Source: Bolinopsis microptera (Eukaryota; Ctenophora; Tentaculata; Lobata; Bolinopsidae). Taken from it: a stretch of 64,000 nucleotides of DNA. Positions 1 to 64,000 of the stretch are shown piece after piece. Every line of letters begins with the position of its first letter. The stretch's first letter is position 1. A model generated the notes under the pieces. The model was not told the DNA's origin, made no database searches, and saw only the letters and a program-made list of their open reading frames with translations. The stretch spans positions 4,836,001 to 4,900,000 of the forward strand of contig NC_087074.1 in the NCBI RefSeq assembly GCF_026151205.1, given 5' to 3'. The position numbers and the translations under genes are program-made.

Positions 1-35
1 TCTTAAACCCGAGCATCTCGAACCCCGTTTGACTC

Positions 36-85
36 TTCTCACCCGGTGTCGCACAATACATGTACTGTGCGACACCAAGTGAGAA
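36..85. repeat. Inverted repeat (hairpin)
   Basis: Two 20-base arms (36-55 and 66-85) are near-perfect reverse complements around a 10-base loop; each contains GGTGTCGCACA or its complement. It lies beyond the 3' end of the LINE. No coding potential. It could be a MITE remnant. Confidence 0.7.
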
Positions 86-113
86 AAGCTGCTGAAATAA
101 GGTTACGGAAAAT

Positions 114-137
114 GGGGGGGGGGGGGGGGGGGGGGGG
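114..137. repeat. Poly-G tract
   Basis: An uninterrupted run of 24 G residues. The length may be uncertain because such runs are error-prone in sequencing. It lies downstream of the LINE ORF2 on the strand opposite to its transcription. Confidence 0.85.
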
Positions 138-448
138 TTATCAAACCCCCACATAGTAAAGAAACGGGGCGTTTAATGAGGGGGAAGTGTTGGAGCTATG
201 CCCCTCAGGGGGTAATTTAAGATTCAAAATAGAACATTAAGCAAGGTAAAACAGCTAAAAACGCAGCTCAAATGATCACACACACTGAATAAGAATTGTC
301 ACAAATTGAAACATGAACATGCACATGCAGTCGGAATTACCCAGCTTGAACAAGAATCCAAAAAATGTCCAATTTGAACATGTAAATGTACATGCAGTCA
401 CATGCCAAAATATCAAAAACATGCAATATGGTAACAACATGCATGGTG

Positions 449-3400
449 TTAACGTGTAACTGAGTATGACTCGGGGTTCTTAGATGCAGTGACAAAAAAT
501 GTTTGCGCATCAAGATTGGATGGTTCCCATGTGTTATTTGAACCATTAGATTGGTACATGAGAATGAACTGCTTAATATTGTTCTTGAAGGATGAAATTG
601 TGGTAATATTTCTAGTGAGATAACTTGAGTTGTTAACAGCATTCCAGATTCTGGGAACAGCGTATAACATGTTGTGCATATTATCTTTATAATACACTCT
701 AGGACAAATAAGCCGTTTATCGTTAACAGCTGAAGTTTGAAAGTGTTTTCTTAGTAACGTTGGGTAACCACCAGCATGCACTACCTGAAATCCCTCAGTG
801 AGAATAAATTTATGATAAAGTCCATACACGGTAAGCACTTTGTTTTCACTGAAAACACGCTTCGTATTTCCTTGCTGATGTTTGTTAACTCTGCGAATCC
901 CGAACACATTTCTTAATGCCTTTTTTTGATTGATAAAAAGTTTATTCAACTTATTAGTTGCTGTGCTGCTTCCCCAAACCGTGATCCCATAGGAGAGATG
1001 CGACTGTACGAGTGCATTAAAAATAGCAATTCTTAACATTTTAGGGGCGGTTTTACGAAGTTGATAAAGCACACCATTAACTTTGGAAACCTTCTTCCCG
1101 ATATAGTTTATATGATCTGACCAATTTAGCGACTCCTCAATAAACACCCCTAGAAACTTGATACATTTAACTCGCTGTAAATTGTAGCCATCATAGGTCA
1201 AAGTATAATTATCAGCCTCAAAATTAGGCTTCGAGCGAGGTGTTCTGAAGAGCATGAATTTAGATTTAGTAAGGTTAATATGAAGGTAGTTGGCATCAAT
1301 ATAAGATTTAAGATTGCAAAGAAGTGCGTTCGCTTTTTCAAAAGCACCACCCAGAGTTTCACTTGTAATAAACGTATTGCAGTCGTCTGCAAATAAGACG
1401 AACAAGTTTCTATCTGCACAATTGCTCGTACAGACTGCAGTATTGTCACAAGTACATTGACAAGATGTTACGTCATTTATATACAAAATAAAAAGTAGTG
1501 GACCCAGGACAGAGCCTTGGGGAACGCCACAAGTTATAGGGAGACAATCGGAAAAAGTGTCCTGATCAAAATGAACATATTGAGATCTTCCTGTAAGATA
1601 GCTTGCAAGAAGTTCATTAGCCTTCCCTCTAATTCCGTAATGATACAGCTTTTGAAGTAAGATAGAATGTTTGATAGTATCAAATGCTTTAGAGTAATCT
1701 ATAAAGATAGCTAAAGTGTGATTTTTCTGATCCAGACTTTTTAAAATGTTGCAGATAGACGTGTTAAGTGCCTGTATGGTCGAACGCCCACTTCTGAATC
1801 CAAACTGACCCTCGTGGAGAACATTTTCTTTTGTAAAAAACGAAATTAACCTTGACTGTATCAGCTTTTCAAAGATTTTGGAAAAAACTGGAAGTATAGA
1901 AATTGGTCGATAGTTTGAAACAGAGTTACGGTCACCACTTTTAAAAAGCGGTAAAACTTTGGCAATTTTAAGTTCCGAAGGAAATAATGAGTTGTTCATA
2001 CAGTTGTTAAAAAGATGAGTAAGAATGGTGGAAAACTGATAGTTAAATAACTTAAGAATTCTAGGAGAGAAATCTGATGACTTGTTGCTGTTAAGTTTAC
2101 GAATAATCTCACTAATCTCAGAAAATACTATGGGTTTAAGAAAGATAGTGTTTGTAACAGGAGAATGTAGAAAGTCACGAAAATCAGGGACCAGGACTGG
2201 GTTAGAATTATCATCATACTTCTTCTCGTTAAGTTTATCAGCGATAGAAGTGAAATACTTGTTAAAGTGGGTACAGATAACACGACGTTCACGTATAAGT
2301 TGACCGTTCTCAGAGATGTAATCTGGAAATGTTAGTTTGTTTGTTTTACATCTTATCTCGTTGATAATTTGCCAGCATTTTTTGATATTGCCAGAAGCAC
2401 GGGTGAATTTATCACGAAAATAACAACTTTTTCGAAATCTTATAATATCACGTAGTTTTGCGCGATATGACTTATAAACAGTCATGGCTATGGTTTCATT
2501 CGGAGAACCTCTCGAATTAACCCATGCATTATACAGCGTATTTTTGGTCATACAGGACTTGGCAATAGCTATTGTAATCCAAGGTTTGAAGTAGTGATTA
2601 CGCTTACTACTATTCAAGTCAATTTCTTCCACAATATGTTCAAAATACAATTGTTTGAATGTAGTGAAGAAATCTGTAAAGCAAGATTGCGCTGATACAG
2701 CTGAGTTTACTGAATCTGGGTTGTTGGCAATCAAATTAGTAAAGTTAGCAAAATAAGAATTAAACTCAACACCAAACTTTTCATAATTTTCAGGGGAAAC
2801 ATTGTGAAGTAAAAAGGGTTTAGTGCCATTATCACCCCCAGAATTATTGTCAGCGTACGAATTAAGATTGAGTGGAACTGAGAGTACTAAAGGTCTGTGA
2901 TTGGAAATAGAATTATCTATAACATATGTACTCGTGTCCTCAGTAAAATAATTCGACCAGATCTGATCAATTAAAGTAGTTTCTCCACGAAAAGTGTGAG
3001 TCTTCCTGCTAACTAGCGGAGACATACCGAAATTAAAAAAGAGTTCACAATAACGCGACACTGACGAATCAGTTTCATGATTAAAACAGTTAAAATTAAA
3101 GTCCCCGAGTACAATGCACGGACCATGCGCGTACTTTTCAATGATATTGTTTAGCTTGGTGAAAAATTCATCATTAGCAGATTTATTGAATCGATACAAA
3201 ACGATTAAAAAACATTTGCCAACATCAGTTACAAAAGACCCACCCAAACATTCAAAATAACTGTTACGGATATCTAGGTCACGGCTACGTTTAAAGGAAC
3301 AATTGTCACGAAAGAAAATCGAGATACCTGAGCCTTTCCTTTTACCTTCGATAGCAAATAAATGTTCAGCAGAAAAACCGGGGATATTATAATCATGAGG

Positions 3401-3526
3401 CACACCTTCATGTAAATTAGTTTCAACAAAGCAATAAAACTGAAAATCAATACCTTTAAATATCAGTTGTTGATTAAGAAATTCGGTAAAATTAGTTTGA
3501 AAACCATCGATGTTGTGATAATACAA
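449..3526 (-). CDS. LINE ORF2: endonuclease-reverse transcriptase
   Basis: About 1025 residues or slightly more. The N-terminal third is an APE-type endonuclease: LGDFNFN near residue 142 and SNHRPL near residue 209 are the family's late catalytic motifs. The reverse transcriptase follows, with NYRPISILPVFSKIFEKLI, the GFRSGRST and YSKAFDTI blocks, GVPQGSVLGPLLF and the catalytic FADD near residue 712. The C-terminal part has the usual LINE tail (SYGITVWGS, then RIWNAVN). It would nick genomic DNA and copy its own RNA by target-primed reverse transcription in the nucleus. The frame stays open upstream to about 3565 without a clear ATG, so the true start is uncertain; translation may depend on reinitiation after ORF1, which ends about 75-110 bases upstream. 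No stop or frameshift is seen, so it may be functional. Confidence 0.93.
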   Translation of the reverse strand: MYYHNIDGFQTNFTEFLNQQLIFKGIDFQFYCFVETNLHEGVPHDYNIPGFSAEHLFAIEGKRKGSGISIFFRDNCSFKRSRDLDIRNSYFECLGGSFVTDVGKCFLIVLYRFNKSANDEFFTKLNNIIEKYAHGPCIVLGDFNFNCFNHETDSSVSRYCELFFNFGMSPLVSRKTHTFRGETTLIDQIWSNYFTEDTSTYVIDNSISNHRPLVLSVPLNLNSYADNNSGGDNGTKPFLLHNVSPENYEKFGVEFNSYFANFTNLIANNPDSVNSAVSAQSCFTDFFTTFKQLYFEHIVEEIDLNSSKRNHYFKPWITIAIAKSCMTKNTLYNAWVNSRGSPNETIAMTVYKSYRAKLRDIIRFRKSCYFRDKFTRASGNIKKCWQIINEIRCKTNKLTFPDYISENGQLIRERRVICTHFNKYFTSIADKLNEKKYDDNSNPVLVPDFRDFLHSPVTNTIFLKPIVFSEISEIIRKLNSNKSSDFSPRILKLFNYQFSTILTHLFNNCMNNSLFPSELKIAKVLPLFKSGDRNSVSNYRPISILPVFSKIFEKLIQSRLISFFTKENVLHEGQFGFRSGRSTIQALNTSICNILKSLDQKNHTLAIFIDYSKAFDTIKHSILLQKLYHYGIRGKANELLASYLTGRSQYVHFDQDTFSDCLPITCGVPQGSVLGPLLFILYINDVTSCQCTCDNTAVCTSNCADRNLFVLFADDCNTFITSETLGGAFEKANALLCNLKSYIDANYLHINLTKSKFMLFRTPRSKPNFEADNYTLTYDGYNLQRVKCIKFLGVFIEESLNWSDHINYIGKKVSKVNGVLYQLRKTAPKMLRIAIFNALVQSHLSYGITVWGSSTATNKLNKLFINQKKALRNVFGIRRVNKHQQGNTKRVFSENKVLTVYGLYHKFILTEGFQVVHAGGYPTLLRKHFQTSAVNDKRLICPRVYYKDNMHNMLYAVPRIWNAVNNSSYLTRNITTISSFKNNIKQFILMYQSNGSNNTWEPSNLDAQTFFVTASKNPESYSVTR

Positions 3527-3637
3527 ATTAGTGTGTTTACTAGTAAAGGAACGTGCATTTTATAACGATTTTACAGTGTCAGGTTTTGGTGTAATACAAG
3601 CACAGTCGTTCAAAATAGCCGAAGCAACTGAAAAAGT

Positions 3638-4138
3638 TTAACAAAACTCTTCAACTTCATCCTGATCGAAATCAAACTTGTCTTGATCAAAATCCTGGTT
3701 ATAAGGGTTAAAGAATAAGCTGCTATCGGTACAATCAGTATTGTTAGGAGAATGATTCTCGCATTTGTTACAAATAGAAGAGATACAGCTAGCATGGGCT
3801 GCATTCAAACAGATAGTACAGTGAGTAATTTTATCACGCCTTTGTGAGATTATTCTACTACATTGAACACAAAACATTTGGTTTGAATTATCAACATTTG
3901 AATCAGTGGTATCATCAAAAAATGGAAACATCTCTCTGCAACAGAGAGGACAATACCAATCGTCATATCTACGAATCTCCGATGCGGAGTAATTGTCAAT
4001 CTTAAAACATCTGCTATGATAAATTCTGCCGTCAAGTGAGCAGACAACTACCGAATCATGTAGATAAACGTGCTTTGAACAAACGTAACAATTTTCACGT
4101 TTTACCTCGTTGGTTTTAAGGGATATTGAATGTGACAT
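3638..4138 (-). CDS. LINE ORF1: PHD-like zinc-finger protein
   Basis: 166 residues starting MSHSISLKTNEVKRENCYVC. Residues about 17-68 form a PHD-like Cys/His cluster (CYVCSKHV, then YHSRCF, then WYCPLC). A second Cys/His cluster at about 89-126 (FCVQC, CTICLNAAHASC, ICNKC) may be another zinc finger. The tail is acidic with a DFDQDKFDFDQDE repeat. ORF1 proteins of several CR1-group LINEs carry PHD fingers and bind nucleic acid or chromatin; that role is inferred. It lies directly upstream of ORF2 on the same strand. The acidic C-terminus is unlike the basic tail expected for RNA binding. Confidence 0.82.
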   Translation of the reverse strand: MSHSISLKTNEVKRENCYVCSKHVYLHDSVVVCSLDGRIYHSRCFKIDNYSASEIRRYDDWYCPLCCREMFPFFDDTTDSNVDNSNQMFCVQCSRIISQRRDKITHCTICLNAAHASCISSICNKCENHSPNNTDCTDSSLFFNPYNQDFDQDKFDFDQDEVEEFC

Positions 4139-5752
4139 AGTATCGAAAGCAAGTCCCTAACCATGTTAACGTACACTTGAGTAATGGGAACTTTATTTTA
4201 AAACATGTTTTGCATAAACTGTCTATTTAATTCAACTTTTCTTTTTCTTTTTTTTACGACTTTTTTACCAATGTTTTTTTTTTCTTTTTTTTTGTTGTCT
4301 TACTAATTAATAATAATTAGTAATAAAATCCAATAAAAATAACGACCATCTCATCACGCCGTAATCATAATCTTTTTAAACTCCCATTTTATATATTTGG
4401 CATTTAGCCAACCCAATATTTCAGGTGAAGTTTGAGGATTGGAAGAAACGCCTGACTTCTGTCGAGGAGTCAGCTGTCAAATCTTACTCTAATTTTGATG
4501 GTAGCTGAAGATAATGTGCGCTGATAAAATATCTCGCTAACTTTGACAGCACCTTTAAAGATCCTTGGATACTACTGATTGGTTTGTCGAAAGGAATTTG
4601 CTACTGGTGTAAACTAAGAAAGAAGGAATATCTTACAGCCCAGATCACCAGTGATACTTGAAGCATAACTTCAGCAGGAGGCTGGAACAACTAACCGTAA
4701 CGACCGTAACGACCAGCCACAGCCAACTTTGATATCTGCGTCTGACATTTTGTAATACTTTGGAAATTACGAGTGTTACTATTCTCGGGACTAACGTAAT
4801 GTCAGTTATCTTACAGTTATCTTACATGTCAATATTCTCACTATCTTTGTAAATGAGAACATCAGAAGATTTTTTTCTATCTAGAATTATCTAGTGTTCT
4901 AATGCGATTTTGTAATGATGCTTCAAAATATTCCACTGTTACCTGAGCCTACATTTTAAAATGAACATGTTCGTATCACGTAACCATGGTAACGTGCGGC
5001 TGTGGTTCGTACCAGAGAACCGTACTTAATTGAATAAAACTTAGTGTTTCGTAGGTAGTTGATAGCACTAGAAGTCATTTTCCGAATATGGGCTCATGTC
5101 ATATTGGTTTGTCGAAACTTTTAGTTTTAATTTGCTGATGATCCAAGTTTTCTGCTAATTCGTCATTATTAGACGTAATTGTGGCCAGCAGCTCCCTTGG
5201 TACACGCACATCTGTGCCCTTGTAGAAGCTTGAATTCAATTAACACTCTGTAATTGTTTATTAGCGAACCATCGCGACAATTGCCCGGTTTCAATTAAAG
5301 TTGGTGATTGTAAATTGTAACTTGTATTTAACCTGTTTTTATGTTATTTTAAATATTTATGTTATTGTTCATGACATGTCATGTTGCTATTTTGCTTGTT
5401 GCTTTATTGCTTCATTTTTTAAATCCTGAGTGTGAGAGTGTACATAATGTTAAGTGAGAACAAGCACACTCTGCAATATTAAGTGACAGTATGTTCTCGC
5501 AGACCATGCCTGTGTTGAAGACCGTGTGAGTTAACCATAGCACAAAATGAATATAATGAATCCTTATATTATGTTGTATAATTTCCAGATATAACTAAGT
5601 TTGTGAGCACGAGAGGAGACTCTTATGAAACTTTAAGTGGCTCTTGTAATGGGTGTGGCGTGTTGAACAGAGTAATTGGGAATCCTAATTGAGGAAGGAA
5701 GGGAGGGAGGGACTATTACTCGTGAGATTAACTGACCAGATTATCTCAGGAT
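4139..5752. other. Non-coding interval between LINE and LEM gene
   Basis: No credible ORF. The first 200 bases are poly-T/A-rich and may be LINE 5' UTR. A palindromic GTAACCATGGTAAC near 4980 resembles an RFX X-box. A purine-rich GGAAGGAAGGGAGGGAGGGA stretch lies at about 5692-5712, just before the LEM start. TTATCTCAG at 5741-5749 looks like a splice acceptor, so the LEM gene may have an upstream 5' UTR exon. Confidence 0.5.
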
Positions 5753-7168
5753 ATGATAAACATATCAGACTTATCTGATAAAGATCTCCGAAGCCTGCTC
5801 TTTGAACATGGTAAAACCCCTGGTCCCATCACCGGCACCACCAGACGAGTATATGAACTCCAGCTCCAGTCCCTACTGACTGCTGGGGCTGGTTCTGCCC
5901 GGGCTACTGCGGACAAGAAGAAACGGAGGCAAACTTTGGATACACTTAGGACGACAGAGAAACCGAAAATGGAGCCTAGGAGGTCGGAGAAGTTCATTCC
6001 AAATATCCCAGCGTCTCTGAACATATCAGACTATTCAGACACAGAGCTCCCGGAGTTGAGTCTGACCCCCGAGTTAGAGACCCCTGAACCACCCCAAAGC
6101 CTGGTCTTCTCCAACTCACCCCGACCCACTAGAAGGAGAACTACTCGTGACAGAGAAGGCAGGGATCTAAGTCTCTTTAGTGACAACGAGGATGAAAAGA
6201 AGCCAGACAGAAAGAAGAAATTGCCAGCCGAGAGTAAACATCTATCAGGTTGGTGGAGCGTTCTAGCGGTTGTGGTAGTGGTAGCCGGTACTCTTGCTAC
6301 TGCGTATTATCTGGTCGAGCCTGATGAGGATTCCTCTATAGCACCTCCCTGTTTGAACCTAACCTTTGATATGACCGTGGCAGAGTGTGACAGGCTCTTC
6401 CAAAAGTTTTCCAAACAAAAGTTTGAAGTGGACAAGTTTTCAGGGGAAGTAATGTGTGGGGATAAAGAAGGTGATCTCCATATTCCGTCACCGGCTGGTG
6501 GAATGGAACGGCAACTACTCTTCTACCTGCGAGATGATTTCAATTACAGCATTTATCTCAAGAAGGAGGATACTTACTTAGAGTTTGAAGGTGAAGCAGA
6601 ATTATCCTCATTTAACCCCAAAGCAGCAGCCTTTTTCTTCAGCACGAAAACCCCGCATATTTCATGGTTTTGTCGTACGTCTCAAGTTTTGAGCAACTTC
6701 GCATTCTACATTCTAACATCCGCTGCAATCTTAGTCATGGCCCAAATTGCTCACAAAGTCTACCAGTGGAAGAGGGCTAAAGAAAAGCAGGCGATGGGAG
6801 AAATGTTCGAGTTGATAGATCAGATAATAGAGGAGCTGCAAAGGAATTACAGCAAATACCAAACAGACCCAGTCAACTACGTGCCGTACGTGGCTATCCC
6901 CCACGCCCGAGACCGGCTCCTCCTGCCCTCCGAACGGACTGCAATGAAGCACATCTGGGAAAGGGCTGTCCAGTTTATTGCCCAACATGAGTCCAGAGTG
7001 CGTGTTGAGATGCGACGGGTACAGTCTGAGGACTTCCCTGTGTGGTACTGGTTAGAAGCCAGTAAATCACCTCCAGTCCAACCAGATAGCACCTCCCCTG
7101 ATTTCCTATACCCTGACTTGGACTCAGAACTCCCCATGGAAAAGGGTAAAACTTCCACCGGATCGTAA
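5753..7168 (+). CDS. LEM-domain inner nuclear membrane protein (LEMD2/MAN1 type)
   Basis: 471 residues, intronless. Residues 1-43 (ISDLSDKDLRSLLFEHGKTP, then GTTRRVYELQL) are a LEM domain, which binds the chromatin protein BAF. A basic KKKRR at 55-59 may be a nuclear localisation signal. There are two membrane segments, about 168-187 and 313-334, with a lumenal domain between. Residues about 345-435 (MFELIDQIIEEL, IPHARDRLLLPSER, WERAVQFI, ESRVRVEMRRV) are the MAN1/Src1 C-terminal winged helix. The protein stops soon afterwards without the RNA-recognition domain that MAN1 adds, so LEMD2 is the closer fit; vertebrate LEMD2 is about 500 residues. Expected role: tethering chromatin to the nuclear envelope and nuclear envelope sealing. 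The ATG chosen starts the LEM domain directly, and no earlier in-frame start is plausible. Confidence 0.93.
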   Translation: MINISDLSDKDLRSLLFEHGKTPGPITGTTRRVYELQLQSLLTAGAGSARATADKKKRRQTLDTLRTTEKPKMEPRRSEKFIPNIPASLNISDYSDTELPELSLTPELETPEPPQSLVFSNSPRPTRRRTTRDREGRDLSLFSDNEDEKKPDRKKKLPAESKHLSGWWSVLAVVVVVAGTLATAYYLVEPDEDSSIAPPCLNLTFDMTVAECDRLFQKFSKQKFEVDKFSGEVMCGDKEGDLHIPSPAGGMERQLLFYLRDDFNYSIYLKKEDTYLEFEGEAELSSFNPKAAAFFFSTKTPHISWFCRTSQVLSNFAFYILTSAAILVMAQIAHKVYQWKRAKEKQAMGEMFELIDQIIEELQRNYSKYQTDPVNYVPYVAIPHARDRLLLPSERTAMKHIWERAVQFIAQHESRVRVEMRRVQSEDFPVWYWLEASKSPPVQPDSTSPDFLYPDLDSELPMEKGKTSTGS

Positions 7169-9007
7169 GTGAAACATGTGAGACCAAATGTTAACGATAT
7201 TAACGTTAAGCTAAGATCACTTATCTTGCTGCATTTGGGTCGTGCGATATAAGTTTAGTTAGTTAACATATTTATTTTACCTCCTTTTTGCTTATTTAAT
7301 GTTAGCTGTAGATAATTTGCAACTTGATTGCAAATATAAATCCGATATTGATGAGATTTTTGAGATGTTGTAAAGTTTTTGGTCGACTTAAAACTAAAGC
7401 TTATGCTTTGATCATATTTGGGAAGAGAAAACAATTTGGTTATGTTAATTTTCCGTTATGATATGTTTTATTTAAACTCGTGTGCTTAGTAGATTCAAAA
7501 CTATTAAACCAATTTAGAATTTTGTGGTAGTAGACAAGAAGCCTGACAGAGTGGCGGAATTCCACTGTAAAGTTCTATCGAAACGTACTGCGGTGGAATT
7601 CCACAGTCAACTGGAGAACTGGTATCAAATAGCACATGATGTGAGCCAGATAATGCTGATTTATTTCATCTCAGAAACCTCCGCTTGCATTCCGCAGCTG
7701 TTTCGGATTTCTTGACACTGCCGATTTTCCTTTTTTTTCCCCATAATTTATATTTTGAGTGTTCTTAGGCTCACTGTATTATTACAGTGGCAACTGTTAA
7801 CCACATTGTCTGACGATACAAATATTGCTCGTCAAGTTATAATAATATTAGCTAATTCACATCAGCTGGGCATTTCAAACACGATTAAAATTTTTGGCAA
7901 ATGCTTCCAGAAATTTATGGTGAATTTAGCACATGTTTTAGAAATGAAAAGGGCTGTGTTAGTTTTATAAGTTATTTTACTGTTTTTACGTTTTTATTTG
8001 TGACTGTGTGATTTGTTATATTTAAGGTGAGCAATTGTATATCTAATTTATCCTTCGACATTTTTGGATATAAAATTGTTCAATATTACATGGATTATGT
8101 TTCAATCTTAACACAAAGACTTTGAACTCATAACTCATTAAAAGCTATTTAGTGGAACTTTAATGATCGTACTACAAGCCAAATATTTCCTTTGCAAACG
8201 ATAATTTAATACTGTTCAATCAATCATATTGATGAAATTTCATATTTACTTTTCTATTATTTACAAAATTTAGAAATAGTACAGAAGTTTGTTCCAGATT
8301 GTATTCATGTATACAAATGTGCTTTTAAAAGATCTAAACGGACACCTTATAGGAAACAATAGTGAATAGGAATTGAAGCTTCTGAGCGCGTCAAGCACTA
8401 GATAGAACACATGTAGTATTGTAGTTAGGTGATTGATACACGTCGGGGAAATACAACGTGAATCAAGCAGGTGAACGATGAAGTGTAAAATAATTTGATA
8501 AGAGTGTCATAAAGTGTGATAAAATTAAAGTTAATAGAGTATAATGTATATTATAATATATAGTACTTTGAGATGTTTACAGTACACTGACTGTATATCA
8601 TTCGTCAAAGTTATTAATGAAGCTTATCCAACATTGAAGATTGTTAAACAAATTCTGTCATTGTATAATATCTATATAACATAAGTAAAATAATTTCAAG
8701 AATTCTTTCTTTTGTTACCGAAGCACACATATCAGTGATCACAATTGCAAATTGTATGTTGTAGTAATCAAGTGTTGCGGCAAACGCTAAAATGGGCCCA
8801 TCTCAGTATATAGTATTTATTGGTTACGGTTAGGGTTAGTACTTAGTAGGTTAGGCCTAGGGTCATATTAGGGGCAATAAAAGTAACGTGTTATTTGAAG
8901 TGGGATAGATCGACATGGCTCGATATAGTGGCGCCCAAGTGTTGCTACTGTTACGAAGTTTGCCACAGCTAGTCTCCAAAAGTTTCCTCGGAGGACTTCG
9001 ACACGCC
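7169..9007. other. AT-rich intergenic DNA
   Basis: No supported gene; short ORFs at 7524-7715 and 7755-7970 show no recognisable domain or coding bias. Telomere-like GGTTAGGGTTAG occurs near 8826. I see no clear terminator; the LEM 3' UTR presumably lies in the first few hundred bases. Confidence 0.5.
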
Positions 9008-9190
9008 GCGCGAACTATAACTGTCACCAAGATGTAATCGGATCGAACGCAGAAATTAGATCGAACCGGTTTGATCTAGGAATTAGATCGAACGCTGGCG
9101 CGAGATACATTGAAAGCCGCGCCGCGCGTTCGATCTAATTTCTGCGTTCGATCTAATTACATCTTGGTGACAGTAATTATAGCTTCGCGC
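9008..9190. mobile_element. Palindromic MITE-like element with about 60-bp inverted arms
   Basis: Arms at 9008-9066 and 9128-9190 are reverse complements with few mismatches. Both carry ACTGTCACCAAGATGTAAT followed by a repeated GATCGAACGCAGAAATTAG. The 61-base centre has no ORF. This is a foldback or MITE structure; I could not identify a target duplication. Confidence 0.75.
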
Positions 9191-10195
9191 TCAGAGCAAC
9201 GATCTCGAAGCACTTTAAATTAATGACATCGTCAATCTTTCTTCTCGACGGCAAGTGCTACGAAGTAGCGCGCGCCGGGCCAGATCATTAACAATGGTCA
9301 AACGAGAGATGTATATAATACAACGTGTAGCAAATAAATAGGCAGTGCGTTCGTTACCACATACCAGGGGACCCCAGGCCACAATAACAAGGTAGTATGC
9401 CATCGACAGTGAGCCGCGCGTGCCGACGGTAGGATGGTTTTTAGTGCTAATTTCGGCTAATATCTGCTTAATTGACGCTGTCAATTCATAACAGCTCGGC
9501 GCGGCACAGTAGAGCATCTCGCCGATCTAGCCTGTGAGAAGCCTTATTAAGTGCGCGGCACAGTTACGCATCGCGCTACAAATATCTGCCAGCACAAATG
9601 CGTATTGAGTAACCTTTCCTTAATCCAATTTTAACAAAAATTGGGAAGCTTACTCATAGACTTACGATTCACCTAACCATGTGCTTTCGGGCGCGCTTGT
9701 TTCACAAGTCAAGAAGGCGGGCGCTTTTGCAAGCGCAAGGGCTCTGGATAGAGCAAGACTTACGAGGAAAGTGTCCGAAAAATTTAATATAAAGCATATA
9801 TCCAACCATCAAACATTATGTTGCAGCTAAAACATAAAAGCAGCGTAATTTGCCCAATTTCATTATTATATCAACTCCGATATCCACCAAATTTTTTGGA
9901 CAGTTGTAAAAGCCCTATTGGAAGGTCTTCGCCAATTTTCAGAATGATCTCATTCAAGGACTTGAAGATATGACAGAATAATACGACAAAAATCAACGAA
10001 TTTCGTCAAATTACGCAACTTTTACAGCTAATTTTACTCCAAAAGCAGCGCACCATCAAATATGGCACCTAGGCGAAAGTCACTGATCTTTTCAAAAAAA
10101 GCTATAACAAATTTGGTACTGTAAAAATTCTCACAGTCTCTGGTCTCTGACTCTAGAAAACAATGATACAAAAATTTTGAAAATCCGAGCAAGTT

Positions 10196-10390
10196 TATTT
10201 TTATCGTGCACCCCCTATAGTAGAGGCTCTTACGGGCATTGTCTGCTCGATACGCTAGGGACCCCAGATATACCTTACTAGACGTATTTTTGACCGTAGA
10301 ATCAATTAAAAGTGGTTTCGAGATGATTGGACTGAGTTTACGCGGGTAAAATCGCAAAAAACCGATTTTTGGGCCAAAAATAGGCCAAAA
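10196..10390 (+). repeat. Dispersed repeat, second copy at 22825-22990
   Basis: Shared blocks in the same order and strand include CTGCTCGATACGCTAGGGA, then TTAAAAGTGGTTT, then GGGTAAAATCGCAAAAAA. The two copies differ at many sites, so the duplication is old. No coding capacity in either. Confidence 0.7.
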
Positions 10391-11146
10391 AACCATGGTT
10401 TTTGATATTTTGAGCAAGTTAATTTTGTTGGCATGTCGGCAAAATTTGCATGGCAATAGCTAAAACATAGCCGCACAAGATGATATAAAAATAAAACAAA
10501 TCGCTCTGTTTTTACGCAGGTAAAAATCCAAAAAGTGGTAAAAATGTGCCCTTTTTTGCTTAAAGTTTGAACGATTTTTTGCAGTTGTATTAAATCAACC
10601 CAACAATAGTCACATCGTGTTTGACTAAAATTTTCCTTTCCGAGAAGTACCCACTTCATATACTTTATAGAAGTTTGAATATTGTCACTCCGCAAGCGTT
10701 TTTGCCTAATTTTCGACGCGCACTACGCGCAAAAGCATTTAGTTGTTATCAATGGGCACCCGCGCGTTCATCATAAATTTCAAACAGCCATATATAAACA
10801 ACTCATAATAACTCAGCGAGATTATGTCCGTTCTAGCTCATATTTTCACACCAAATAGAAAACAATGTGATCGTATTGCTGACATAACATGAATATAATT
10901 ACTTTATAGGCCTAAGAGTTATAGACTGTCAAAGTTTAAAACGCGCATTGGAATAGCACGTGACTTATAAGGCTATATTTATATTTCTTAACATATTCTC
11001 GATCCTTACACATCATACTATTGTGTCCAATTAATAGTAAGGTCTCTAAACTCATAGCAGAAAACACGTCTTTTTGCCCCAAAGAGCCTCTACTACTAGT
11101 TTTGAGTTTACGAACATAGATCAATAAAGATTTGGCGGAATGACAG

Positions 11147-11205
11147 TTGTAGGTTTACAACCTACCAGGACGCGCGCCGAGTTGGACTCGTCGACGGTCC
11201 AATAT
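11147..11205 (+). repeat. Dispersed 58-bp repeat, inverted copy at 35083-35138
   Basis: This block has GGACTCGTCGACGGTC preceded by GTAGGTTTACAACCTACC. The reverse complement of 35083-35138 matches it with few changes. At the second site it lies inside a decayed LINE fragment. Confidence 0.65.
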
Positions 11206-11639
11206 ATGGAACAGATATTTTACGAGTATCACCCGTTAAAATGACAGCAGACAGGCTGAGCGCCGCCCAGTAACGTAGCACTTGCCATGGCACGGGCTAA
11301 TATTTCGAAACGAAAACGGCGTGCGCTAAGCTTTTTTATAAATACTTCGAAGAAATTTAAACGAGTAACATTCGTCAAGGAACGAGAAATTAACAATGAA
11401 CAAGAAATTATACTATTAAGTTACCTGGGGACCTCAGGTTGACTATTGTTAATGATTTGGCCCGGCGCGCGCTAACAATTCGAGAAGAAAGCGGCGCGCG
11501 CTACTTCGAAGAAATTTAGACGAGTAACATCCGTCAAGACCTCAGGCTCTCATGTTCATTAACATAAATAGAGATTTGGCGGAATGACAGTGGACAGGCT
11601 GAGCGCGGCCCATACCAGTAAACTATAAAGCTCCCTTAT

Positions 11640-11850
11640 ATTGCTCTTACTAATTCGCTCACCCAAAAATTTCACGTGACTTTGGTTTATATGGTTTTGC
11701 AGCCGTACAAAACGGTTTTACATAAACCCTAATCCCAACCCTAACCCTAACCATAACCCCGAAGCTAACCATAACCCTTACCACAACCCTAACCCTAACC
11801 CGAGCCCTAAACAATCGAATTCATGGTTTACTAGCCTGTCACTTACTGGG
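11640..11850 (-). repeat. Dispersed element with telomere-like CCCTAA repeats
   Basis: Degenerate CCCTAA/CCATAA units (about 11715-11815) sit between unique flanks: GTACAAAACGGTTTTACAT on one side and CAATCGAATTCATGGTTTAC on the other. The same flanks and array recur in inverted orientation at 58065-58262. It is therefore part of a mobile or duplicated element rather than a simple interstitial telomere. Confidence 0.7.
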
Positions 11851-11864
11851 CCGCGCTCAGCCTG

Positions 11865-12180
11865 GGATGATGATTAATCACTCTACACTCGACTGTCACG
11901 TGACTTTTTCAACCCCTTCTCTAGCTGGTCCTGAATGACTATTCGAAACCTTAACCCTCTAATTTGATCCCAACCCCAACCCTAACCCAATCCTTAACAA
12001 AAGCATATGCTGAAACCATAACCCTAACTAGATATTAGACTAACTTCCTTATACGGTCATATCACGTGATCGAAACAGTTTTCGCCAATATCTCGTCAGG
12101 GGAGCATTTTAACCCTATGTCATGGGGGGTGATTCGGAATCAGCGTCCGAAAATACATCGAGAGGAGTTGGTTTCAACTG
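11865..12180 (+). repeat. Dispersed repeat, second copy at 56968-57235
   Basis: Starts GATGATGATTAATCACTC, continues through degenerate telomere-like repeats and ends with GATTCGGAATCAGCGTCC and AAAATAC. The copy at 56968-57235 keeps this order. A third, partial copy of the right half is at about 12333-12450. Flanked by MITE copies. Confidence 0.7.
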
Positions 12181-12598
12181 TCGGGGGCCCTTTTAGAACA
12201 ATCTCGAAGATCGACTGTAGAGTGATTTAGCCATTAGCCTCAGCCTGTCATTCCGCCAAATCATTTCGCCAAATATTTATATGTTAATGTTAATGAACAT
12301 AATAGCCTGGGCACTGGGGTCCTCAGGTAAGCCTGTCACGTGACCAAAACGGTTTTTTGCCCATAACTCTCCGTGGAAGCATATTTTACCCTACTACGTC
12401 ATGTTGCATGTGGGGTGATTCGGAATCAGCGTCCAAAAATACACCGATTTAGATCAATTTCACACCCAAAGGGCCTTTCCACAAGAATTTTCTTAAAATT
12501 TGGGCGAGCGATTTTATAGTAGGAGCGCCCTTATATAGTCATATCACGAGATCGAAACAATCTTTCGCCAGGGTAGAATTTTACAGAATTACTAATTC

Positions 12599-12685
12599 TT
12601 ACTGGGCCGCGCTCAGCCTGTCATTCCGCCGAATCTCTATTCGGTTTATTGTTTGTGAACATGATAGCCTGAGGTCTCCAGGTAA
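12599..12685 (-). mobile_element. Short MITE, 87 bp
   Basis: A member of the family described at 59804-59884. Reads TTACTGGGCCGCGCTCAGCC at the left and ends CTGAGGTCTCCAGGTAA. A related, rearranged copy lies at about 12237-12334. TACTAATTC occurs immediately left of it and again close to its right end, but not flush, so the target duplication is uncertain. Confidence 0.75.
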
Positions 12686-12690
12686 TACTA

Positions 12691-15600
12691 TGTACTAATT
12701 CACTCGCCATGGATTATAGGAAAAGCGCGCTATTTTGTATTTCGCATCGGATATAAAGATAGTCTCTAATTTGGCTAAGATTTAAATCAGCTGTGACAAA
12801 CTGGTAAAGAATCGTATCGCCGAAAGAACCAACTCTCTAGCGTACGTGTAACGCGTGTTATTGCAATAATAAGCTGTGGCCTCGTGACGTCATAAAGTCC
12901 CTCAGTGCGCGCTTGCATAGCGTAATTTACATTACAAATGTTTATCATCGTCAATAAAACACGTGTAACTCACTCAAATTTTAGAATTATGACTATTACC
13001 CTAGTTCTCCAAAATCCTTATAGTTTTGGCTATCATCCTAACTAAAGGAATAGCTGATTGGATGTACAGTGCTCACGTCATGATTTTAAACAGTGATATA
13101 GGTTCTTGAACAGTGGCGGGTGAATGTACGGTTAGAAAGTTTCTGCTATTACAACTTATGAGTATTGCTGAAAGCACAATGTAAGGCCTACACGGACCGC
13201 CTCTAACTAGCCAAGCCCTGTTTACATGCCGTGTAGCAGGGGACTAGCATATGTGATAATTTTGGATTGTTTTCATTGCTTAATTACACAAGCAGGGAGA
13301 CTGTACCGATTATTTTTCCCCAGTCCATGAAACTCTAACGAATTTAGAAAGGATACAGATAAGTTATAAATTATAAGTAGGAGTTTGTTCAATTCCGAGA
13401 GCAATTATATTTATAGCATAGCGAAATTTCTAACTTTAATCTGCAAGTGTCTGCCAGTACAGGAGACAAGAAGTCTGGCTACTTTACGGCCGTTCCTCTG
13501 GGACCATTAGTAGAAGTAGCTTCTATCAGAACAGTGCCGTGGGAACAGAATTCCCGCCAAAATACCCGGTCTACCAAATAGTAAAATTACTGATTGGAGG
13601 TGTGTACGGTGTGAGGTGTGTTTTGAATTAGACTTCCGGCTTACCTAGTTGTTATCCTAATTGCATTATCATCGGTGCATAACATAAATAAACTACTGGT
13701 AAGTTTAAATACCAAGTGCAAACGTGTTCAGTCGATCGACCCACTGAACAACTATAGAATTTCCAAGACCCTATTATTCTCTGGCCATATATTACGGCAC
13801 GATCGATTGTTAGATGGCTAAATGACCAACGTTATTCTATACAATTCTAAAACTATGAGCTAGCACTTTAATCTAAAAATAACTTTTTCATATTACTCCT
13901 GATTTTTACATTTCACGTAAAACATTGTCGCCAGAGGTTGATCATGGACACTAACAGCTTAATTTGAGATAAATGACTTATGAGTTTCTCTAAAGTTAAC
14001 TCTAAAGTTGTGTAATGTGTAGTCCAGTCATTTATGGACATTTATGGAAATGAACCTGCAAATGTTCTAATACTCACGAAACTTTGCACAGACCTTCCCG
14101 AAGTTATGATTAAACGATTTTCGTTTGGAGACATTTTTTTGACCGTGGAGAAAACCCAGGAGGGCCACGCCATTATTGACCCAATAACGTAACCTACCCC
14201 TTGCTTCTGAAGGTCGTAGAGACTTCAAAATAGGCTTGAACGAAGCCGCATATGCATGTTTATATAGGAGTTATTGAGCAACACATGGCCTAAAATCCTT
14301 ACTTTTCGATGAATTCGCCAAAAACCATTTTGGGCGTGGTGCTAAGCCCATTTTCGATATGATCGTGATGGAGTCTTCAGACAGGATGCAAAAGAACCGC
14401 AATTAGCATATTAATATATGACTTACGAACAAACATATGCCTTAAAGTGCTTACTTTTTCAGTTATTGGCGAAAAACTGATTTTCGGTTCCAGAAATCAT
14501 GCAAAACTATGGGTATCTGGTTAATTGGGCTATGAAGGCCCTAAAGGTTTTTGAATGTGTGCAAATTGTGCAGAATGGCCATGTTTATATACAACTTATG
14601 AAGCAACATGTACCCTAAATTACTTACTTTTCGAGTTATTCGGGGGAAAAGATTGTATTATGTCCATTTTTACCTGTAAAATACAGTCTCACGAGCTACT
14701 TTGCGCGCAAGAGGGACTTTTTGACGTCATCGCCAAAATAATACAAACGCTATTTACACGCGTTAGAGAGCAGTTAGAGATTTAGGAATTTCGACTCGTT
14801 GCTTAGTTTGCTATTTGTCACAATCTGTCAAAATATGAGGATAACTTTTTTTTTCAGTTAACTGGTCCTTTAAGTTACAACTACGTGATATAGCGCGCTT
14901 GCGTGTACTGTGCTTGAGATCAGATACAAACTTTTGTTCTTTCTTCTTTCTCACTCGCTCTCTGCGTTATGCCTTTTGATAAACCTATAGTCATAAACAC
15001 ATGGCTTGTCATACGTTGTATGACCCGCCGCGCACGAAGTGCGCGGCTCCCCCTGTATCGTCAGGACGATAAAGGGGTGAAACAATAAAGGTAGTGAAAC
15101 GACCGTGGGTGTCACAACGTGATACAACACATGGCTATGTGATGTGTGAAGTCACAAATAATGCGCGTTATAGAGGCCGAGGTGACCAATGAAATCATGG
15201 CATTAAAAATTTGTACGTACGTGATAGCGCGCTGACGCCTGGCGAGTGATTTAGTAAAATCCATCAGAGAGGCCAAAATTTGCAAATTTAAAGTTGCAAG
15301 TTCCCAATTATTTATTTAGAGCTCCTTTTGACTTCGCTAGATGGGAAGCCCCAGTTATATCAAAAGAGTCCGTCTCGGAAGGTTCTGAACCCACGATTGA
15401 GCGTCTTAAAACTTTTTTTTAGGGAAATTATAGTTTTGCTAGAATTCAGAGTTTTATGTTACTTCTTATTTAATTTAGTGCAGTTACGTTAGTGATTATA
15501 ATTCAGACTTTCAATTTTGGTGAGTTGACACAAATTGAATTAACAACAGTATAGAACAAAATATAAAACAACTAATACTAATAGTAGTATAATTAATGAG

Positions 15601-17610
15601 CGAAAACCTTCTTAAGTTGAAAAATGTTTATATAACAATGGAAGTGACCTTTTTAATTGTATACACTACTATATTAATTAATTGACACGGTAGAACATCT
15701 TCTCATAACCTATTTATTGACATACGTTGCATGCCACTTTTCGCGCGCGAAGGCGTAACATGTATCAACCTATTTAGAGGAACTATCTTGGTCTCTAAGT
15801 CTATGTTAGTATGTTGGTGCAATCACCTTTTTATAAGTCTCTCTCTAAGAAATAGTGTAGGAGGGCTGGAGTATCACGCGTCTTTGGCTGAGTCTCACAG
15901 TCAACAATTTGACTGTCACGAATGGTCTGAAAGCAATATCTTTTAGAGTTAGACTCGATAAAACAAGAACGGGAAAACCACTTTAAACCTGCACTCGTAA
16001 ATATTAATATAAAAGAAATATCAAGTCTTACAGCTCTATCAACCAATACTTAACCAACTTAATATTTAATACAACTACTATTTTATGCAAACGTTATAAA
16101 TATAACTGAACTAATTACCTCGGTTGACGAAGGGGAATCAAATAATATAGCAGGTATCGGCAAAGGCAGCACGTTCTGAGCAGAAATGTTCGTGCAATCG
16201 ACCTGGGAAACGTAATTTTTGTACAAAGTATATAATTTTGGAGAGCACGGGACTAAGATTACTAACTATATTCTTAAACCTACTTATGTAAAAACTAATG
16301 GAAAAGGATTTTACCTCAAGAACAACTTCAATCCGTATGATGGTCTTTCAAGTGAGAGGGAGATCGGGAATCTTATCGTCGTTAGCTTACTTCTACCCGG
16401 AAACCTTGGATAGAAAGTAATCAAAGAATTGAGCAAATTACTCTTTATAGGATTTAATATGGCAGAACGATAGGCAATTATGAAGGATAATTTATCTAAG
16501 ATAAATGGAATATTAATTATTCAGATAAGAGGTAGTATATGTATCTCCTGCTTATCAAGTTACACTTACTTACTAGTCACGGTTCTTTAATGTACGAGGG
16601 TATCTACTCGATGTGACGGATCGGATCAACTGCAACCTGGTAAGAATTTACTTAAAGTGAGTCGTATAGAAGTTAAATCGATATTGGGAAATAGACACTT
16701 ATAGAAACAATATAAAATATACAAAATTCACGTCAGACTCCTTTATAAGAAACAAAATATTAATTTGAAAGGCTCACATTAAATTAAGGCACGGAACTTA
16801 CTGGAATACTTATGACTGGAAAGATTAAAGCATCCGGGGCCCGGGCGGAACCGGCTTACTGGTTTATAAGAACTGCTCTGGAACAAACTTATGAGACTGC
16901 ACTGACCCGAGAAAGACATCGGTCCTTCGATCGTTCTCCGTTATATCTCCCTGAATTTCCCAGAGTCTATTCTGCAGTTCCAGTCTTTTCTCAGGGAACG
17001 GCAGTATTGTTCATCAAGATCGAGATTGCTCCTCATTGTTTAAACTCCACTGCTAATCATTCCTCGTCACGCTTCGTCTTGTGATAGGCTGGTCTGGTGC
17101 TCCTAATTAACCCCTCCATAAGTCCGTGGTAACTCATCAAGTGTGTCGAATGATTTGATAATTTTCTCACAGAAAGTGTCCTTTGTTTGTTAACTATAAG
17201 CCTAAGTCATTTAACTATCTTTAAAGGAAGATTGAAATTCATATACACTTTCGAGGTTCCTTACATTTAACTATTAATTCTGGAAGCTTGATTGCTGAAC
17301 AAAATAACAATAACACGACGACTTAATTCAAATTGAAAAGAATAATATTTGATTCGTATATTTTTTACTACAGCTTTATCACATATCAGAACTGAAAATG
17401 TTGTAGCTACATTTTTAGGTAAAAAGTATAATTATGATTTTTATTATAATATAAACAAGATTCCACCACAAAATCAAAAATACGAAACTAAACTTAGCAA
17501 AATTATTTTGGGCTGTAAAATGGATTGTGCATGGTTCACCCTTATTATGCAAATTGTAAATCTTCTGGTTTCATTTTAAAAGAAAGCCAAGAATTGTATC
17601 AAATTGAAAG
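12691..17610. other. Long gene-free interval
   Basis: Nearly 5 kb without a supportable gene. ORFs at 14555-14785, 15731-15946, 16219-16413, 16812-17084 and 17349-17579 lack domains, splice context or coding bias. A 9-bp-stem GC-rich hairpin (GCCGCGCAC, loop GAA) lies near 15028-15048. See the separate entry for tandem repeats at 14040-14700. Confidence 0.5.
14040..14700 (+). repeat. Diverged tandem repeats, period about 160-170 bp
   Basis: Three or four diverged units recur, recognisable by an AACAxATG motif followed by CTTACTTTT and a short GCGAAAA-like block (near 14280, 14425 and 14605). They are old copies and non-coding. Confidence 0.5.
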
Positions 17611-17781
17611 TTACCTGGGGACTCCAGGCTATCACGTTCATAAACATATTACTCATACTGGGCGGCGCTCAGCCTGTCATTCCGCCGAATTATGTTTATG
17701 AACATAATAGCCTGAGGTCCCCAGGTAAATAAACATAGAGATTCGGCGGAACGACAGGCTGAGCGCCACCGCGCCCAGTAA
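17611..17781. mobile_element. Compound of two short MITEs
   Basis: The family described at 59804-59884 appears here as overlapping copies. It begins TTACCTGGGGACTCCAGG, contains an internal inverted copy from about 17658 to 17727, and ends GCGCCCAGTAA. Imperfect AATTGAA repeats flank the compound. It lies 156 bases beyond the 3' end of the amino acid oxidase gene. Confidence 0.75.
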
Positions 17782-17936
17782 ATTGAATAAATGAAAGCGA
17801 TCTTACGTAAAACTTAAAAAAAACATGCATCTAAAGATAATTTAAGATATCGAGCAAAAATTTATAAATCAGGAATGTCTTGATCATTATTTATATCACA
17901 TTGACATAGTACCATGTTTGCCAATTGCCTTAGTTG

Positions 17937-19749
17937 TTAGTTCAGCACTAGCAGCTTCTGTACAACTTTATCGGTAGAAAGTAGGGCACCCTCAACCCAC
18001 GACTGATATCCGCTCCAAGCTTCATTGCAGAAGTAGAGATTCTTTCCTTTTATCGGTTGAGTCGCCTTTTTCATTACTTCTCGATCATCAGTCCCTATAC
18101 CCCACATATGAACGGCGTATCCATGATACATGTCACCTTTGGAATAATTCGGACCATTTTCTTTGGATTTGTCTTTACCATCCCAGCTTTTGTAGCTCGT
18201 CAGTATTGGATCAGGGATGTCATCCCTGCTCATATTGAAAACTTTAGAAAGCTGCTTTTTGGCTTCTTGGAGGACTGACTCTGACGCAGGGAGGAGTTGA
18301 CTTCTTTTTTCTTGCAGTGTGGACTTGAATGGATGGCCAAGTCTTTGGAGTGAGCCCCAGAATTGTGCGTGTGTTGCATCGCAGTAGATTGATAGTGCTG
18401 CTGGGTAGGGATTGTCATCACACAAATCACAACCTTTACATCCAGCTGCTTTACATTTTCCGTAAAAAGGATATACGAACCCGCAAGGTAGATTTGTGAG
18501 ATTAGGCCCATACATGAGAATATCTTCGGTTTTGTTCCACCAATCATCATGGTAGTAGAGATTTATCTTGGTGAGGTGAATTCCATTGACTGTACTGCAG
18601 ATTTCTTTTTCGATTTCTTTCCAGTCAGTTGAATCGTTGAATTTGAAAGAAATATTCTCAACAGATTTTGGTGGCACTGCCATAACCACATGCCTCGCTG
18701 ATATTGTGTCATTTTCCTGATTTTCTGTCTTTGTTTCCCTTTCTTGTGTAAGAGTTAGCTTAAAGCCTTTTTCTTCTTCACTAATCATTGAAACACCAAT
18801 GTTTAACTTCATTTCTACTTCCTTTTCTATACGGTTCTTTACATTTTTGACCAAGGAAGACCACCCACCCTTGAATTTGTAGAGTCTCTTCCAAATGAGG
18901 TCAAAGGTCATAAGATCTTGGAGGCAGTCCCCAACGTTGGAGTCAGGGAGAGTGTCACTTAAGAAACCTGACGTCTGCAAAATCATCCTGATACATCCGT
19001 AAGAATACCCCATCGATGTCAGGAAAGCTTCCATCGAGAACTCATTCAAAGGAGTCTCTTGCATCCCCACTTTGTTAGGAAGTAAACTCGTTCCTAACAA
19101 AGGCCCAGTACTCGGGGTTTTCATATTCTTGAAGAAGGTTAGTATCCTTTTGATCCAATATAACTTGAGCTGTATTTGGAAATTTCTTCAAAAGTTTGCG
19201 ACTGTTGTGTTCCAGGACTTTATTGTAGATCTCTGTGGCGATACCATCTGCTGACATACCCCCCTCATCTCCTTCTAGATTAAATATTTCCTTCCACACT
19301 GAGGGGTTTTGCGTAACATACCATTCAGTAAAGAACCTCCCGTTAAAGTAGCAAGTGTTGCAATTGGGCACCGGATTTCTTCCTGATAGATCCTGGGGTG
19401 CCATAAAGAATGGAACAACTTGGTCTTCCATTTGAAGGTCTTTGATGAGATCTGCTACACGCGGCATGTTAGATTTGCTTTTTGGATCTGTTTTGTCCGG
19501 ATAAGTGAAGCGCATGGCACCTTCTTCTATCTCGACGACATCGTTCCCTATCGGGATGATGTCGGTATCCAGCCGACCACCCCACCTGCAGGACTTCTCC
19601 AAGATGATGATATTCTTGATATCAAGCCTCTCCAGACTTTCAGGATTTTTGAGTAACTTCAAGGCGCAATAAAGTCCAGATATTCCTCCTCCAACTATTG
19701 CGAGGTCATATTCGCTGTCACGACACTGAGAACGGATATGATTTGACAT
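17937..19749 (-). CDS. L-amino acid oxidase-like flavoprotein, apparent frameshift
   Basis: Two overlapping minus-strand ORFs (19075-19749, 224 residues; 17937-19124, read in the next frame) together cover one protein of about 600 residues. The first has the FAD dinucleotide-binding motif VGGGISGLYCAL at residues 19-30 and the following WGGRLDT typical of amine and L-amino acid oxidases. The second ends with NEAWSGYQSWVEGAL, the C-terminal FAD-binding signature. A CxxxGCxxC-like cluster lies in the middle. The family oxidises amino acids to keto acids with release of ammonia and hydrogen peroxide; molluscan relatives are secreted antimicrobial or cytotoxic proteins. No signal peptide is visible here. 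The frame changes near 19075-19124; no GT-AG intron of plausible size bridges it, so a one-base insertion, sequencing error or pseudogene is likely. Confidence 0.85.
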
Positions 19750-20030
19750 ATGATTATACGTTGGTATTTTTTGGGCAGTTTAAAATCAAATTCACAAATC
19801 ATTTACTTCTTTACTCTTGAGGTTATTGAATGAATGGAAAAAAGTCAGTATACATATTTTGAGGATGAGACTTATAGCCTAATAGCTTAATAGCCATGTT
19901 ACATATATGAGACTTGAAAATTTGCAAATGACATACTATAACTACCGCAGGATTCTATCGTCAAAAAATAAATATTCGAATATTTAGAACCACCCCCATC
20001 TATCTCTACTAAGTTTCTAGTCATTATTAT

Positions 20031-21838
20031 GATTCGAAAGATTATTTCTGTCTGTATAATGTATGTCTGTATGTATGTCTGTATGTACGACCGCCCAAGT
20101 ACAAATTAGATGAGAAATGGGAAATTGCATAGTTGACATTATAGTATTAGTAACGAGGATTGTTAGACGTACTCACGTACGTGCACGTACAAAGATTTGT
20201 GAGCGCCATTTTGATCGGTTTTGTGGTAATTACGTTGTGTTAAGTGCAAGCTACATTTCATCGGCTGTATCTTCGGTTGTGAAATGTGACGGATATTTTT
20301 TGATGCGATAAAAACTGACTACCAAAGAATACTACTAGCTTCATCCCTGTGACCACGGGCTTTCTTCAAATTCTAGTCAATATTATAATTCGAAAGATTA
20401 TTTCTGTGGCTGTAGGACTATTGAGCGGAGGACTGTTGAGCGTAGGACTGTAGGTCGGTGAAGGTCGGAAGTAGGACTGTAGAGCGGTGTCAAATCGCCA
20501 GGGTAGGACTCTAGAGCGGCCGCCCACAACATGAGGACTTTAGAGCGGTACGATCCTAGAATGAGGACTGTAGAGCGGTGGACTGTTGAGCGGTGGACTG
20601 TAGGCCGGTGAAGGTCGGAAGTAGGACTGTAGAGCGGCCCTCCCTTATAGATCCCATAACATGAGGACTCTAGAGCGGTACCCTCATATAACATGAGGAC
20701 TCTAGAGCGGTACCCTCCTATAACACGAGGACTCTATAGCGGTTGAAATTAGAAGATTGGACACTCAACGAAGCTAAGTTATACATTGTAACTCGTGATT
20801 GATTATGGTCAACTTTTACTTTATTAAAGAGTCATGGAGTTAATGGACATTTTCATTTACTTATTTTAAATATTTCATTACTAGTGTAACTTAATTTAAG
20901 ATTATTGGTCGGTCTCAACGTCTTCCAAATGATTGAAATATTCCCCTGCTACTCAAAAATGTAAAACGTGTCTTCGGTATTTTAGTGAATTGTTCGTATC
21001 AATGTAATTTCGCTAAGCAGAGTACCGATCAAGTTCGTGCAGATCATTTAGGAATGAGGATCGCATCGTGTGACGCTTTAGCGCCTACTAAGGATATCTC
21101 ATGTTCATCAATCTGGTGACGGGACTGATTCAGATCAGATCCCATCGCAGTGCGATATCTTGTTAGGATTTCGAAGGTATGGTATAAATATCACGGAGTA
21201 TGAAAATGTCAAAAATTCTATACAGAGTCCTCATGTTATAGGAGGGTACCGCTCTAGAGTCCTCATGTTATAGGAGGGTACCGCTCTAGAGTCCTCATGT
21301 TAAGGGATCTATAAGGGAGGGCCGCTCTACAGTCCTACTTCCGACCTTCACCGGCCTACAGTCCACCGCTCAACAGTCCACCGCTCTACAGTCCTCTTTC
21401 TAGGATCGTACCGCTCTAAAGTCCTCATGTTGTGGGCGGCCGCTCTAGAGTCCTACCCTGGCGATTTGACACCGCTCTACAGTCCTACTTCCGACCTTCA
21501 CCGACCTTCAGTCCTACGCTCAACAGTCCTCCGCTCAATAGTCCTGCTCCCTATTTCTGTCTGTCTGTCTGTATGAATGTACGACCGCCCACGTGCAAAT
21601 TAGGTAAACAAATAGAAGTTGCATTATGCATAGTAACCATGGTAACAGTGTTGAACGCGCACGTGCAAGTGCCAAGATTTTTGAGCGAAATTTTGATCGG
21701 TTTTGTGGTAATTGTGTCTGCAGTGTGAGTTGCATTTTAATCAGCTGTATATTCGGCTGTGAATGATACTTTTTTATGGTATAAAAAATGGCTACCAAAG
21801 AATATACTACTAGTTTCATCCTCTACTACGGGCTTTCT
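20031..21838 (+). repeat. Two direct repeats of about 300-360 bp, second interrupted by an insertion
   Basis: The unit at 20031-20390 recurs as 20391-20407 plus 21561-21838. Shared blocks include ATTATTTCTGT, GTACGACCGCCCA, GATCGGTTTTGTGGTAATT and CTACCAAAGAATA. The second unit is split by the element at 20408-21551. Confidence 0.8.
20408..21551. mobile_element. Foldback / Mutator-like non-autonomous element
   Basis: 1144 bases flanked by an exact 9-bp direct repeat, TATTTCTGT (20399-20407 and 21552-21560). The ends are inverted repeats more than 300 bases long (about 20410-20735 and 21225-21548). Each arm is built of imperfect units of AGGACTxTAGAGCGG, separated by variable GGTACCCTC/ATAACATG spacers. 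The roughly 490-base centre has no ORF. Long terminal inverted repeats with 9-bp target duplications are characteristic of Mutator-like elements. With no transposase it must move in trans. Confidence 0.85.
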
Positions 21839-23599
21839 AGTATATATGTATATTTTTTTCTATCATTATTACGTCATATTTGTATCGAAATTTCAACCAC
21901 CATTGTATTCAGTATTGCTATATAAAAGAAATTATTAGTGGTTTAGACCGATTAGTGGTTTAGATTTTTGGGGACGCAGCCCCCATGAGTTAGGTTAAGG
22001 AGCATGGGAGATATAACTACATTTTTCAATGTTATAGTAGAGAACTACTGGTAGGATCGGTGTACAAATAAACCGCTTGATCGAGACGGACTTTAAGTTC
22101 GTCATATTTCAAGCGTTTTATTTCTTCGAAATTTTGTGTGGGTTTTTTACCCGTTTACCGTTAAGTTTTTCGAATTAGTTTTCCATAATGCCGAAAATTG
22201 GATCAGCTAATCCTCATTTTGGACATTTATATAATTACATAGACATAAAGTTAAATATTTATTTATTACTTAACTTGGAATGCTAAAAAGGAGACATTTT
22301 TTGTTTTGTTTCGAGAGAGATTTATTTTAATCACAACTATCACAATTTCCCAGAGCTTCAGTCACATTAGCAGTGGATAAGCTCGAAAAAATCAGTCATG
22401 GCGTGATATTTTCTTATCGCCTAAACGTGAATTCATGATTGCTACCTGCCAGCTAAAACACATTCTAAACGTAAACAACAGATCGGTCATCTTGCCTTTA
22501 TATTAATTGATCTGTTCGCGGAATTTAAGAATTCGTGGAACTTTAGAACCTAAAGCTAAGCAGTTTTGGCTCTGAATCTGCTCGGTAATAACCAAAGATC
22601 TGTGAGTCGACATTATTTCATAATGTGAGGTACGGGAAATAAAAATAATAAATTTAAAAAAGGAATAAGAGCGGCCGCGGTCGGTCCGAATCAGCTGATA
22701 TTGTTTAGATAACCGGGTTAGCAATAGCATGTTTTTAGTCTCGATCTAGCCTGGCCTGGAAACTGCCGGTATTCGTTTATCAAGAAGAGGAGAACTAGAA
22801 TTGTGATCAGCCGTCTAGGAAGCATAGTAGAAGCTCTTGCGGGCATTTTCTGCTCGATACGCTAGGGACTCCAAATACACCTTTCTAAACGTTTTTTTAA
22901 CCGTTGAACTTGAATCGATTAAAAGTGGTTTTGAAATGATAAGACTGAGTTTCCCCGGGTAAAATCGCAAAAAAACAATTTTGGGGCCTATTGGGGCCTA
23001 AAAATATTTGGTCATTCACTTTCAGCGATTGAGCTATAAATCGGCCCAGCGTATGGATACTGACTTATGGCCCAATGTTGTACATATCAAAGGTAAATCA
23101 TATTAATCCTTAAACTTACCTTTTCTTCCATAATATTAATAGTATAGCGATTGTTTTCGTTTCTTCGTTGATTTCTTTCTATGAGCTATTGAATAAAACA
23201 TCGGAATTAGAAAAATTCAATGAGGCTGTAGAATTGTTTTAAAAATTGAAACCGATTTAGCACAACTGTCACACAGAGAATAGAAGGGGGAACAAACGAT
23301 CAATATAATTATAAACAATAGAATTATAATAATTAAAGCTCCATTGTAAAGTAAAAGTAAAAAAGTAAGTAAAATTTACGACATCACATCATCACACATA
23401 TGACATGTCTACAAAACATCATCGCACTATGTAATGCAAATAGAGATCAGAGAGCTTACTTTGATAAAAATAGATTAGTCTCCGAGACCTGATGCTGCTT
23501 CTAAACTGACACAGTTTTATGATGCCCGAAATGAGCTGATGATTAGATGCTTGGTTAAGTGCCAAAACTATATATTTTTCGATTCGATAATAATTATTA
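21839..23599. other. Gene-free interval
   Basis: No supported gene. It contains the second copy (22825-22990) of the repeat at 10196-10390. Otherwise AT-rich sequence without recognisable structure. Confidence 0.5.
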
Positions 23600-24886
23600 T
23601 TTCAAAGTCTTGAACCAGAATTCACTGTCAGCCACACGCAACGTTCGTTCATGTATTGCAGTATGCACGTGCGAAACATGAGTCATGATTATTTCGCTCA
23701 TTAGTCATTGAGAAAAGACAATTTTACTATGTATCAAAAATTTATTACGGACAATTTATTATTCGGACTAGCTTTTGCTTTTGCAGGACAGCTAATTGAC
23801 GACACATTATATTAATTCGGTACCAAAGTGCCATCTTCAGTGTTTGAAAGATATACCAGGAAATGAGGAAATGTTTTAAAAGATGCAATTTTGATATCCC
23901 TGAAATAAAGTCCCTACTCAGTCATGCAAGCTTCTCAGTTTTATAATTATATCTTGTTAATGTTATGGCCTTATGATTAATCAAAAAAGTTAATATTTTT
24001 AATCAAAAACTGGGTAGAGTTGACCGTGTTTATATTAGCTTATTAAAGTTTACTCCCTCAAAAAAATGACATGAACTTAAATTACCGTCCCTCAATGACA
24101 ACGAGAATGAATGATTGAATCAGGTTGCTTACTTTTCCCATTACAATTTACTATACGGCCTGCAAAACATTATGAGCTGAGGTTTTCGTACTTGAAATGT
24201 AATACTGTGAATGTTGGCAGTGTGTTGCGACGATCATGTGATGCAGTGTGAATAACTACAAATAATAGACCGAGAATATTAACAATTGTTAACAATCAAA
24301 CTTGTTTTATGTTTACATGGGTTTTAGGTTTATTATTAGACGAGTTACTCTTGTGCACTATTCCATTGTTCCATTGAATTTTTGGCAGTATCTAGATAGC
24401 CCGACCCCTGTCCGCGGACAACTGTCCACGAACACCTGTCTACCAGATCATATTACTGCATAATAACAGTATCCCCTGAATCATTGAATCAAGCAACAGG
24501 TGTTTGTGAATAGTTGATTGGTTACCAGATCATATGACCGCAAATGTTATGAAATTGACACCAACGCTGATTGAAATTCGCGTGCGATGATGTGAACCCT
24601 GCTTGATTCAGGGGATATCGTTATTATGCAGTAATATGATCTGGTAGACAGTGTTCGTGGACAGCTGTCCGCGGACAGGGGTCGGGCTATCTAGATACTG
24701 CCGAATTTTTCAACACTCATATTAGGATGAAGAGGATAATGATTAATGATAGTAGCCCCAATTTTGAAGAGGCGACATTGAAAACATACATAATGTGAGA
24801 AGGGGAGACGGGTTGTTGATCTTTAGAACTGTGTACATTTGTTAACACACGATGTTTTCAATTTAATAATCTATGAAGAACTAGCT
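23600..24886 (+). repeat. Segmental duplication, copy 1 (copy 2 at 25845-26762)
   Basis: Long stretches are nearly identical between copies, from CTTGAACCAGAAT to TAATCTATGAAGAACTA. Copy 1 carries a hAT-like insertion (24384-24702) absent from copy 2. Copy 2 lacks part of the left end and has a short extra segment near 26605-26635. Between the copies, two further direct repeats occur (24963/25760 with GATCGCAGATTCAAAA; 25048/25205 with TTTAATGAATAAAATAATC). No ORF of note. Confidence 0.85.
24384..24702. mobile_element. hAT-like MITE with 8-bp target duplication
   Basis: 319 bases. The ends are inverted repeats of about 85 bases starting GGCAGTATCTAGATAGCCCG. Flanks are an exact 8-bp repeat GAATTTTT (24376-24383 and 24703-24710). 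The paralogous block near 26552-26566 holds the empty site with one GAATTTTT, which proves insertion after the duplication. 8-bp duplications fit hAT transposition. No transposase. Confidence 0.88.
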
Positions 24887-25844
24887 TGGTTCCCAAAAGG
24901 GCGCAAGACTATATGTAAGTTGGCCGGGCTGTAGTTGAGTAAACCTTACTTCAGGAACTCAAACAGGATTGATCGCAGATTCAAAATAATAATAAAAGAC
25001 GCTCCGCACTTTGAGTCAGTATAGACTATAATAGCTATATTATAAAATCGGCTGAGTTTAATGAATAAAATAATCGTAGCGAACGCTAAAAATAACATAA
25101 AATTATAATTTTCCAGCATCCATTGGCTGCAGTTACACTTGTGTAACAATGTGGCTGTTGGAAATTCTGAAGCAAAATAAGTGTTGAGATTTGAAAAAAG
25201 AAAATTGGCTGCGTTTAATGAATAAAATAATCAAAGCTAACGCTAAAAGTAACATAAAATTATGATTTTCCAGTACAGCTTTGCACAACTTGGAAGCTGA
25301 AGCAAGTCACGCGAAAAAAAAGCTATTCGGACTAATATAATTAGAACAATGATGTGAGCATTGATACCCGTCCAGTTTAAAGATCCTTCGGCACTTGGCA
25401 TATTCGCTACAATCTTATTTATGATCTGCCCCCTGGGATTTCAAAATGCAAAACCTCGGAGTTTTGGAATGACGTCATAATATTATTGTCATCCTTTTTT
25501 TCAAATTAACAGGGCCTTGGAGTGGCGCAGTTAACTGGTACGAAACCTTACAAATTTAAGGTTATTTAAATAACATTAAACCACAGAGTCACGTCACCCA
25601 ATGTGCTTCATATAATACTCTTTAAGTAGTGTTTTGATAATTTGCTGAAACAAATAACCGTTATCATAGAAAGGATGCATCATTATTTGTTATTTACAAA
25701 AATTACGCTGATAATGCTGAATTGATGCTAATCGATGCTAACTATAGTAGTTTGTTACAGGATTGATCGCAGATTCAAAAAATAATAAAAGACGCTCCGC
25801 ACTTTGAGTCAGTATATTAATATTAATATTATACTTACGTACAG

Positions 25845-26762
25845 TCTTGAACCAGAATCAAGTCATGAGTATTTCGCTCATAAGTCATTGAGAAAAGACA
25901 ATTTTATTATGTATAAAAATGTATTACGGACAATTTATTATTTGGACTAGATTTTGCTTTTGCAGGACAGCTTGACGACACATTATATTAATTCGGTACC
26001 AAAGTGCCATCTTCAGTGTTTGAAATATATGCCAGGAAATGAGGAAATGTTTTAAAAGATGCAATTTTGATATCCCTGAAATAAAGTCCCTACTCAGTCA
26101 TGCAAGCTTCTCAGTTTTATAATTATATCTTGTTAATGTTATGGCCTTATGATTAATCAAAAAAGTTAATATTTTTAATCAAAAACTGGGTAGAGTTGAC
26201 CGTGTTTATATTAGCTTATTAAAGTTTACTCCCTCAAAAAAATGACATGAACTTAAATTACCGTCCCTCAATGACAACGAGAATGAATGATTGAATCAGG
26301 TTGCTTACTTTTCCCATTACAATTTACTATACGGCCTGCAAAACATTATGAGCTGAGGTTTTCGTACTTGAAATGTAATACTGTGAATGTTGGCAGTGTG
26401 TTGCGACGATCATGTGATGCAGTGTGAATAACTACAAATAATAGACCGAGAATATTAACAATTATTAACAATCAAACTTGTTTTATGTTTACATAGGTAT
26501 TAGGTTTATTATTAGACAAGTTACTCTTGTGCACTATTCCATTATTCCATTGAATTTTTCAACACTCTTATTAGGATAAAGAGGATAATGATTAATGATA
26601 GTTGTTATTAAAAATAGACGCGGAGAATGTTAACGCCCAACTTTGAAGAGGCGACATTGAAAACATACATAATGTGAGAAAGGGAGACGGGTTGTTTATT
26701 TTTAGAACTGTGTACATTTGTTAACACACGATGTTTTCAATTTAATAATCTATGAAGAACTA
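25845..26762 (+). repeat. Segmental duplication, copy 2
   Basis: Counterpart of 23600-24886; see that entry. It holds the empty target site of the hAT-like MITE. Confidence 0.85.
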
Positions 26763-26990
26763 TACCTATACAGAGTTTGGGATCCTTGCAGATCATACAG
26801 TCTGCACGTGGCGAGAAAAAAACCCATGTGGGCTAAAGACAAAGATCTTTACAGTTGTTCCTTTTGAAGGAATGCTAATTCTAAACATATTGTAACATTA
26901 TGCTAATACAGTACACATTATTCTGAGCAGGCAACCACCCTTTTTTTAGCTGGTGACATGCGCGTTTAAAATTGGTTTCACTATACGCTT

Positions 26991-27780
26991 TATAAACCCC
27001 TCCGGGATAGAATAAGATTATGATAATCCCGGCTCCCGCTAAATAGATTCTGATAATCCCGCCTCCCGCTGTTAGTTTTTTCCCGCTGAATAAATAACCC
27101 CGGCACAGCTTCTATAATCCCGCCCCGCTAATTTGGCTCAACAAGCTTTGTTTTGTTTTGATATTCCATTAGAATTTCAACCGCGCACTGTCACGTGTTT
27201 TGATGACGTGTATCACGTGACTAACTACTACGACGCGCATTGGTAAAAAATGTCACGTGACCTATGGCTTAACGTAAGAACTATAAATACACTTGATCTA
27301 CGTATCGGTCTATAAATTGCAGGCGCTGGCAAAACTCCAGCACACTGCTTACATTACTTAAACTCTTACATTAATTGGACCAGTTCCAGAACTTGTCTCG
27401 ACGGTTACATTTGATTTTGTCCGGTTTATTTTGTCGTGTTTGATATAAGCCATGTATTATAGTCGTCTACTTTGATGAACTTCATGACACGATATCATTA
27501 TTAGCTCCACCTTTTATCGCTTGCCAGGCTTAACAGTAACTCGACGCCCCTTATCGATATTCATATTCATTCAAAATCAACGTTCTGACTGAGGAATAAT
27601 GTTTAGATATAACGCCAATTTCAAATGTCATAGTACCTTAGTTGTATTTATTTCAATTTGGTAGTCCCCAATTCCATTTCATATTTTCCATACTGATCTC
27701 ATATCGCTAGAATTAAGATGTAAGAGTAAAATGACAATGTCAAATTTGTTGGTCCTAGCACTAACCCGGAGGGGTTTATA
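26991..27780. mobile_element. Possible 790-bp element with perfect 16-bp inverted ends
   Basis: TATAAACCCCTCCGGG (26991-27006) is matched exactly by its reverse complement at 27765-27780. Just inside the left end are imperfect repeats of ATAATCCCG and CTCCCGCT. No ORF of note and no clear target duplication. The interval also contains a promoter-like segment (27181-27290). It could be a non-autonomous transposon or a regulatory region bracketed by palindromes. Confidence 0.55.
27181..27290 (+). promoter_or_regulatory. Promoter-like segment: CACGTG cluster, CRE-like site and TATA box
   Basis: Three CACGTG E-boxes, each in a TCACGTG context (about 27191, 27211 and 27253), and a TGATGACGTG CRE/ATF-like site precede CTATAAATAC at 27281-27290. 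No coding sequence follows on the plus strand within 1.8 kb, so the promoter may belong to the surrounding element or be non-functional. Inference from motifs only. Confidence 0.35.
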
Positions 27781-27957
27781 ACACATAACACCGGCACGCT
27801 TAAGTTATATTAAAATAACCCCTCGTGCTAAAGCACGTCGGGGTTATTTTCATAATAATCCCTCGTGCTTCGCACTCGAAATTATTATAAATTTTTCCCG
27901 CGCGTCGCGGGAAAAATTGAAATATAATCCCTGCGCATGCCGGGGTTATGTGTGTTA
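27781..27957. repeat. Branched (cloverleaf-like) palindrome
   Basis: An outer pair of arms (about 27782-27811 and 27919-27955, each with a CACATAAC/GTTATGTG block) encloses three consecutive hairpins. These are AAAATAACCCC/GGGGTTATTTT at 27812-27850, ATAATAAT/ATTATTAT at about 27853-27889, and AATTTTTCCCGCG/CGCGGGAAAAATT at about 27889-27917. It directly abuts the right inverted end of the 26991-27780 element. No coding role. Confidence 0.75.
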
Positions 27958-29109
27958 TAGACCCCGTCACCTTTTGAGCTAGAAGGATGGGGACTTCACA
28001 CAGCCCTAGCCAATCGATTCCTACGTGGCACATAACAAACATAACTTTAAATTAAGTACCTGATTTTCCTCCAAGGACACAAAACTGAGCAAAAAGTTTC
28101 AATCTTTAAAAAACGTAATCTTCGGAGGTAGCTAGGCCTTAAGGCCTAGAGTGTGCTGTGTTACTGTTACAGTTCAGGTCTTCATTTTAGCTGCATGGAT
28201 AGTGGATACTGGTCACTGGATAGCCACATTTATTTTCTACAAGATGCACACTTTAAAATATCACGGGTGTGATTGTCGTGCCTACAAATAGTGACGAGTG
28301 TTTTTGAATTTTCAAAATGCGCGTAGTTACCTGATCATGGTTACCTGCTGTTCGCGTTCAGGGGTGAAGATACAGGTTCTTCTTTAACGAATCATTTCTA
28401 AGGGTAGAACTAGTCTGTGATAATTTTTCATAAATAAAAATCATTAATCAATAATCGTTGACATCGCTAATATCGCTATATAATTGGTTTGACGTATTTA
28501 AACGGATTAAACGGATTAAACGTTAATTGGTCAAGAGAAGCTCTAACACTCCTGGCTTGACGTATAGAAAATAACATTCTGAAAAAAACTGTTTTTATTT
28601 ACTAAATGCAATAGTATAGCTTGTTCATATTTGGTTAATGATACGAAGTTGGGTTTTGAGAAATTGATATCATAACAATATTTTAGCAAAATTTACATAG
28701 TTTATTACATGCTATCAGTGCTCTATTCAGCAAAAAAGATGTTTTTAATCAGCAAAAAAATATCAAACGCAAGAATATAAAAAACTAATAGTAGTACAAA
28801 TAACCATAATTATTTGATTTGCTCTAAAAAGTGAAACTTTTTCGTTTTGTTTTGTAATTATTATTTTTTAAGATATGAAAAAATAACGATAAAAGACTAT
28901 CAAAACTCAGCGATCGAAAAGTTGCAGGTCTTAATGGCATGCGTAAAAGTATCTAAAAACTTTATTTGAAATATCCGTAATTAATATTTTAGCTATAAGA
29001 GCTGTTTGTCGATTTAGGGTTTTGTTGACGTGCACTAAGGAACACTGCTAAAAATTAAAAACAAATACAGACCATTTCTTATTTGTCATTTATGTTCTTA
29101 CTTTCTTTG
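27958..29109. other. Intergenic, 3' of the multicopper oxidase
   Basis: AT-rich, no supported ORF. The distal part (about 28700-29109) probably includes the 3' UTR of the minus-strand oxidase gene. Confidence 0.5.
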
Positions 29110-31116
29110 TCAATGTCCTTGTACATTGCACCCACTAGCTGTACTGCACTTCATCTGGAGTGCTCTTTTCCCATTCTTTTTGAGAGTAGGTTTGACAGTA
29201 TTTTCGAAAGATTTCATGAATTGTTCGTCATCTTTATCGCAGTCACATGTTGCCGTTCGGAGAAACTGCAAATTTCCGGAGTAGACACAAGACGGGTAGT
29301 CTTTAGGAAATTTTGTTTGGGAAAACATGTAGTTTCTTTCGTTGAGTGCTAAAGCTAGTCCAGATAGAAGATGGTCATGGATATGACAATGAAAGAACCA
29401 TACGCCAGGGTTATCAGATTGGATCCTCAAAGCAACTGCTCCACCAGGAGGCAAGATAACAGTATCCTTTAGGACGCCTCGTTTTTCCCTTTTCATCAGT
29501 TCATCTATTGGCTGCGACAAATCTGTGTTTAGATCAAGTAATGGACATAATTCCCTGTCACAATTTTTAACTTTTCTTAAAGCGATATCAAGAACTTCGT
29601 AATGATGTCCATGCAGATGCATTGGGTGGTTCATAAAGGACCTGTTTCTAATCACAATGGTGACGGATTTATTGTGTTGTAAGTCTAATATATTCATATT
29701 AGTATTTGGATTTTTGTCGTTTTCCGTTGATCTCTTGATAACTGCTTTTTTTGGGATAAGATTTTGTGTATATGTCTTGTTATCAATGGACAAAAAGAAA
29801 TAGCCTATAATGTCGACCGTGTGATATTCATATTCATCCGATAATTTCCATTTTATTTTGGGTTCAAGTTCTGTGACAGGATGGCATTTGTAATCCTCTG
29901 GAGGTTTGTAAAATTTACAATTGAGGATACTCCACGCTTTTATCATGAATGCTTTCATGTCTTTGTTAGGGGGGACACCTGTGCTGAAAGGAATTGAATC
30001 ATCTCTCCTTATTCGCAGGACACTCGCCATTCCTTTCTTCTGGTTCTTTGAAGGAGTCATTGCCCTTATCCACGTCACATCTGTGTCAGTATCAATGTTG
30101 AAAGTGATATTAACATCATATCTCTCCGCAATCCCGATCTGCAACACTTCAGTTTTATAAGGCTTCACTGGGTACCCATCAGTAGCAACCACCGTCAAAT
30201 TGTATCCGTCGATACTAAAGAAGTAGGGATTTTTAAATCCACCATTGATGATTCGAAATGTGTGTTCGCCATTCTTCACTTTGAATTCCGGGTCATGCTC
30301 GCCGTTCAAGACACCGCCTGCCCATCCTGGTGTGGTAATCGAATTGCCTTCTATACTGTCCTCGTCTGGTGACATGTCATGAAAGTCCCAACCATTATAG
30401 TTTGGATAAAGGTCAACGTAAAAAAGAATAGTTTCAGTTCCAAACTGGTATTCAGATGTAGGTATGCGATACGGTGCATGTTCGTCATGGACGATAAGTG
30501 GCCCGCGGATGAAGTCTTGACCGGAAGCTTCCACTTCATTCCCATGTGTGTGATACCAATAGGTACCGGGCTGTTCGTTCACCTTCCAATCGTACAGGAA
30601 CGAGTTTCCAGGGGATATGGCACACTGCGTAAGACCTACCACTCCATCAAAAACTTGAGCGTTTTTCATGTTAAATCCGTGCCAGTGAACGGATAATTGA
30701 GCGCCTACGATTCCGTTAGTTGCTCTGACTTTAAGTTGGTCACCGTTTCTTACGTGAATAGCTGGCCCTTTTATGTTTCCATTGATCGTGTTTACTGTGT
30801 AGGTTCGGTTACCGATCTTCTCAGTAATCTGCTTGGTATGAAAGACCCATTGGTTATTCACAAGAGGTTGGATCAGAGTAGGGTTTGGCCCAGTAGGTTT
30901 TTCATCTTCTGCGATGACGTTTATCAGCCTTGCCCTTAGTGATACAACAACCAAGCCGATGGCAAGGATTATAACAATAATGGCATTTAAAACGACTAAC
31001 ATTCGCTTTACTGTGCACATTGCACGGTTATCGATGGAATTAGATGAAGGAGCCATAACGGCAACATTGGGAGGGTTTTCTTGTTTTGACGCCATGTCAT
31101 CCAGCTCGATCGACAT
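29110..31116 (-). CDS. Membrane-anchored laccase-like multicopper oxidase
   Basis: 668 residues, intronless. A cytosolic N-terminus of about 38 residues precedes one membrane segment (about 39-60), so the enzyme should be a type II membrane protein with an extracellular catalytic part. All four copper-binding motifs are present: HWHG at 144-147, WYHTH at 187-191, HPMHLHGH at 497-504 and HCHIHDH at 576-582. The residue at the axial position of the type 1 copper is Leu (HLLSGL), not Met. Multicopper oxidases couple one-electron oxidation of phenols, amines or metals such as iron(II) to reduction of oxygen to water. Three-cupredoxin length and motif spacing fit laccases, not six-domain ceruloplasmin/hephaestin. 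The substrate cannot be told from sequence. Cys-rich C-terminal tail (TCDCD, KCSTASGC). Confidence 0.93.
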   Translation of the reverse strand: MSIELDDMASKQENPPNVAVMAPSSNSIDNRAMCTVKRMLVVLNAIIVIILAIGLVVVSLRARLINVIAEDEKPTGPNPTLIQPLVNNQWVFHTKQITEKIGNRTYTVNTINGNIKGPAIHVRNGDQLKVRATNGIVGAQLSVHWHGFNMKNAQVFDGVVGLTQCAISPGNSFLYDWKVNEQPGTYWYHTHGNEVEASGQDFIRGPLIVHDEHAPYRIPTSEYQFGTETILFYVDLYPNYNGWDFHDMSPDEDSIEGNSITTPGWAGGVLNGEHDPEFKVKNGEHTFRIINGGFKNPYFFSIDGYNLTVVATDGYPVKPYKTEVLQIGIAERYDVNITFNIDTDTDVTWIRAMTPSKNQKKGMASVLRIRRDDSIPFSTGVPPNKDMKAFMIKAWSILNCKFYKPPEDYKCHPVTELEPKIKWKLSDEYEYHTVDIIGYFFLSIDNKTYTQNLIPKKAVIKRSTENDKNPNTNMNILDLQHNKSVTIVIRNRSFMNHPMHLHGHHYEVLDIALRKVKNCDRELCPLLDLNTDLSQPIDELMKREKRGVLKDTVILPPGGAVALRIQSDNPGVWFFHCHIHDHLLSGLALALNERNYMFSQTKFPKDYPSCVYSGNLQFLRTATCDCDKDDEQFMKSFENTVKPTLKKNGKRALQMKCSTASGCNVQGH

Positions 31117-31834
31117 GATGCAATGACCTAAGGTAGAGTTAATTAAGATAATTTCATTGAAACGAAGTTATGATATTTTTCCATGTATGTAACGACTAAC
31201 TTTAACATTTCTCGATGCAAAACCTTTTAGTTTTGGATTATGTCTTGATCATTCTTCAAGTTCATAAATGTGAAATAATCTATAAATCCAGCAAATCCCG
31301 GGAAAACAAGCTAGCAGTAGCTGTAATTTCTACATGTAAAGTAGCTTACTGACTACTGAGAGGGGGCTTAAATTTAAAATTACATGCATTTAAATACACG
31401 AAAGAAACCTTGCCGGCTCGGGTCAATCCCCAAAAGTAAAAGAAATAGCAACAGTTTTTTTGCAACGTTTTTGCTCGACCGCCATGGTACGCCCATAGTA
31501 CGCGGCTATTCACTTGTAAAAACAAGCGCGTCACGTAGTACGCGTAGATACATGGGTTATAGGTGAAGTAAACTGCATACTTCCGTTTCAGTTAAAGATT
31601 ATGTTATCTAATCAATTCGTAATGTAACTGATAGACTACAAGACTGCTATCAACTGCAGTGTTTAGTTTAAGTTAAACTAGTTCGGGACGGGATGTATTA
31701 TAATAGCAGTTTGATGGTGGAAAAAAACCATTTACACCAGTTATTGTCACCACAGTGATTGTAATGAAGGCTTGAGATTCCATGTAACATGATTCAGTGA
31801 GATAACAAAAATAAGTTTTAAATCCAACACTGAC
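31117..31834. other. Intergenic, 5' of the multicopper oxidase
   Basis: Probably includes the oxidase promoter, but I see no firm TATA box. A repeat near 31224-31255 (GCAAAACCTTTTAGTTTTGG) has a close relative at 35598-35620. No supported ORF. Confidence 0.45.
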
Positions 31835-31943
31835 TGCATTTTTAATCTGCGATCTTATTAAGCTAACCTAGGTTGTTGGTTCACCATTGCATGGGTGAAC
31901 CAACAATAGGTTAGCTTGATAAGATCGCAGGTTAAAAATGGCA
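31835..31943. repeat. Long near-perfect hairpin
   Basis: Arms of about 50 bases (31835-31884 and 31894-31943) pair with only a few mismatches across a short loop. The left arm contains TCTGCGATCTTATTAAGC and GTTGGTTCACC. It could be a tiny foldback element or, if transcribed, a long hairpin RNA. Confidence 0.85.
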
Positions 31944-32083
31944 TTGTAACTATAAAAACCCCTTCAACTCTTCAAGGAATGTTGTAAGTTTTTAACGATT
32001 CTCTTCCTTCCTAGGTTGTGAGATTCAGCGGCTGGCAACGTTTGTGAAACTAACACGCTGCACGGCTACAATAGGAGATATCA

Positions 32084-34276
32084 GATATGGACACGTTCAT
32101 TTGAGTTTGAGGATATTGGTAAACAAAAATAATAGCGTTTTTGACGATAGTGGCTTAATTTTGACATATATTAACCTAGCACGTTCAGAAGTTCTGAACG
32201 TTAGCCACGTAACCCATACTCCCATATGCACCGCTCAGAAAGAAAATCTATTGTTGTTAGGCACTATAATGTTTCAAATGTCACATTTTGTGTGACTTAG
32301 TTAACTGCATTTGTCTAATTATCATTCCTTGGTCTGAAATATAGTAAATTAGGTCAATCTAACAATTATGATACAACATTGGTTAATGGGCACGGATCGA
32401 ACGGTTACAAGGCAATATTTAGGTAACTTTGTCACACTCATGATACCATACCTCTATTCTACTGTGAGGTGTCCTAAAAACCCTTTCAACTCATTATTTG
32501 ATGGTTGCTCTACCAATCATAGCCCTAAAATATGTTGTTTTGAATAGTTAGCTAATACAGGCACTTGGTTATTGGGAAATGAGGTTAATTCTGTCACAAT
32601 ATATGAAATTTAAAATTTTGGGCGAATTATTTATATCTGATTTTGGTTTGAAAGGCGGGAAAATTGTATATGATGACAATGTAGTTGATGCAAGTTAAGA
32701 TCAGTTGATGTTTACATTGTCACAAAAAATTATACGAAATCGTAAATAGATTAAAAACAATGATTATAGAATGAAATAGTCTCTAATAATAACTCTTATA
32801 ATAACTGATGTGACAAAGTAAACATGTCTTGCCCCTATTTTGAAGATCTATATTCTATACCTCTATTAGAATATTGTCCAGAACATCAGAGCTTAAGTTT
32901 AACAATTTTAGGTTAAATTTGTCAAAGTCACTAAAAATGTGACAAAATTAACTTTTCATGCCCCAAAAATTTCAAGATAGTGTGTAAAAATTAGCATAGG
33001 CTGCTTTATTACCTATGTAAATCAATCCAAACTACAAAAAAATATATGTTAATGTGATGAAGATTACCTAACTCTTATAATAACTGATGTGACAAAGTAA
33101 ACATGTCTTGCCCCTATTTTGAAGATCTATAACTCTATTAGAATTCAATATTCTTTCAGAAACGATTGGAAGAATATTGTCCAGAACATAAGAGCTCAAT
33201 TTGAAAAATTTAGATTAATTTGTCAAAGACATTGAAAATGTGACAAAATTAACTTTTTCTGCCCCAACAGTATCAAGATAGTGTGTTAAAATTGGCATAG
33301 GATTTATTACAGGTATATTAAAGTATTAATCGATCCAAACTACGAAAAATATCTTTTAATGTGATGACGATTACCTAACTCTTATAATAACTGATGTGAC
33401 AAAGTAAACATGTCTTGCCCCTATTTTGAAGAACTATACCTCTATTAGAATACTATGTAACCTTATCATCAAAAAAAATTTGATAAACTAGTTATTTTGC
33501 CAGCAAGGAGCTAACAGAGTTATAATAATTTTTTGTGACGAAATTCCCCTTTTTTTTGACCATGTAGCGGTAGTTTAATTGTGACACTGTTAACATATTA
33601 CCACCTGATAATGATTTATGTGACTGGTGCATGGTACTAGCAGTGTTGTTTGATCCATAGTACGTATAATATAAGGGGTTTAAGCTGGTATATCATTATT
33701 TGTTCAATTTCACACATGTTCAGATATCATCAAGATTATGTGACAAAATAAGCTTGGTTGTGCCTTCTGTGTTTTAATTCCTTACGACTATATGATATAA
33801 TAACAATTCCCAGCACTTCCAGGCCATCAAATAAACTTACTCTACTCAGCATTGCTTATCAGGGTGCCCTAAACATTCATCACATATTTTCTTTAATGTG
33901 TGACAGAGTAAACCTGAATGCACCATATAACGAAAAAAGTCGTCAAATATGTAGGTAATGGTCATATGTACCCATCCAATCAACTGGACACTCAAAAATT
34001 TGGTCAAAAACGGCAGCAAGGGGTCCATATTTACTCCGTCACATGTTTATAGTGTGACAATGTAACCATTTCCGTGCCGGCCGTATTTAAGCGATATCTT
34101 ATCACCTGATTAAGATATCGTTATTTGAAAAAGTTAGCCTAGAGGATGAGACGATTATCCTAACCATCAAGGGTTTAAGTAATTCAATAGTGTGACAAAG
34201 TCAACTACACTGTGCCTTTTAATAGGGTCACTTATATTTACCAATATCCTCAAACTCAAATGAACGTGTCCATATA
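32084..34276. mobile_element. 2.2-kb inverted-repeat element filled with a TGTGACAAAGTAAAC motif
   Basis: The ends are perfect inverted repeats of about 38 bases (32085-32124 and 34237-34274, containing GGACACGTTCATTTGAG). Inside, a 15-base motif close to TGTGACAAAGTAAAC or TGTGACAAAATTAAC occurs about 16 times in both orientations. Three direct copies of a block of about 290 bp (near 32790, 33070 and 33375) each start CTCTTATAATAACTGATG. No transposase ORF. It may be a non-autonomous element or a compact satellite. Confidence 0.7.
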
Positions 34277-34799
34277 CCTTTTGGAAGATTTGTCGATAAA
34301 TTTTCCTCGAGGATTTAAATCAAGCAATGCAAAGTGCAATTATGGCAAGACTTGGGCACAACATTCATGCCAGAGTTGAAACCCCAAGGAATCATGGAAA
34401 CGGCTCACGGCAATATATTTAACATCATAAAGGGGTATTGGGTGGCAATCTTGGAAAATGAAACTTAAAAATCTGGTTCAAGAAATGATTATGAATTATA
34501 ACAATATTTCGAAATTTTAACAAAACTCGATTGTGCCAATTTTTACCCCAATTTGCCAAATATAACAATATAAAATAGCAGCGACACATTATGATTATGT
34601 CAGCGACTGTGAACATTACTGTTCAGAAAACCTCTATATCCTTCAACCAACTCAGTAATCACTTCGAGATGGTGTAGTTGGTGTTGTACACACTGCACTG
34701 ATAATGATATAATGATATCATGTTGAACGTGTAATGTAAATATAATGTGGATATATGCGAATATATATCCTTAAACCAACTCAGTAATATATGGATAAA
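34277..34799. other. Intergenic
   Basis: Contains two similar stretches ending in ATCCTTxAACCAACTCAGTAAT (near 34637 and 34768). No gene seen. Confidence 0.45.
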
Positions 34800-35390
34800 C
34801 CGCAGATCAGAATCTATAAAGCGGCAGTTTTGTCAATATTGCTTTATAGCTTTATGGTAGTGAGGTATGGCACACAACCAAATTAAGCAGCTACATCACT
34901 TTGAGGTGTTCCATCAGCATTGCTCGAGGAGAGTACTTAGGATAAGATGGCTCGACCGAGTTAGAAAAACTAAAGTGCTTGACCACGTGCGAGGTTAAAT
35001 AAAATAGAGACTACATAGAAGCAAACCGCCTGAGCTGGTTTGGCCATGTCACCAGTTAAATATTTGTTCCAAATATTAGACCGTCGACGAGTCCAACTCG
35101 GCGCAGGTCTTGGTAGGTTATAAACCTACAAACCAGTGCCCGACACCAGGCTTTTTAGATACCTCATTTATTGGACCTCTGCGCATGGAAGAAGATCCAG
35201 TAATCAACCGTAAAAGAATTGGTTGAAATGTTTGCTGGAAGACGCTGCATCGTTCTCAGGAAACACAGACACAGATATCGAGTTCGACAGATAGTGTGTT
35301 TGCTGGTGACCGCGCGAGCACTAAAAAGAAATGATACGACACAAACGGGAGTTCATTGTTGCAGCCTGAAGGCTACTCTATAATGATTGA
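34800..35390 (+). pseudogene. Decayed LINE reverse-transcriptase C-terminal fragment
   Basis: Translation with breaks gives the familiar LINE ORF2 tail: IYKAAVLSILLY, then a block like HHFEVFHQHCSRRVLRIRW, then LDRVRKTKVLDHV and a WFGHV-like motif. Stops and frameshifts interrupt it. An inverted copy of the repeat at 11147-11205 is inserted at about 35083-35138. It belongs to a different LINE lineage from the intact element at 449-4138. Confidence 0.7.
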
Positions 35391-36419
35391 GGAGACCTAT
35401 TAGGTCACCTAATCAAGTTCAAGTAAGGCATGTGATATATTTCATAGAATATGAAAATTCGAAAGCTTGCACTTTTGTTTATTTGTCTTAGTCTTACAGT
35501 TACTCTTACAGTCTTACCACTGGGCAATCAATGACCAGCAGATAATTATAGCCTCATGAAATAGAGTCTTATATGTGTAACGGGAGCACTTTACAATGCA
35601 AAACCTTCTAGTTTTGGATTATGTAATAATTCATTATTATTATATTGTAATAATTTATTTTTCAGACTTCATCTGGATCGACCTAGGCAGGCAGGCAGGT
35701 AGGCAATCATTTATAAACCCAGCAAATTATAATAAAGCCCCCTATCCGTTTATTTTGTTGCCAGATTGCCGATCGGGTGAAAATACAATTACCGTCACAG
35801 TGGCATATTCGGAAATAAACGTACCTGCATTCTTGAGATAATGGTGAAATAGTGACAATTATAAACAACTTATTGACTTTTATTTTTTTTGAGTTTTAAG
35901 ACTACAGCCACACCTCTTTACCGAAGGAAGCATTTTATGGAGCTTATGAAGTACTGAAATTATACTACCGCATGGAAGGAAGCATGCAGTGGAGGAGGAA
36001 TGCCATAAGTTCTTAACGATTCCTTCTAGCTCGAAATTGTAGGAACAGATTTTTTATTGAAATCTTTCAAATCAGTCAATTACATACAAGTTTACACAAT
36101 GAATTAGTTAAATATAATATTGTCCTCTAAGCATGGATTGTCAAAGTTGAAGTTGTATCGGACAAAATGTATGTAACCAAAGGACCTGAGGGTCACCAAA
36201 ACACAGATATTGAGTGCAAATGCAGCTCCTGCACAAGCATGGGCCCTTATAAAATTGTAATAAGTTACTTTAAACAAAATCACACACCCATTCAATCAAT
36301 TCATAAAATATTGTAAAGTGAAAAATGTGGCCATCTAGTTCGTGATGCAGTGCTGTGAGATGAAATTGAGAAATACGTGAATGCAGACAGCAAGAATAGA
36401 TAATCTTAAATAAACTATT
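35391..36419. other. Intergenic
   Basis: No supported gene. The ORF at 35596-35841 begins in a dispersed repeat shared with 31224 and includes a CAGGCAGGCAGGTAGGCA simple repeat, so it is not annotated. Confidence 0.5.
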
Positions 36420-36680
36420 TTATGGATTTGTTTCTATTGAATAGTCAAGTTCAGAGTCCGAATCCACCGGGATAATTTTCCCCCACATGTAAGTGGAAAG
36501 TTTACTTTTAAAATCAGTGATACTCTCTATCTCACGGATATCTAGAGGAATGTGATTCCACTTTGTGTGGGTCCTATAGAAGAAATTCTTGGCAAAAGCG
36601 TTGGAGCTAGCTCGAGGTGAGATAGAGCTTACAAAACATAAAGAGTCCATATGACTATTTCTGAGCCTTGAGTGGCCTTG
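36420..36680 (-). pseudogene. LINE ORF2 C-terminal fragment
   Basis: The last 80 or so residues of a minus-strand ORF carry the CR1/Jockey-type tail: NSHMDSLCFVSSI, NFFYRTHTKWNHIPLDIREI and FKSKLSTYMW. This is a 5'-truncated relic, as is usual after incomplete reverse transcription. The upstream part of the same ORF (36681-36842) shows no homology. It lies about 380 bases before the RING/B-box gene. Confidence 0.7.
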
Positions 36681-37056
36681 ATATTTTACGAGTATTAAAA
36701 TTTTACACCACGATATCAACTTTACCTGCATTAAAACGTTTTTGGCTGGGTCGACTGTTTTTATTTCCTTTTGACCAGTATGAAGAAATAAAAATTGGCC
36801 AAGGAATAAATCAAGTGGTATGTGTACCTGTTCAAGTGGCACAATTTAGTTTTAATGCCGATGAGCTGAAAATCAGCGCTAACTCTTAAGCTTGATGAAG
36901 CATAAAAGTGTACAGTGCACCACGTGATAGCGTGATCAACAAGCATACTCTTCTTCGTATCTTAGATTCGGTAACAAGCAATTGTCTTGATGAGTAGCTG
37001 TTCGATTGTATGTTTGCGAGTTGTTCACTGTATTACTGATTGTCCGCTCATTAGAC

Positions 37057-40000
37057 ATGTCCGCTATGTTAGCTCACCCCTTCCCAGGATTTTTTGATGC
37101 TTCTAAACCAGGTAAGAGTATGGATTGTTAGAAACACTGACCGCCAACACGTGCCACTCCTTATATGGAAGTCACGTGACATGTTGGTATTTTCAATCAA
37201 AATCGTGTTTTTGTCCAAATTTGGGCTTTCAACACAAATGAAAAAAACACACATTTCGGATGATACAGTAATGACTATTCAAGTGACTGATCAGTGTCTA
37301 CATAATACTATAGTAGTGAAAATTGCATTAAAAGAACACCTTGACCACAGATCCACGTCCGACTGAGACGAAGTTGAAGGATGAGTATTTGACTTGTGAA
37401 GTGTGCAAACACACCTTCGATTTCAGTAAATATGCTCCTCACCAGCTTCCTTGTGGAGACACTGCCTGCCTCGACTGCCTCAGACAGTTTGGTGAGCGAA
37501 TAACTCTTTTATACTTGGGTACTGTGAACTTAACATGGGTTATTGTAAGTTATTAGTTATTGGTAAAGCGAACTGTACTTAGCGTAAAGTTTAGAGTCGG
37601 CGATTTTCCACTCACAACAGTTCGTCGGCATGTATTTAGGCGACAAATCAAAGGATTAATATAGATAAAAATGGTTTTTGTTACTGAATGACCATTGATC
37701 AACCAATATCGGGATATGATTCGAAACCTTCCGATTTCAGCTGGTAGGAAAGGCAGGGCGGAGGAGATGCACTGTCCGGTATGTGACCGTCTGACAGTTG
37801 TGCCGGGGGGTCACGTGTGTTGCTTCACACCTAATGCTGGTACTCTCAAGATACTGGAGGTTTTCAAGGTAATACGTCACTCAAATTACGTCACTCAAAT
37901 TACGTCACTCAAATTACGTCATTCAAATTAGCTTAAAAATGTAGTGTAGACGTGTTAATTAAAAAAATAATAGTCTTTCCTGAGAGAATTAAGCAGTTGA
38001 GCTATTTAAAACACATTGTTTAATAAGCATTAAGCATCTTGCTAAATAAAGGGTGTTCATTGTTCAGCTGGTGGAAGCATACAAAAAGGACTTTGTGCCG
38101 TGCATAGGATGTGACGAGAAGGGGGAAGCTCGCTGTTTGGAGTGTCAGGTTAGTCAAACTCTCTCCACTGATCATCGCATGTTTAATCGGACTTTTATTT
38201 TGGCTGCTCTATGTTTGTTATTTCAAGTTTGTAATTTGCTAGCCTCGCTGATTGGAAAATTAAAAAACGCATGAATATTGAATAATTGTAGAAACGAATA
38301 TATCACATGATACTGTTAATGTGCTAAACATTATTAAAATACAACATATTATTAACGACATGATTTAATACAACCCATCATTAATGACAGATTTATGAAT
38401 AATACAATTTCTGTCCATTCTTATAAACAAAACAAATCAGTCCAATATTTTAAGAAAATAACCGTACAACTTGACAGGAAAATTACTGTGACGAGCACGC
38501 TAATTTCCACTCGATAGTGGCTGCAACTAAGCATCACACTGTTGTAAAGTTCATGGATATACTAGCGGAACCTCAGAAGATTCTCCGCGCAAATGGAGCT
38601 CAGGTTTAAATGTTCTTAAAATAATCTTCAGCGACTGATTATAGAAATTTATTGAAAAACTATGCAAAACTCGTCGCTAATTAAGATTAGTGAAAATATA
38701 ATTATATGATTAAATGAAAATTTGCACCCAGTTTTGTAGTAAGCACCACAACTCTGCTCTGGAGGCAGTGTGTACCACGTGCAATGCTCTGTGCTGTCTC
38801 GTCTGCGCTATCACCGATCACAAGGGACACAGTGTCAAGGAAATTGGAGACACTATGAACAATATCCACGAAAAGGTATGAATAAATTGACTGTTACTTA
38901 ATTAGTTAATCAGTTGATTTGTTAATTACCTTATTGCTACAGCGAGATTATCAACAATATCGCTGGGAATAATTCAACATGATAATTTAATATAACGGGA
39001 ATATTTCAGATGAGGCCAATAATGAAAAAAGTGGAACAAAATACTTACAACATTAAACAAAACTTGAAAATAGGAGGCAAGTTATTTCTTTCTTTTAATG
39101 ATCTTTTTTTGAAATTACCTTTAAAATGTGCGAATTTTAGCAGTGATAATAATGTTTATGATTTTCATATTATTTGTAAGGCGAATATTCGTTTCACTCC
39201 TAACCACTGTTACAGAGGACGTGGATAAAGAAATGAACATCATGTTCCAGAGATGCAAGAGAAATCTGAACATCTCCTTTATGGGAGTTGTGAGGGGCTC
39301 GAGGGACCGACAGAACGAACTGTTCGCCGACGTGGACAAGGTGCTGAATGAGAATGTTAAACTTCTAGAGCAACAGGTAATAAGGATATTTTGTGGGTTT
39401 GGATGCAAATCTTGATACAACTGCACCGATTGAAAATACACTGCTTCCTCATTTCTGTTAACCTTGTTTGTTTAAAATTGACTTAATCGTTTGGAAAATA
39501 TGCAGGTTCACGACATTGAGGATGAGATAAACTTTACAATAAGGGGTTCCGATATGATAACAGATATATTCGAGGAATACTCCCCAGCCCAGATGGCCGG
39601 TATTGGTGGTCTGGTATGGAACATTTCTTATTCCTTTGTTAATGTATCTATTGCGCAATTGTGACATTTTGCAGTCAGACTGCAGTCAGACGGATTAAAA
39701 TTGGTAGACATTTGTAAATATTTTTCACTAAATAATTTACTTAACTTAGGTTCAAAAACTGATAGACGAAATTCAAACGATTCCAGAAGATTTGCCGATC
39801 GAACCATTAACTACTAAGCGTGTCACGTTCGAGTCAAAAGCAGAGAAACAATTTTATGCAGCTGGAAAAAACTTCGGCAATCTGAAGATTTCAGAAATCA
39901 AGATGTCACTGATGCCAAAGGATCCGAAAGAAATCGATTTTGAATCAGTAAGTTTGACTTAAGTAATTCCCATAAAGTTTATAATCAACACTCAAATTGA

Positions 40001-40281
40001 AGAATGAACAAGTACTAACCTAACGATGACAGTTAGTATTAAAGGGGTGATCCTTTAACAATCAATTAAACTTTAAACAAACATGAAACAATGTAATTAC
40101 CCCAGGATGAGGAGGAGGACCTGCTCCCTATTAACAATGTAATTACCCCAGGATGAGGAGGAGGACCTGCTCCCTATTAACAATGTAATAACCCCAGGAT
40201 GAGGAGGAGGACCTGCTCCCTATTGACAACTCTGAGCTCACAAAGATAGTCAAGGAACAAATGGCTGCCGTTGCCACGTAG
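37057..40281 (+). CDS. TRIM-like RING / B-box / coiled-coil protein (11 exons)
   Basis: Predicted exons: 37057-37111, 37351-37491, 37741-37868, 38068-38148, 38478-38603, 38732-38875, 39010-39076, 39216-39376, 39506-39613, 39750-39947, 40198-40281. All codon phases agree, giving 430 residues. The RING spans about 34-80 (CEVC, LPCGDTACLDC, CPVC); Asp55 sits where the zinc-binding His is usual. A B-box 1-like segment (CIGCDEKGEARCLECQ, then YCDEHANFH) and a B-box 2 (FCSKHH, CTTC, CCLVC, DHKGH) follow, then a helical, probably coiled-coil region. No SPRY, NHL or other C-terminal domain is seen. The role would be E3 ubiquitin ligase or scaffold. Intron 7 (39077-39215) starts GC instead of GT (GAG|GCAAGT). 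The last acceptor is present in three tandem copies (see 40086-40205), so the C-terminus may vary. Confidence 0.85.
37869..37930 (+). repeat. 14-bp tandem repeat at a donor site
   Basis: Four units of ACGTCACTCAAATT begin 6 bases after the exon 3 donor of the RING/B-box gene. Each unit holds a CRE-like ACGTCA. Confidence 0.8.
40086..40205 (+). repeat. 46-bp tandem repeat that triplicates a 3' splice site
   Basis: The unit joins intron end (AACAATGTAATTACCCCAG) and exon start (GATGAGGAGGAGGACCTG). Exons could begin at 40106, 40152 or 40198. The first two hit an in-frame TGA after 16 codons; only the third continues for 27 codons to the TAG at 40279-40281. All three give the same first nine residues, DEEEDLLPI. 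Confidence 0.85.
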
Positions 40282-40533
40282 GCCACGCTGGTGGAATCAG
40301 TTCTCTGATAGTTACTCTTCTCCGGCTGCACTTCTGGCCAAATTAAAGATGAAGGCCTTAGTTTATTAAGCGGGACTTAAGAGACAAAACTATAGCTGAC
40401 TCCTGGAAAATTGGATTGTTATTTTGAGCTATGCGGCATTTTCAATATGAAATTTATAGAGAAAATTATTTCACCACCTTATATCATTTCAGATGAGTAA
40501 ATTTATAAATGCATAGCACAGTTTTCTCGACAG

Positions 40534-42516
40534 TTATTTCTGAGTTTTTGGTCTATAATCCAACCATCGCTTCACTCCTGGTTCTTCTATTACTCCTCTG
40601 TATTGAGCTGCTAGTTTTGGAAAGTTCGAGAGTAAGTCAGCTCTGCCGTATTCAGGGTTCTGTTTGAGTTCTAAAAAACTCATTATCACTATATCACCCC
40701 ATGTCATCTGTAAATAATATGATTTAATTTATCGTCGATACTTTCAAGTTTTAGTAAAAATATCGTTTTTAGTGTTTCACAAAGTTGATTCATAAAGTAA
40801 ATTAAATTGTTGGAAAATAATATAAAATAAAAAGCATCAACTCGTACGATTAAACACGAACAATTAATACAAACGTTTAGTTGGACTGTTTACCACTTGC
40901 AACACACCATGGTTAACTCGACCATGGTTACCACATGGTTACCACATGGTTACCACATGGTTACCACATGGTTACCACATGGTTAACTCGACCTACCCTG
41001 TCACCTAGGATAAAAGGTCCAGACTGGGCAGACAACATCTTCTCCAATTTAGAGAGATACACTGGAAAATAGCTCTCGTATGCCCCCTCCTTCTTCTTCG
41101 CCTAGCAATGTATAAAGGTATAAGATTATATGAGGAGACCATATTTTACTTAAGTATGGAGCGTCTGTAATGATCGCTCTGAAATTCAACAGCAAAACAG
41201 TGTTACTATAGATATAAGGGAAGTAATATCAATGTATCGAACTGTCGATCGACATTTATTTAGCCTCTGTGAGTGTGAAATCGAAAACCACGAACATGAC
41301 AACCAAGAAAGTCGTTCACAAATGTCAGGCGATCACAGAATGTCAGCTGATCGTATTACCTTGATGTTTTGATCCTTTTCTTTAACGACCTCATCATATC
41401 TTGCGATCAGGTCGTAAAGCGTCTCAATGAACATGTTCACATAAAGTGTATCCTCTGCTGTTCTGCCTTTGTAGTCTGGGGGCAAGAGTAAAGTTCAAAC
41501 TGTAAATTCTTGTCGTGAATGTTTGTTTACCTTCGTAATGTAATGTTTAGTATTCTGATAACTCTCTAATTACCCGGTTGAATGATGGGGAGTTTTAGTG
41601 AAAATATAACGATAAGACTCTGGTAACTTACCGGTTAAACTAGCGACGTAACGGGTAATAGCAAGACTCTGGCACACTACCCGGTTTCCATCCAATACTA
41701 AACTTGGTAAGCAACCACCTGGTGATCGTTTTAAAGCGGCGGCAAACTCGGGAGTGCCTGCTGCCAGCCTCGTGTCTTTGAATTCTATTCCTGTGAAAAC
41801 AAATAGGGTTCGTGTTGAGATAAGTGTTTACTGTAAAAAATTAGGATTCTTGTAGGGTTTACTAGGTGATCCTAAGATAGCAGTCACGATTTAAAAAAGG
41901 ATGTTTGGCTAATAACAATCGAGCAGTCGGAGCTGGGGGGCACTCTGTTGAAGTACCAAGTGGGGGCGAGAAAAGCTAGAAATAGTTTATTTTTCCCCAG
42001 GTTGCATGGAATATGATAAAATATGCCACAATAGATCAAGAAATTGAGCGACCATCCACGGTGACCGACAACTAAGAACTCTCAGTCCGGGCTCCCACAG
42101 GTATCACATCACATGGCCCAATCAGTGACGTATCATTTGTGATGTGATCCATATTCTAACAATCCCCCCAGCCGGGTGACTGAACCCAGTTGAACCTAAT
42201 TCTCACGCAGTTAACAGGCACCCAATCAGCTTAATTGGGTGACCAATCAGCTAAAATCCCAAAACAACAACTGAACCCAGGTCATATCATAACTGCACCG
42301 AAATCGGAAATACGACAAATTCAGTTGTCCGGTAGTTGTCTGGATAGGGTTCACATGACAGTTTAGTAAGTAGAAAAGCGGCCGCATTTCTTGTTATACC
42401 TCGACACGATATCAAGACAGTCCCTATACTGATTGCTTACCGGAGAGGTTAAATAATATCCTTATGGGTTCTGCGTACCCCCGACTGTTGTAATACACTA
42501 GTTCGTAACTTGACAT
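40534..42516 (-). CDS. Sigma-class glutathione S-transferase (5 exons)
   Basis: Predicted exons, 5' to 3' on the minus strand: 42441-42516, 41632-41790, 41360-41475, 40997-41101, 40534-40707. Phases join exactly to give 209 residues, the normal GST length. The N-terminal thioredoxin-like fold starts MSSYELVYYNSRGYAEPIRI; Tyr8 aligns with the catalytic tyrosine of sigma GSTs. CLPSLVLDG (cis-Pro loop) and CQSLAITRYVA (glutathione-binding QS) follow. The C-terminal helical domain has YFPVYLSKLEKML and GDRMTWGDIVIM, and it ends with RPKTQK. Sigma GSTs conjugate glutathione to electrophiles such as lipid peroxidation products, and some are prostaglandin D synthases. Cytosolic. Intron 4 begins in an 11-bp minisatellite (40914-40990). 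Confidence 0.92.
40914..40990 (-). repeat. 11-bp minisatellite at a GST donor site
   Basis: About six units of CATGTGGTAAC (minus strand) begin about 14 bases inside GST intron 4. Every unit contains GGTAAC, a donor-like sequence. The composite also creates several near-X-box GTTAACCATG palindromes. Confidence 0.8.
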
Positions 42517-44508
42517 CCCAATCTGCTGAATTTACTTATAACTTATTGTATTCAATTGCTTGTGTGTAAAGATTGTGAATTAATCTTTTAATGAAGTAGC
42601 AAAATGAGGATATCATGTACAAGTAGTGCCTTATACAGAGCTATTAATTATCAATTAATCGCAGGTTAATAGCAAATATAAAATATTTTCATGTGTCCAA
42701 TATACATAATGAAAAACCAGTTGTTAAACGTAACTTTTACAACCAGTTGTTAAACGTAACTTTAGAAAAAGGTAATAATTCAGGGATGGTCACTTTTATC
42801 GTCTTCAAAGGTCTGGAAGAAAACATCCATACTAAGAGGGCTGAATACTTCTAGCTTTCTAGGTCTGAAATGTTGCTCAAAATGCATGCATCCAGAATAG
42901 TAAATTTAGGGCAGAAATGGCAGTTCCATTTCGTAAATGTGACGAAATAAGGGTGCAGATAAACAGTACTCACACTGTTATGTTCGTTGGACCATTGAAT
43001 GAATAGTATGATTTACAACATGGTTGTTACATACAATTTTTGAAACCACAGAAGTTTGTCTTACTTACATATTATACTCACTATTATAGGAGCAGCAAAT
43101 TTTGCAGCAGCTCGGTAACAATGGTATCATTTCACTTAAACATTTACGTACCTAGTGGTTTCAGTTTCAAGGGTCAGCCTAACCATCATTATTATTTCTG
43201 CTCCTGGAATCTGAATTCAGAAAACATGGGATAATCAAGACTCTGACTAAAAGTCAAAGTGCCCTCTTCTCCTCATGCGCATTTAATGAGAAGGAACGAT
43301 TTATTATTATTGTGTGGAAATACCTTTAATAATGTATTCTTAACCTTTTCAGATAACAAACCTGTTTAGTCGTTGACTACTGATGCTATAAAGATTAACT
43401 ATTGGCCTATTTTTACTTAACAGACTTAAAAGACTGCAGAATTCTCGGAAAAACATTTTAAATACCTATTTCATGCTGCAGAATTTACAGAAATCTAATG
43501 TTTAGTAAGCCATTTCCCTGATAACATAACCTCTCCAAGGTGCTCATTTAGAAGCTCCCTTTTCCACCAGGAGACTCATTTCAAGCTACCACAAAGCAGT
43601 CTTCTCTGATGGAAATGTCACAAGCATTATACTCAGCTGTGACACGGACAATCAAATGTGTTGTTGTCGAGGAGGATTATATTAAAAGTTAAGATATTAA
43701 TCTCAATAATTTTATGATACCGAGACAATGGTGTTTACTGCAAGCACCATCTAGTCAGTATTGGTGGGGGAGGTGAGTAGCTACCTGATTAATTGTCTAG
43801 TGGCTCTATTGTGCTGAGACAGAGATCTCCTTTCATACTCTATCACGTGACACTTCGTTCTGTGCCGCCTCAAACCACCGAAATTGTGAACTTTGACCGC
43901 ATTATTGTATTTATATTGCCATATTACTCAATCAATCAGTATTTAACCACACAGCAATTTGTTCGAACACGTTATTTGATTGTACCTGCGGTTACACCGA
44001 CCATCTGCAGCACCCTCAAATCGATCCGATCGATCTTTTTCAACTGACCGTGCCCCTCGTTTTGTTGTCAGACCATTAATATATAAAAAGTACAGTACAA
44101 TATACGAGACGATCTATTAAATACAGCAATATTAATCTCTTGGTTCAACTCTGAGCATGTGCCGGTGTCTGAGAACGTATTCAGAATTGATAACCAGTTA
44201 ATGTATTAACTTTCTGACTGGGCAGCACCTTATTAATGAGAGGGATCGAGACCTTTAATATCTTAATTAATAGACCCCAACTAAAGTGCAGCACAAATAT
44301 CGAGATGGGCTTCTACCCCTCATTTCTACAAACTAAACTTACGGTGCGTTCTCCATTCACCTCTACTGATCTGTTATAATTCATTTATAGTTTATTATAA
44401 CGGACTTTATGAATTTCAAGTCAATCAGTCTCTGTGATCATGTGCAAACTTCTGTTAGAATACTCACAAATACCTCAATTTTACAGAATACTATTCACGT
44501 TAAATCTG
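42517..44508. other. Intergenic between divergent GST and homeobox genes
   Basis: The two genes are transcribed away from this interval, so both promoters should lie in it. I see no firm TATA box near either start. A 19-bp direct repeat AACCAGTTGTTAAACGTAAC occurs twice at about 42717 and 42741. ORFs at 43040-43234 and 43793-44047 show no domains. Confidence 0.45.
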
Positions 44509-46192
44509 ATGAACGAAATGATGGATGATGAATCGTACAAGGCGAGCACCGAGGTGTCGTCCCTAATTTCTCTCGGCTCAGGAGGAGGAGCCCAGGGGAA
44601 GATGCCTGATCCAAGAGGGGCAGGGTCCAGTTCTCACGACCAGATAATACCTCGACCTCTTCAGTACTCTGTTGAGGCTTTGCTGGCCAAGAATGATCCC
44701 AGAATTGGTATGTATTCTTTAGCTTCAAATTCTTCTTTTGTGGTTTGATATCTTTTCGTGGAGCTTGGATCAAAATAATGTTTCGCTGTTTGAGATGATG
44801 TTAAAACATCAGGTACCTTGTTAGCACAGGAAAGGTGCTTGTTTGAGGAGCTGTGTCACAGAAGGAGAAGGTCTCGTCACAGAACCCGCTTTACCATGAT
44901 ACAGCTGGATGAGCTGGAGAAGGTTCGCATTTTCGCGCCATATTTACTTGTTGCTTATTGTATTAGAGATTTGAGTTAATATTGTGAGGACATCTGCATA
45001 TGGATCTGATAGGTCTATACTATAAGACTATATGAGCCAATAGACTGCAGATATATTATATATTTTCTTTGAACAAAAGTGCCAAAAGTACCTTTTTTTA
45101 AGTACTTTTGAATATACTTAAAGCTTTGAAAGGCGTTTTTAAAATGTCATGTTTACGTACCAATGACAAATAATAATTCCAGGTATTCAGTCGAACCCAT
45201 TATCCAGACTTGGTGCTACGAGAGGAATTAGCTGGCCGTATTGGACTGAGCGAGAGCTGTGTACAGGTAAGATCCATGTTACTCTGTTTTATCATTTATA
45301 GGCGAGCACTTACTGTTATTTAGGTGACTTATTAATTTATCAGGCAGGATTCATTTTAATTACCATTATGTTACTCTGTTTCATCATTTATAGGATCACC
45401 AATCATTAGGATTATTGCTTTGTAGTGGAAAGCAACAATGTAATCTTAGAAATTCTACATGCTTCAATAAATTTGAGAAATGCTGGCTGCAACGTCCCAA
45501 GATATAATATCCCTTCAAACTAAAATCAAGTTGTACCAATAGCATCAGTTCTGCCATACAACACTAAAAGCTGGGCTCCCCTAGTTAAACAAACAAAGTG
45601 CCGGATAAAGTTAATAGATTCAGATGAACCACGTTCATTTATGTGACGTTCAACATCAGAGTAGAAATAGTAGTCAACATCAGAGTTATTTATTTAACTC
45701 ATCAATTTTCGACCTTAATTCTAGAGATTTAGGCTTCACAATGAGGAAGTAATAAGGAAGTAATGTTGAAGACCTCCTTAAACTCGAGGATTTGTCTTGT
45801 AAAGGAACAAGAGGCGAGCACTTGCTGTTATTTAGGTTACTTATTAATTTAACAGGCGGGATTCATTTTAACATCATTATGTTTCCTTAACGTTATAGCA
45901 GAGAAAGTGTAATAACAATATGATAAAAAATCCTCAGATCTGGTTCCAGAACCGTCGTGCACGGTGGAGGAAAGCAGTCCGGAACGGGACAGAACCAACA
46001 GCAGCTCTACTCCACTCGTGGATACCCCGGTGTCTGCCCTACCTGTACGCTCACGGGCACGCTACCTTGGTGGCAGGTTTCAAGGAGGGTGAGATTGCTA
46101 GTCCTGCTCGACAGGAGAGGGTGGGGGAGAGCAGTGGGGAGCGGGACAGAGCGCAGGAAGATCTTACTTCCACTCAGACTCCCGAAGAATGA
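44509..46192 (+). CDS. PRD-class (paired-like, Q50) homeobox transcription factor (4 exons)
   Basis: Predicted exons: 44509-44707, 44813-44922, 45183-45266, 45938-46192; phases agree, giving 215 residues. An in-frame ATG at 44434 would add 25. Exon 1 has YSVEALLA, an eh1/octapeptide-like repressor motif as in Rax, Hbn or Uncx. The homeodomain begins [20 protein letters not shown] and ends [11 protein letters not shown], with Gln at position 50 and Asn at 51. Introns fall at homeodomain positions 18/19 and 46/47; the latter is typical of the PRD class. The 73-residue tail is Ser/Glu-rich with no OAR motif. It should bind palindromic TAAT sites as a dimer and probably represses transcription. 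I cannot assign it to a family with confidence; it is divergent. Intron 3 contains an imperfect 80-bp direct repeat (45301-45380 and 45812-45885). Confidence 0.9.
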
Positions 46193-47226
46193 TGGGAACA
46201 AGAGAGCTGACTAAACAGCGGACTGATTTGCCTTGAGACGTGAGCGAATGATGCGGATATTTAGTTTAGATATGCGGATATTTACATTAGTTAATGTGAA
46301 TCAATTTGTCGTGGACGGTATTACAACAATGTAACCGTCATGTTTTTGAGATGACATGGTTGAAACCTGTCAGGACGAATCATTGTTGAAAGTTTTTCAT
46401 ACCAAAATAGGTTAAATACGTTTCCTCTTTCAACTTTTCAGGTTATTATTGTACTTTCTCAATTTCCTAAATTTTTTGATTAATTTGATCGTGATCATTG
46501 TTAATATAAATAATAAAAAAACAGCATTTTTGACCACTTCAAGAAGTATTTTTTGATAAGTGTACTTGAACAGAGTCATAATTGCTTTCTCGTATCAAGA
46601 AGCTGGTTTTAATACGCACGAGGTTTTTATACGAATTTTGAAATTATAATCTTTTTCAAACTACGTACAAACAAAAATAATTTCGAACTTACAAAATTAA
46701 ATATCATCTAATTCAAAATTGAATTCTTTCCGATTTAAATTCCTTCTTGATCATATTGCGTTTAAAGAAAAATGTCCCTGTTCAATAATAATCAAAGATA
46801 TCTTAACCCCAAGCGAGTAACTCTCATTGTTAACTGTAACATAATAAACCAAAATTCATAGTTCATAATTCCGAGAGTACAGCTTCAGTATCAAACTGAT
46901 GACCGTTTTAGACTTAGAAATGACGTTGGTAGTTGATGATCCGAGGCAGAATTAGCGGTAGAGATTATCAGCAACTTGTAGCATTACATCTTTGAAGAGG
47001 TTACCTGAGAAAAATTATCTCGTGAGATATCTGAGATGATACTTAATCATGCTAGTGTGGATACTATTGGACGGGGAGAACCATATTGTTTTGGCACGTG
47101 ACAGTGGTTCTGGGTCACGTGACATATTACCATAGCAACCAGTGATTCTGGGGTTTGAATTTTTATTGGTAAATACTAGAAGCTGATTGGTTAATCACTG
47201 TCACATTTCAGAATACCTTGTTGTGT
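46193..47226. other. Interval between convergent homeobox and LURP-like genes
   Basis: The two genes converge here, so it should contain both 3' UTRs. Two TCACGTGAC-like E-boxes near 47095-47120 and ATTACCATAGCAAC (47126-47139, X-box-like) lie close together. No ORF. Confidence 0.45.
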
Positions 47227-50200
47227 TCAAAAGTTTCTACCTGTGATGTAAGGGCGCTCCCTTTCAGTTGTAGTTTCCTCTTCCATTATGATACCTATTG
47301 CAATCATCAACGCTGTGTCTATGTACGGTTCAACCTGTTAGAAGACTTTACATAAGGGAAAATTTAGATATTCAATCTTTAAGCATCCTTTATCACTCAA
47401 TTGAAATTTTAGTACTATTAGCGTTAATTATCATCTAATTACAATGCCTTACTTCCAAGTAGAAGCTGTCCGTCCCGAAGGTCCAGTGGGTAAGATATTC
47501 CAGATCCTTCTTTATTCTAGCCCACTGCTTATCCTCATGTATATTCATTATCTGACAATGTGTATAATGTATAATGTATATTAAAGTGTTAATTATCTGA
47601 CAATGTGTCTAATGTATATTAAAGTTAAAGTGTTAATTATCTGTTTACACAAGTCTTAGTATTGAACTAAAACAGCAATTTGACAACCACTAAATAGTAC
47701 CAGACCGGCCACTCTTCGATGGGTAATATCATTTTTTACTATAAGAGCTGATGTAATCTCACCTGAAAACCGTCCTCGATAGATTTGCCCATTATCTTGA
47801 GAAGAGGTTTTACTCCGTCCAGCTCAGGTTGCTCAAACTCGCGCGGGTAGGGTGGCAAATGTACGAACCTAAACAGTTCACTATTAACGGGTAGGGTGGC
47901 AATTGTACGAACCTGAACAGTTCACTATTAGCGGGTAGGGTGGCAAATGTACGAACCTAAACAGTTCACTATTAGCAGGTAGGGTGGCAAATGTACGAAC
48001 CTAAACAGTTCACTATTAGCAGGTAGGGTGGCAAATGTACGAACCTAAACAGTTCAATATTAGCGGGTAGGGTGGCAAATGTACGAACCTAAACAGTTCA
48101 ATATTAACGGGTAGGGTGGCAAATGTACGAACCTAAACAGTTCACTATTAGCGGGTAGGGTGGCAAATGTACGAACCTAAACAGTTCACTATTAGAGTAT
48201 TAGCGGGTAGGGTGGCAAATGTACGAACCTAAACAGTTCACTATTAGCGGGTAGGGTGTGGAACCTTTTAGATCAACATCATCACTATTCACTTGTCATT
48301 AGATTTTTAAACAGTTTCGAATCGACCTTACATTTACGGAAGTGTCTGGCTTAACGAATGTGTTATACATTTTGGAGAGTTAATGTCGCAAAGAACTAAA
48401 GAATCGCCAGATTCGCTGGTCATTGCATGTAATGCGGGTCTCTGAGCTGATCATTTCCACCATCCTCCCTTGGCACCTCCCCAGTCCCGTCGAGGAAGGA
48501 GGCTACTAACATTATTAGATACTGTAGATAGAGATGCAGGTGTACAGTTAGAAGATCTCCGTACTGCCATGTGCGATCGAGAAGTTTGGAGGAAGATAGT
48601 AAACGGGATTTCGATCGAGGATCGCCCAAAGTAAAGTAAGTAATAAAGCTTAATTTCAGTGCTAAATTTTGTAGCAGATATCAATATTAGAGGTTGTATT
48701 ATTTTCTTTAGTTTGTGAGTGAATCAAAATTGACGTGTTGTTCTTTCCAAGGCAAGATTGAAAAATCATGCTGGTACAACAACATAAATTCCTTGAACTA
48801 ATTATAGTCATAAAATTGAATTAATTTCATAAAATTGAATGCTATTGATATGAAAGATGCGGTCGTGATTTAAAATTGCTGAAAACCATCAAATTATAAA
48901 AGTTCCCTATTACACAACCTTTATCATGAAGTACCCGAGCTTCTCAAATAATCTGACCGAATGCCTTCAAGCAGTTTTAAATGACTGACTATAGTGCCAT
49001 ATTTAACATTCTTTAACATCATAGCTTTAAAACTGTCTTCAGAAAAGGTGGGGTCCTGTTTGGCAGCCAAACTCTTACTAATAAATACATCACTCAGAGT
49101 CCAGAGTCTGCAAGAATTACTCATTCTTCCTGTATTTGACAGAGGGTGGTAAACAGTGCCCAGGTGCGTCTTAATCACGTGACTCATATCCAGACATTGG
49201 GACACCAGATCAGTTTGTTTCTCCTGCAGTGTCTCTAGATCTGCCTCAAACTGTTTCTCCTCCAGGGTTTCTATCTGAGCTGTGAACTTTTGCTCAAAAT
49301 ACTCGAACACTTTCATATCAACTCGGTTGTGGAATGTCAGTAACTTCAGTGTATTCTCTGATACAACAGGTTTGATAGGCTCAGCAGAATCGTCTAAACT
49401 TCTAGTCATCTTCTTTAAATAAACCACATCATCTATCCTCCAACCCAGGTAATGCTTCAGAAGGAGAAGAGATTTATCAAACTCGTTAGTGATCATTATA
49501 AGATCAAACTCCCTATCTAGATATCTAATAAAGGATACAATTAGGACGTCTGGATTTAGACCCTTATTCTTTTGCAGGAAGTGAGTAAACCCGAGATCAA
49601 ATGACATGGGGTTTATAAAGGAATTACAAGTAAGGGTATCGTTGGGTAGTAGAGCAAGGGACTGCTGTAAAACTTCGTCCACAGAATCACTCTTTATTTG
49701 GAATTTCTTTTTCAGTCTATCTTGATGATTATAGAAGAAATAGTTGGAGAGGAACTGTTGATTAGGGTTCCTGAGGATTGTAAAGTAGAATGTTTGTTCC
49801 TTGGGAAGGAGCTTGTGAATTATCCAGGGTCGGTAGTAGTCCCAAGCTCCTGATCCTCTGTGGTGCTGACACAAGATGTCATAATCCTGGCCTGGTGCCA
49901 ACTTTTGAGGGGGCTTGTCGTTGAAGAACTGGTGCTCGTAGGGGGTCAGCAAGAAATTAAGGTTCCGTCTGATACCAAACTGATAAAGTATCGTCACAAG
50001 AGAAGAGGTCCCACATTTGTGAGTTTTGAGGAACATGAGCTTGTCTCGTTTCTGTATAAAGCTGGTGATATTCTTCAGTTCGAAATAGAACTGAGGCTGG
50101 TCAGTAGTCCGTGATTCAGTAGACATTACCACCTGATCATTTGGCAGATACCCTTTCTGTTGCCCGTACAGGATTATCATCATCACCACTACACTCACAA

Positions 50201-53200
50201 AACACAACAAACAGAATACAGCCAGTTTCCTCATTCTCTCGGCTCAGTTTATAAAGCTTAGCAAACCCGACCTGACTACGTAGCTGTTATAAAAAGTAAA
50301 ACGCTCGAAATAGTTGAGCGTTTTATATCTCAGCAACGCCAATAAGCAAAACGTGTACAACGAGAAACTTGAAAAGGGGAGGAACTTGCGAACCAGAATC
50401 AGGTGGTCTAATAGACCCTAAACCGATTAACACAATGTTATAAACTGGTTAACCAAGTTAGCAAGGTGTTATTAGCTAGCATATCATATAACGTTTTACG
50501 GTGCTGTGTTTTGTAGATTGTACTATTTTGGCTGTAGTGGAATATACCTTCATTGTTTGCTAGGTTAATAGTCATTTTATCAACGAAGGGCGGACTCTCC
50601 TGTAACAGTCAACTCTCTTTTGTTTGTACATTAGTCGGGGACAATGAGACCTCAAACAAATAGCTCGTGTCAATACAGTGAAACAAATGAAGGTGGGGAA
50701 CTGTCCATTGGGAATATTTCTACTCTTTTCTGGTCTGGAGTTATCCGAAAACTGTAGTTTTTGGAAAAGTTTTTACTTCAGATTAATATATGTACATAGA
50801 TTTTTACGTTCAAAGTATGACAAATTATGACACTGAAAAGTATCAATTGTCACCAAGAAAACTTTTAACATGGTATCAGTTTGTTATGACACCTTGTAAG
50901 CTTGTATAGTGAAAACAGTTCCACGACAACTTACACGTGACAACTTACACGTGACAACTAACACGTGACAACTTACACGTGATAACTTACACGTGACGAC
51001 TTACACGTGACAACTTACACGTGACAACTTACACGTGACAACTTACACGTGACAACTTACACGTGACAACTAACACGGGACAGCTAACACGAGACAACTA
51101 ACACGTGACAACTTACACGTGACAACTAACACGTGACAAATAACACGTGACAACTAACACGTGACAACTTACACGTGACAACTTACACGTGACAACTTAC
51201 ACGTGACAACTTACACGTGACAACTTACACGTGACAACTAACACGTGACAACTAACACGTGACAACTAACACGTGACAACTAACACGTGACAACTAACAC
51301 GTGACAACTAACACGTGGCAACTTACACGTGACAACTAACACGTGGCAACTTACAGGTGACAACTAACACGTGACAACTAACACGTGGCAACTTACACGT
51401 GACAACTAACACGTGACAACTAACACGTGGCAACTTACACGTGACAACTTACACGTGACAACTTACACGTGACAACTTACACGTGACAACTTACACGTGA
51501 CAACTTATACGTGACAACTTACACGTGACAACTTACACGTGACAACTTACACGTGGCAACTGTTGCCGAAGATACTTTTCTTAACTGACACGACTGCTCT
51601 TCTTTCCGACAGATTGTGTCCTCCTAACACGTGCCATGAACTCTCTATGAAGTCATACCTGAGATAAGATTAATGGCATCTTTACGCGAGGAAAAAGAAA
51701 ATGAAATACAATCTCGTCAGTAGATCTAGTTCATACTTTCTCTTTAAATTTAATACTGAGTCCGGTACTGTATGAAAAGTGAACTTATCCGGTACCTGAG
51801 CCCCATGGTACTGTATTATAAGTTAATTCATCCGGTACCTGAGCCCCATGGTACTGTATTAAAAGTGAATTTATCCGGTACCTGAGCCCCATGGTAGGTT
51901 TCCCTTCTTGGTCTGTGAGAACTCTCTCCCTCTTCAGATCGTACAACTCAGCCTCCACCCGGAAGTGAAACTTGTTCCTCTTGTCCACTATGTTGAAGGT
52001 GGACTTGACATGCTTTGCGTTGAAAATATCGCGTCTTAATACTATCGTCTGCAATTTATAGGTAGTCTAATAGGTAATTAGGTAATTAGGTAATTAGGTA
52101 ATTAGGTAATTAGGTAATTAGGTAATTAGGTAATTCGGTAATTAGGTAATTAGGTAATTAGGTAATTAGGTAATTAGGTAATTAGCGTGTTACTATGTAG
52201 TTTACTGAGTATTCAGTTTGCTAAAATTTTAACTAAGCTGATGCTGACTTGTCCTCTTTGCTCTTGATTTTCCGTAAGTTGAAGTAAAATCAAAGGTCCT
52301 CGTGATTTTCCGTTGGTAAAATCAAAAGTCCTCTTTGCTCTTGATTCTCCGTAGGTGAAATCAAGAGTCCTCGTGATTTTCCGTTGGTAAAATGAAAAGT
52401 CCTCCTTGCTCTTGATTCTCCGTAGGTAAAATCAAGAGTCCTCGTAATTTTAGTCCATGAAGTGTAGGATAACTTGTATACTGTATAGTGATGCTTTAAC
52501 CTGACGAACAAACTCCCCCCATCCTTAATTTAATCGAAGATAAAATGTTAACCTTTCTTTTCTCGAAGATGTGCTCCTCCCCGATTACTGGTAAAATGTA
52601 CACTGCATCTGGGTCATACTCGCTCGCTTCCTCTTCCGTACTCTCCGCGTACTGCTCCGGCAGTTTGAACTCTTCTTCTTGCACTGAACCCCACCTCTTT
52701 AGCAGTGTACCTGGTACAGACGAGGGGTGGTCAGTTTATAAGTTCACTCCTTGCTTTTATTATTGTCTTGGAGAAAACAAGAAAAATGTAATTTGATTTT
52801 TAGTACAGATTTTATATCACGGCAGACATCAAGGTTTAAGTGTGGGTAGTGAATGGCCACCATGGCAACCAACATGCTCTACCTGTAAGAGGCAGTTTGC
52901 TGATGAGTCCTAAAGCGCGGCTCCTTGTCCCACTACTGTTAGATTTTTCTAGCTCCTCTTCCTCGCCGTTGCTGGAAGAAGAAGGGGTTTCCGTCGGGAT
53001 TGGGGGTTCTTGGGAAACTTCTTTTGATGAATCGCCATCTTTATCTGCCAAAAATTTACTCGATAAGATTTATAGGTAGTACATGTGCCCCATGATAATT
53101 GATAGGGTATACGAGAGACTACAGATACTTGAGATTTTGGATCGGTGTACAGTATTATATACCGGGTTTTCTATACCATGCACCTTTCCCTGAGAAAACC

Positions 53201-53716
53201 GGTATTGAGAGGTTATACTCCATTGTAAAATTAAAAACGAGTAAATGTACGTAGAAAGATACAAAGCTTTATTTAACGAGTACCTGTTGAGGTGCTTTTA
53301 CTAACAATTGTAGTCAGAGCATGTCCCCACACCTGAGGGGAAAGTGGATAAATTACGTAAGATAATTAATCACCCAGAATTTGTAATCTGCGAAAGTGTC
53401 AAAATTATCTCAACATTTTTACATAAACATGTTGAATATGCAAATTGCCCGGACAACTACAGCTGTCATTTACGAATGACGAATGTCGCTGATGTTCAAG
53501 ATATGAGTTTTATTATGTTAAAAGGTTGGCTAATACTTCCAGAAACATAAATAAAATGATTAACTAATCAATCTGAGGTATCAAAGCTCCTACTTTGCTG
53601 AGTTTTCCATCATCTGGCTGGACTGTGACTGTAAAGTCTTTTCTGTTGACATAAAATAATCTCTTGAAAGAAGATCTCTGTTCCTGCCCAGTGTGATCTC
53701 CCTCTTCTATCTTCAT
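47227..53716 (-). CDS. LURP-one/tubby C-terminal-like protein (8 exons) hosting a nested gene
   Basis: Predicted exons, 5' to 3': 53594-53716, 53284-53332, 52883-53044, 52553-52710, 51882-52048, 51551-51658, 47763-47868, 47227-47334. All phases join, giving 326 residues. The first third is acidic and Ser/Glu-rich (SSSSNGEEEELEKS), likely disordered. The rest resembles the LURP-one-related beta-barrel: VLRRDIFNAKHVKSTFNIVD, RERVLTDQEGKPTMGLR, SSWHVLGG, VVSVKKSIFG, and a closing hydrophobic helix VEPYIDTALMIAIGIIMEEE, which in tubby-like folds threads the barrel. About 25 residues usually present before that helix seem missing, so an exon may be overlooked. Function is unknown; relatives are linked to membrane lipids. 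The 3.7-kb intron 6 contains the sulfotransferase gene. Tandem repeats lie at three of its splice sites. The first exon is the least certain. Confidence 0.72.
47845..48257 (-). repeat. 44-bp minisatellite that copies a 3' splice site nine times
   Basis: On the minus strand each unit reads intron end TAATAGTGAACTGTTTAG then exon start GTTCGTACATTTGCCACCC. Nine acceptor copies lie in series before exon 7 of the LURP-like gene. Starting from any copy but the last brings in an in-frame stop within two units (TAA inside the unit), so only the proximal acceptor keeps the protein whole. Confidence 0.88.
48420..48629 (-). other. Unassigned ORF within LURP-like intron 6
   Basis: A 69-codon minus-strand ORF with coding-like base use contains HLYLQYLIMLVASFLDGTGE. 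The pattern is loosely similar to the closing helix of tubby-like domains, so it could be an alternative last exon of the host gene. I found no strong acceptor before it. It may be a chance ORF. Confidence 0.25.
48924..50234 (-). CDS. Galactose-3-O-sulfotransferase (Gal3ST family), nested gene
   Basis: 436 residues, intronless. A type II Golgi anchor (about residues 4-24) follows a short cytosolic MRK. FLKTHKCGTSS at 68-78 is the 5'-phosphosulfate-binding loop for the sulfate donor PAPS. FTILRNPNQQFLSNYFFY at 151-168 is the 3'-phosphate-binding block. FDLIMITNEFDKSLLLLKH and DDVVYLKKM are characteristic of the Gal3ST/cerebroside sulfotransferase family. Expected reaction: transfer of sulfate to the 3-hydroxyl of galactose on glycolipids or glycoproteins in the Golgi lumen. 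Length fits the family (about 420-490). It lies on the same strand inside intron 6 of the LURP-like gene, so it needs its own promoter; TTTTTATAA at about 50284-50293 is a possible TATA box, and a 9-bp-stem hairpin lies at 50302-50328. Confidence 0.93.
   Translation of the reverse strand: MRKLAVFCLLCFVSVVVMMIILYGQQKGYLPNDQVVMSTESRTTDQPQFYFELKNITSFIQKRDKLMFLKTHKCGTSSLVTILYQFGIRRNLNFLLTPYEHQFFNDKPPQKLAPGQDYDILCQHHRGSGAWDYYRPWIIHKLLPKEQTFYFTILRNPNQQFLSNYFFYNHQDRLKKKFQIKSDSVDEVLQQSLALLPNDTLTCNSFINPMSFDLGFTHFLQKNKGLNPDVLIVSFIRYLDREFDLIMITNEFDKSLLLLKHYLGWRIDDVVYLKKMTRSLDDSAEPIKPVVSENTLKLLTFHNRVDMKVFEYFEQKFTAQIETLEEKQFEADLETLQEKQTDLVSQCLDMSHVIKTHLGTVYHPLSNTGRMSNSCRLWTLSDVFISKSLAAKQDPTFSEDSFKAMMLKNVKYGTIVSHLKLLEGIRSDYLRSSGTS
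50925..51560 (-). repeat. 14-bp minisatellite copying a 5' splice site, about 45 units
   Basis: The minus-strand unit is CACGTGTAAGTTGT or CACGTGTTAGTTGT. The last unit is continuous with the end of exon 6 of the LURP-like gene (TTGCCACGT|GTAAGT at 51551). So each unit offers a donor GTAAGT or GTTAGT, preceded by the same exon-like CACGT. Each unit also contains the palindromic E-box CACGTG. Confidence 0.9.
51765..51897 (-). repeat. 43-bp tandem repeat that triplicates a 5' splice site
   Basis: Exon 5 of the LURP-like gene ends ACCATGGGGCTCAG|GTACCGG (boundary 51882). The same junction recurs at 51839 and 51796. Each unit also ends AATACAG or ATACAG just before the next exon-like piece, so each repeat mimics a tiny exon with both splice sites. 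Confidence 0.88.
52068..52188 (-). repeat. 8-bp microsatellite (GGTAATTA)n
   Basis: About 15 units, one with a substitution. It lies in intron 4 of the LURP-like gene, about 20 bases before the exon 5 acceptor. On the transcribed strand it reads TAATTACC and may form the pyrimidine/branch region. Confidence 0.9.
52255..52450 (-). repeat. 71-bp tandem repeat
   Basis: About 2.6 units, each made of two related halves with CTCTTGATT and CCGTTGGTAAAAT or CCGTAGGTAAAAT. It lies within intron 4 of the LURP-like gene. Confidence 0.8.
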
Positions 53717-54241
53717 CACCGTGTTTCACCGACCAGTCACCTTTCCTTCGATGCCTGTTTTTAATATGCGAATAAAGACGACTGAATATCTTATTTATGC
53801 GTTCATTTTCGTTGGGTGAATTAAATTTATTATGGGTTATTTAGGAGCTCCCAAATAGCTGCTATAGGTATCAAAAGAAAGAACTTTTCATTTTATTTAT
53901 TTTTAATTAGGTGTTTTAGCGAATATGGTTATACTGCTATGTTAGTTTTACATACGATACTAAAAATAATGTTAGATACAGTAGTTATCTCAATCAGCTT
54001 TACATAAGTTACGAAAATGGTTATCAAGTTATCAAGTTATCAAGTTATCATGTACACTAGTCAATAGTCATCAAAGTTCACAATATCACAAAAATACAGA
54101 CAGCTCTATAGAATGTAAATAAAAACATCCTGCCGGAAAAAGTCTCCTTTACTGTCTACACTGCTACAGATCTCAATGTTTAATTTAATAGTTTCATATA
54201 CGTCATCAGTTACGTCATCAGTAATCAAATAACGTTATTAG
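53717..54241. other. Intergenic between small ORF and LURP-like gene
   Basis: Contains a short TATCAAGT tandem repeat (about 54026-54053). Likely holds the LURP-like promoter and the small gene's 3' UTR; no clear motifs. Confidence 0.4.
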
Positions 54242-54421
54242 TCAAAGAAGTCCAAAAAGGTCCATATAAACAGCCCAAAAAATAATTCCAGTAACAAAGA
54301 TCATATGTTTGTCCCAGTTGCTTCCACCTCTCTTCATCCAATCCTTACTGTAACCTCTCTTGAGATGTACTGTTTCTAGATCCTCAGCATAGCTGCCGAG
54401 TGGCGGTGTAGGAACTTTCAT
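54242..54421 (-). CDS. Small single-pass membrane protein, 59 residues
   Basis: A short ORF from ATG at 54421 to TGA at 54242. It starts MKVPTPPLGSYAEDLETV, then has a basic, aromatic stretch (LKRGYSKDWMKRGG) and one hydrophobic segment at about residues 40-57 (IFVTGIIFWAVYMDLFGLL). Base use looks coding and the topology resembles small mitochondrial inner-membrane or SMIM-type proteins, but I do not recognise a family. It could also be the last exon of a longer gene. Confidence 0.5.
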   Translation of the reverse strand: MKVPTPPLGSYAEDLETVHLKRGYSKDWMKRGGSNWDKHMIFVTGIIFWAVYMDLFGLL

Positions 54422-55154
54422 TGCAAATCAGTCACTCTGTACATTCATCTGGCTGGAGAAAATGTGTGAGAAGCAATAAAATATTTTGAACTCAAATCTG
54501 TCTGTTCCAAGTATGCAAACTGAGCTTCAATTGGAAAATTCTAGCACTGGTGGGAATAGAGTACGTGTGAGATGACAGGTTCCGTCAACAAACATTCCAG
54601 CAGATCCCCGCAAACCATATAGACAACCGTGCTGGCGAGCGAACACCTGAACTACTGATCCTGAACTGTATCTAAGATAACCGTGCAAACATCTGACCTT
54701 ATTCTAAACAACTGGTCCTCATTTCAGTGAGTACTGACTGCTGAGTTTGGGCAAGAAACAACATGCCCGATCTCAGCCCTGTCTAATTGGTCTAATTACA
54801 AGTTGTTAACAGGTCATCATAATAAGGTCAATGCTTGAAACCTAATTAGAATTAGGGTTTGGGTTAATCTTGTCATGGCATGCCTGTTATACTGTCCGCC
54901 ACTCTCTTCGTATTATATACATCGAGGGATGTGCAAAGTGCAAATTTACCAGTCAATGGGTATTATTTCCGAGTCTCATGGAAAAAACTGGCAATTTAAA
55001 TAGGACAGAGATCACATTTAAATAATTAATCCCTGTTAGTGTTTCTCTACCCGACATTTGGGCGTGCAGATCTTAACACAAACTTCCCAAGAACCAAGAA
55101 CCTTGATATAAAATAAAACATATTTTTATGGAGAGGTACTATCATGATTCGTGG
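54422..55154. other. Upstream of the small ORF
   Basis: No ORF of note; the ORF at 55047-55238 runs into the minisatellite. May hold the promoter or 5' UTR of the small gene. Confidence 0.4.
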
Positions 55155-55697
55155 TAGTAGTAGGAGTAAGGGCAAACATTCTGCCTCCAACATTACTGCA
55201 TTGTGTGTGAGCACAGATGTAGGGGTCAGGGCAAACATTCTGCCTCAAACATTACTTCATTGTGTGTGAGCACAGATGTAGGAGTCAGGGAAAACATTCT
55301 GCCTCCAACAATACTGCATTGTGTGTGAGCACAGATGTAGGGGTCATGGCAAATATTCTGCCTCAAACATTACTGCATTGTGTGTGAGCACAGATGTAGG
55401 AGTCAGGGCAAACATTCTGCCTCCAACATTACTGCATTGTGTGTGAGCACAGATATAGGAGTCAGGGCAAACATTCTGCCTCCAACATTACTGCATTGTG
55501 TGTGAGCACAGATGTATAGGGGTCATGGCAAATATTCTGCCTCAAACATTACTGCATTGTGTGTGAGCACAGATGTAGGAGTCAGGGCAAACATTCTGCC
55601 TCCAACATTACTGCATTGTGTGTGAGCACAGATGTAGGGGTCAGGGCAAACATTCTGCCTCCAAAATTATTGCATTGTGTACGTGAGCACAGATGTA
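55155..55697. repeat. 59-bp minisatellite, about 9 units
   Basis: Units contain GGCAAACATTCTGCCTC and GTGTGTGAGCACAGATGTA, with small differences between copies. On the minus strand each unit contains CACACAATGCAG followed by TAATG, an acceptor-like sequence, upstream of the small minus-strand ORF. No known exon abuts it. Confidence 0.9.
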
Positions 55698-55731
55698 CGT
55701 GATTCTGCTGTGAACTGCTGCAGTGCCAGGC

Positions 55732-55783
55732 TTACCTGGGTACCCCATGCTATGACAGGCTGAGCGCCGCCCAGTACCTAATG
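55732..55783 (+). mobile_element. Short MITE, internally deleted
   Basis: Begins TTACCTGGGTACCCCATG and continues to GACAGGCTGAGCGCCGCCCA at 55755-55773, then GTACC. It belongs to the family at 59804-59884 but lacks the centre. GTGCCAGGC on the left and ATGCCAGGC on the right look like a 9-bp target duplication. Confidence 0.7.
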
Positions 55784-56251
55784 CCAGGCTATCTCCCAAG
55801 CTTCATGTTTGTTGTGCTGGATGGTCAGTGCTACTGATTTTTACAGCAGGTTTTTTGAGGAGGCAGGTAAGGGTTACACGATGTTTTCAATGTATCATAG
55901 GAATGGCATTTTGAAATGCTGATGCTAAAACTGTCCTTTGGATGTGTCCAAAGACGTAGAGGTGCACAATATATAGAGGCCAATTAAAGTTCCTCTAGGA
56001 GTTAACTTCAAGTTGATGACATCCAGCAGTTTAAATATACGCGCTTTGAGACCGACATATTCATACCAGATTATGCTTAATAACGCAACTTATCAATGAG
56101 AAAACAGCAGATAGAATACTGATTAGCTCGATATCAGGACTACACAGTACAGTATAGATACGGGGTTATAAGGTTTCCTTCTTTTAAATGCAAACAATAA
56201 AAGCTGTGAAACAAAGGTACACATTATTATATGTTCTACACTCTACAGTGG

Positions 56252-56335
56252 AACCCTATTTACCGCGCCCACATTTACCGCGCCCACATTTACCGCGCCC
56301 ACATTTACCGCGCCCACATTTACCGCAAACCCCGA
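56252..56335. repeat. 18-bp tandem repeat
   Basis: Units of TTTACCGCGCCCACA, repeated about four and a half times. Related TTTACCGC-containing pieces continue to about 56420. Confidence 0.85.
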
Positions 56336-56624
56336 TTTAGTTGTACCGCAGCCATTTCCTTCCCCCAAACTTGCATATTGTAAACAAACAAAAATCTGTT
56401 TTATCGCGGACCCTGATTTACCGCAAATTTTTCCTTTTCCCCAAACTCCGCGGAAAATCGGGGTTTTACTGTACTATAAACCTCGTTAGCAGCTAGAACA
56501 GCTCGTTCTTGCAGTAGTGGCTGGTCTGTGTTTTGATCAGAACCCTAGTTATAACATTTGTAGTTAATTTCCCTTTTTAGTAGTTACTTTCTATAACAAT
56601 CTACTATTACTAATTTATAAGCAG

Positions 56625-56755
56625 GTGTCTGGAGTAGATGACAATGATACGAATTCAAATGAACGCAGAATGATGATGTCCCCAATGGTCCCTTCTGCGA
56701 TTGCAGGGGGGGGGGGGGGGCACTTTCCTTTTCATACTCTAAGCGAGACTATCAG
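56625..56755 (+). CDS. Possible isolated coding exon
   Basis: Bounded by an acceptor-like AATTTATAAGCAG and a donor-like ATCAG|GTTACC. It reads VSGVDDNDTNSNERRMMMSP, then a five-glycine run encoded by a 15-G tract, then HFPFHTLSETIR. No neighbouring exon was found. The donor is followed by a 9-bp tandem repeat (CAGGTTACC-like, 56751-56810) in which the CAG|GTTA junction recurs. A chance ORF is possible. Confidence 0.3.
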
Positions 56756-56967
56756 GTTACCAGGTTATCAGGTTACCAGGTTACAAAGTTACCAAGTTAT
56801 CAGGTTAAAGACTCCGAGATTGTTTTTGATGATATTGTTACTTATTGTGTTATTAAGGTTTGATAAGACTACAATACAAAGTAACATTATTATATTGAAA
56901 CCTCAGCTTCGAACGAGCGTTTTAATAGCATAAAATTTGGTATTCTACGAAATGAAAGTAAACTTGA

Positions 56968-57235
56968 GGATGATGATTAATCACTCAACACTAGACTATC
57001 ATGTGACGTTCTCCAGATAGCTCTAACGGAAAATCCAAACCCCTATCTTGAACCCAAGTCCTAACACCAACCCATTATCTAAATCGAGCATGTGCTAAAA
57101 CCCTAACAATAAATTTTTCCTGACCATATAACGTGATCAAAACAATTTTTCGCTGATAACTCGTCAGGGAATCATTTTAATTCTATTTCTGCATGTCGGG
57201 TTATTCGCAATTAGCGTTCCAAAATACTTTGATTC
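56968..57235 (+). repeat. Dispersed repeat, copy of 11865-12180
   Basis: Same order of blocks: GATGATGATTAATCACTC at the left, degenerate CCCTAA repeats, then ATAACGTGATC and a diverged GTTATTCGCAATTAGCGTTC at the right. Confidence 0.7.
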
Positions 57236-58064
57236 ATAAAGTAAGTTGCAACCACTCATGGTCGTCCTTTTTATTTAAAAAAGTTATCTACCTTATCGGA
57301 CTTTATTTGAACGGACATTATGTGAACGGACATAATGTTAAACGGACATTGAAATGAACGCTCGAAGGAGTTCAAAACCATTAAAAATCTGAATTTATTC
57401 ATATTTTTTTCAATTTTAACAGATAATTTGTAAATAATGTTTCATACAACAAGAAAGAAACTGAAAAGCAGTCGTTAGGCATTCAAAATGTTAAATGCTG
57501 TGCAGATGAGGTATGAAGGTACGTCGGCCATATCCCTAGCTCGGGAGACCGAGATATCCCGGTTTCCGAATTTTATATGAATATCATCGAGATGGTTGGT
57601 ATGGTAGAAGAGTAGAAGGTATCGTCGTTGACATGAACCATCGAAGGTAGCCTTTGCCAAGTGTGGGGCTAGAGATAAGGCTCAAGTTGTACTTCAGGCA
57701 TTCTAGTATCTCCGGTAGAGCAGTTGATATCGTTCATTACCCGGTACAACTACGAGTTGGATAAACAACCAGTTGTAAGAGATCTAGATTCTAGAAGATG
57801 TGGAGGTAGATTAATAGTAACTACGATGGAATGAACGAGGAACCGTACATCAAGAAAGTGAAAAAGTGCCATACTATGATATTTAGAATATTTAAATTTT
57901 ATAATAACTTGTTTTTCATTGATCCAATGATAGAATGATATATATGGTATAGCTTAGTCCGATGATATTGATAAAAATTGCAATTAACTGAAATTAAAAA
58001 GTTTACCATTAAGTTAAAACGCTTCCCCGAGGAGTTGTATGAGCAAAAAACAGTTTTAGCCACA
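57236..58064. other. Intergenic
   Basis: Contains short imperfect repeats (GAACGGACATTATGT at about 57310-57345). No supported ORF. Confidence 0.45.
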
Positions 58065-58262
58065 TATATGACAGGCTAGTCTAAACGGTAAAAAAACGAA
58101 TTTGATTGTTAAGGGCTCGAGTTATTTTAAGGGTTGTGATTAGCTTCGAGGTAATACTTGTAGTTGTAGTTAGGGTTGTTGTTAGGGTTTCGGTGGGACC
58201 GTTTTATTTGGTTACGAAACGGTAAAAATCCAAGCCACACGACAGCGCATTGGCGAGTAAAT
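58065..58262 (+). repeat. Dispersed element with degenerate TTAGGG repeats
   Basis: Inverted counterpart of 11640-11850: ATGACAGGCTAGT, TTTGATTGTTAAGGGCTCG, degenerate TTAGGG units, then a diverged right flank. Confidence 0.65.
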
Positions 58263-58889
58263 TATTTTATAAAAGCCGCTTATAGTTCCAGTGAAAAAGT
58301 AATTTAGTACTACGCTTGTAAAACTTATATATAAGGTATAACTTATATATAAGGTAAAACTTATATATAAGGTATATATACCTTATCGAACTTTATTTGG
58401 ACGGGCATTTATATCATTATGTGGACGCTGGAAGTCATATCGCGTTCATATTTATGTCCGTTTAAATTAACTTAGAAATATTTGATGGCTGAGTGACTTG
58501 CTCCAGGGATAATTTGCAAAGTTGATTTCCCGAACATTTTGATTTGGACTCTTTTACTTCCCGAAATAGAGCCTAGCTTAAGCTAGTAAAAATTTCTGAA
58601 AAGTCAAAGTCTGTTCGATAAGGTAACTTGAAATTGTTCCATGCTTTTAACTATACTTCTAAGTCAGTAATCTTCAAAATTTGTAAAACTATGCAGGTGG
58701 AACAGCCGAGTGTCAAAATCAAAGAAAGGTTGTTCTAACTTTAAACTCTTGTTAGATGCTCAGCTTTGAGAGGTTTCGTCTTTGGCGGATTCCTGTAGAA
58801 ATAATAATAAACTTCAGCACATTCATTAATACAATATAAAACTTGAACGTGAGGAATGATTATGTTGAGGGATATGTTGTAATTTGTGA
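58263..58889. other. Intergenic
   Basis: Contains three tandem ACTTATATATAAGGTA units with palindromic core (about 58324-58387). No gene seen. Confidence 0.45.
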
Positions 58890-59625
58890 CCCTTTCCTCA
58901 CAACGCTGCTCCCCCTCGGTATCTTTCTATCTTTACAATTACAACGCACAACCTCTCCATGCCTTCTACTCCTCACAACGCTGCTCCCCTTCGGTATCTA
59001 TCTATCTTTACAATTACAACGCACAACCTCTCCATGCCTTATACTCCTCACAACGCTGCTCCCCCTCGGTATCTATCTATCTTTACAACGCACAACCTCT
59101 CCATGCCTTATACTCCTCACAACGCTGCTCCCCCTCTGTATCTTTCTATCTTTACAACGCACAACCTGTCCATGCCTTATACTCCTCACAACGCTGCTCC
59201 CCTGATCGGTATATTTCTATCTTTACAACGCACAACCTGTCCATGCCTTACACTCCTCACAACGCTGCTCCCCTGATCGGTATCACTATCTATCTATCTT
59301 TACAACGCACAACCTCTCCATGCCTTATACTCCTCACAACGCTGCTCCCGTCGGTATCTTTACAACGCACAACCTCTCCATGCCTATTAATATTATACTC
59401 CTCACAAAGCTGCTCCCCTTCGGTATCTTTCTATCTTTACAATTACAACGCACAACCTCTCCATGCCTTATACTCCTCACAACGCTGCTCCCCCTCGCTT
59501 TCTTTCTATCTTTACAACGCACAACCTCTCCATGCCTTAAAAATTATAGTTATACTCCTCACAAAGCTACTCCCCCTCGCTATCTTTCTATCTTTACAAC
59601 GCACAACCTCTCCATGCCTTCTACT
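58890..59625. repeat. Minisatellite, unit about 58-75 bp, about 11 copies
   Basis: Units carry CCTCACAACGCTGCTCCCC, TATCTTTCTATCTTTACAA and CGCACAACCTCTCCATGCC. Length varies by loss of an ACAATTACA segment. Because units vary in length, several frames stay open for over 100 codons, but this is a by-product of the repeat. Confidence 0.92.
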
Positions 59626-59803
59626 CTCCTAATAATTGCATAAACCTAAGGCTGATTAAACGAGGTATATTTAGCCTGTACTTAACAGTAAAATACTAGT
59701 GTTATTATCCAATATCCACCTGTCACAGCTGTACTCAAAAGATAATTATTATTTAATTACACTGAAAGTTACTGCCCCGTTTGTAAACTCAGGCCCCACG
59801 TGC

Positions 59804-59884
59804 TTACCTGGGGACCGGGGACCCCAGGCTAATTTGTTAAAAATAGAGATTCGGTGGAATGACAGGCTGAGCGCCGCCCAGTAA
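59804..59884 (+). mobile_element. 81-bp MITE with 9-bp target duplication (type copy)
   Basis: Begins TTACCTGGGGACC and ends GAGCGCCGCCCAGTAA; the last 4-8 bases at each end are inverted repeats (TTAC, CTGGG). The centre has ATAGAGATTCGGTGGAATGA. Flanks are an exact 9-bp repeat, CCCACGTGC (59795-59803 and 59885-59893). At least six relatives occur in the window. Nine-bp duplications suggest mobilisation by a Mutator-like transposase. Confidence 0.9.
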
Positions 59885-59893
59885 CCCACGTGC

Positions 59894-60732
59894 ATGTCCC
59901 AAATAAAACAGGCCCGCTGCAGCTCTGGTGGTAAATGTTGAGACACCTTAAAATGCTCCCTTAAATTCTTCACAACTAGCTGTCACACTATATATAACGG
60001 TGTCCGCTCAGAAAGCAAATTTAATGCTTGACATTCGCATATTATTTTATTGGGAACATCCTTACCGCAACTTAAACGCGTTCTAAATTAGCCACAATTA
60101 GCGTTTAATTAGCTGTTCGTTAGAAACGGAGGGTAGAAGGTTCCGTTGAGGGGGGTCACCTGACAGTCACTTCCTCAGACAACAGAGCTCCTCATTGGGC
60201 GCCGGGCAACCGGCCTGTTCCCATGGTAACGCGGGCTGTGCGACCATCTTTTGAGAACTGCAATCGCGTGGCTTATACCGCAGTCATGAGTCTATTAAAA
60301 ACGAGACTCCCAGTTCTGGAGTGAATAATTCATTTTCTTTTCTCTCTCCATTTTTTGTGTCTCTGTTATTAAAATGATAGCAGTTCCCTTCCCCGGCCCC
60401 GCGTGCTTTTTTTGTGCACTTTGAAAGTAAAAAGTTTCAAAGGTATCTGCATCGTTTTTTATATCATATCTGTAGCCCCCCTTTCCATAATTTACACTGC
60501 CACTCGCCTCAAATTGAAAAATTTGGTTAAAACATTTTGATATTCGTAAAATTCGTAGTTTTTGTTATTCGTAGTTATTTCGCGAATAATTTAGCGGAAA
60601 ATACCGATTATCAATAATAATATTATGCAAATTTTCCCAAAAGATTACTATTTTGAAATAACGCAATTTGACATTCTGTTGAAAATTTTAAGCGGACTCG
60701 TCAAATTTCATTTAAAACATTCGGTCCTTAAT
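59894..60732. other. Gene-free interval with promoter-like core
   Basis: Contains an X-box (separate entry) and a reverse CCAAT box (CTCATTGGGC near 60191). The rest is AT-rich. No exon was recognised nearby. Confidence 0.4.
60217..60230. promoter_or_regulatory. RFX X-box-like site
   Basis: GTTCCCATGGTAAC matches the palindromic RFX consensus, in a locally GC-rich stretch with a reverse CCAAT box 26 bases away. RFX sites often mark ciliary gene promoters. No downstream gene is visible, so the role is uncertain. Confidence 0.45.
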
Positions 60733-60814
60733 TTACTGGGCGGCGCTCAGCCTGTCATTCCGCCAAATCTCTATGTTTATGAATATTATAGCCTGGACCG
60801 GGGTACCCGGGTAA
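60733..60814 (-). mobile_element. 82-bp MITE with 9-bp target duplication
   Basis: Same family as 59804-59884, inverted. Flanks are GTCCTTAAT and GTCCTTGAT, a 9-bp duplication with one mismatch. Confidence 0.88.
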
Positions 60815-60934
60815 GTCCTTGATTAGTTGATTCATCATCAGTAGTATTGTGATAAATACGTTTCTTCTTTGCAGCTTAACCTTTACCTTCTTTGTAGGCT
60901 TAATTTGTCTTTTTGCTTGGGTCCCTGCTCATTA

Positions 60935-61522
60935 CACCCATTGCACCCATTAGGCACCCATCGCACCCATTGCACCCATTGCACCCATTGCACCCATTGC
61001 ACTCATTGCAACCATTGCACCCATTGCACCCATTGCACTTATTGCACCCATTGCACCCATTGCACCCATTGCACCCATTGCACCCATTGCACCCATTGCA
61101 CCTATTGCACCCATTGCACCCATTGCACCCATTGCACCCATTGCACCCATTGCACCCATTGCACCCATAAGGCACCCATTAGGCGCCCATTAGGCACCCA
61201 TTAGGCACCCATTAGGTACCCATTAGGCACCCATTAGGTACCCATTATGCGCCCATTAGGCACCCATTAGGCACCCATTAGGCACCCATTAGGCACCCAT
61301 TAGGCACCCATTAGGCACCCATTAGGCACCCATTAGGCACCCATTAGGCACCCATTAGGCACCCATTAGGCACCCATTAGGCACCCATTAGGCACCCATT
61401 AGGCACCCATTAGGCACCCATTAGGCACCCATTAGGCGCCCATTAGGCACCCATTAGGCACCCATTAGGCACCCATTAGGCACCCATTAGGCACCCATTA
61501 GGCACCCATTAGGCACCCATTG
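60935..61522. repeat. Composite 9-bp / 11-bp minisatellite
   Basis: The first part is (CACCCATTG)n, about 22 units to about 61168. It then switches to (CACCCATTAGG)n, about 31 units. The second unit is the first with two extra bases, so one array arose from the other. Open frames across the 9-bp part encode simple Cys-Thr-His or Gly-Cys-Asn repeats and are artefacts. Confidence 0.93.
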
Positions 61523-63085
61523 CATTCCTTTAGATCCAAGTAAACCCGATTAGTTATCCCTAGCGGTTCAGCGCAGCTCCCAAAATATGCCCTAATTGCA
61601 AGTGAAAGCTGCACACTGTTACTATACACTTGTATAGTAGCAATCCTTTATTGGCTCTATTAACTTTAATAAGTTGACGACAGGGCTCCCCAGTATTCTT
61701 AAGTTCGCAGCTTTAATAAGGTCCTATTAGATTGGTAAATTAATTAATGGGACCACCTAAATTTAAAGAAGCTGGCTGGAGTATCAGCAGATAGCGATAC
61801 GTAGCGTGAGTACCCACCCGGCCGTACCTATCGGATATTGTTAAAGATTCTAATTTGTCTAGTTAAGTCGAATGAATCAAGATTTGAAGCATTATTGTTT
61901 TTGTTATTTTTTGTATTACTATAAGTCTGTACAAAATTTTAAAATCAAGAATCTCAGCGCGACAAATGTCACTGACACTATTCACAATTTTCTGTCAGTG
62001 CCCAATGACCTGCTTCTTCGTAATATATTTTTGTGTCGCTGATGATTGTCACAATGTTTTCCTAGTGAGCTAAAATTTGATATTGCATTATACATTTTAG
62101 TAAATCTTGATAAAATTTGGAGAATAATTTTCATATCTATGTTTTTATCGTGTATAACGTATGGATAAAAATTCTAACCATGTTTTAATTTCCGTCGGCG
62201 GTTTAACCTTATGGAGTAAATTTAATGTAATTAATATAATTCAATTGGCAATTCATGCTACTCTTTGAACGATCAAAAGTAAATTTATCGTCTAGTTAAT
62301 GAATTTAACTATAGTTATGGTTTAATAAATTGAAGACTGGTAATTAATGATTATGTTTAACTCAAATAAGTCACTCGACAGGTTTTGTCTTCATTTATTC
62401 TTGCTTGTTGATGATCAGCAATTAAGATTTGTTAAAATTAGAAACTTAAGTCATGTAGACGAATTCGAGAACTTATCAGCTCTAGGCACAAGTCCGTGAA
62501 ATTGGATTTTACATTGATCAATAAATTAGAAAGATATGCAGAGAAGCTAATTAGTATTTCACTGTTTAAAAGTCCCATGAGTACTACATACTTACAGATT
62601 GGTATATATTACAGTGTAGATCAGCGCACTTTTAGAAAAACGTGACAGTAAAGCACATGTAAGGATTAAGATATTTCAGCACTAAACATGTGCCCAGAAC
62701 ACTGCCTATAATGAAGACTGGAGACCCAAATAAGCCGGATTTTACCATCCAAATAACTTAACTTTAAAAAATAAAACTCTGAGTTCACTGTCACAGTTTT
62801 AGTTGTGCTGAACGCTTCTCGACTTCAATAATAACAGTTTTCTGGGCAGTCTGCACTGATCAGACGAGCCTAACCGTGACTAGTGCAACACGATACGGAA
62901 CAGTTATAATAACCTGCAAAACTAGCGTCCCTTACTCGATAATCTACTAATCTACATAGTTCATACCCCAGCTAACGCGCTACATAGCCCAGTTAACGCG
63001 TTTAAATACTCTTCTCCTTCTCAAAAACCTCCAGTGAAAGCATTTCTTATTGACAAACATCAAACATGAGACTCTAATTAGTCAG
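61523..63085. other. AT-rich gene-free interval
   Basis: No ORF, repeat array or element of note. A short tandem pair GCTAACGCGCTACATAGCCC / GTTAACGCG lies near 62970-63000. Confidence 0.5.
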
Positions 63086-63745
63086 TGTAATAAGCGCCAA
63101 GCGCGAGCACAGAACTTTTTTTCTCCGATTTCGATAAATTTGGTACCAAAAGTTGTCTAAAAATGTGAATAAAATAAATCCACCGTGTAGCAATTTTCGG
63201 AAGAAATGCTACACGGCGCTTGTTCGCCGCGCGTGCTTTTTTCGCGCAAATTTTTAGTTTTTGGCCTATAACTTTCACATTTTAAATTATTATCACCATA
63301 GTTATTATGGTATCGTAATCAGCTCATCGAGACGAAACTTTTAGTACTAATATTTTAAGATTTAAAGGAATTTTTTTTCCAAAAGTTTTTAATCTGAACA
63401 CAAGGGTCCCCCCTTGTGTAAAATTTTGAACAAATTTTCGAAAAATTTGGTGCTTTAAATATTATAATTTTGGTACCAAAAGTTGCGTCTGATTAAGCTC
63501 ATTACGATTCTGTAAGAATTATTTCAAAATATTCAATATTTTAGGAGTTATAGGCATTTTAAGCAATAAATTAACCATTTTTCGTCCACAGTACACTTTT
63601 ACAATGCACAGGAGGCCCACATACATCTCAACGAATCGTGCTACACGGTGAATTTTCATTATTCACAGTTAAAGGCAACTTTTGGTACCAAATTTATCAA
63701 AATCAGAGACAAAAAATTCTGTGCCAACTCATGGCGCTTATTACA
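63086..63745. mobile_element. 660-bp foldback element
   Basis: Inverted ends of about 70 bases start TGTAATAAGCGCCA and contain GATAAATTTGGTACCAAAAG. A second, inner inverted pair has GCTACACGG (about 63208 and 63640), and a third partial copy of TTTGGTACCAAAAGTTG lies at about 63470. No transposase. No clear target duplication. Confidence 0.8.
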
Positions 63746-64000
63746 TAGACTAAATTCGGGTTTAGAATATTGAAATGTCAAAATTTCTGAGTGTATTACG
63801 TAAGAATAGCGTAATTGCTCAACGAACAGCATGAATGTCCACCACGTAGAGTTTACCTCGCGAGCGGGCTGCGTGATGCATAATACCTCTGACTCTCTGA
63901 AGATGAGTTACAGTTGGGATCCCACGCTCACTGGGTCCTCTTGTCTCCAGTCCTAATCATCTTGTCAACCTTTCGACGACGAATTAGCAAACCATGAAGT

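Follow-up and report, generated by a model that had tools for sequence, protein, structure and literature searches.

In the window, a 64,000-nucleotide stretch of the ctenophore Bolinopsis microptera (NC_087074.1, positions 4,836,001 to 4,900,000), true exon-intron junctions are overlapped by five tandem arrays, as judged from the reading frame and from spliced relatives. These junction arrays are real, visually striking and have precedents; what is new is their scale, as a single array can hold as many as 45 tandem donors, one intron is affected at both its ends, five junctions are involved in two neighbouring genes, and there are more genes elsewhere. They are probably ordinary minisatellite expansions in a minisatellite-rich genome, in which the founding duplication happened to straddle an existing junction and was tolerated.

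The first of the two genes lies on the forward strand at 37057-40281 and encodes a TRIM-like (RING/B-box) protein. It was rebuilt by hand as 11 exons, all in frame, separated by 10 introns of 128-329 bp; the product has 430 aa with a B-box at E 1.6e-7, and the last exon starts at 40198, within a 46-bp array. The second, a LURP-one-related (LOR) gene on the reverse strand at 47227-53044, is modelled with seven exons (53044-52883, 52710-52553, 52048-51882, 51658-51551, 47868-47763, 47551-47453 and 47334-47227), its 5' end lying outside the model. Also rebuilt by hand, it stays in frame down to the stop and matches the Pfam family LOR at E 1.1e-6. Exon 52048-51882 ends within a 43-bp array, exon 51658-51551 ends within a 14-bp array and exon 47868-47763 starts within a 44-bp array, while exon 47551-47453, which was exposed by the alignment of relatives and contributes 33 residues, has its acceptor within a fifth array. 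One LOR intron, of 3682 bp, has the 14-bp array at one end and the 44-bp array at the other. Nested in this intron is the single-exon frame of a galactose-3-O-sulfotransferase (48924-50243, E 4.1e-40), which is intronless and lies on the reverse strand like its host gene. A short piece within the LOR intron at about 48480-48634 on the forward strand is presumably the end of a LINE frame, and a reverse-transcriptase-like reading frame is found at 449-3559 on the reverse strand.

Arrays were delimited by TRF and exon borders rebuilt by hand. In the TRIM-like gene, the 46-bp array (40087-40229, forward strand, 3.1 copies) offers the acceptor CCCCAG|GATGAG three times, with exon starts at 40106, 40152 and 40198, only the last of which is flush with the exon. 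The other four arrays are on the reverse strand in the LOR gene. The 43-bp array (51764-51896, 3.1 copies) holds three donors CTCAG|GTACCGG, for which the final exon bases are 51882 (flush), 51839 and 51796. In the 14-bp array (50925-51561, 45.5 copies) the flush donor follows base 51551, and 40 units retain GTAAGT (24) or GTTAGT (16). The 44-bp array (47843-48258, 9.3 copies) has nine acceptors reading TTTAG or TTCAG|GTTCGT with the flush exon start at 47868, and the 45-bp array (47547-47643, 2.2 copies) has acceptors TTGTCAG|ATAAT with exon starts at 47551 (flush) and 47596. In each of the first four arrays the junction sits inside the terminal unit (acceptor 40198, donors 51882 and 51551, acceptor 47868). 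A sequence-only reading of the window had described these four, as units of 46 bp x3, 44 bp x9, 43 bp x3 and 14 bp x about 45 at splice sites of two unlinked genes. TRF, the frames and the relatives bear out the arrays; the genes, by contrast, are neighbours, four of the five arrays belong to the LOR gene, and the array at 47547-47643 was absent from that reading. Two further arrays lie close to junctions without spanning them: 4.1 copies of 14 bp at 37873-37930 (forward strand) begin 5 bp past the donor of exon 37741-37868, and 14.4 copies of 8 bp at 52071-52185 (reverse strand) end 22 bp upstream of acceptor 52048.

The window holds other repeats as well. Two 325-bp arms at 20414-20738 and 21221-21545, 98% complementary and 482 nt apart, each consist of short tandem repeats with units of 15 and 32 bp, giving two minisatellite blocks in inverted orientation that may be the ends of a mobile element. 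A telomere-like array of AACCCT (14.3 copies, 67% matches) is located at 11725-11810, in the interior of the chromosome, and an 11-bp array of 57.7 copies at 60935-61521 contains two types of unit, CACCCATTAGG and CACCCATTGCA, each confined to blocks of its own.

That the flush copies mark the authentic junctions is supported by the proteins of relatives. A homologous-protein search returned 13 relatives for LOR, 11 of them about 410 aa long, and three for TRIM, of which five and all three, respectively, were aligned. The contigs that carry the long proteins measure about 1.3-1.8 kb and are too short to contain these introns, which points to cDNA as their source. The LOR joints GLR|YDF and CHV|FVH or CNV|YVH are free of gaps in the four aligned relatives that reach them, P0013 ending earlier. 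The three TRIM relatives are 89, 98 and 57% identical to the TRIM-like protein; the joint FES|DEE is retained in P0014 and P0015, with three additional Glu directly after the joint in P0014, and the 57% identical P0016 has a similar tail. For both genes, the relatives' proteins display the flush product only and the coding sequence is unaltered.

These observations suggest how such arrays could be tolerated. When a duplicated segment includes the junction, the exon-flush copy would restore both the exon and its splice site, and the other copies would become intronic; growth of the array at any unit length would then leave the protein unchanged, provided that the exon-flush site is used. The unit length is not divisible by three in four of the five arrays. 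For Bolinopsis microptera itself we infer that the arrays are neutral and that splicing relies on the flush copy. The founding duplication may have arisen by slippage or microhomology. The start of the unit recurs past the last unit in three of the five window arrays (by 17, 5 and 4 bp, with no recurrence in the 46- and 45-bp arrays), which fits either route but is not proof of one. Short introns make the initial event easy to come by, as a duplication of 43-46 bp in an intron of about 150 bp meets a junction in about 40% of cases by geometry alone; predicted introns have a median of 185 bp (n=71). The same boundary-restoring rule applies at a coding end in a random sample of the genome: a 68-bp array of 6.9 copies (10581-11052 of the C1 block, C1:2010581-2011052) spans a stop codon and not a splice site, its unit comprising the final 62 bp of a leucine-rich-repeat frame, stop codon included, and 6 bp more.

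A possible though improbable alternative to such fortuitous placement is that splice junctions are preferred starting points of minisatellites, for example owing to microhomology of AAGT-like donor words and of pyrimidine or branch-point stretches, or to fragility linked to transcription. This predicts an excess of arrays at junctions, for which the window gives mixed evidence. In a curated set of 39 splice sites, drawn from the TRIM and LOR genes together with a homeobox gene, five lie within one of 25 merged arrays. All placement tests were post hoc, the window having been chosen for this very feature, and uniform placement of the merged arrays gives an expectation of 2.6 (P 0.20; P 0.26 by circular shift). 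When each array is allowed at most 32 exonic bp, the expectation falls to 0.42 and none of 3000 placements reaches five; when one seed unit per array is placed in collapsed introns, 1.8-2.2 of eight arrays are expected (P 0.005-0.025), or 1.2-1.3 without collapsing the introns (P about 0.001). The window therefore shows a local excess under two of three nulls, which argues for a preference and stems from the arrays at the two ends of the 3.7-kb LOR intron. In the LOR gene, arrays occupy 4 of 12 intron ends, a proportion in line with the repeat cover of 31% in the intron interior; in the TRIM gene the proportion is lower than the cover, with 1 of 20 junctions against 13%.

The random sample speaks against a preference. 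It comprises 240 kb in seven blocks from C1, C2, C4, C5, C6, C8 and C10, in which minisatellites (period of at least 8, score of at least 60) cover 4-41% of each block, and its junctions were predicted by a gene finder for which window and sample served as training data. With repeats masked, none of 116 predicted junctions lies in an array, compared with 14% of the intron interior; three other masking settings give 1 of 136, 2 of 134 and 1 of 132 junctions, compared with 13, 6 and 6%. Junctions are thus found in arrays less often than intron interiors are, although these counts are low estimates, since the gene finder recovers only three of the five known junction arrays of the window. A match of the gene finder at C6 37221 revealed no convincing exon on inspection by eye. 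Two sample arrays, 11 bp x47 at C6 30442-30925 and 21 bp x64 at C8 9526-10873, end 2 and 6 bp from predicted acceptors, and each of their units contains a branch-point-like CTAAC or TTAAC, as a preference for such stretches would have it. The exon behind the C6 array, 30928-31105, points the same way, as the reading frame of a relative (P0022) has a different repeat reaching the same exon, a comparison at the protein level only. Its gene, with PF09807 found on the relative P0019, is one that we take to be ELP6-like.

Junction arrays at other genes came to light through a search of the whole genome for the perfect donor CAGGTAAGT repeated three times with spacing. This triple gave 431 matches, and at least nine arrays on C1-C10 among the matches listed, with a reversed control of 0. 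Of two permuted words, the first gave 160 matches, which fall in 9 places on C1-C10, and none for its reversed control; the second gave 31 matches in 7 places, 5 of them on C1-C10, and 589 matches for its reversed control. The scatter of the reversed controls makes the control rate a rough one. From 304 kb, 7.1 arrays per permuted 9-mer are expected on C1-C10 (bootstrap 3.7-12.1), and outside arrays CAGGTAAGT itself occurs twice in 304 kb, against a mean of 1.68 for its permutations. The control word CAGGAATGT is a weak control, being acceptor-like and having one array that is a real acceptor array. Arrays of the donor word are not clearly commoner than those of permuted words, which is a further point against a preference for junctions.

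Reading the flanks of the nine perfect-donor arrays leads to a more favourable picture for this alternative, as four lie at well-supported exon ends or starts and two at probable ones, with three lacking a recognised exon. In a homeobox gene (L048, array at C10:4506848-4507556) there are about 20 tandem donors in 35-bp units, estimated from the span, and the homeodomain is complete only if splicing occurs across the array (57 of 57 positions, E 3.8e-23). A WD40 exon (L043; E 1e-4 and 0.0056) carries another array, and at a TAF2-like exon (L045; E 1.9e-14, and 5.7e-4 to TAF2 in the PDB) the array is flush with the acceptor. A further donor array separates a pair of exons that join in frame across the intron as LPK|YKS, with no Pfam family. 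The two probable cases, L042 and L047, have open frames and no Pfam family, and no exon was recognised in the flanks of L044, L046 and L049. An array of the control word CAGGAATGT (L060), read by chance, lies at the acceptor of an importin-7-like exon (PDB E 5.7e-21, no Pfam family). Exon sequence accounts for nearly the whole unit in L043 (27 of 29 bases) and in L048 (33 of 35), and in both the motif AAGT is common to the exon-side copy and the donor, as expected if microhomology at donor words started the duplication. The earlier claim that chance would not repeatedly centre minisatellites on splice sites is not supported: array density, the random sample and the word counts weigh against it, although the stricter window nulls do show a local excess.

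In L043, L048 and L045 every unit goes from GTAAGT to CAG. It is conceivable, if doubtful, that such units are self-erasing: whole units left over after splicing would have a donor at one end and an acceptor-like CAG at the other, so that a further, recursive round of splicing could excise them, with the same mRNA resulting from whichever copy was used first. If this were true, the units would act as ratchets which make the choice of splice site irrelevant and let introns grow without cost, and ratchet arrays could leave an intron behind once the old acceptor decays.

The fortuitous-duplication reading presupposes that the flush copy is used, and the strength of the sites does not by itself ensure this. 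The TRIM acceptors score 13.6, 13.0 and 12.6, with the flush copy lowest; the LOR acceptors score 2.5-3.5 except for the copy at 47912 with 7.1, the flush copy having 2.5; the 43-bp donors score 5.7 each and the 14-bp donors 4.1-5.9, with 5.9 for the flush donor. As the copies roughly equal the authentic sites in signal strength, the score does not single out the flush site. Use of a wrong copy would shorten the LOR product from 301 aa to 198 aa (five donors tested) or 209-231 aa (eight acceptors tested), and would give the TRIM-like protein a changed tail, with 419 instead of 430 aa (two acceptors). The extra sites could accordingly be used, and the arrays tune splicing or isoforms through a 419-aa C-terminal variant of the TRIM-like protein and down-regulation of LOR by premature stops. 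That the flush copy is not favoured by score (lowest in TRIM, 2.5 against 7.1 at 47912 in LOR) would suit this idea, but the proteins of relatives carry the flush product only, and we consider it quite unlikely.

Minisatellites that supply splice sites have been described before. Turri and co-workers reportedly found in 1995 that a minisatellite in the human interferon-inducible gene 6-16 provides several splice donors; it is said to lie over an exon-intron boundary with one donor per unit, at a single locus and in few copies. The ctenophore arrays resemble it in overlapping a true exon-intron junction with a splice site in each unit, but differ in having about 20-45 copies, in involving acceptors as well as donors and in affecting several junctions of one gene. 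In searches of the open-licence literature, nothing was found on splice-junction minisatellites as a genome-wide feature or in ctenophores.

Related cases have been linked to the birth of introns, and the sequence-only reading had suggested that the arrays could be intermediates in a known model, in which introns are created when a segment containing AGGT is duplicated in tandem. As it had stated, AG|GT stands at the junction of two units, those of 43 and 44 bp (two of its four, two of all five arrays), and the almost wholly exon-derived units of the WD40 and homeobox arrays would also suit such an origin. Its frequency is similar at ordinary introns of the two genes, where AG precedes 11 of 16 curated donors and GT follows 6 of 17 curated acceptors by hand count. 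The model needs both splice sites in copies of the unit, whereas in none of the five arrays does the opposite splice site of the intron resemble the unit (shuffle fractions 1.0, 0.19, 0.25, 0.11 and 0.69), and the homeobox acceptor lies about 70 bp beyond its array and not within it. Since the opposite intron end is unlike the unit in every case, AGGT-driven intron birth is not supported, and intron creation is a very unlikely account of the arrays. The unaltered coding sequence of relatives also speaks against it, though taken alone it would fit intron gain too. Close paralogues were sought as a guide to intron age, and only distant ones turned up (best E 1.1e-6).

The published cases of intron gain differ from the arrays here. 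In potato, a new intron and a new piece of exon arose in the RdRp gene when the end of an intron was duplicated in tandem along with the start of an exon (PMC4974935). The 46-, 44- and 45-bp units likewise carry a 3' splice site and the start of an exon, but here 2-9 copies lie inside an old-looking intron, and the proteins of relatives show no added exon. Two fission yeast genes contain 24-nt tandem repeats with AGGC proto-splice sites (PMC3629103), which the potato paper terms AGGT (PMC4974935). Multi-copy short repeats with splice-like words across an intron are common to both systems; in fission yeast, however, the intron itself consists of the repeats and represents a gain (PMC3629103), whereas here the repeats occupy one end of the intron and the other end is unrelated. 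The Rogers model of AGGT duplication and vertebrate ATP2A1 are described in the potato paper as well (PMC4974935), and the AG|GT of the 43- and 44-bp units recalls them, but in that model both splice sites are in unit copies, which is not so here.

An artefact of assembly, to which tandem arrays are prone, is extremely improbable, as the copies within the five arrays differ (TRF matches of 90-97%) and arrays of this kind recur at numerous independent loci.

Where repeats are as dense and introns as short as here, even a striking concentration of junction arrays within a single window does not oblige one to regard junctions as hot spots. Rows of between 3 and 45 almost identical splice sites in functioning genes amount to a natural version of a lab-built experiment, and such rows ask whether the spliceosome chooses by position, taking the exon-flush site, by strength, or by re-splicing. 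They also constitute a route by which minisatellites can enter the borders of genes without breaking their proteins.
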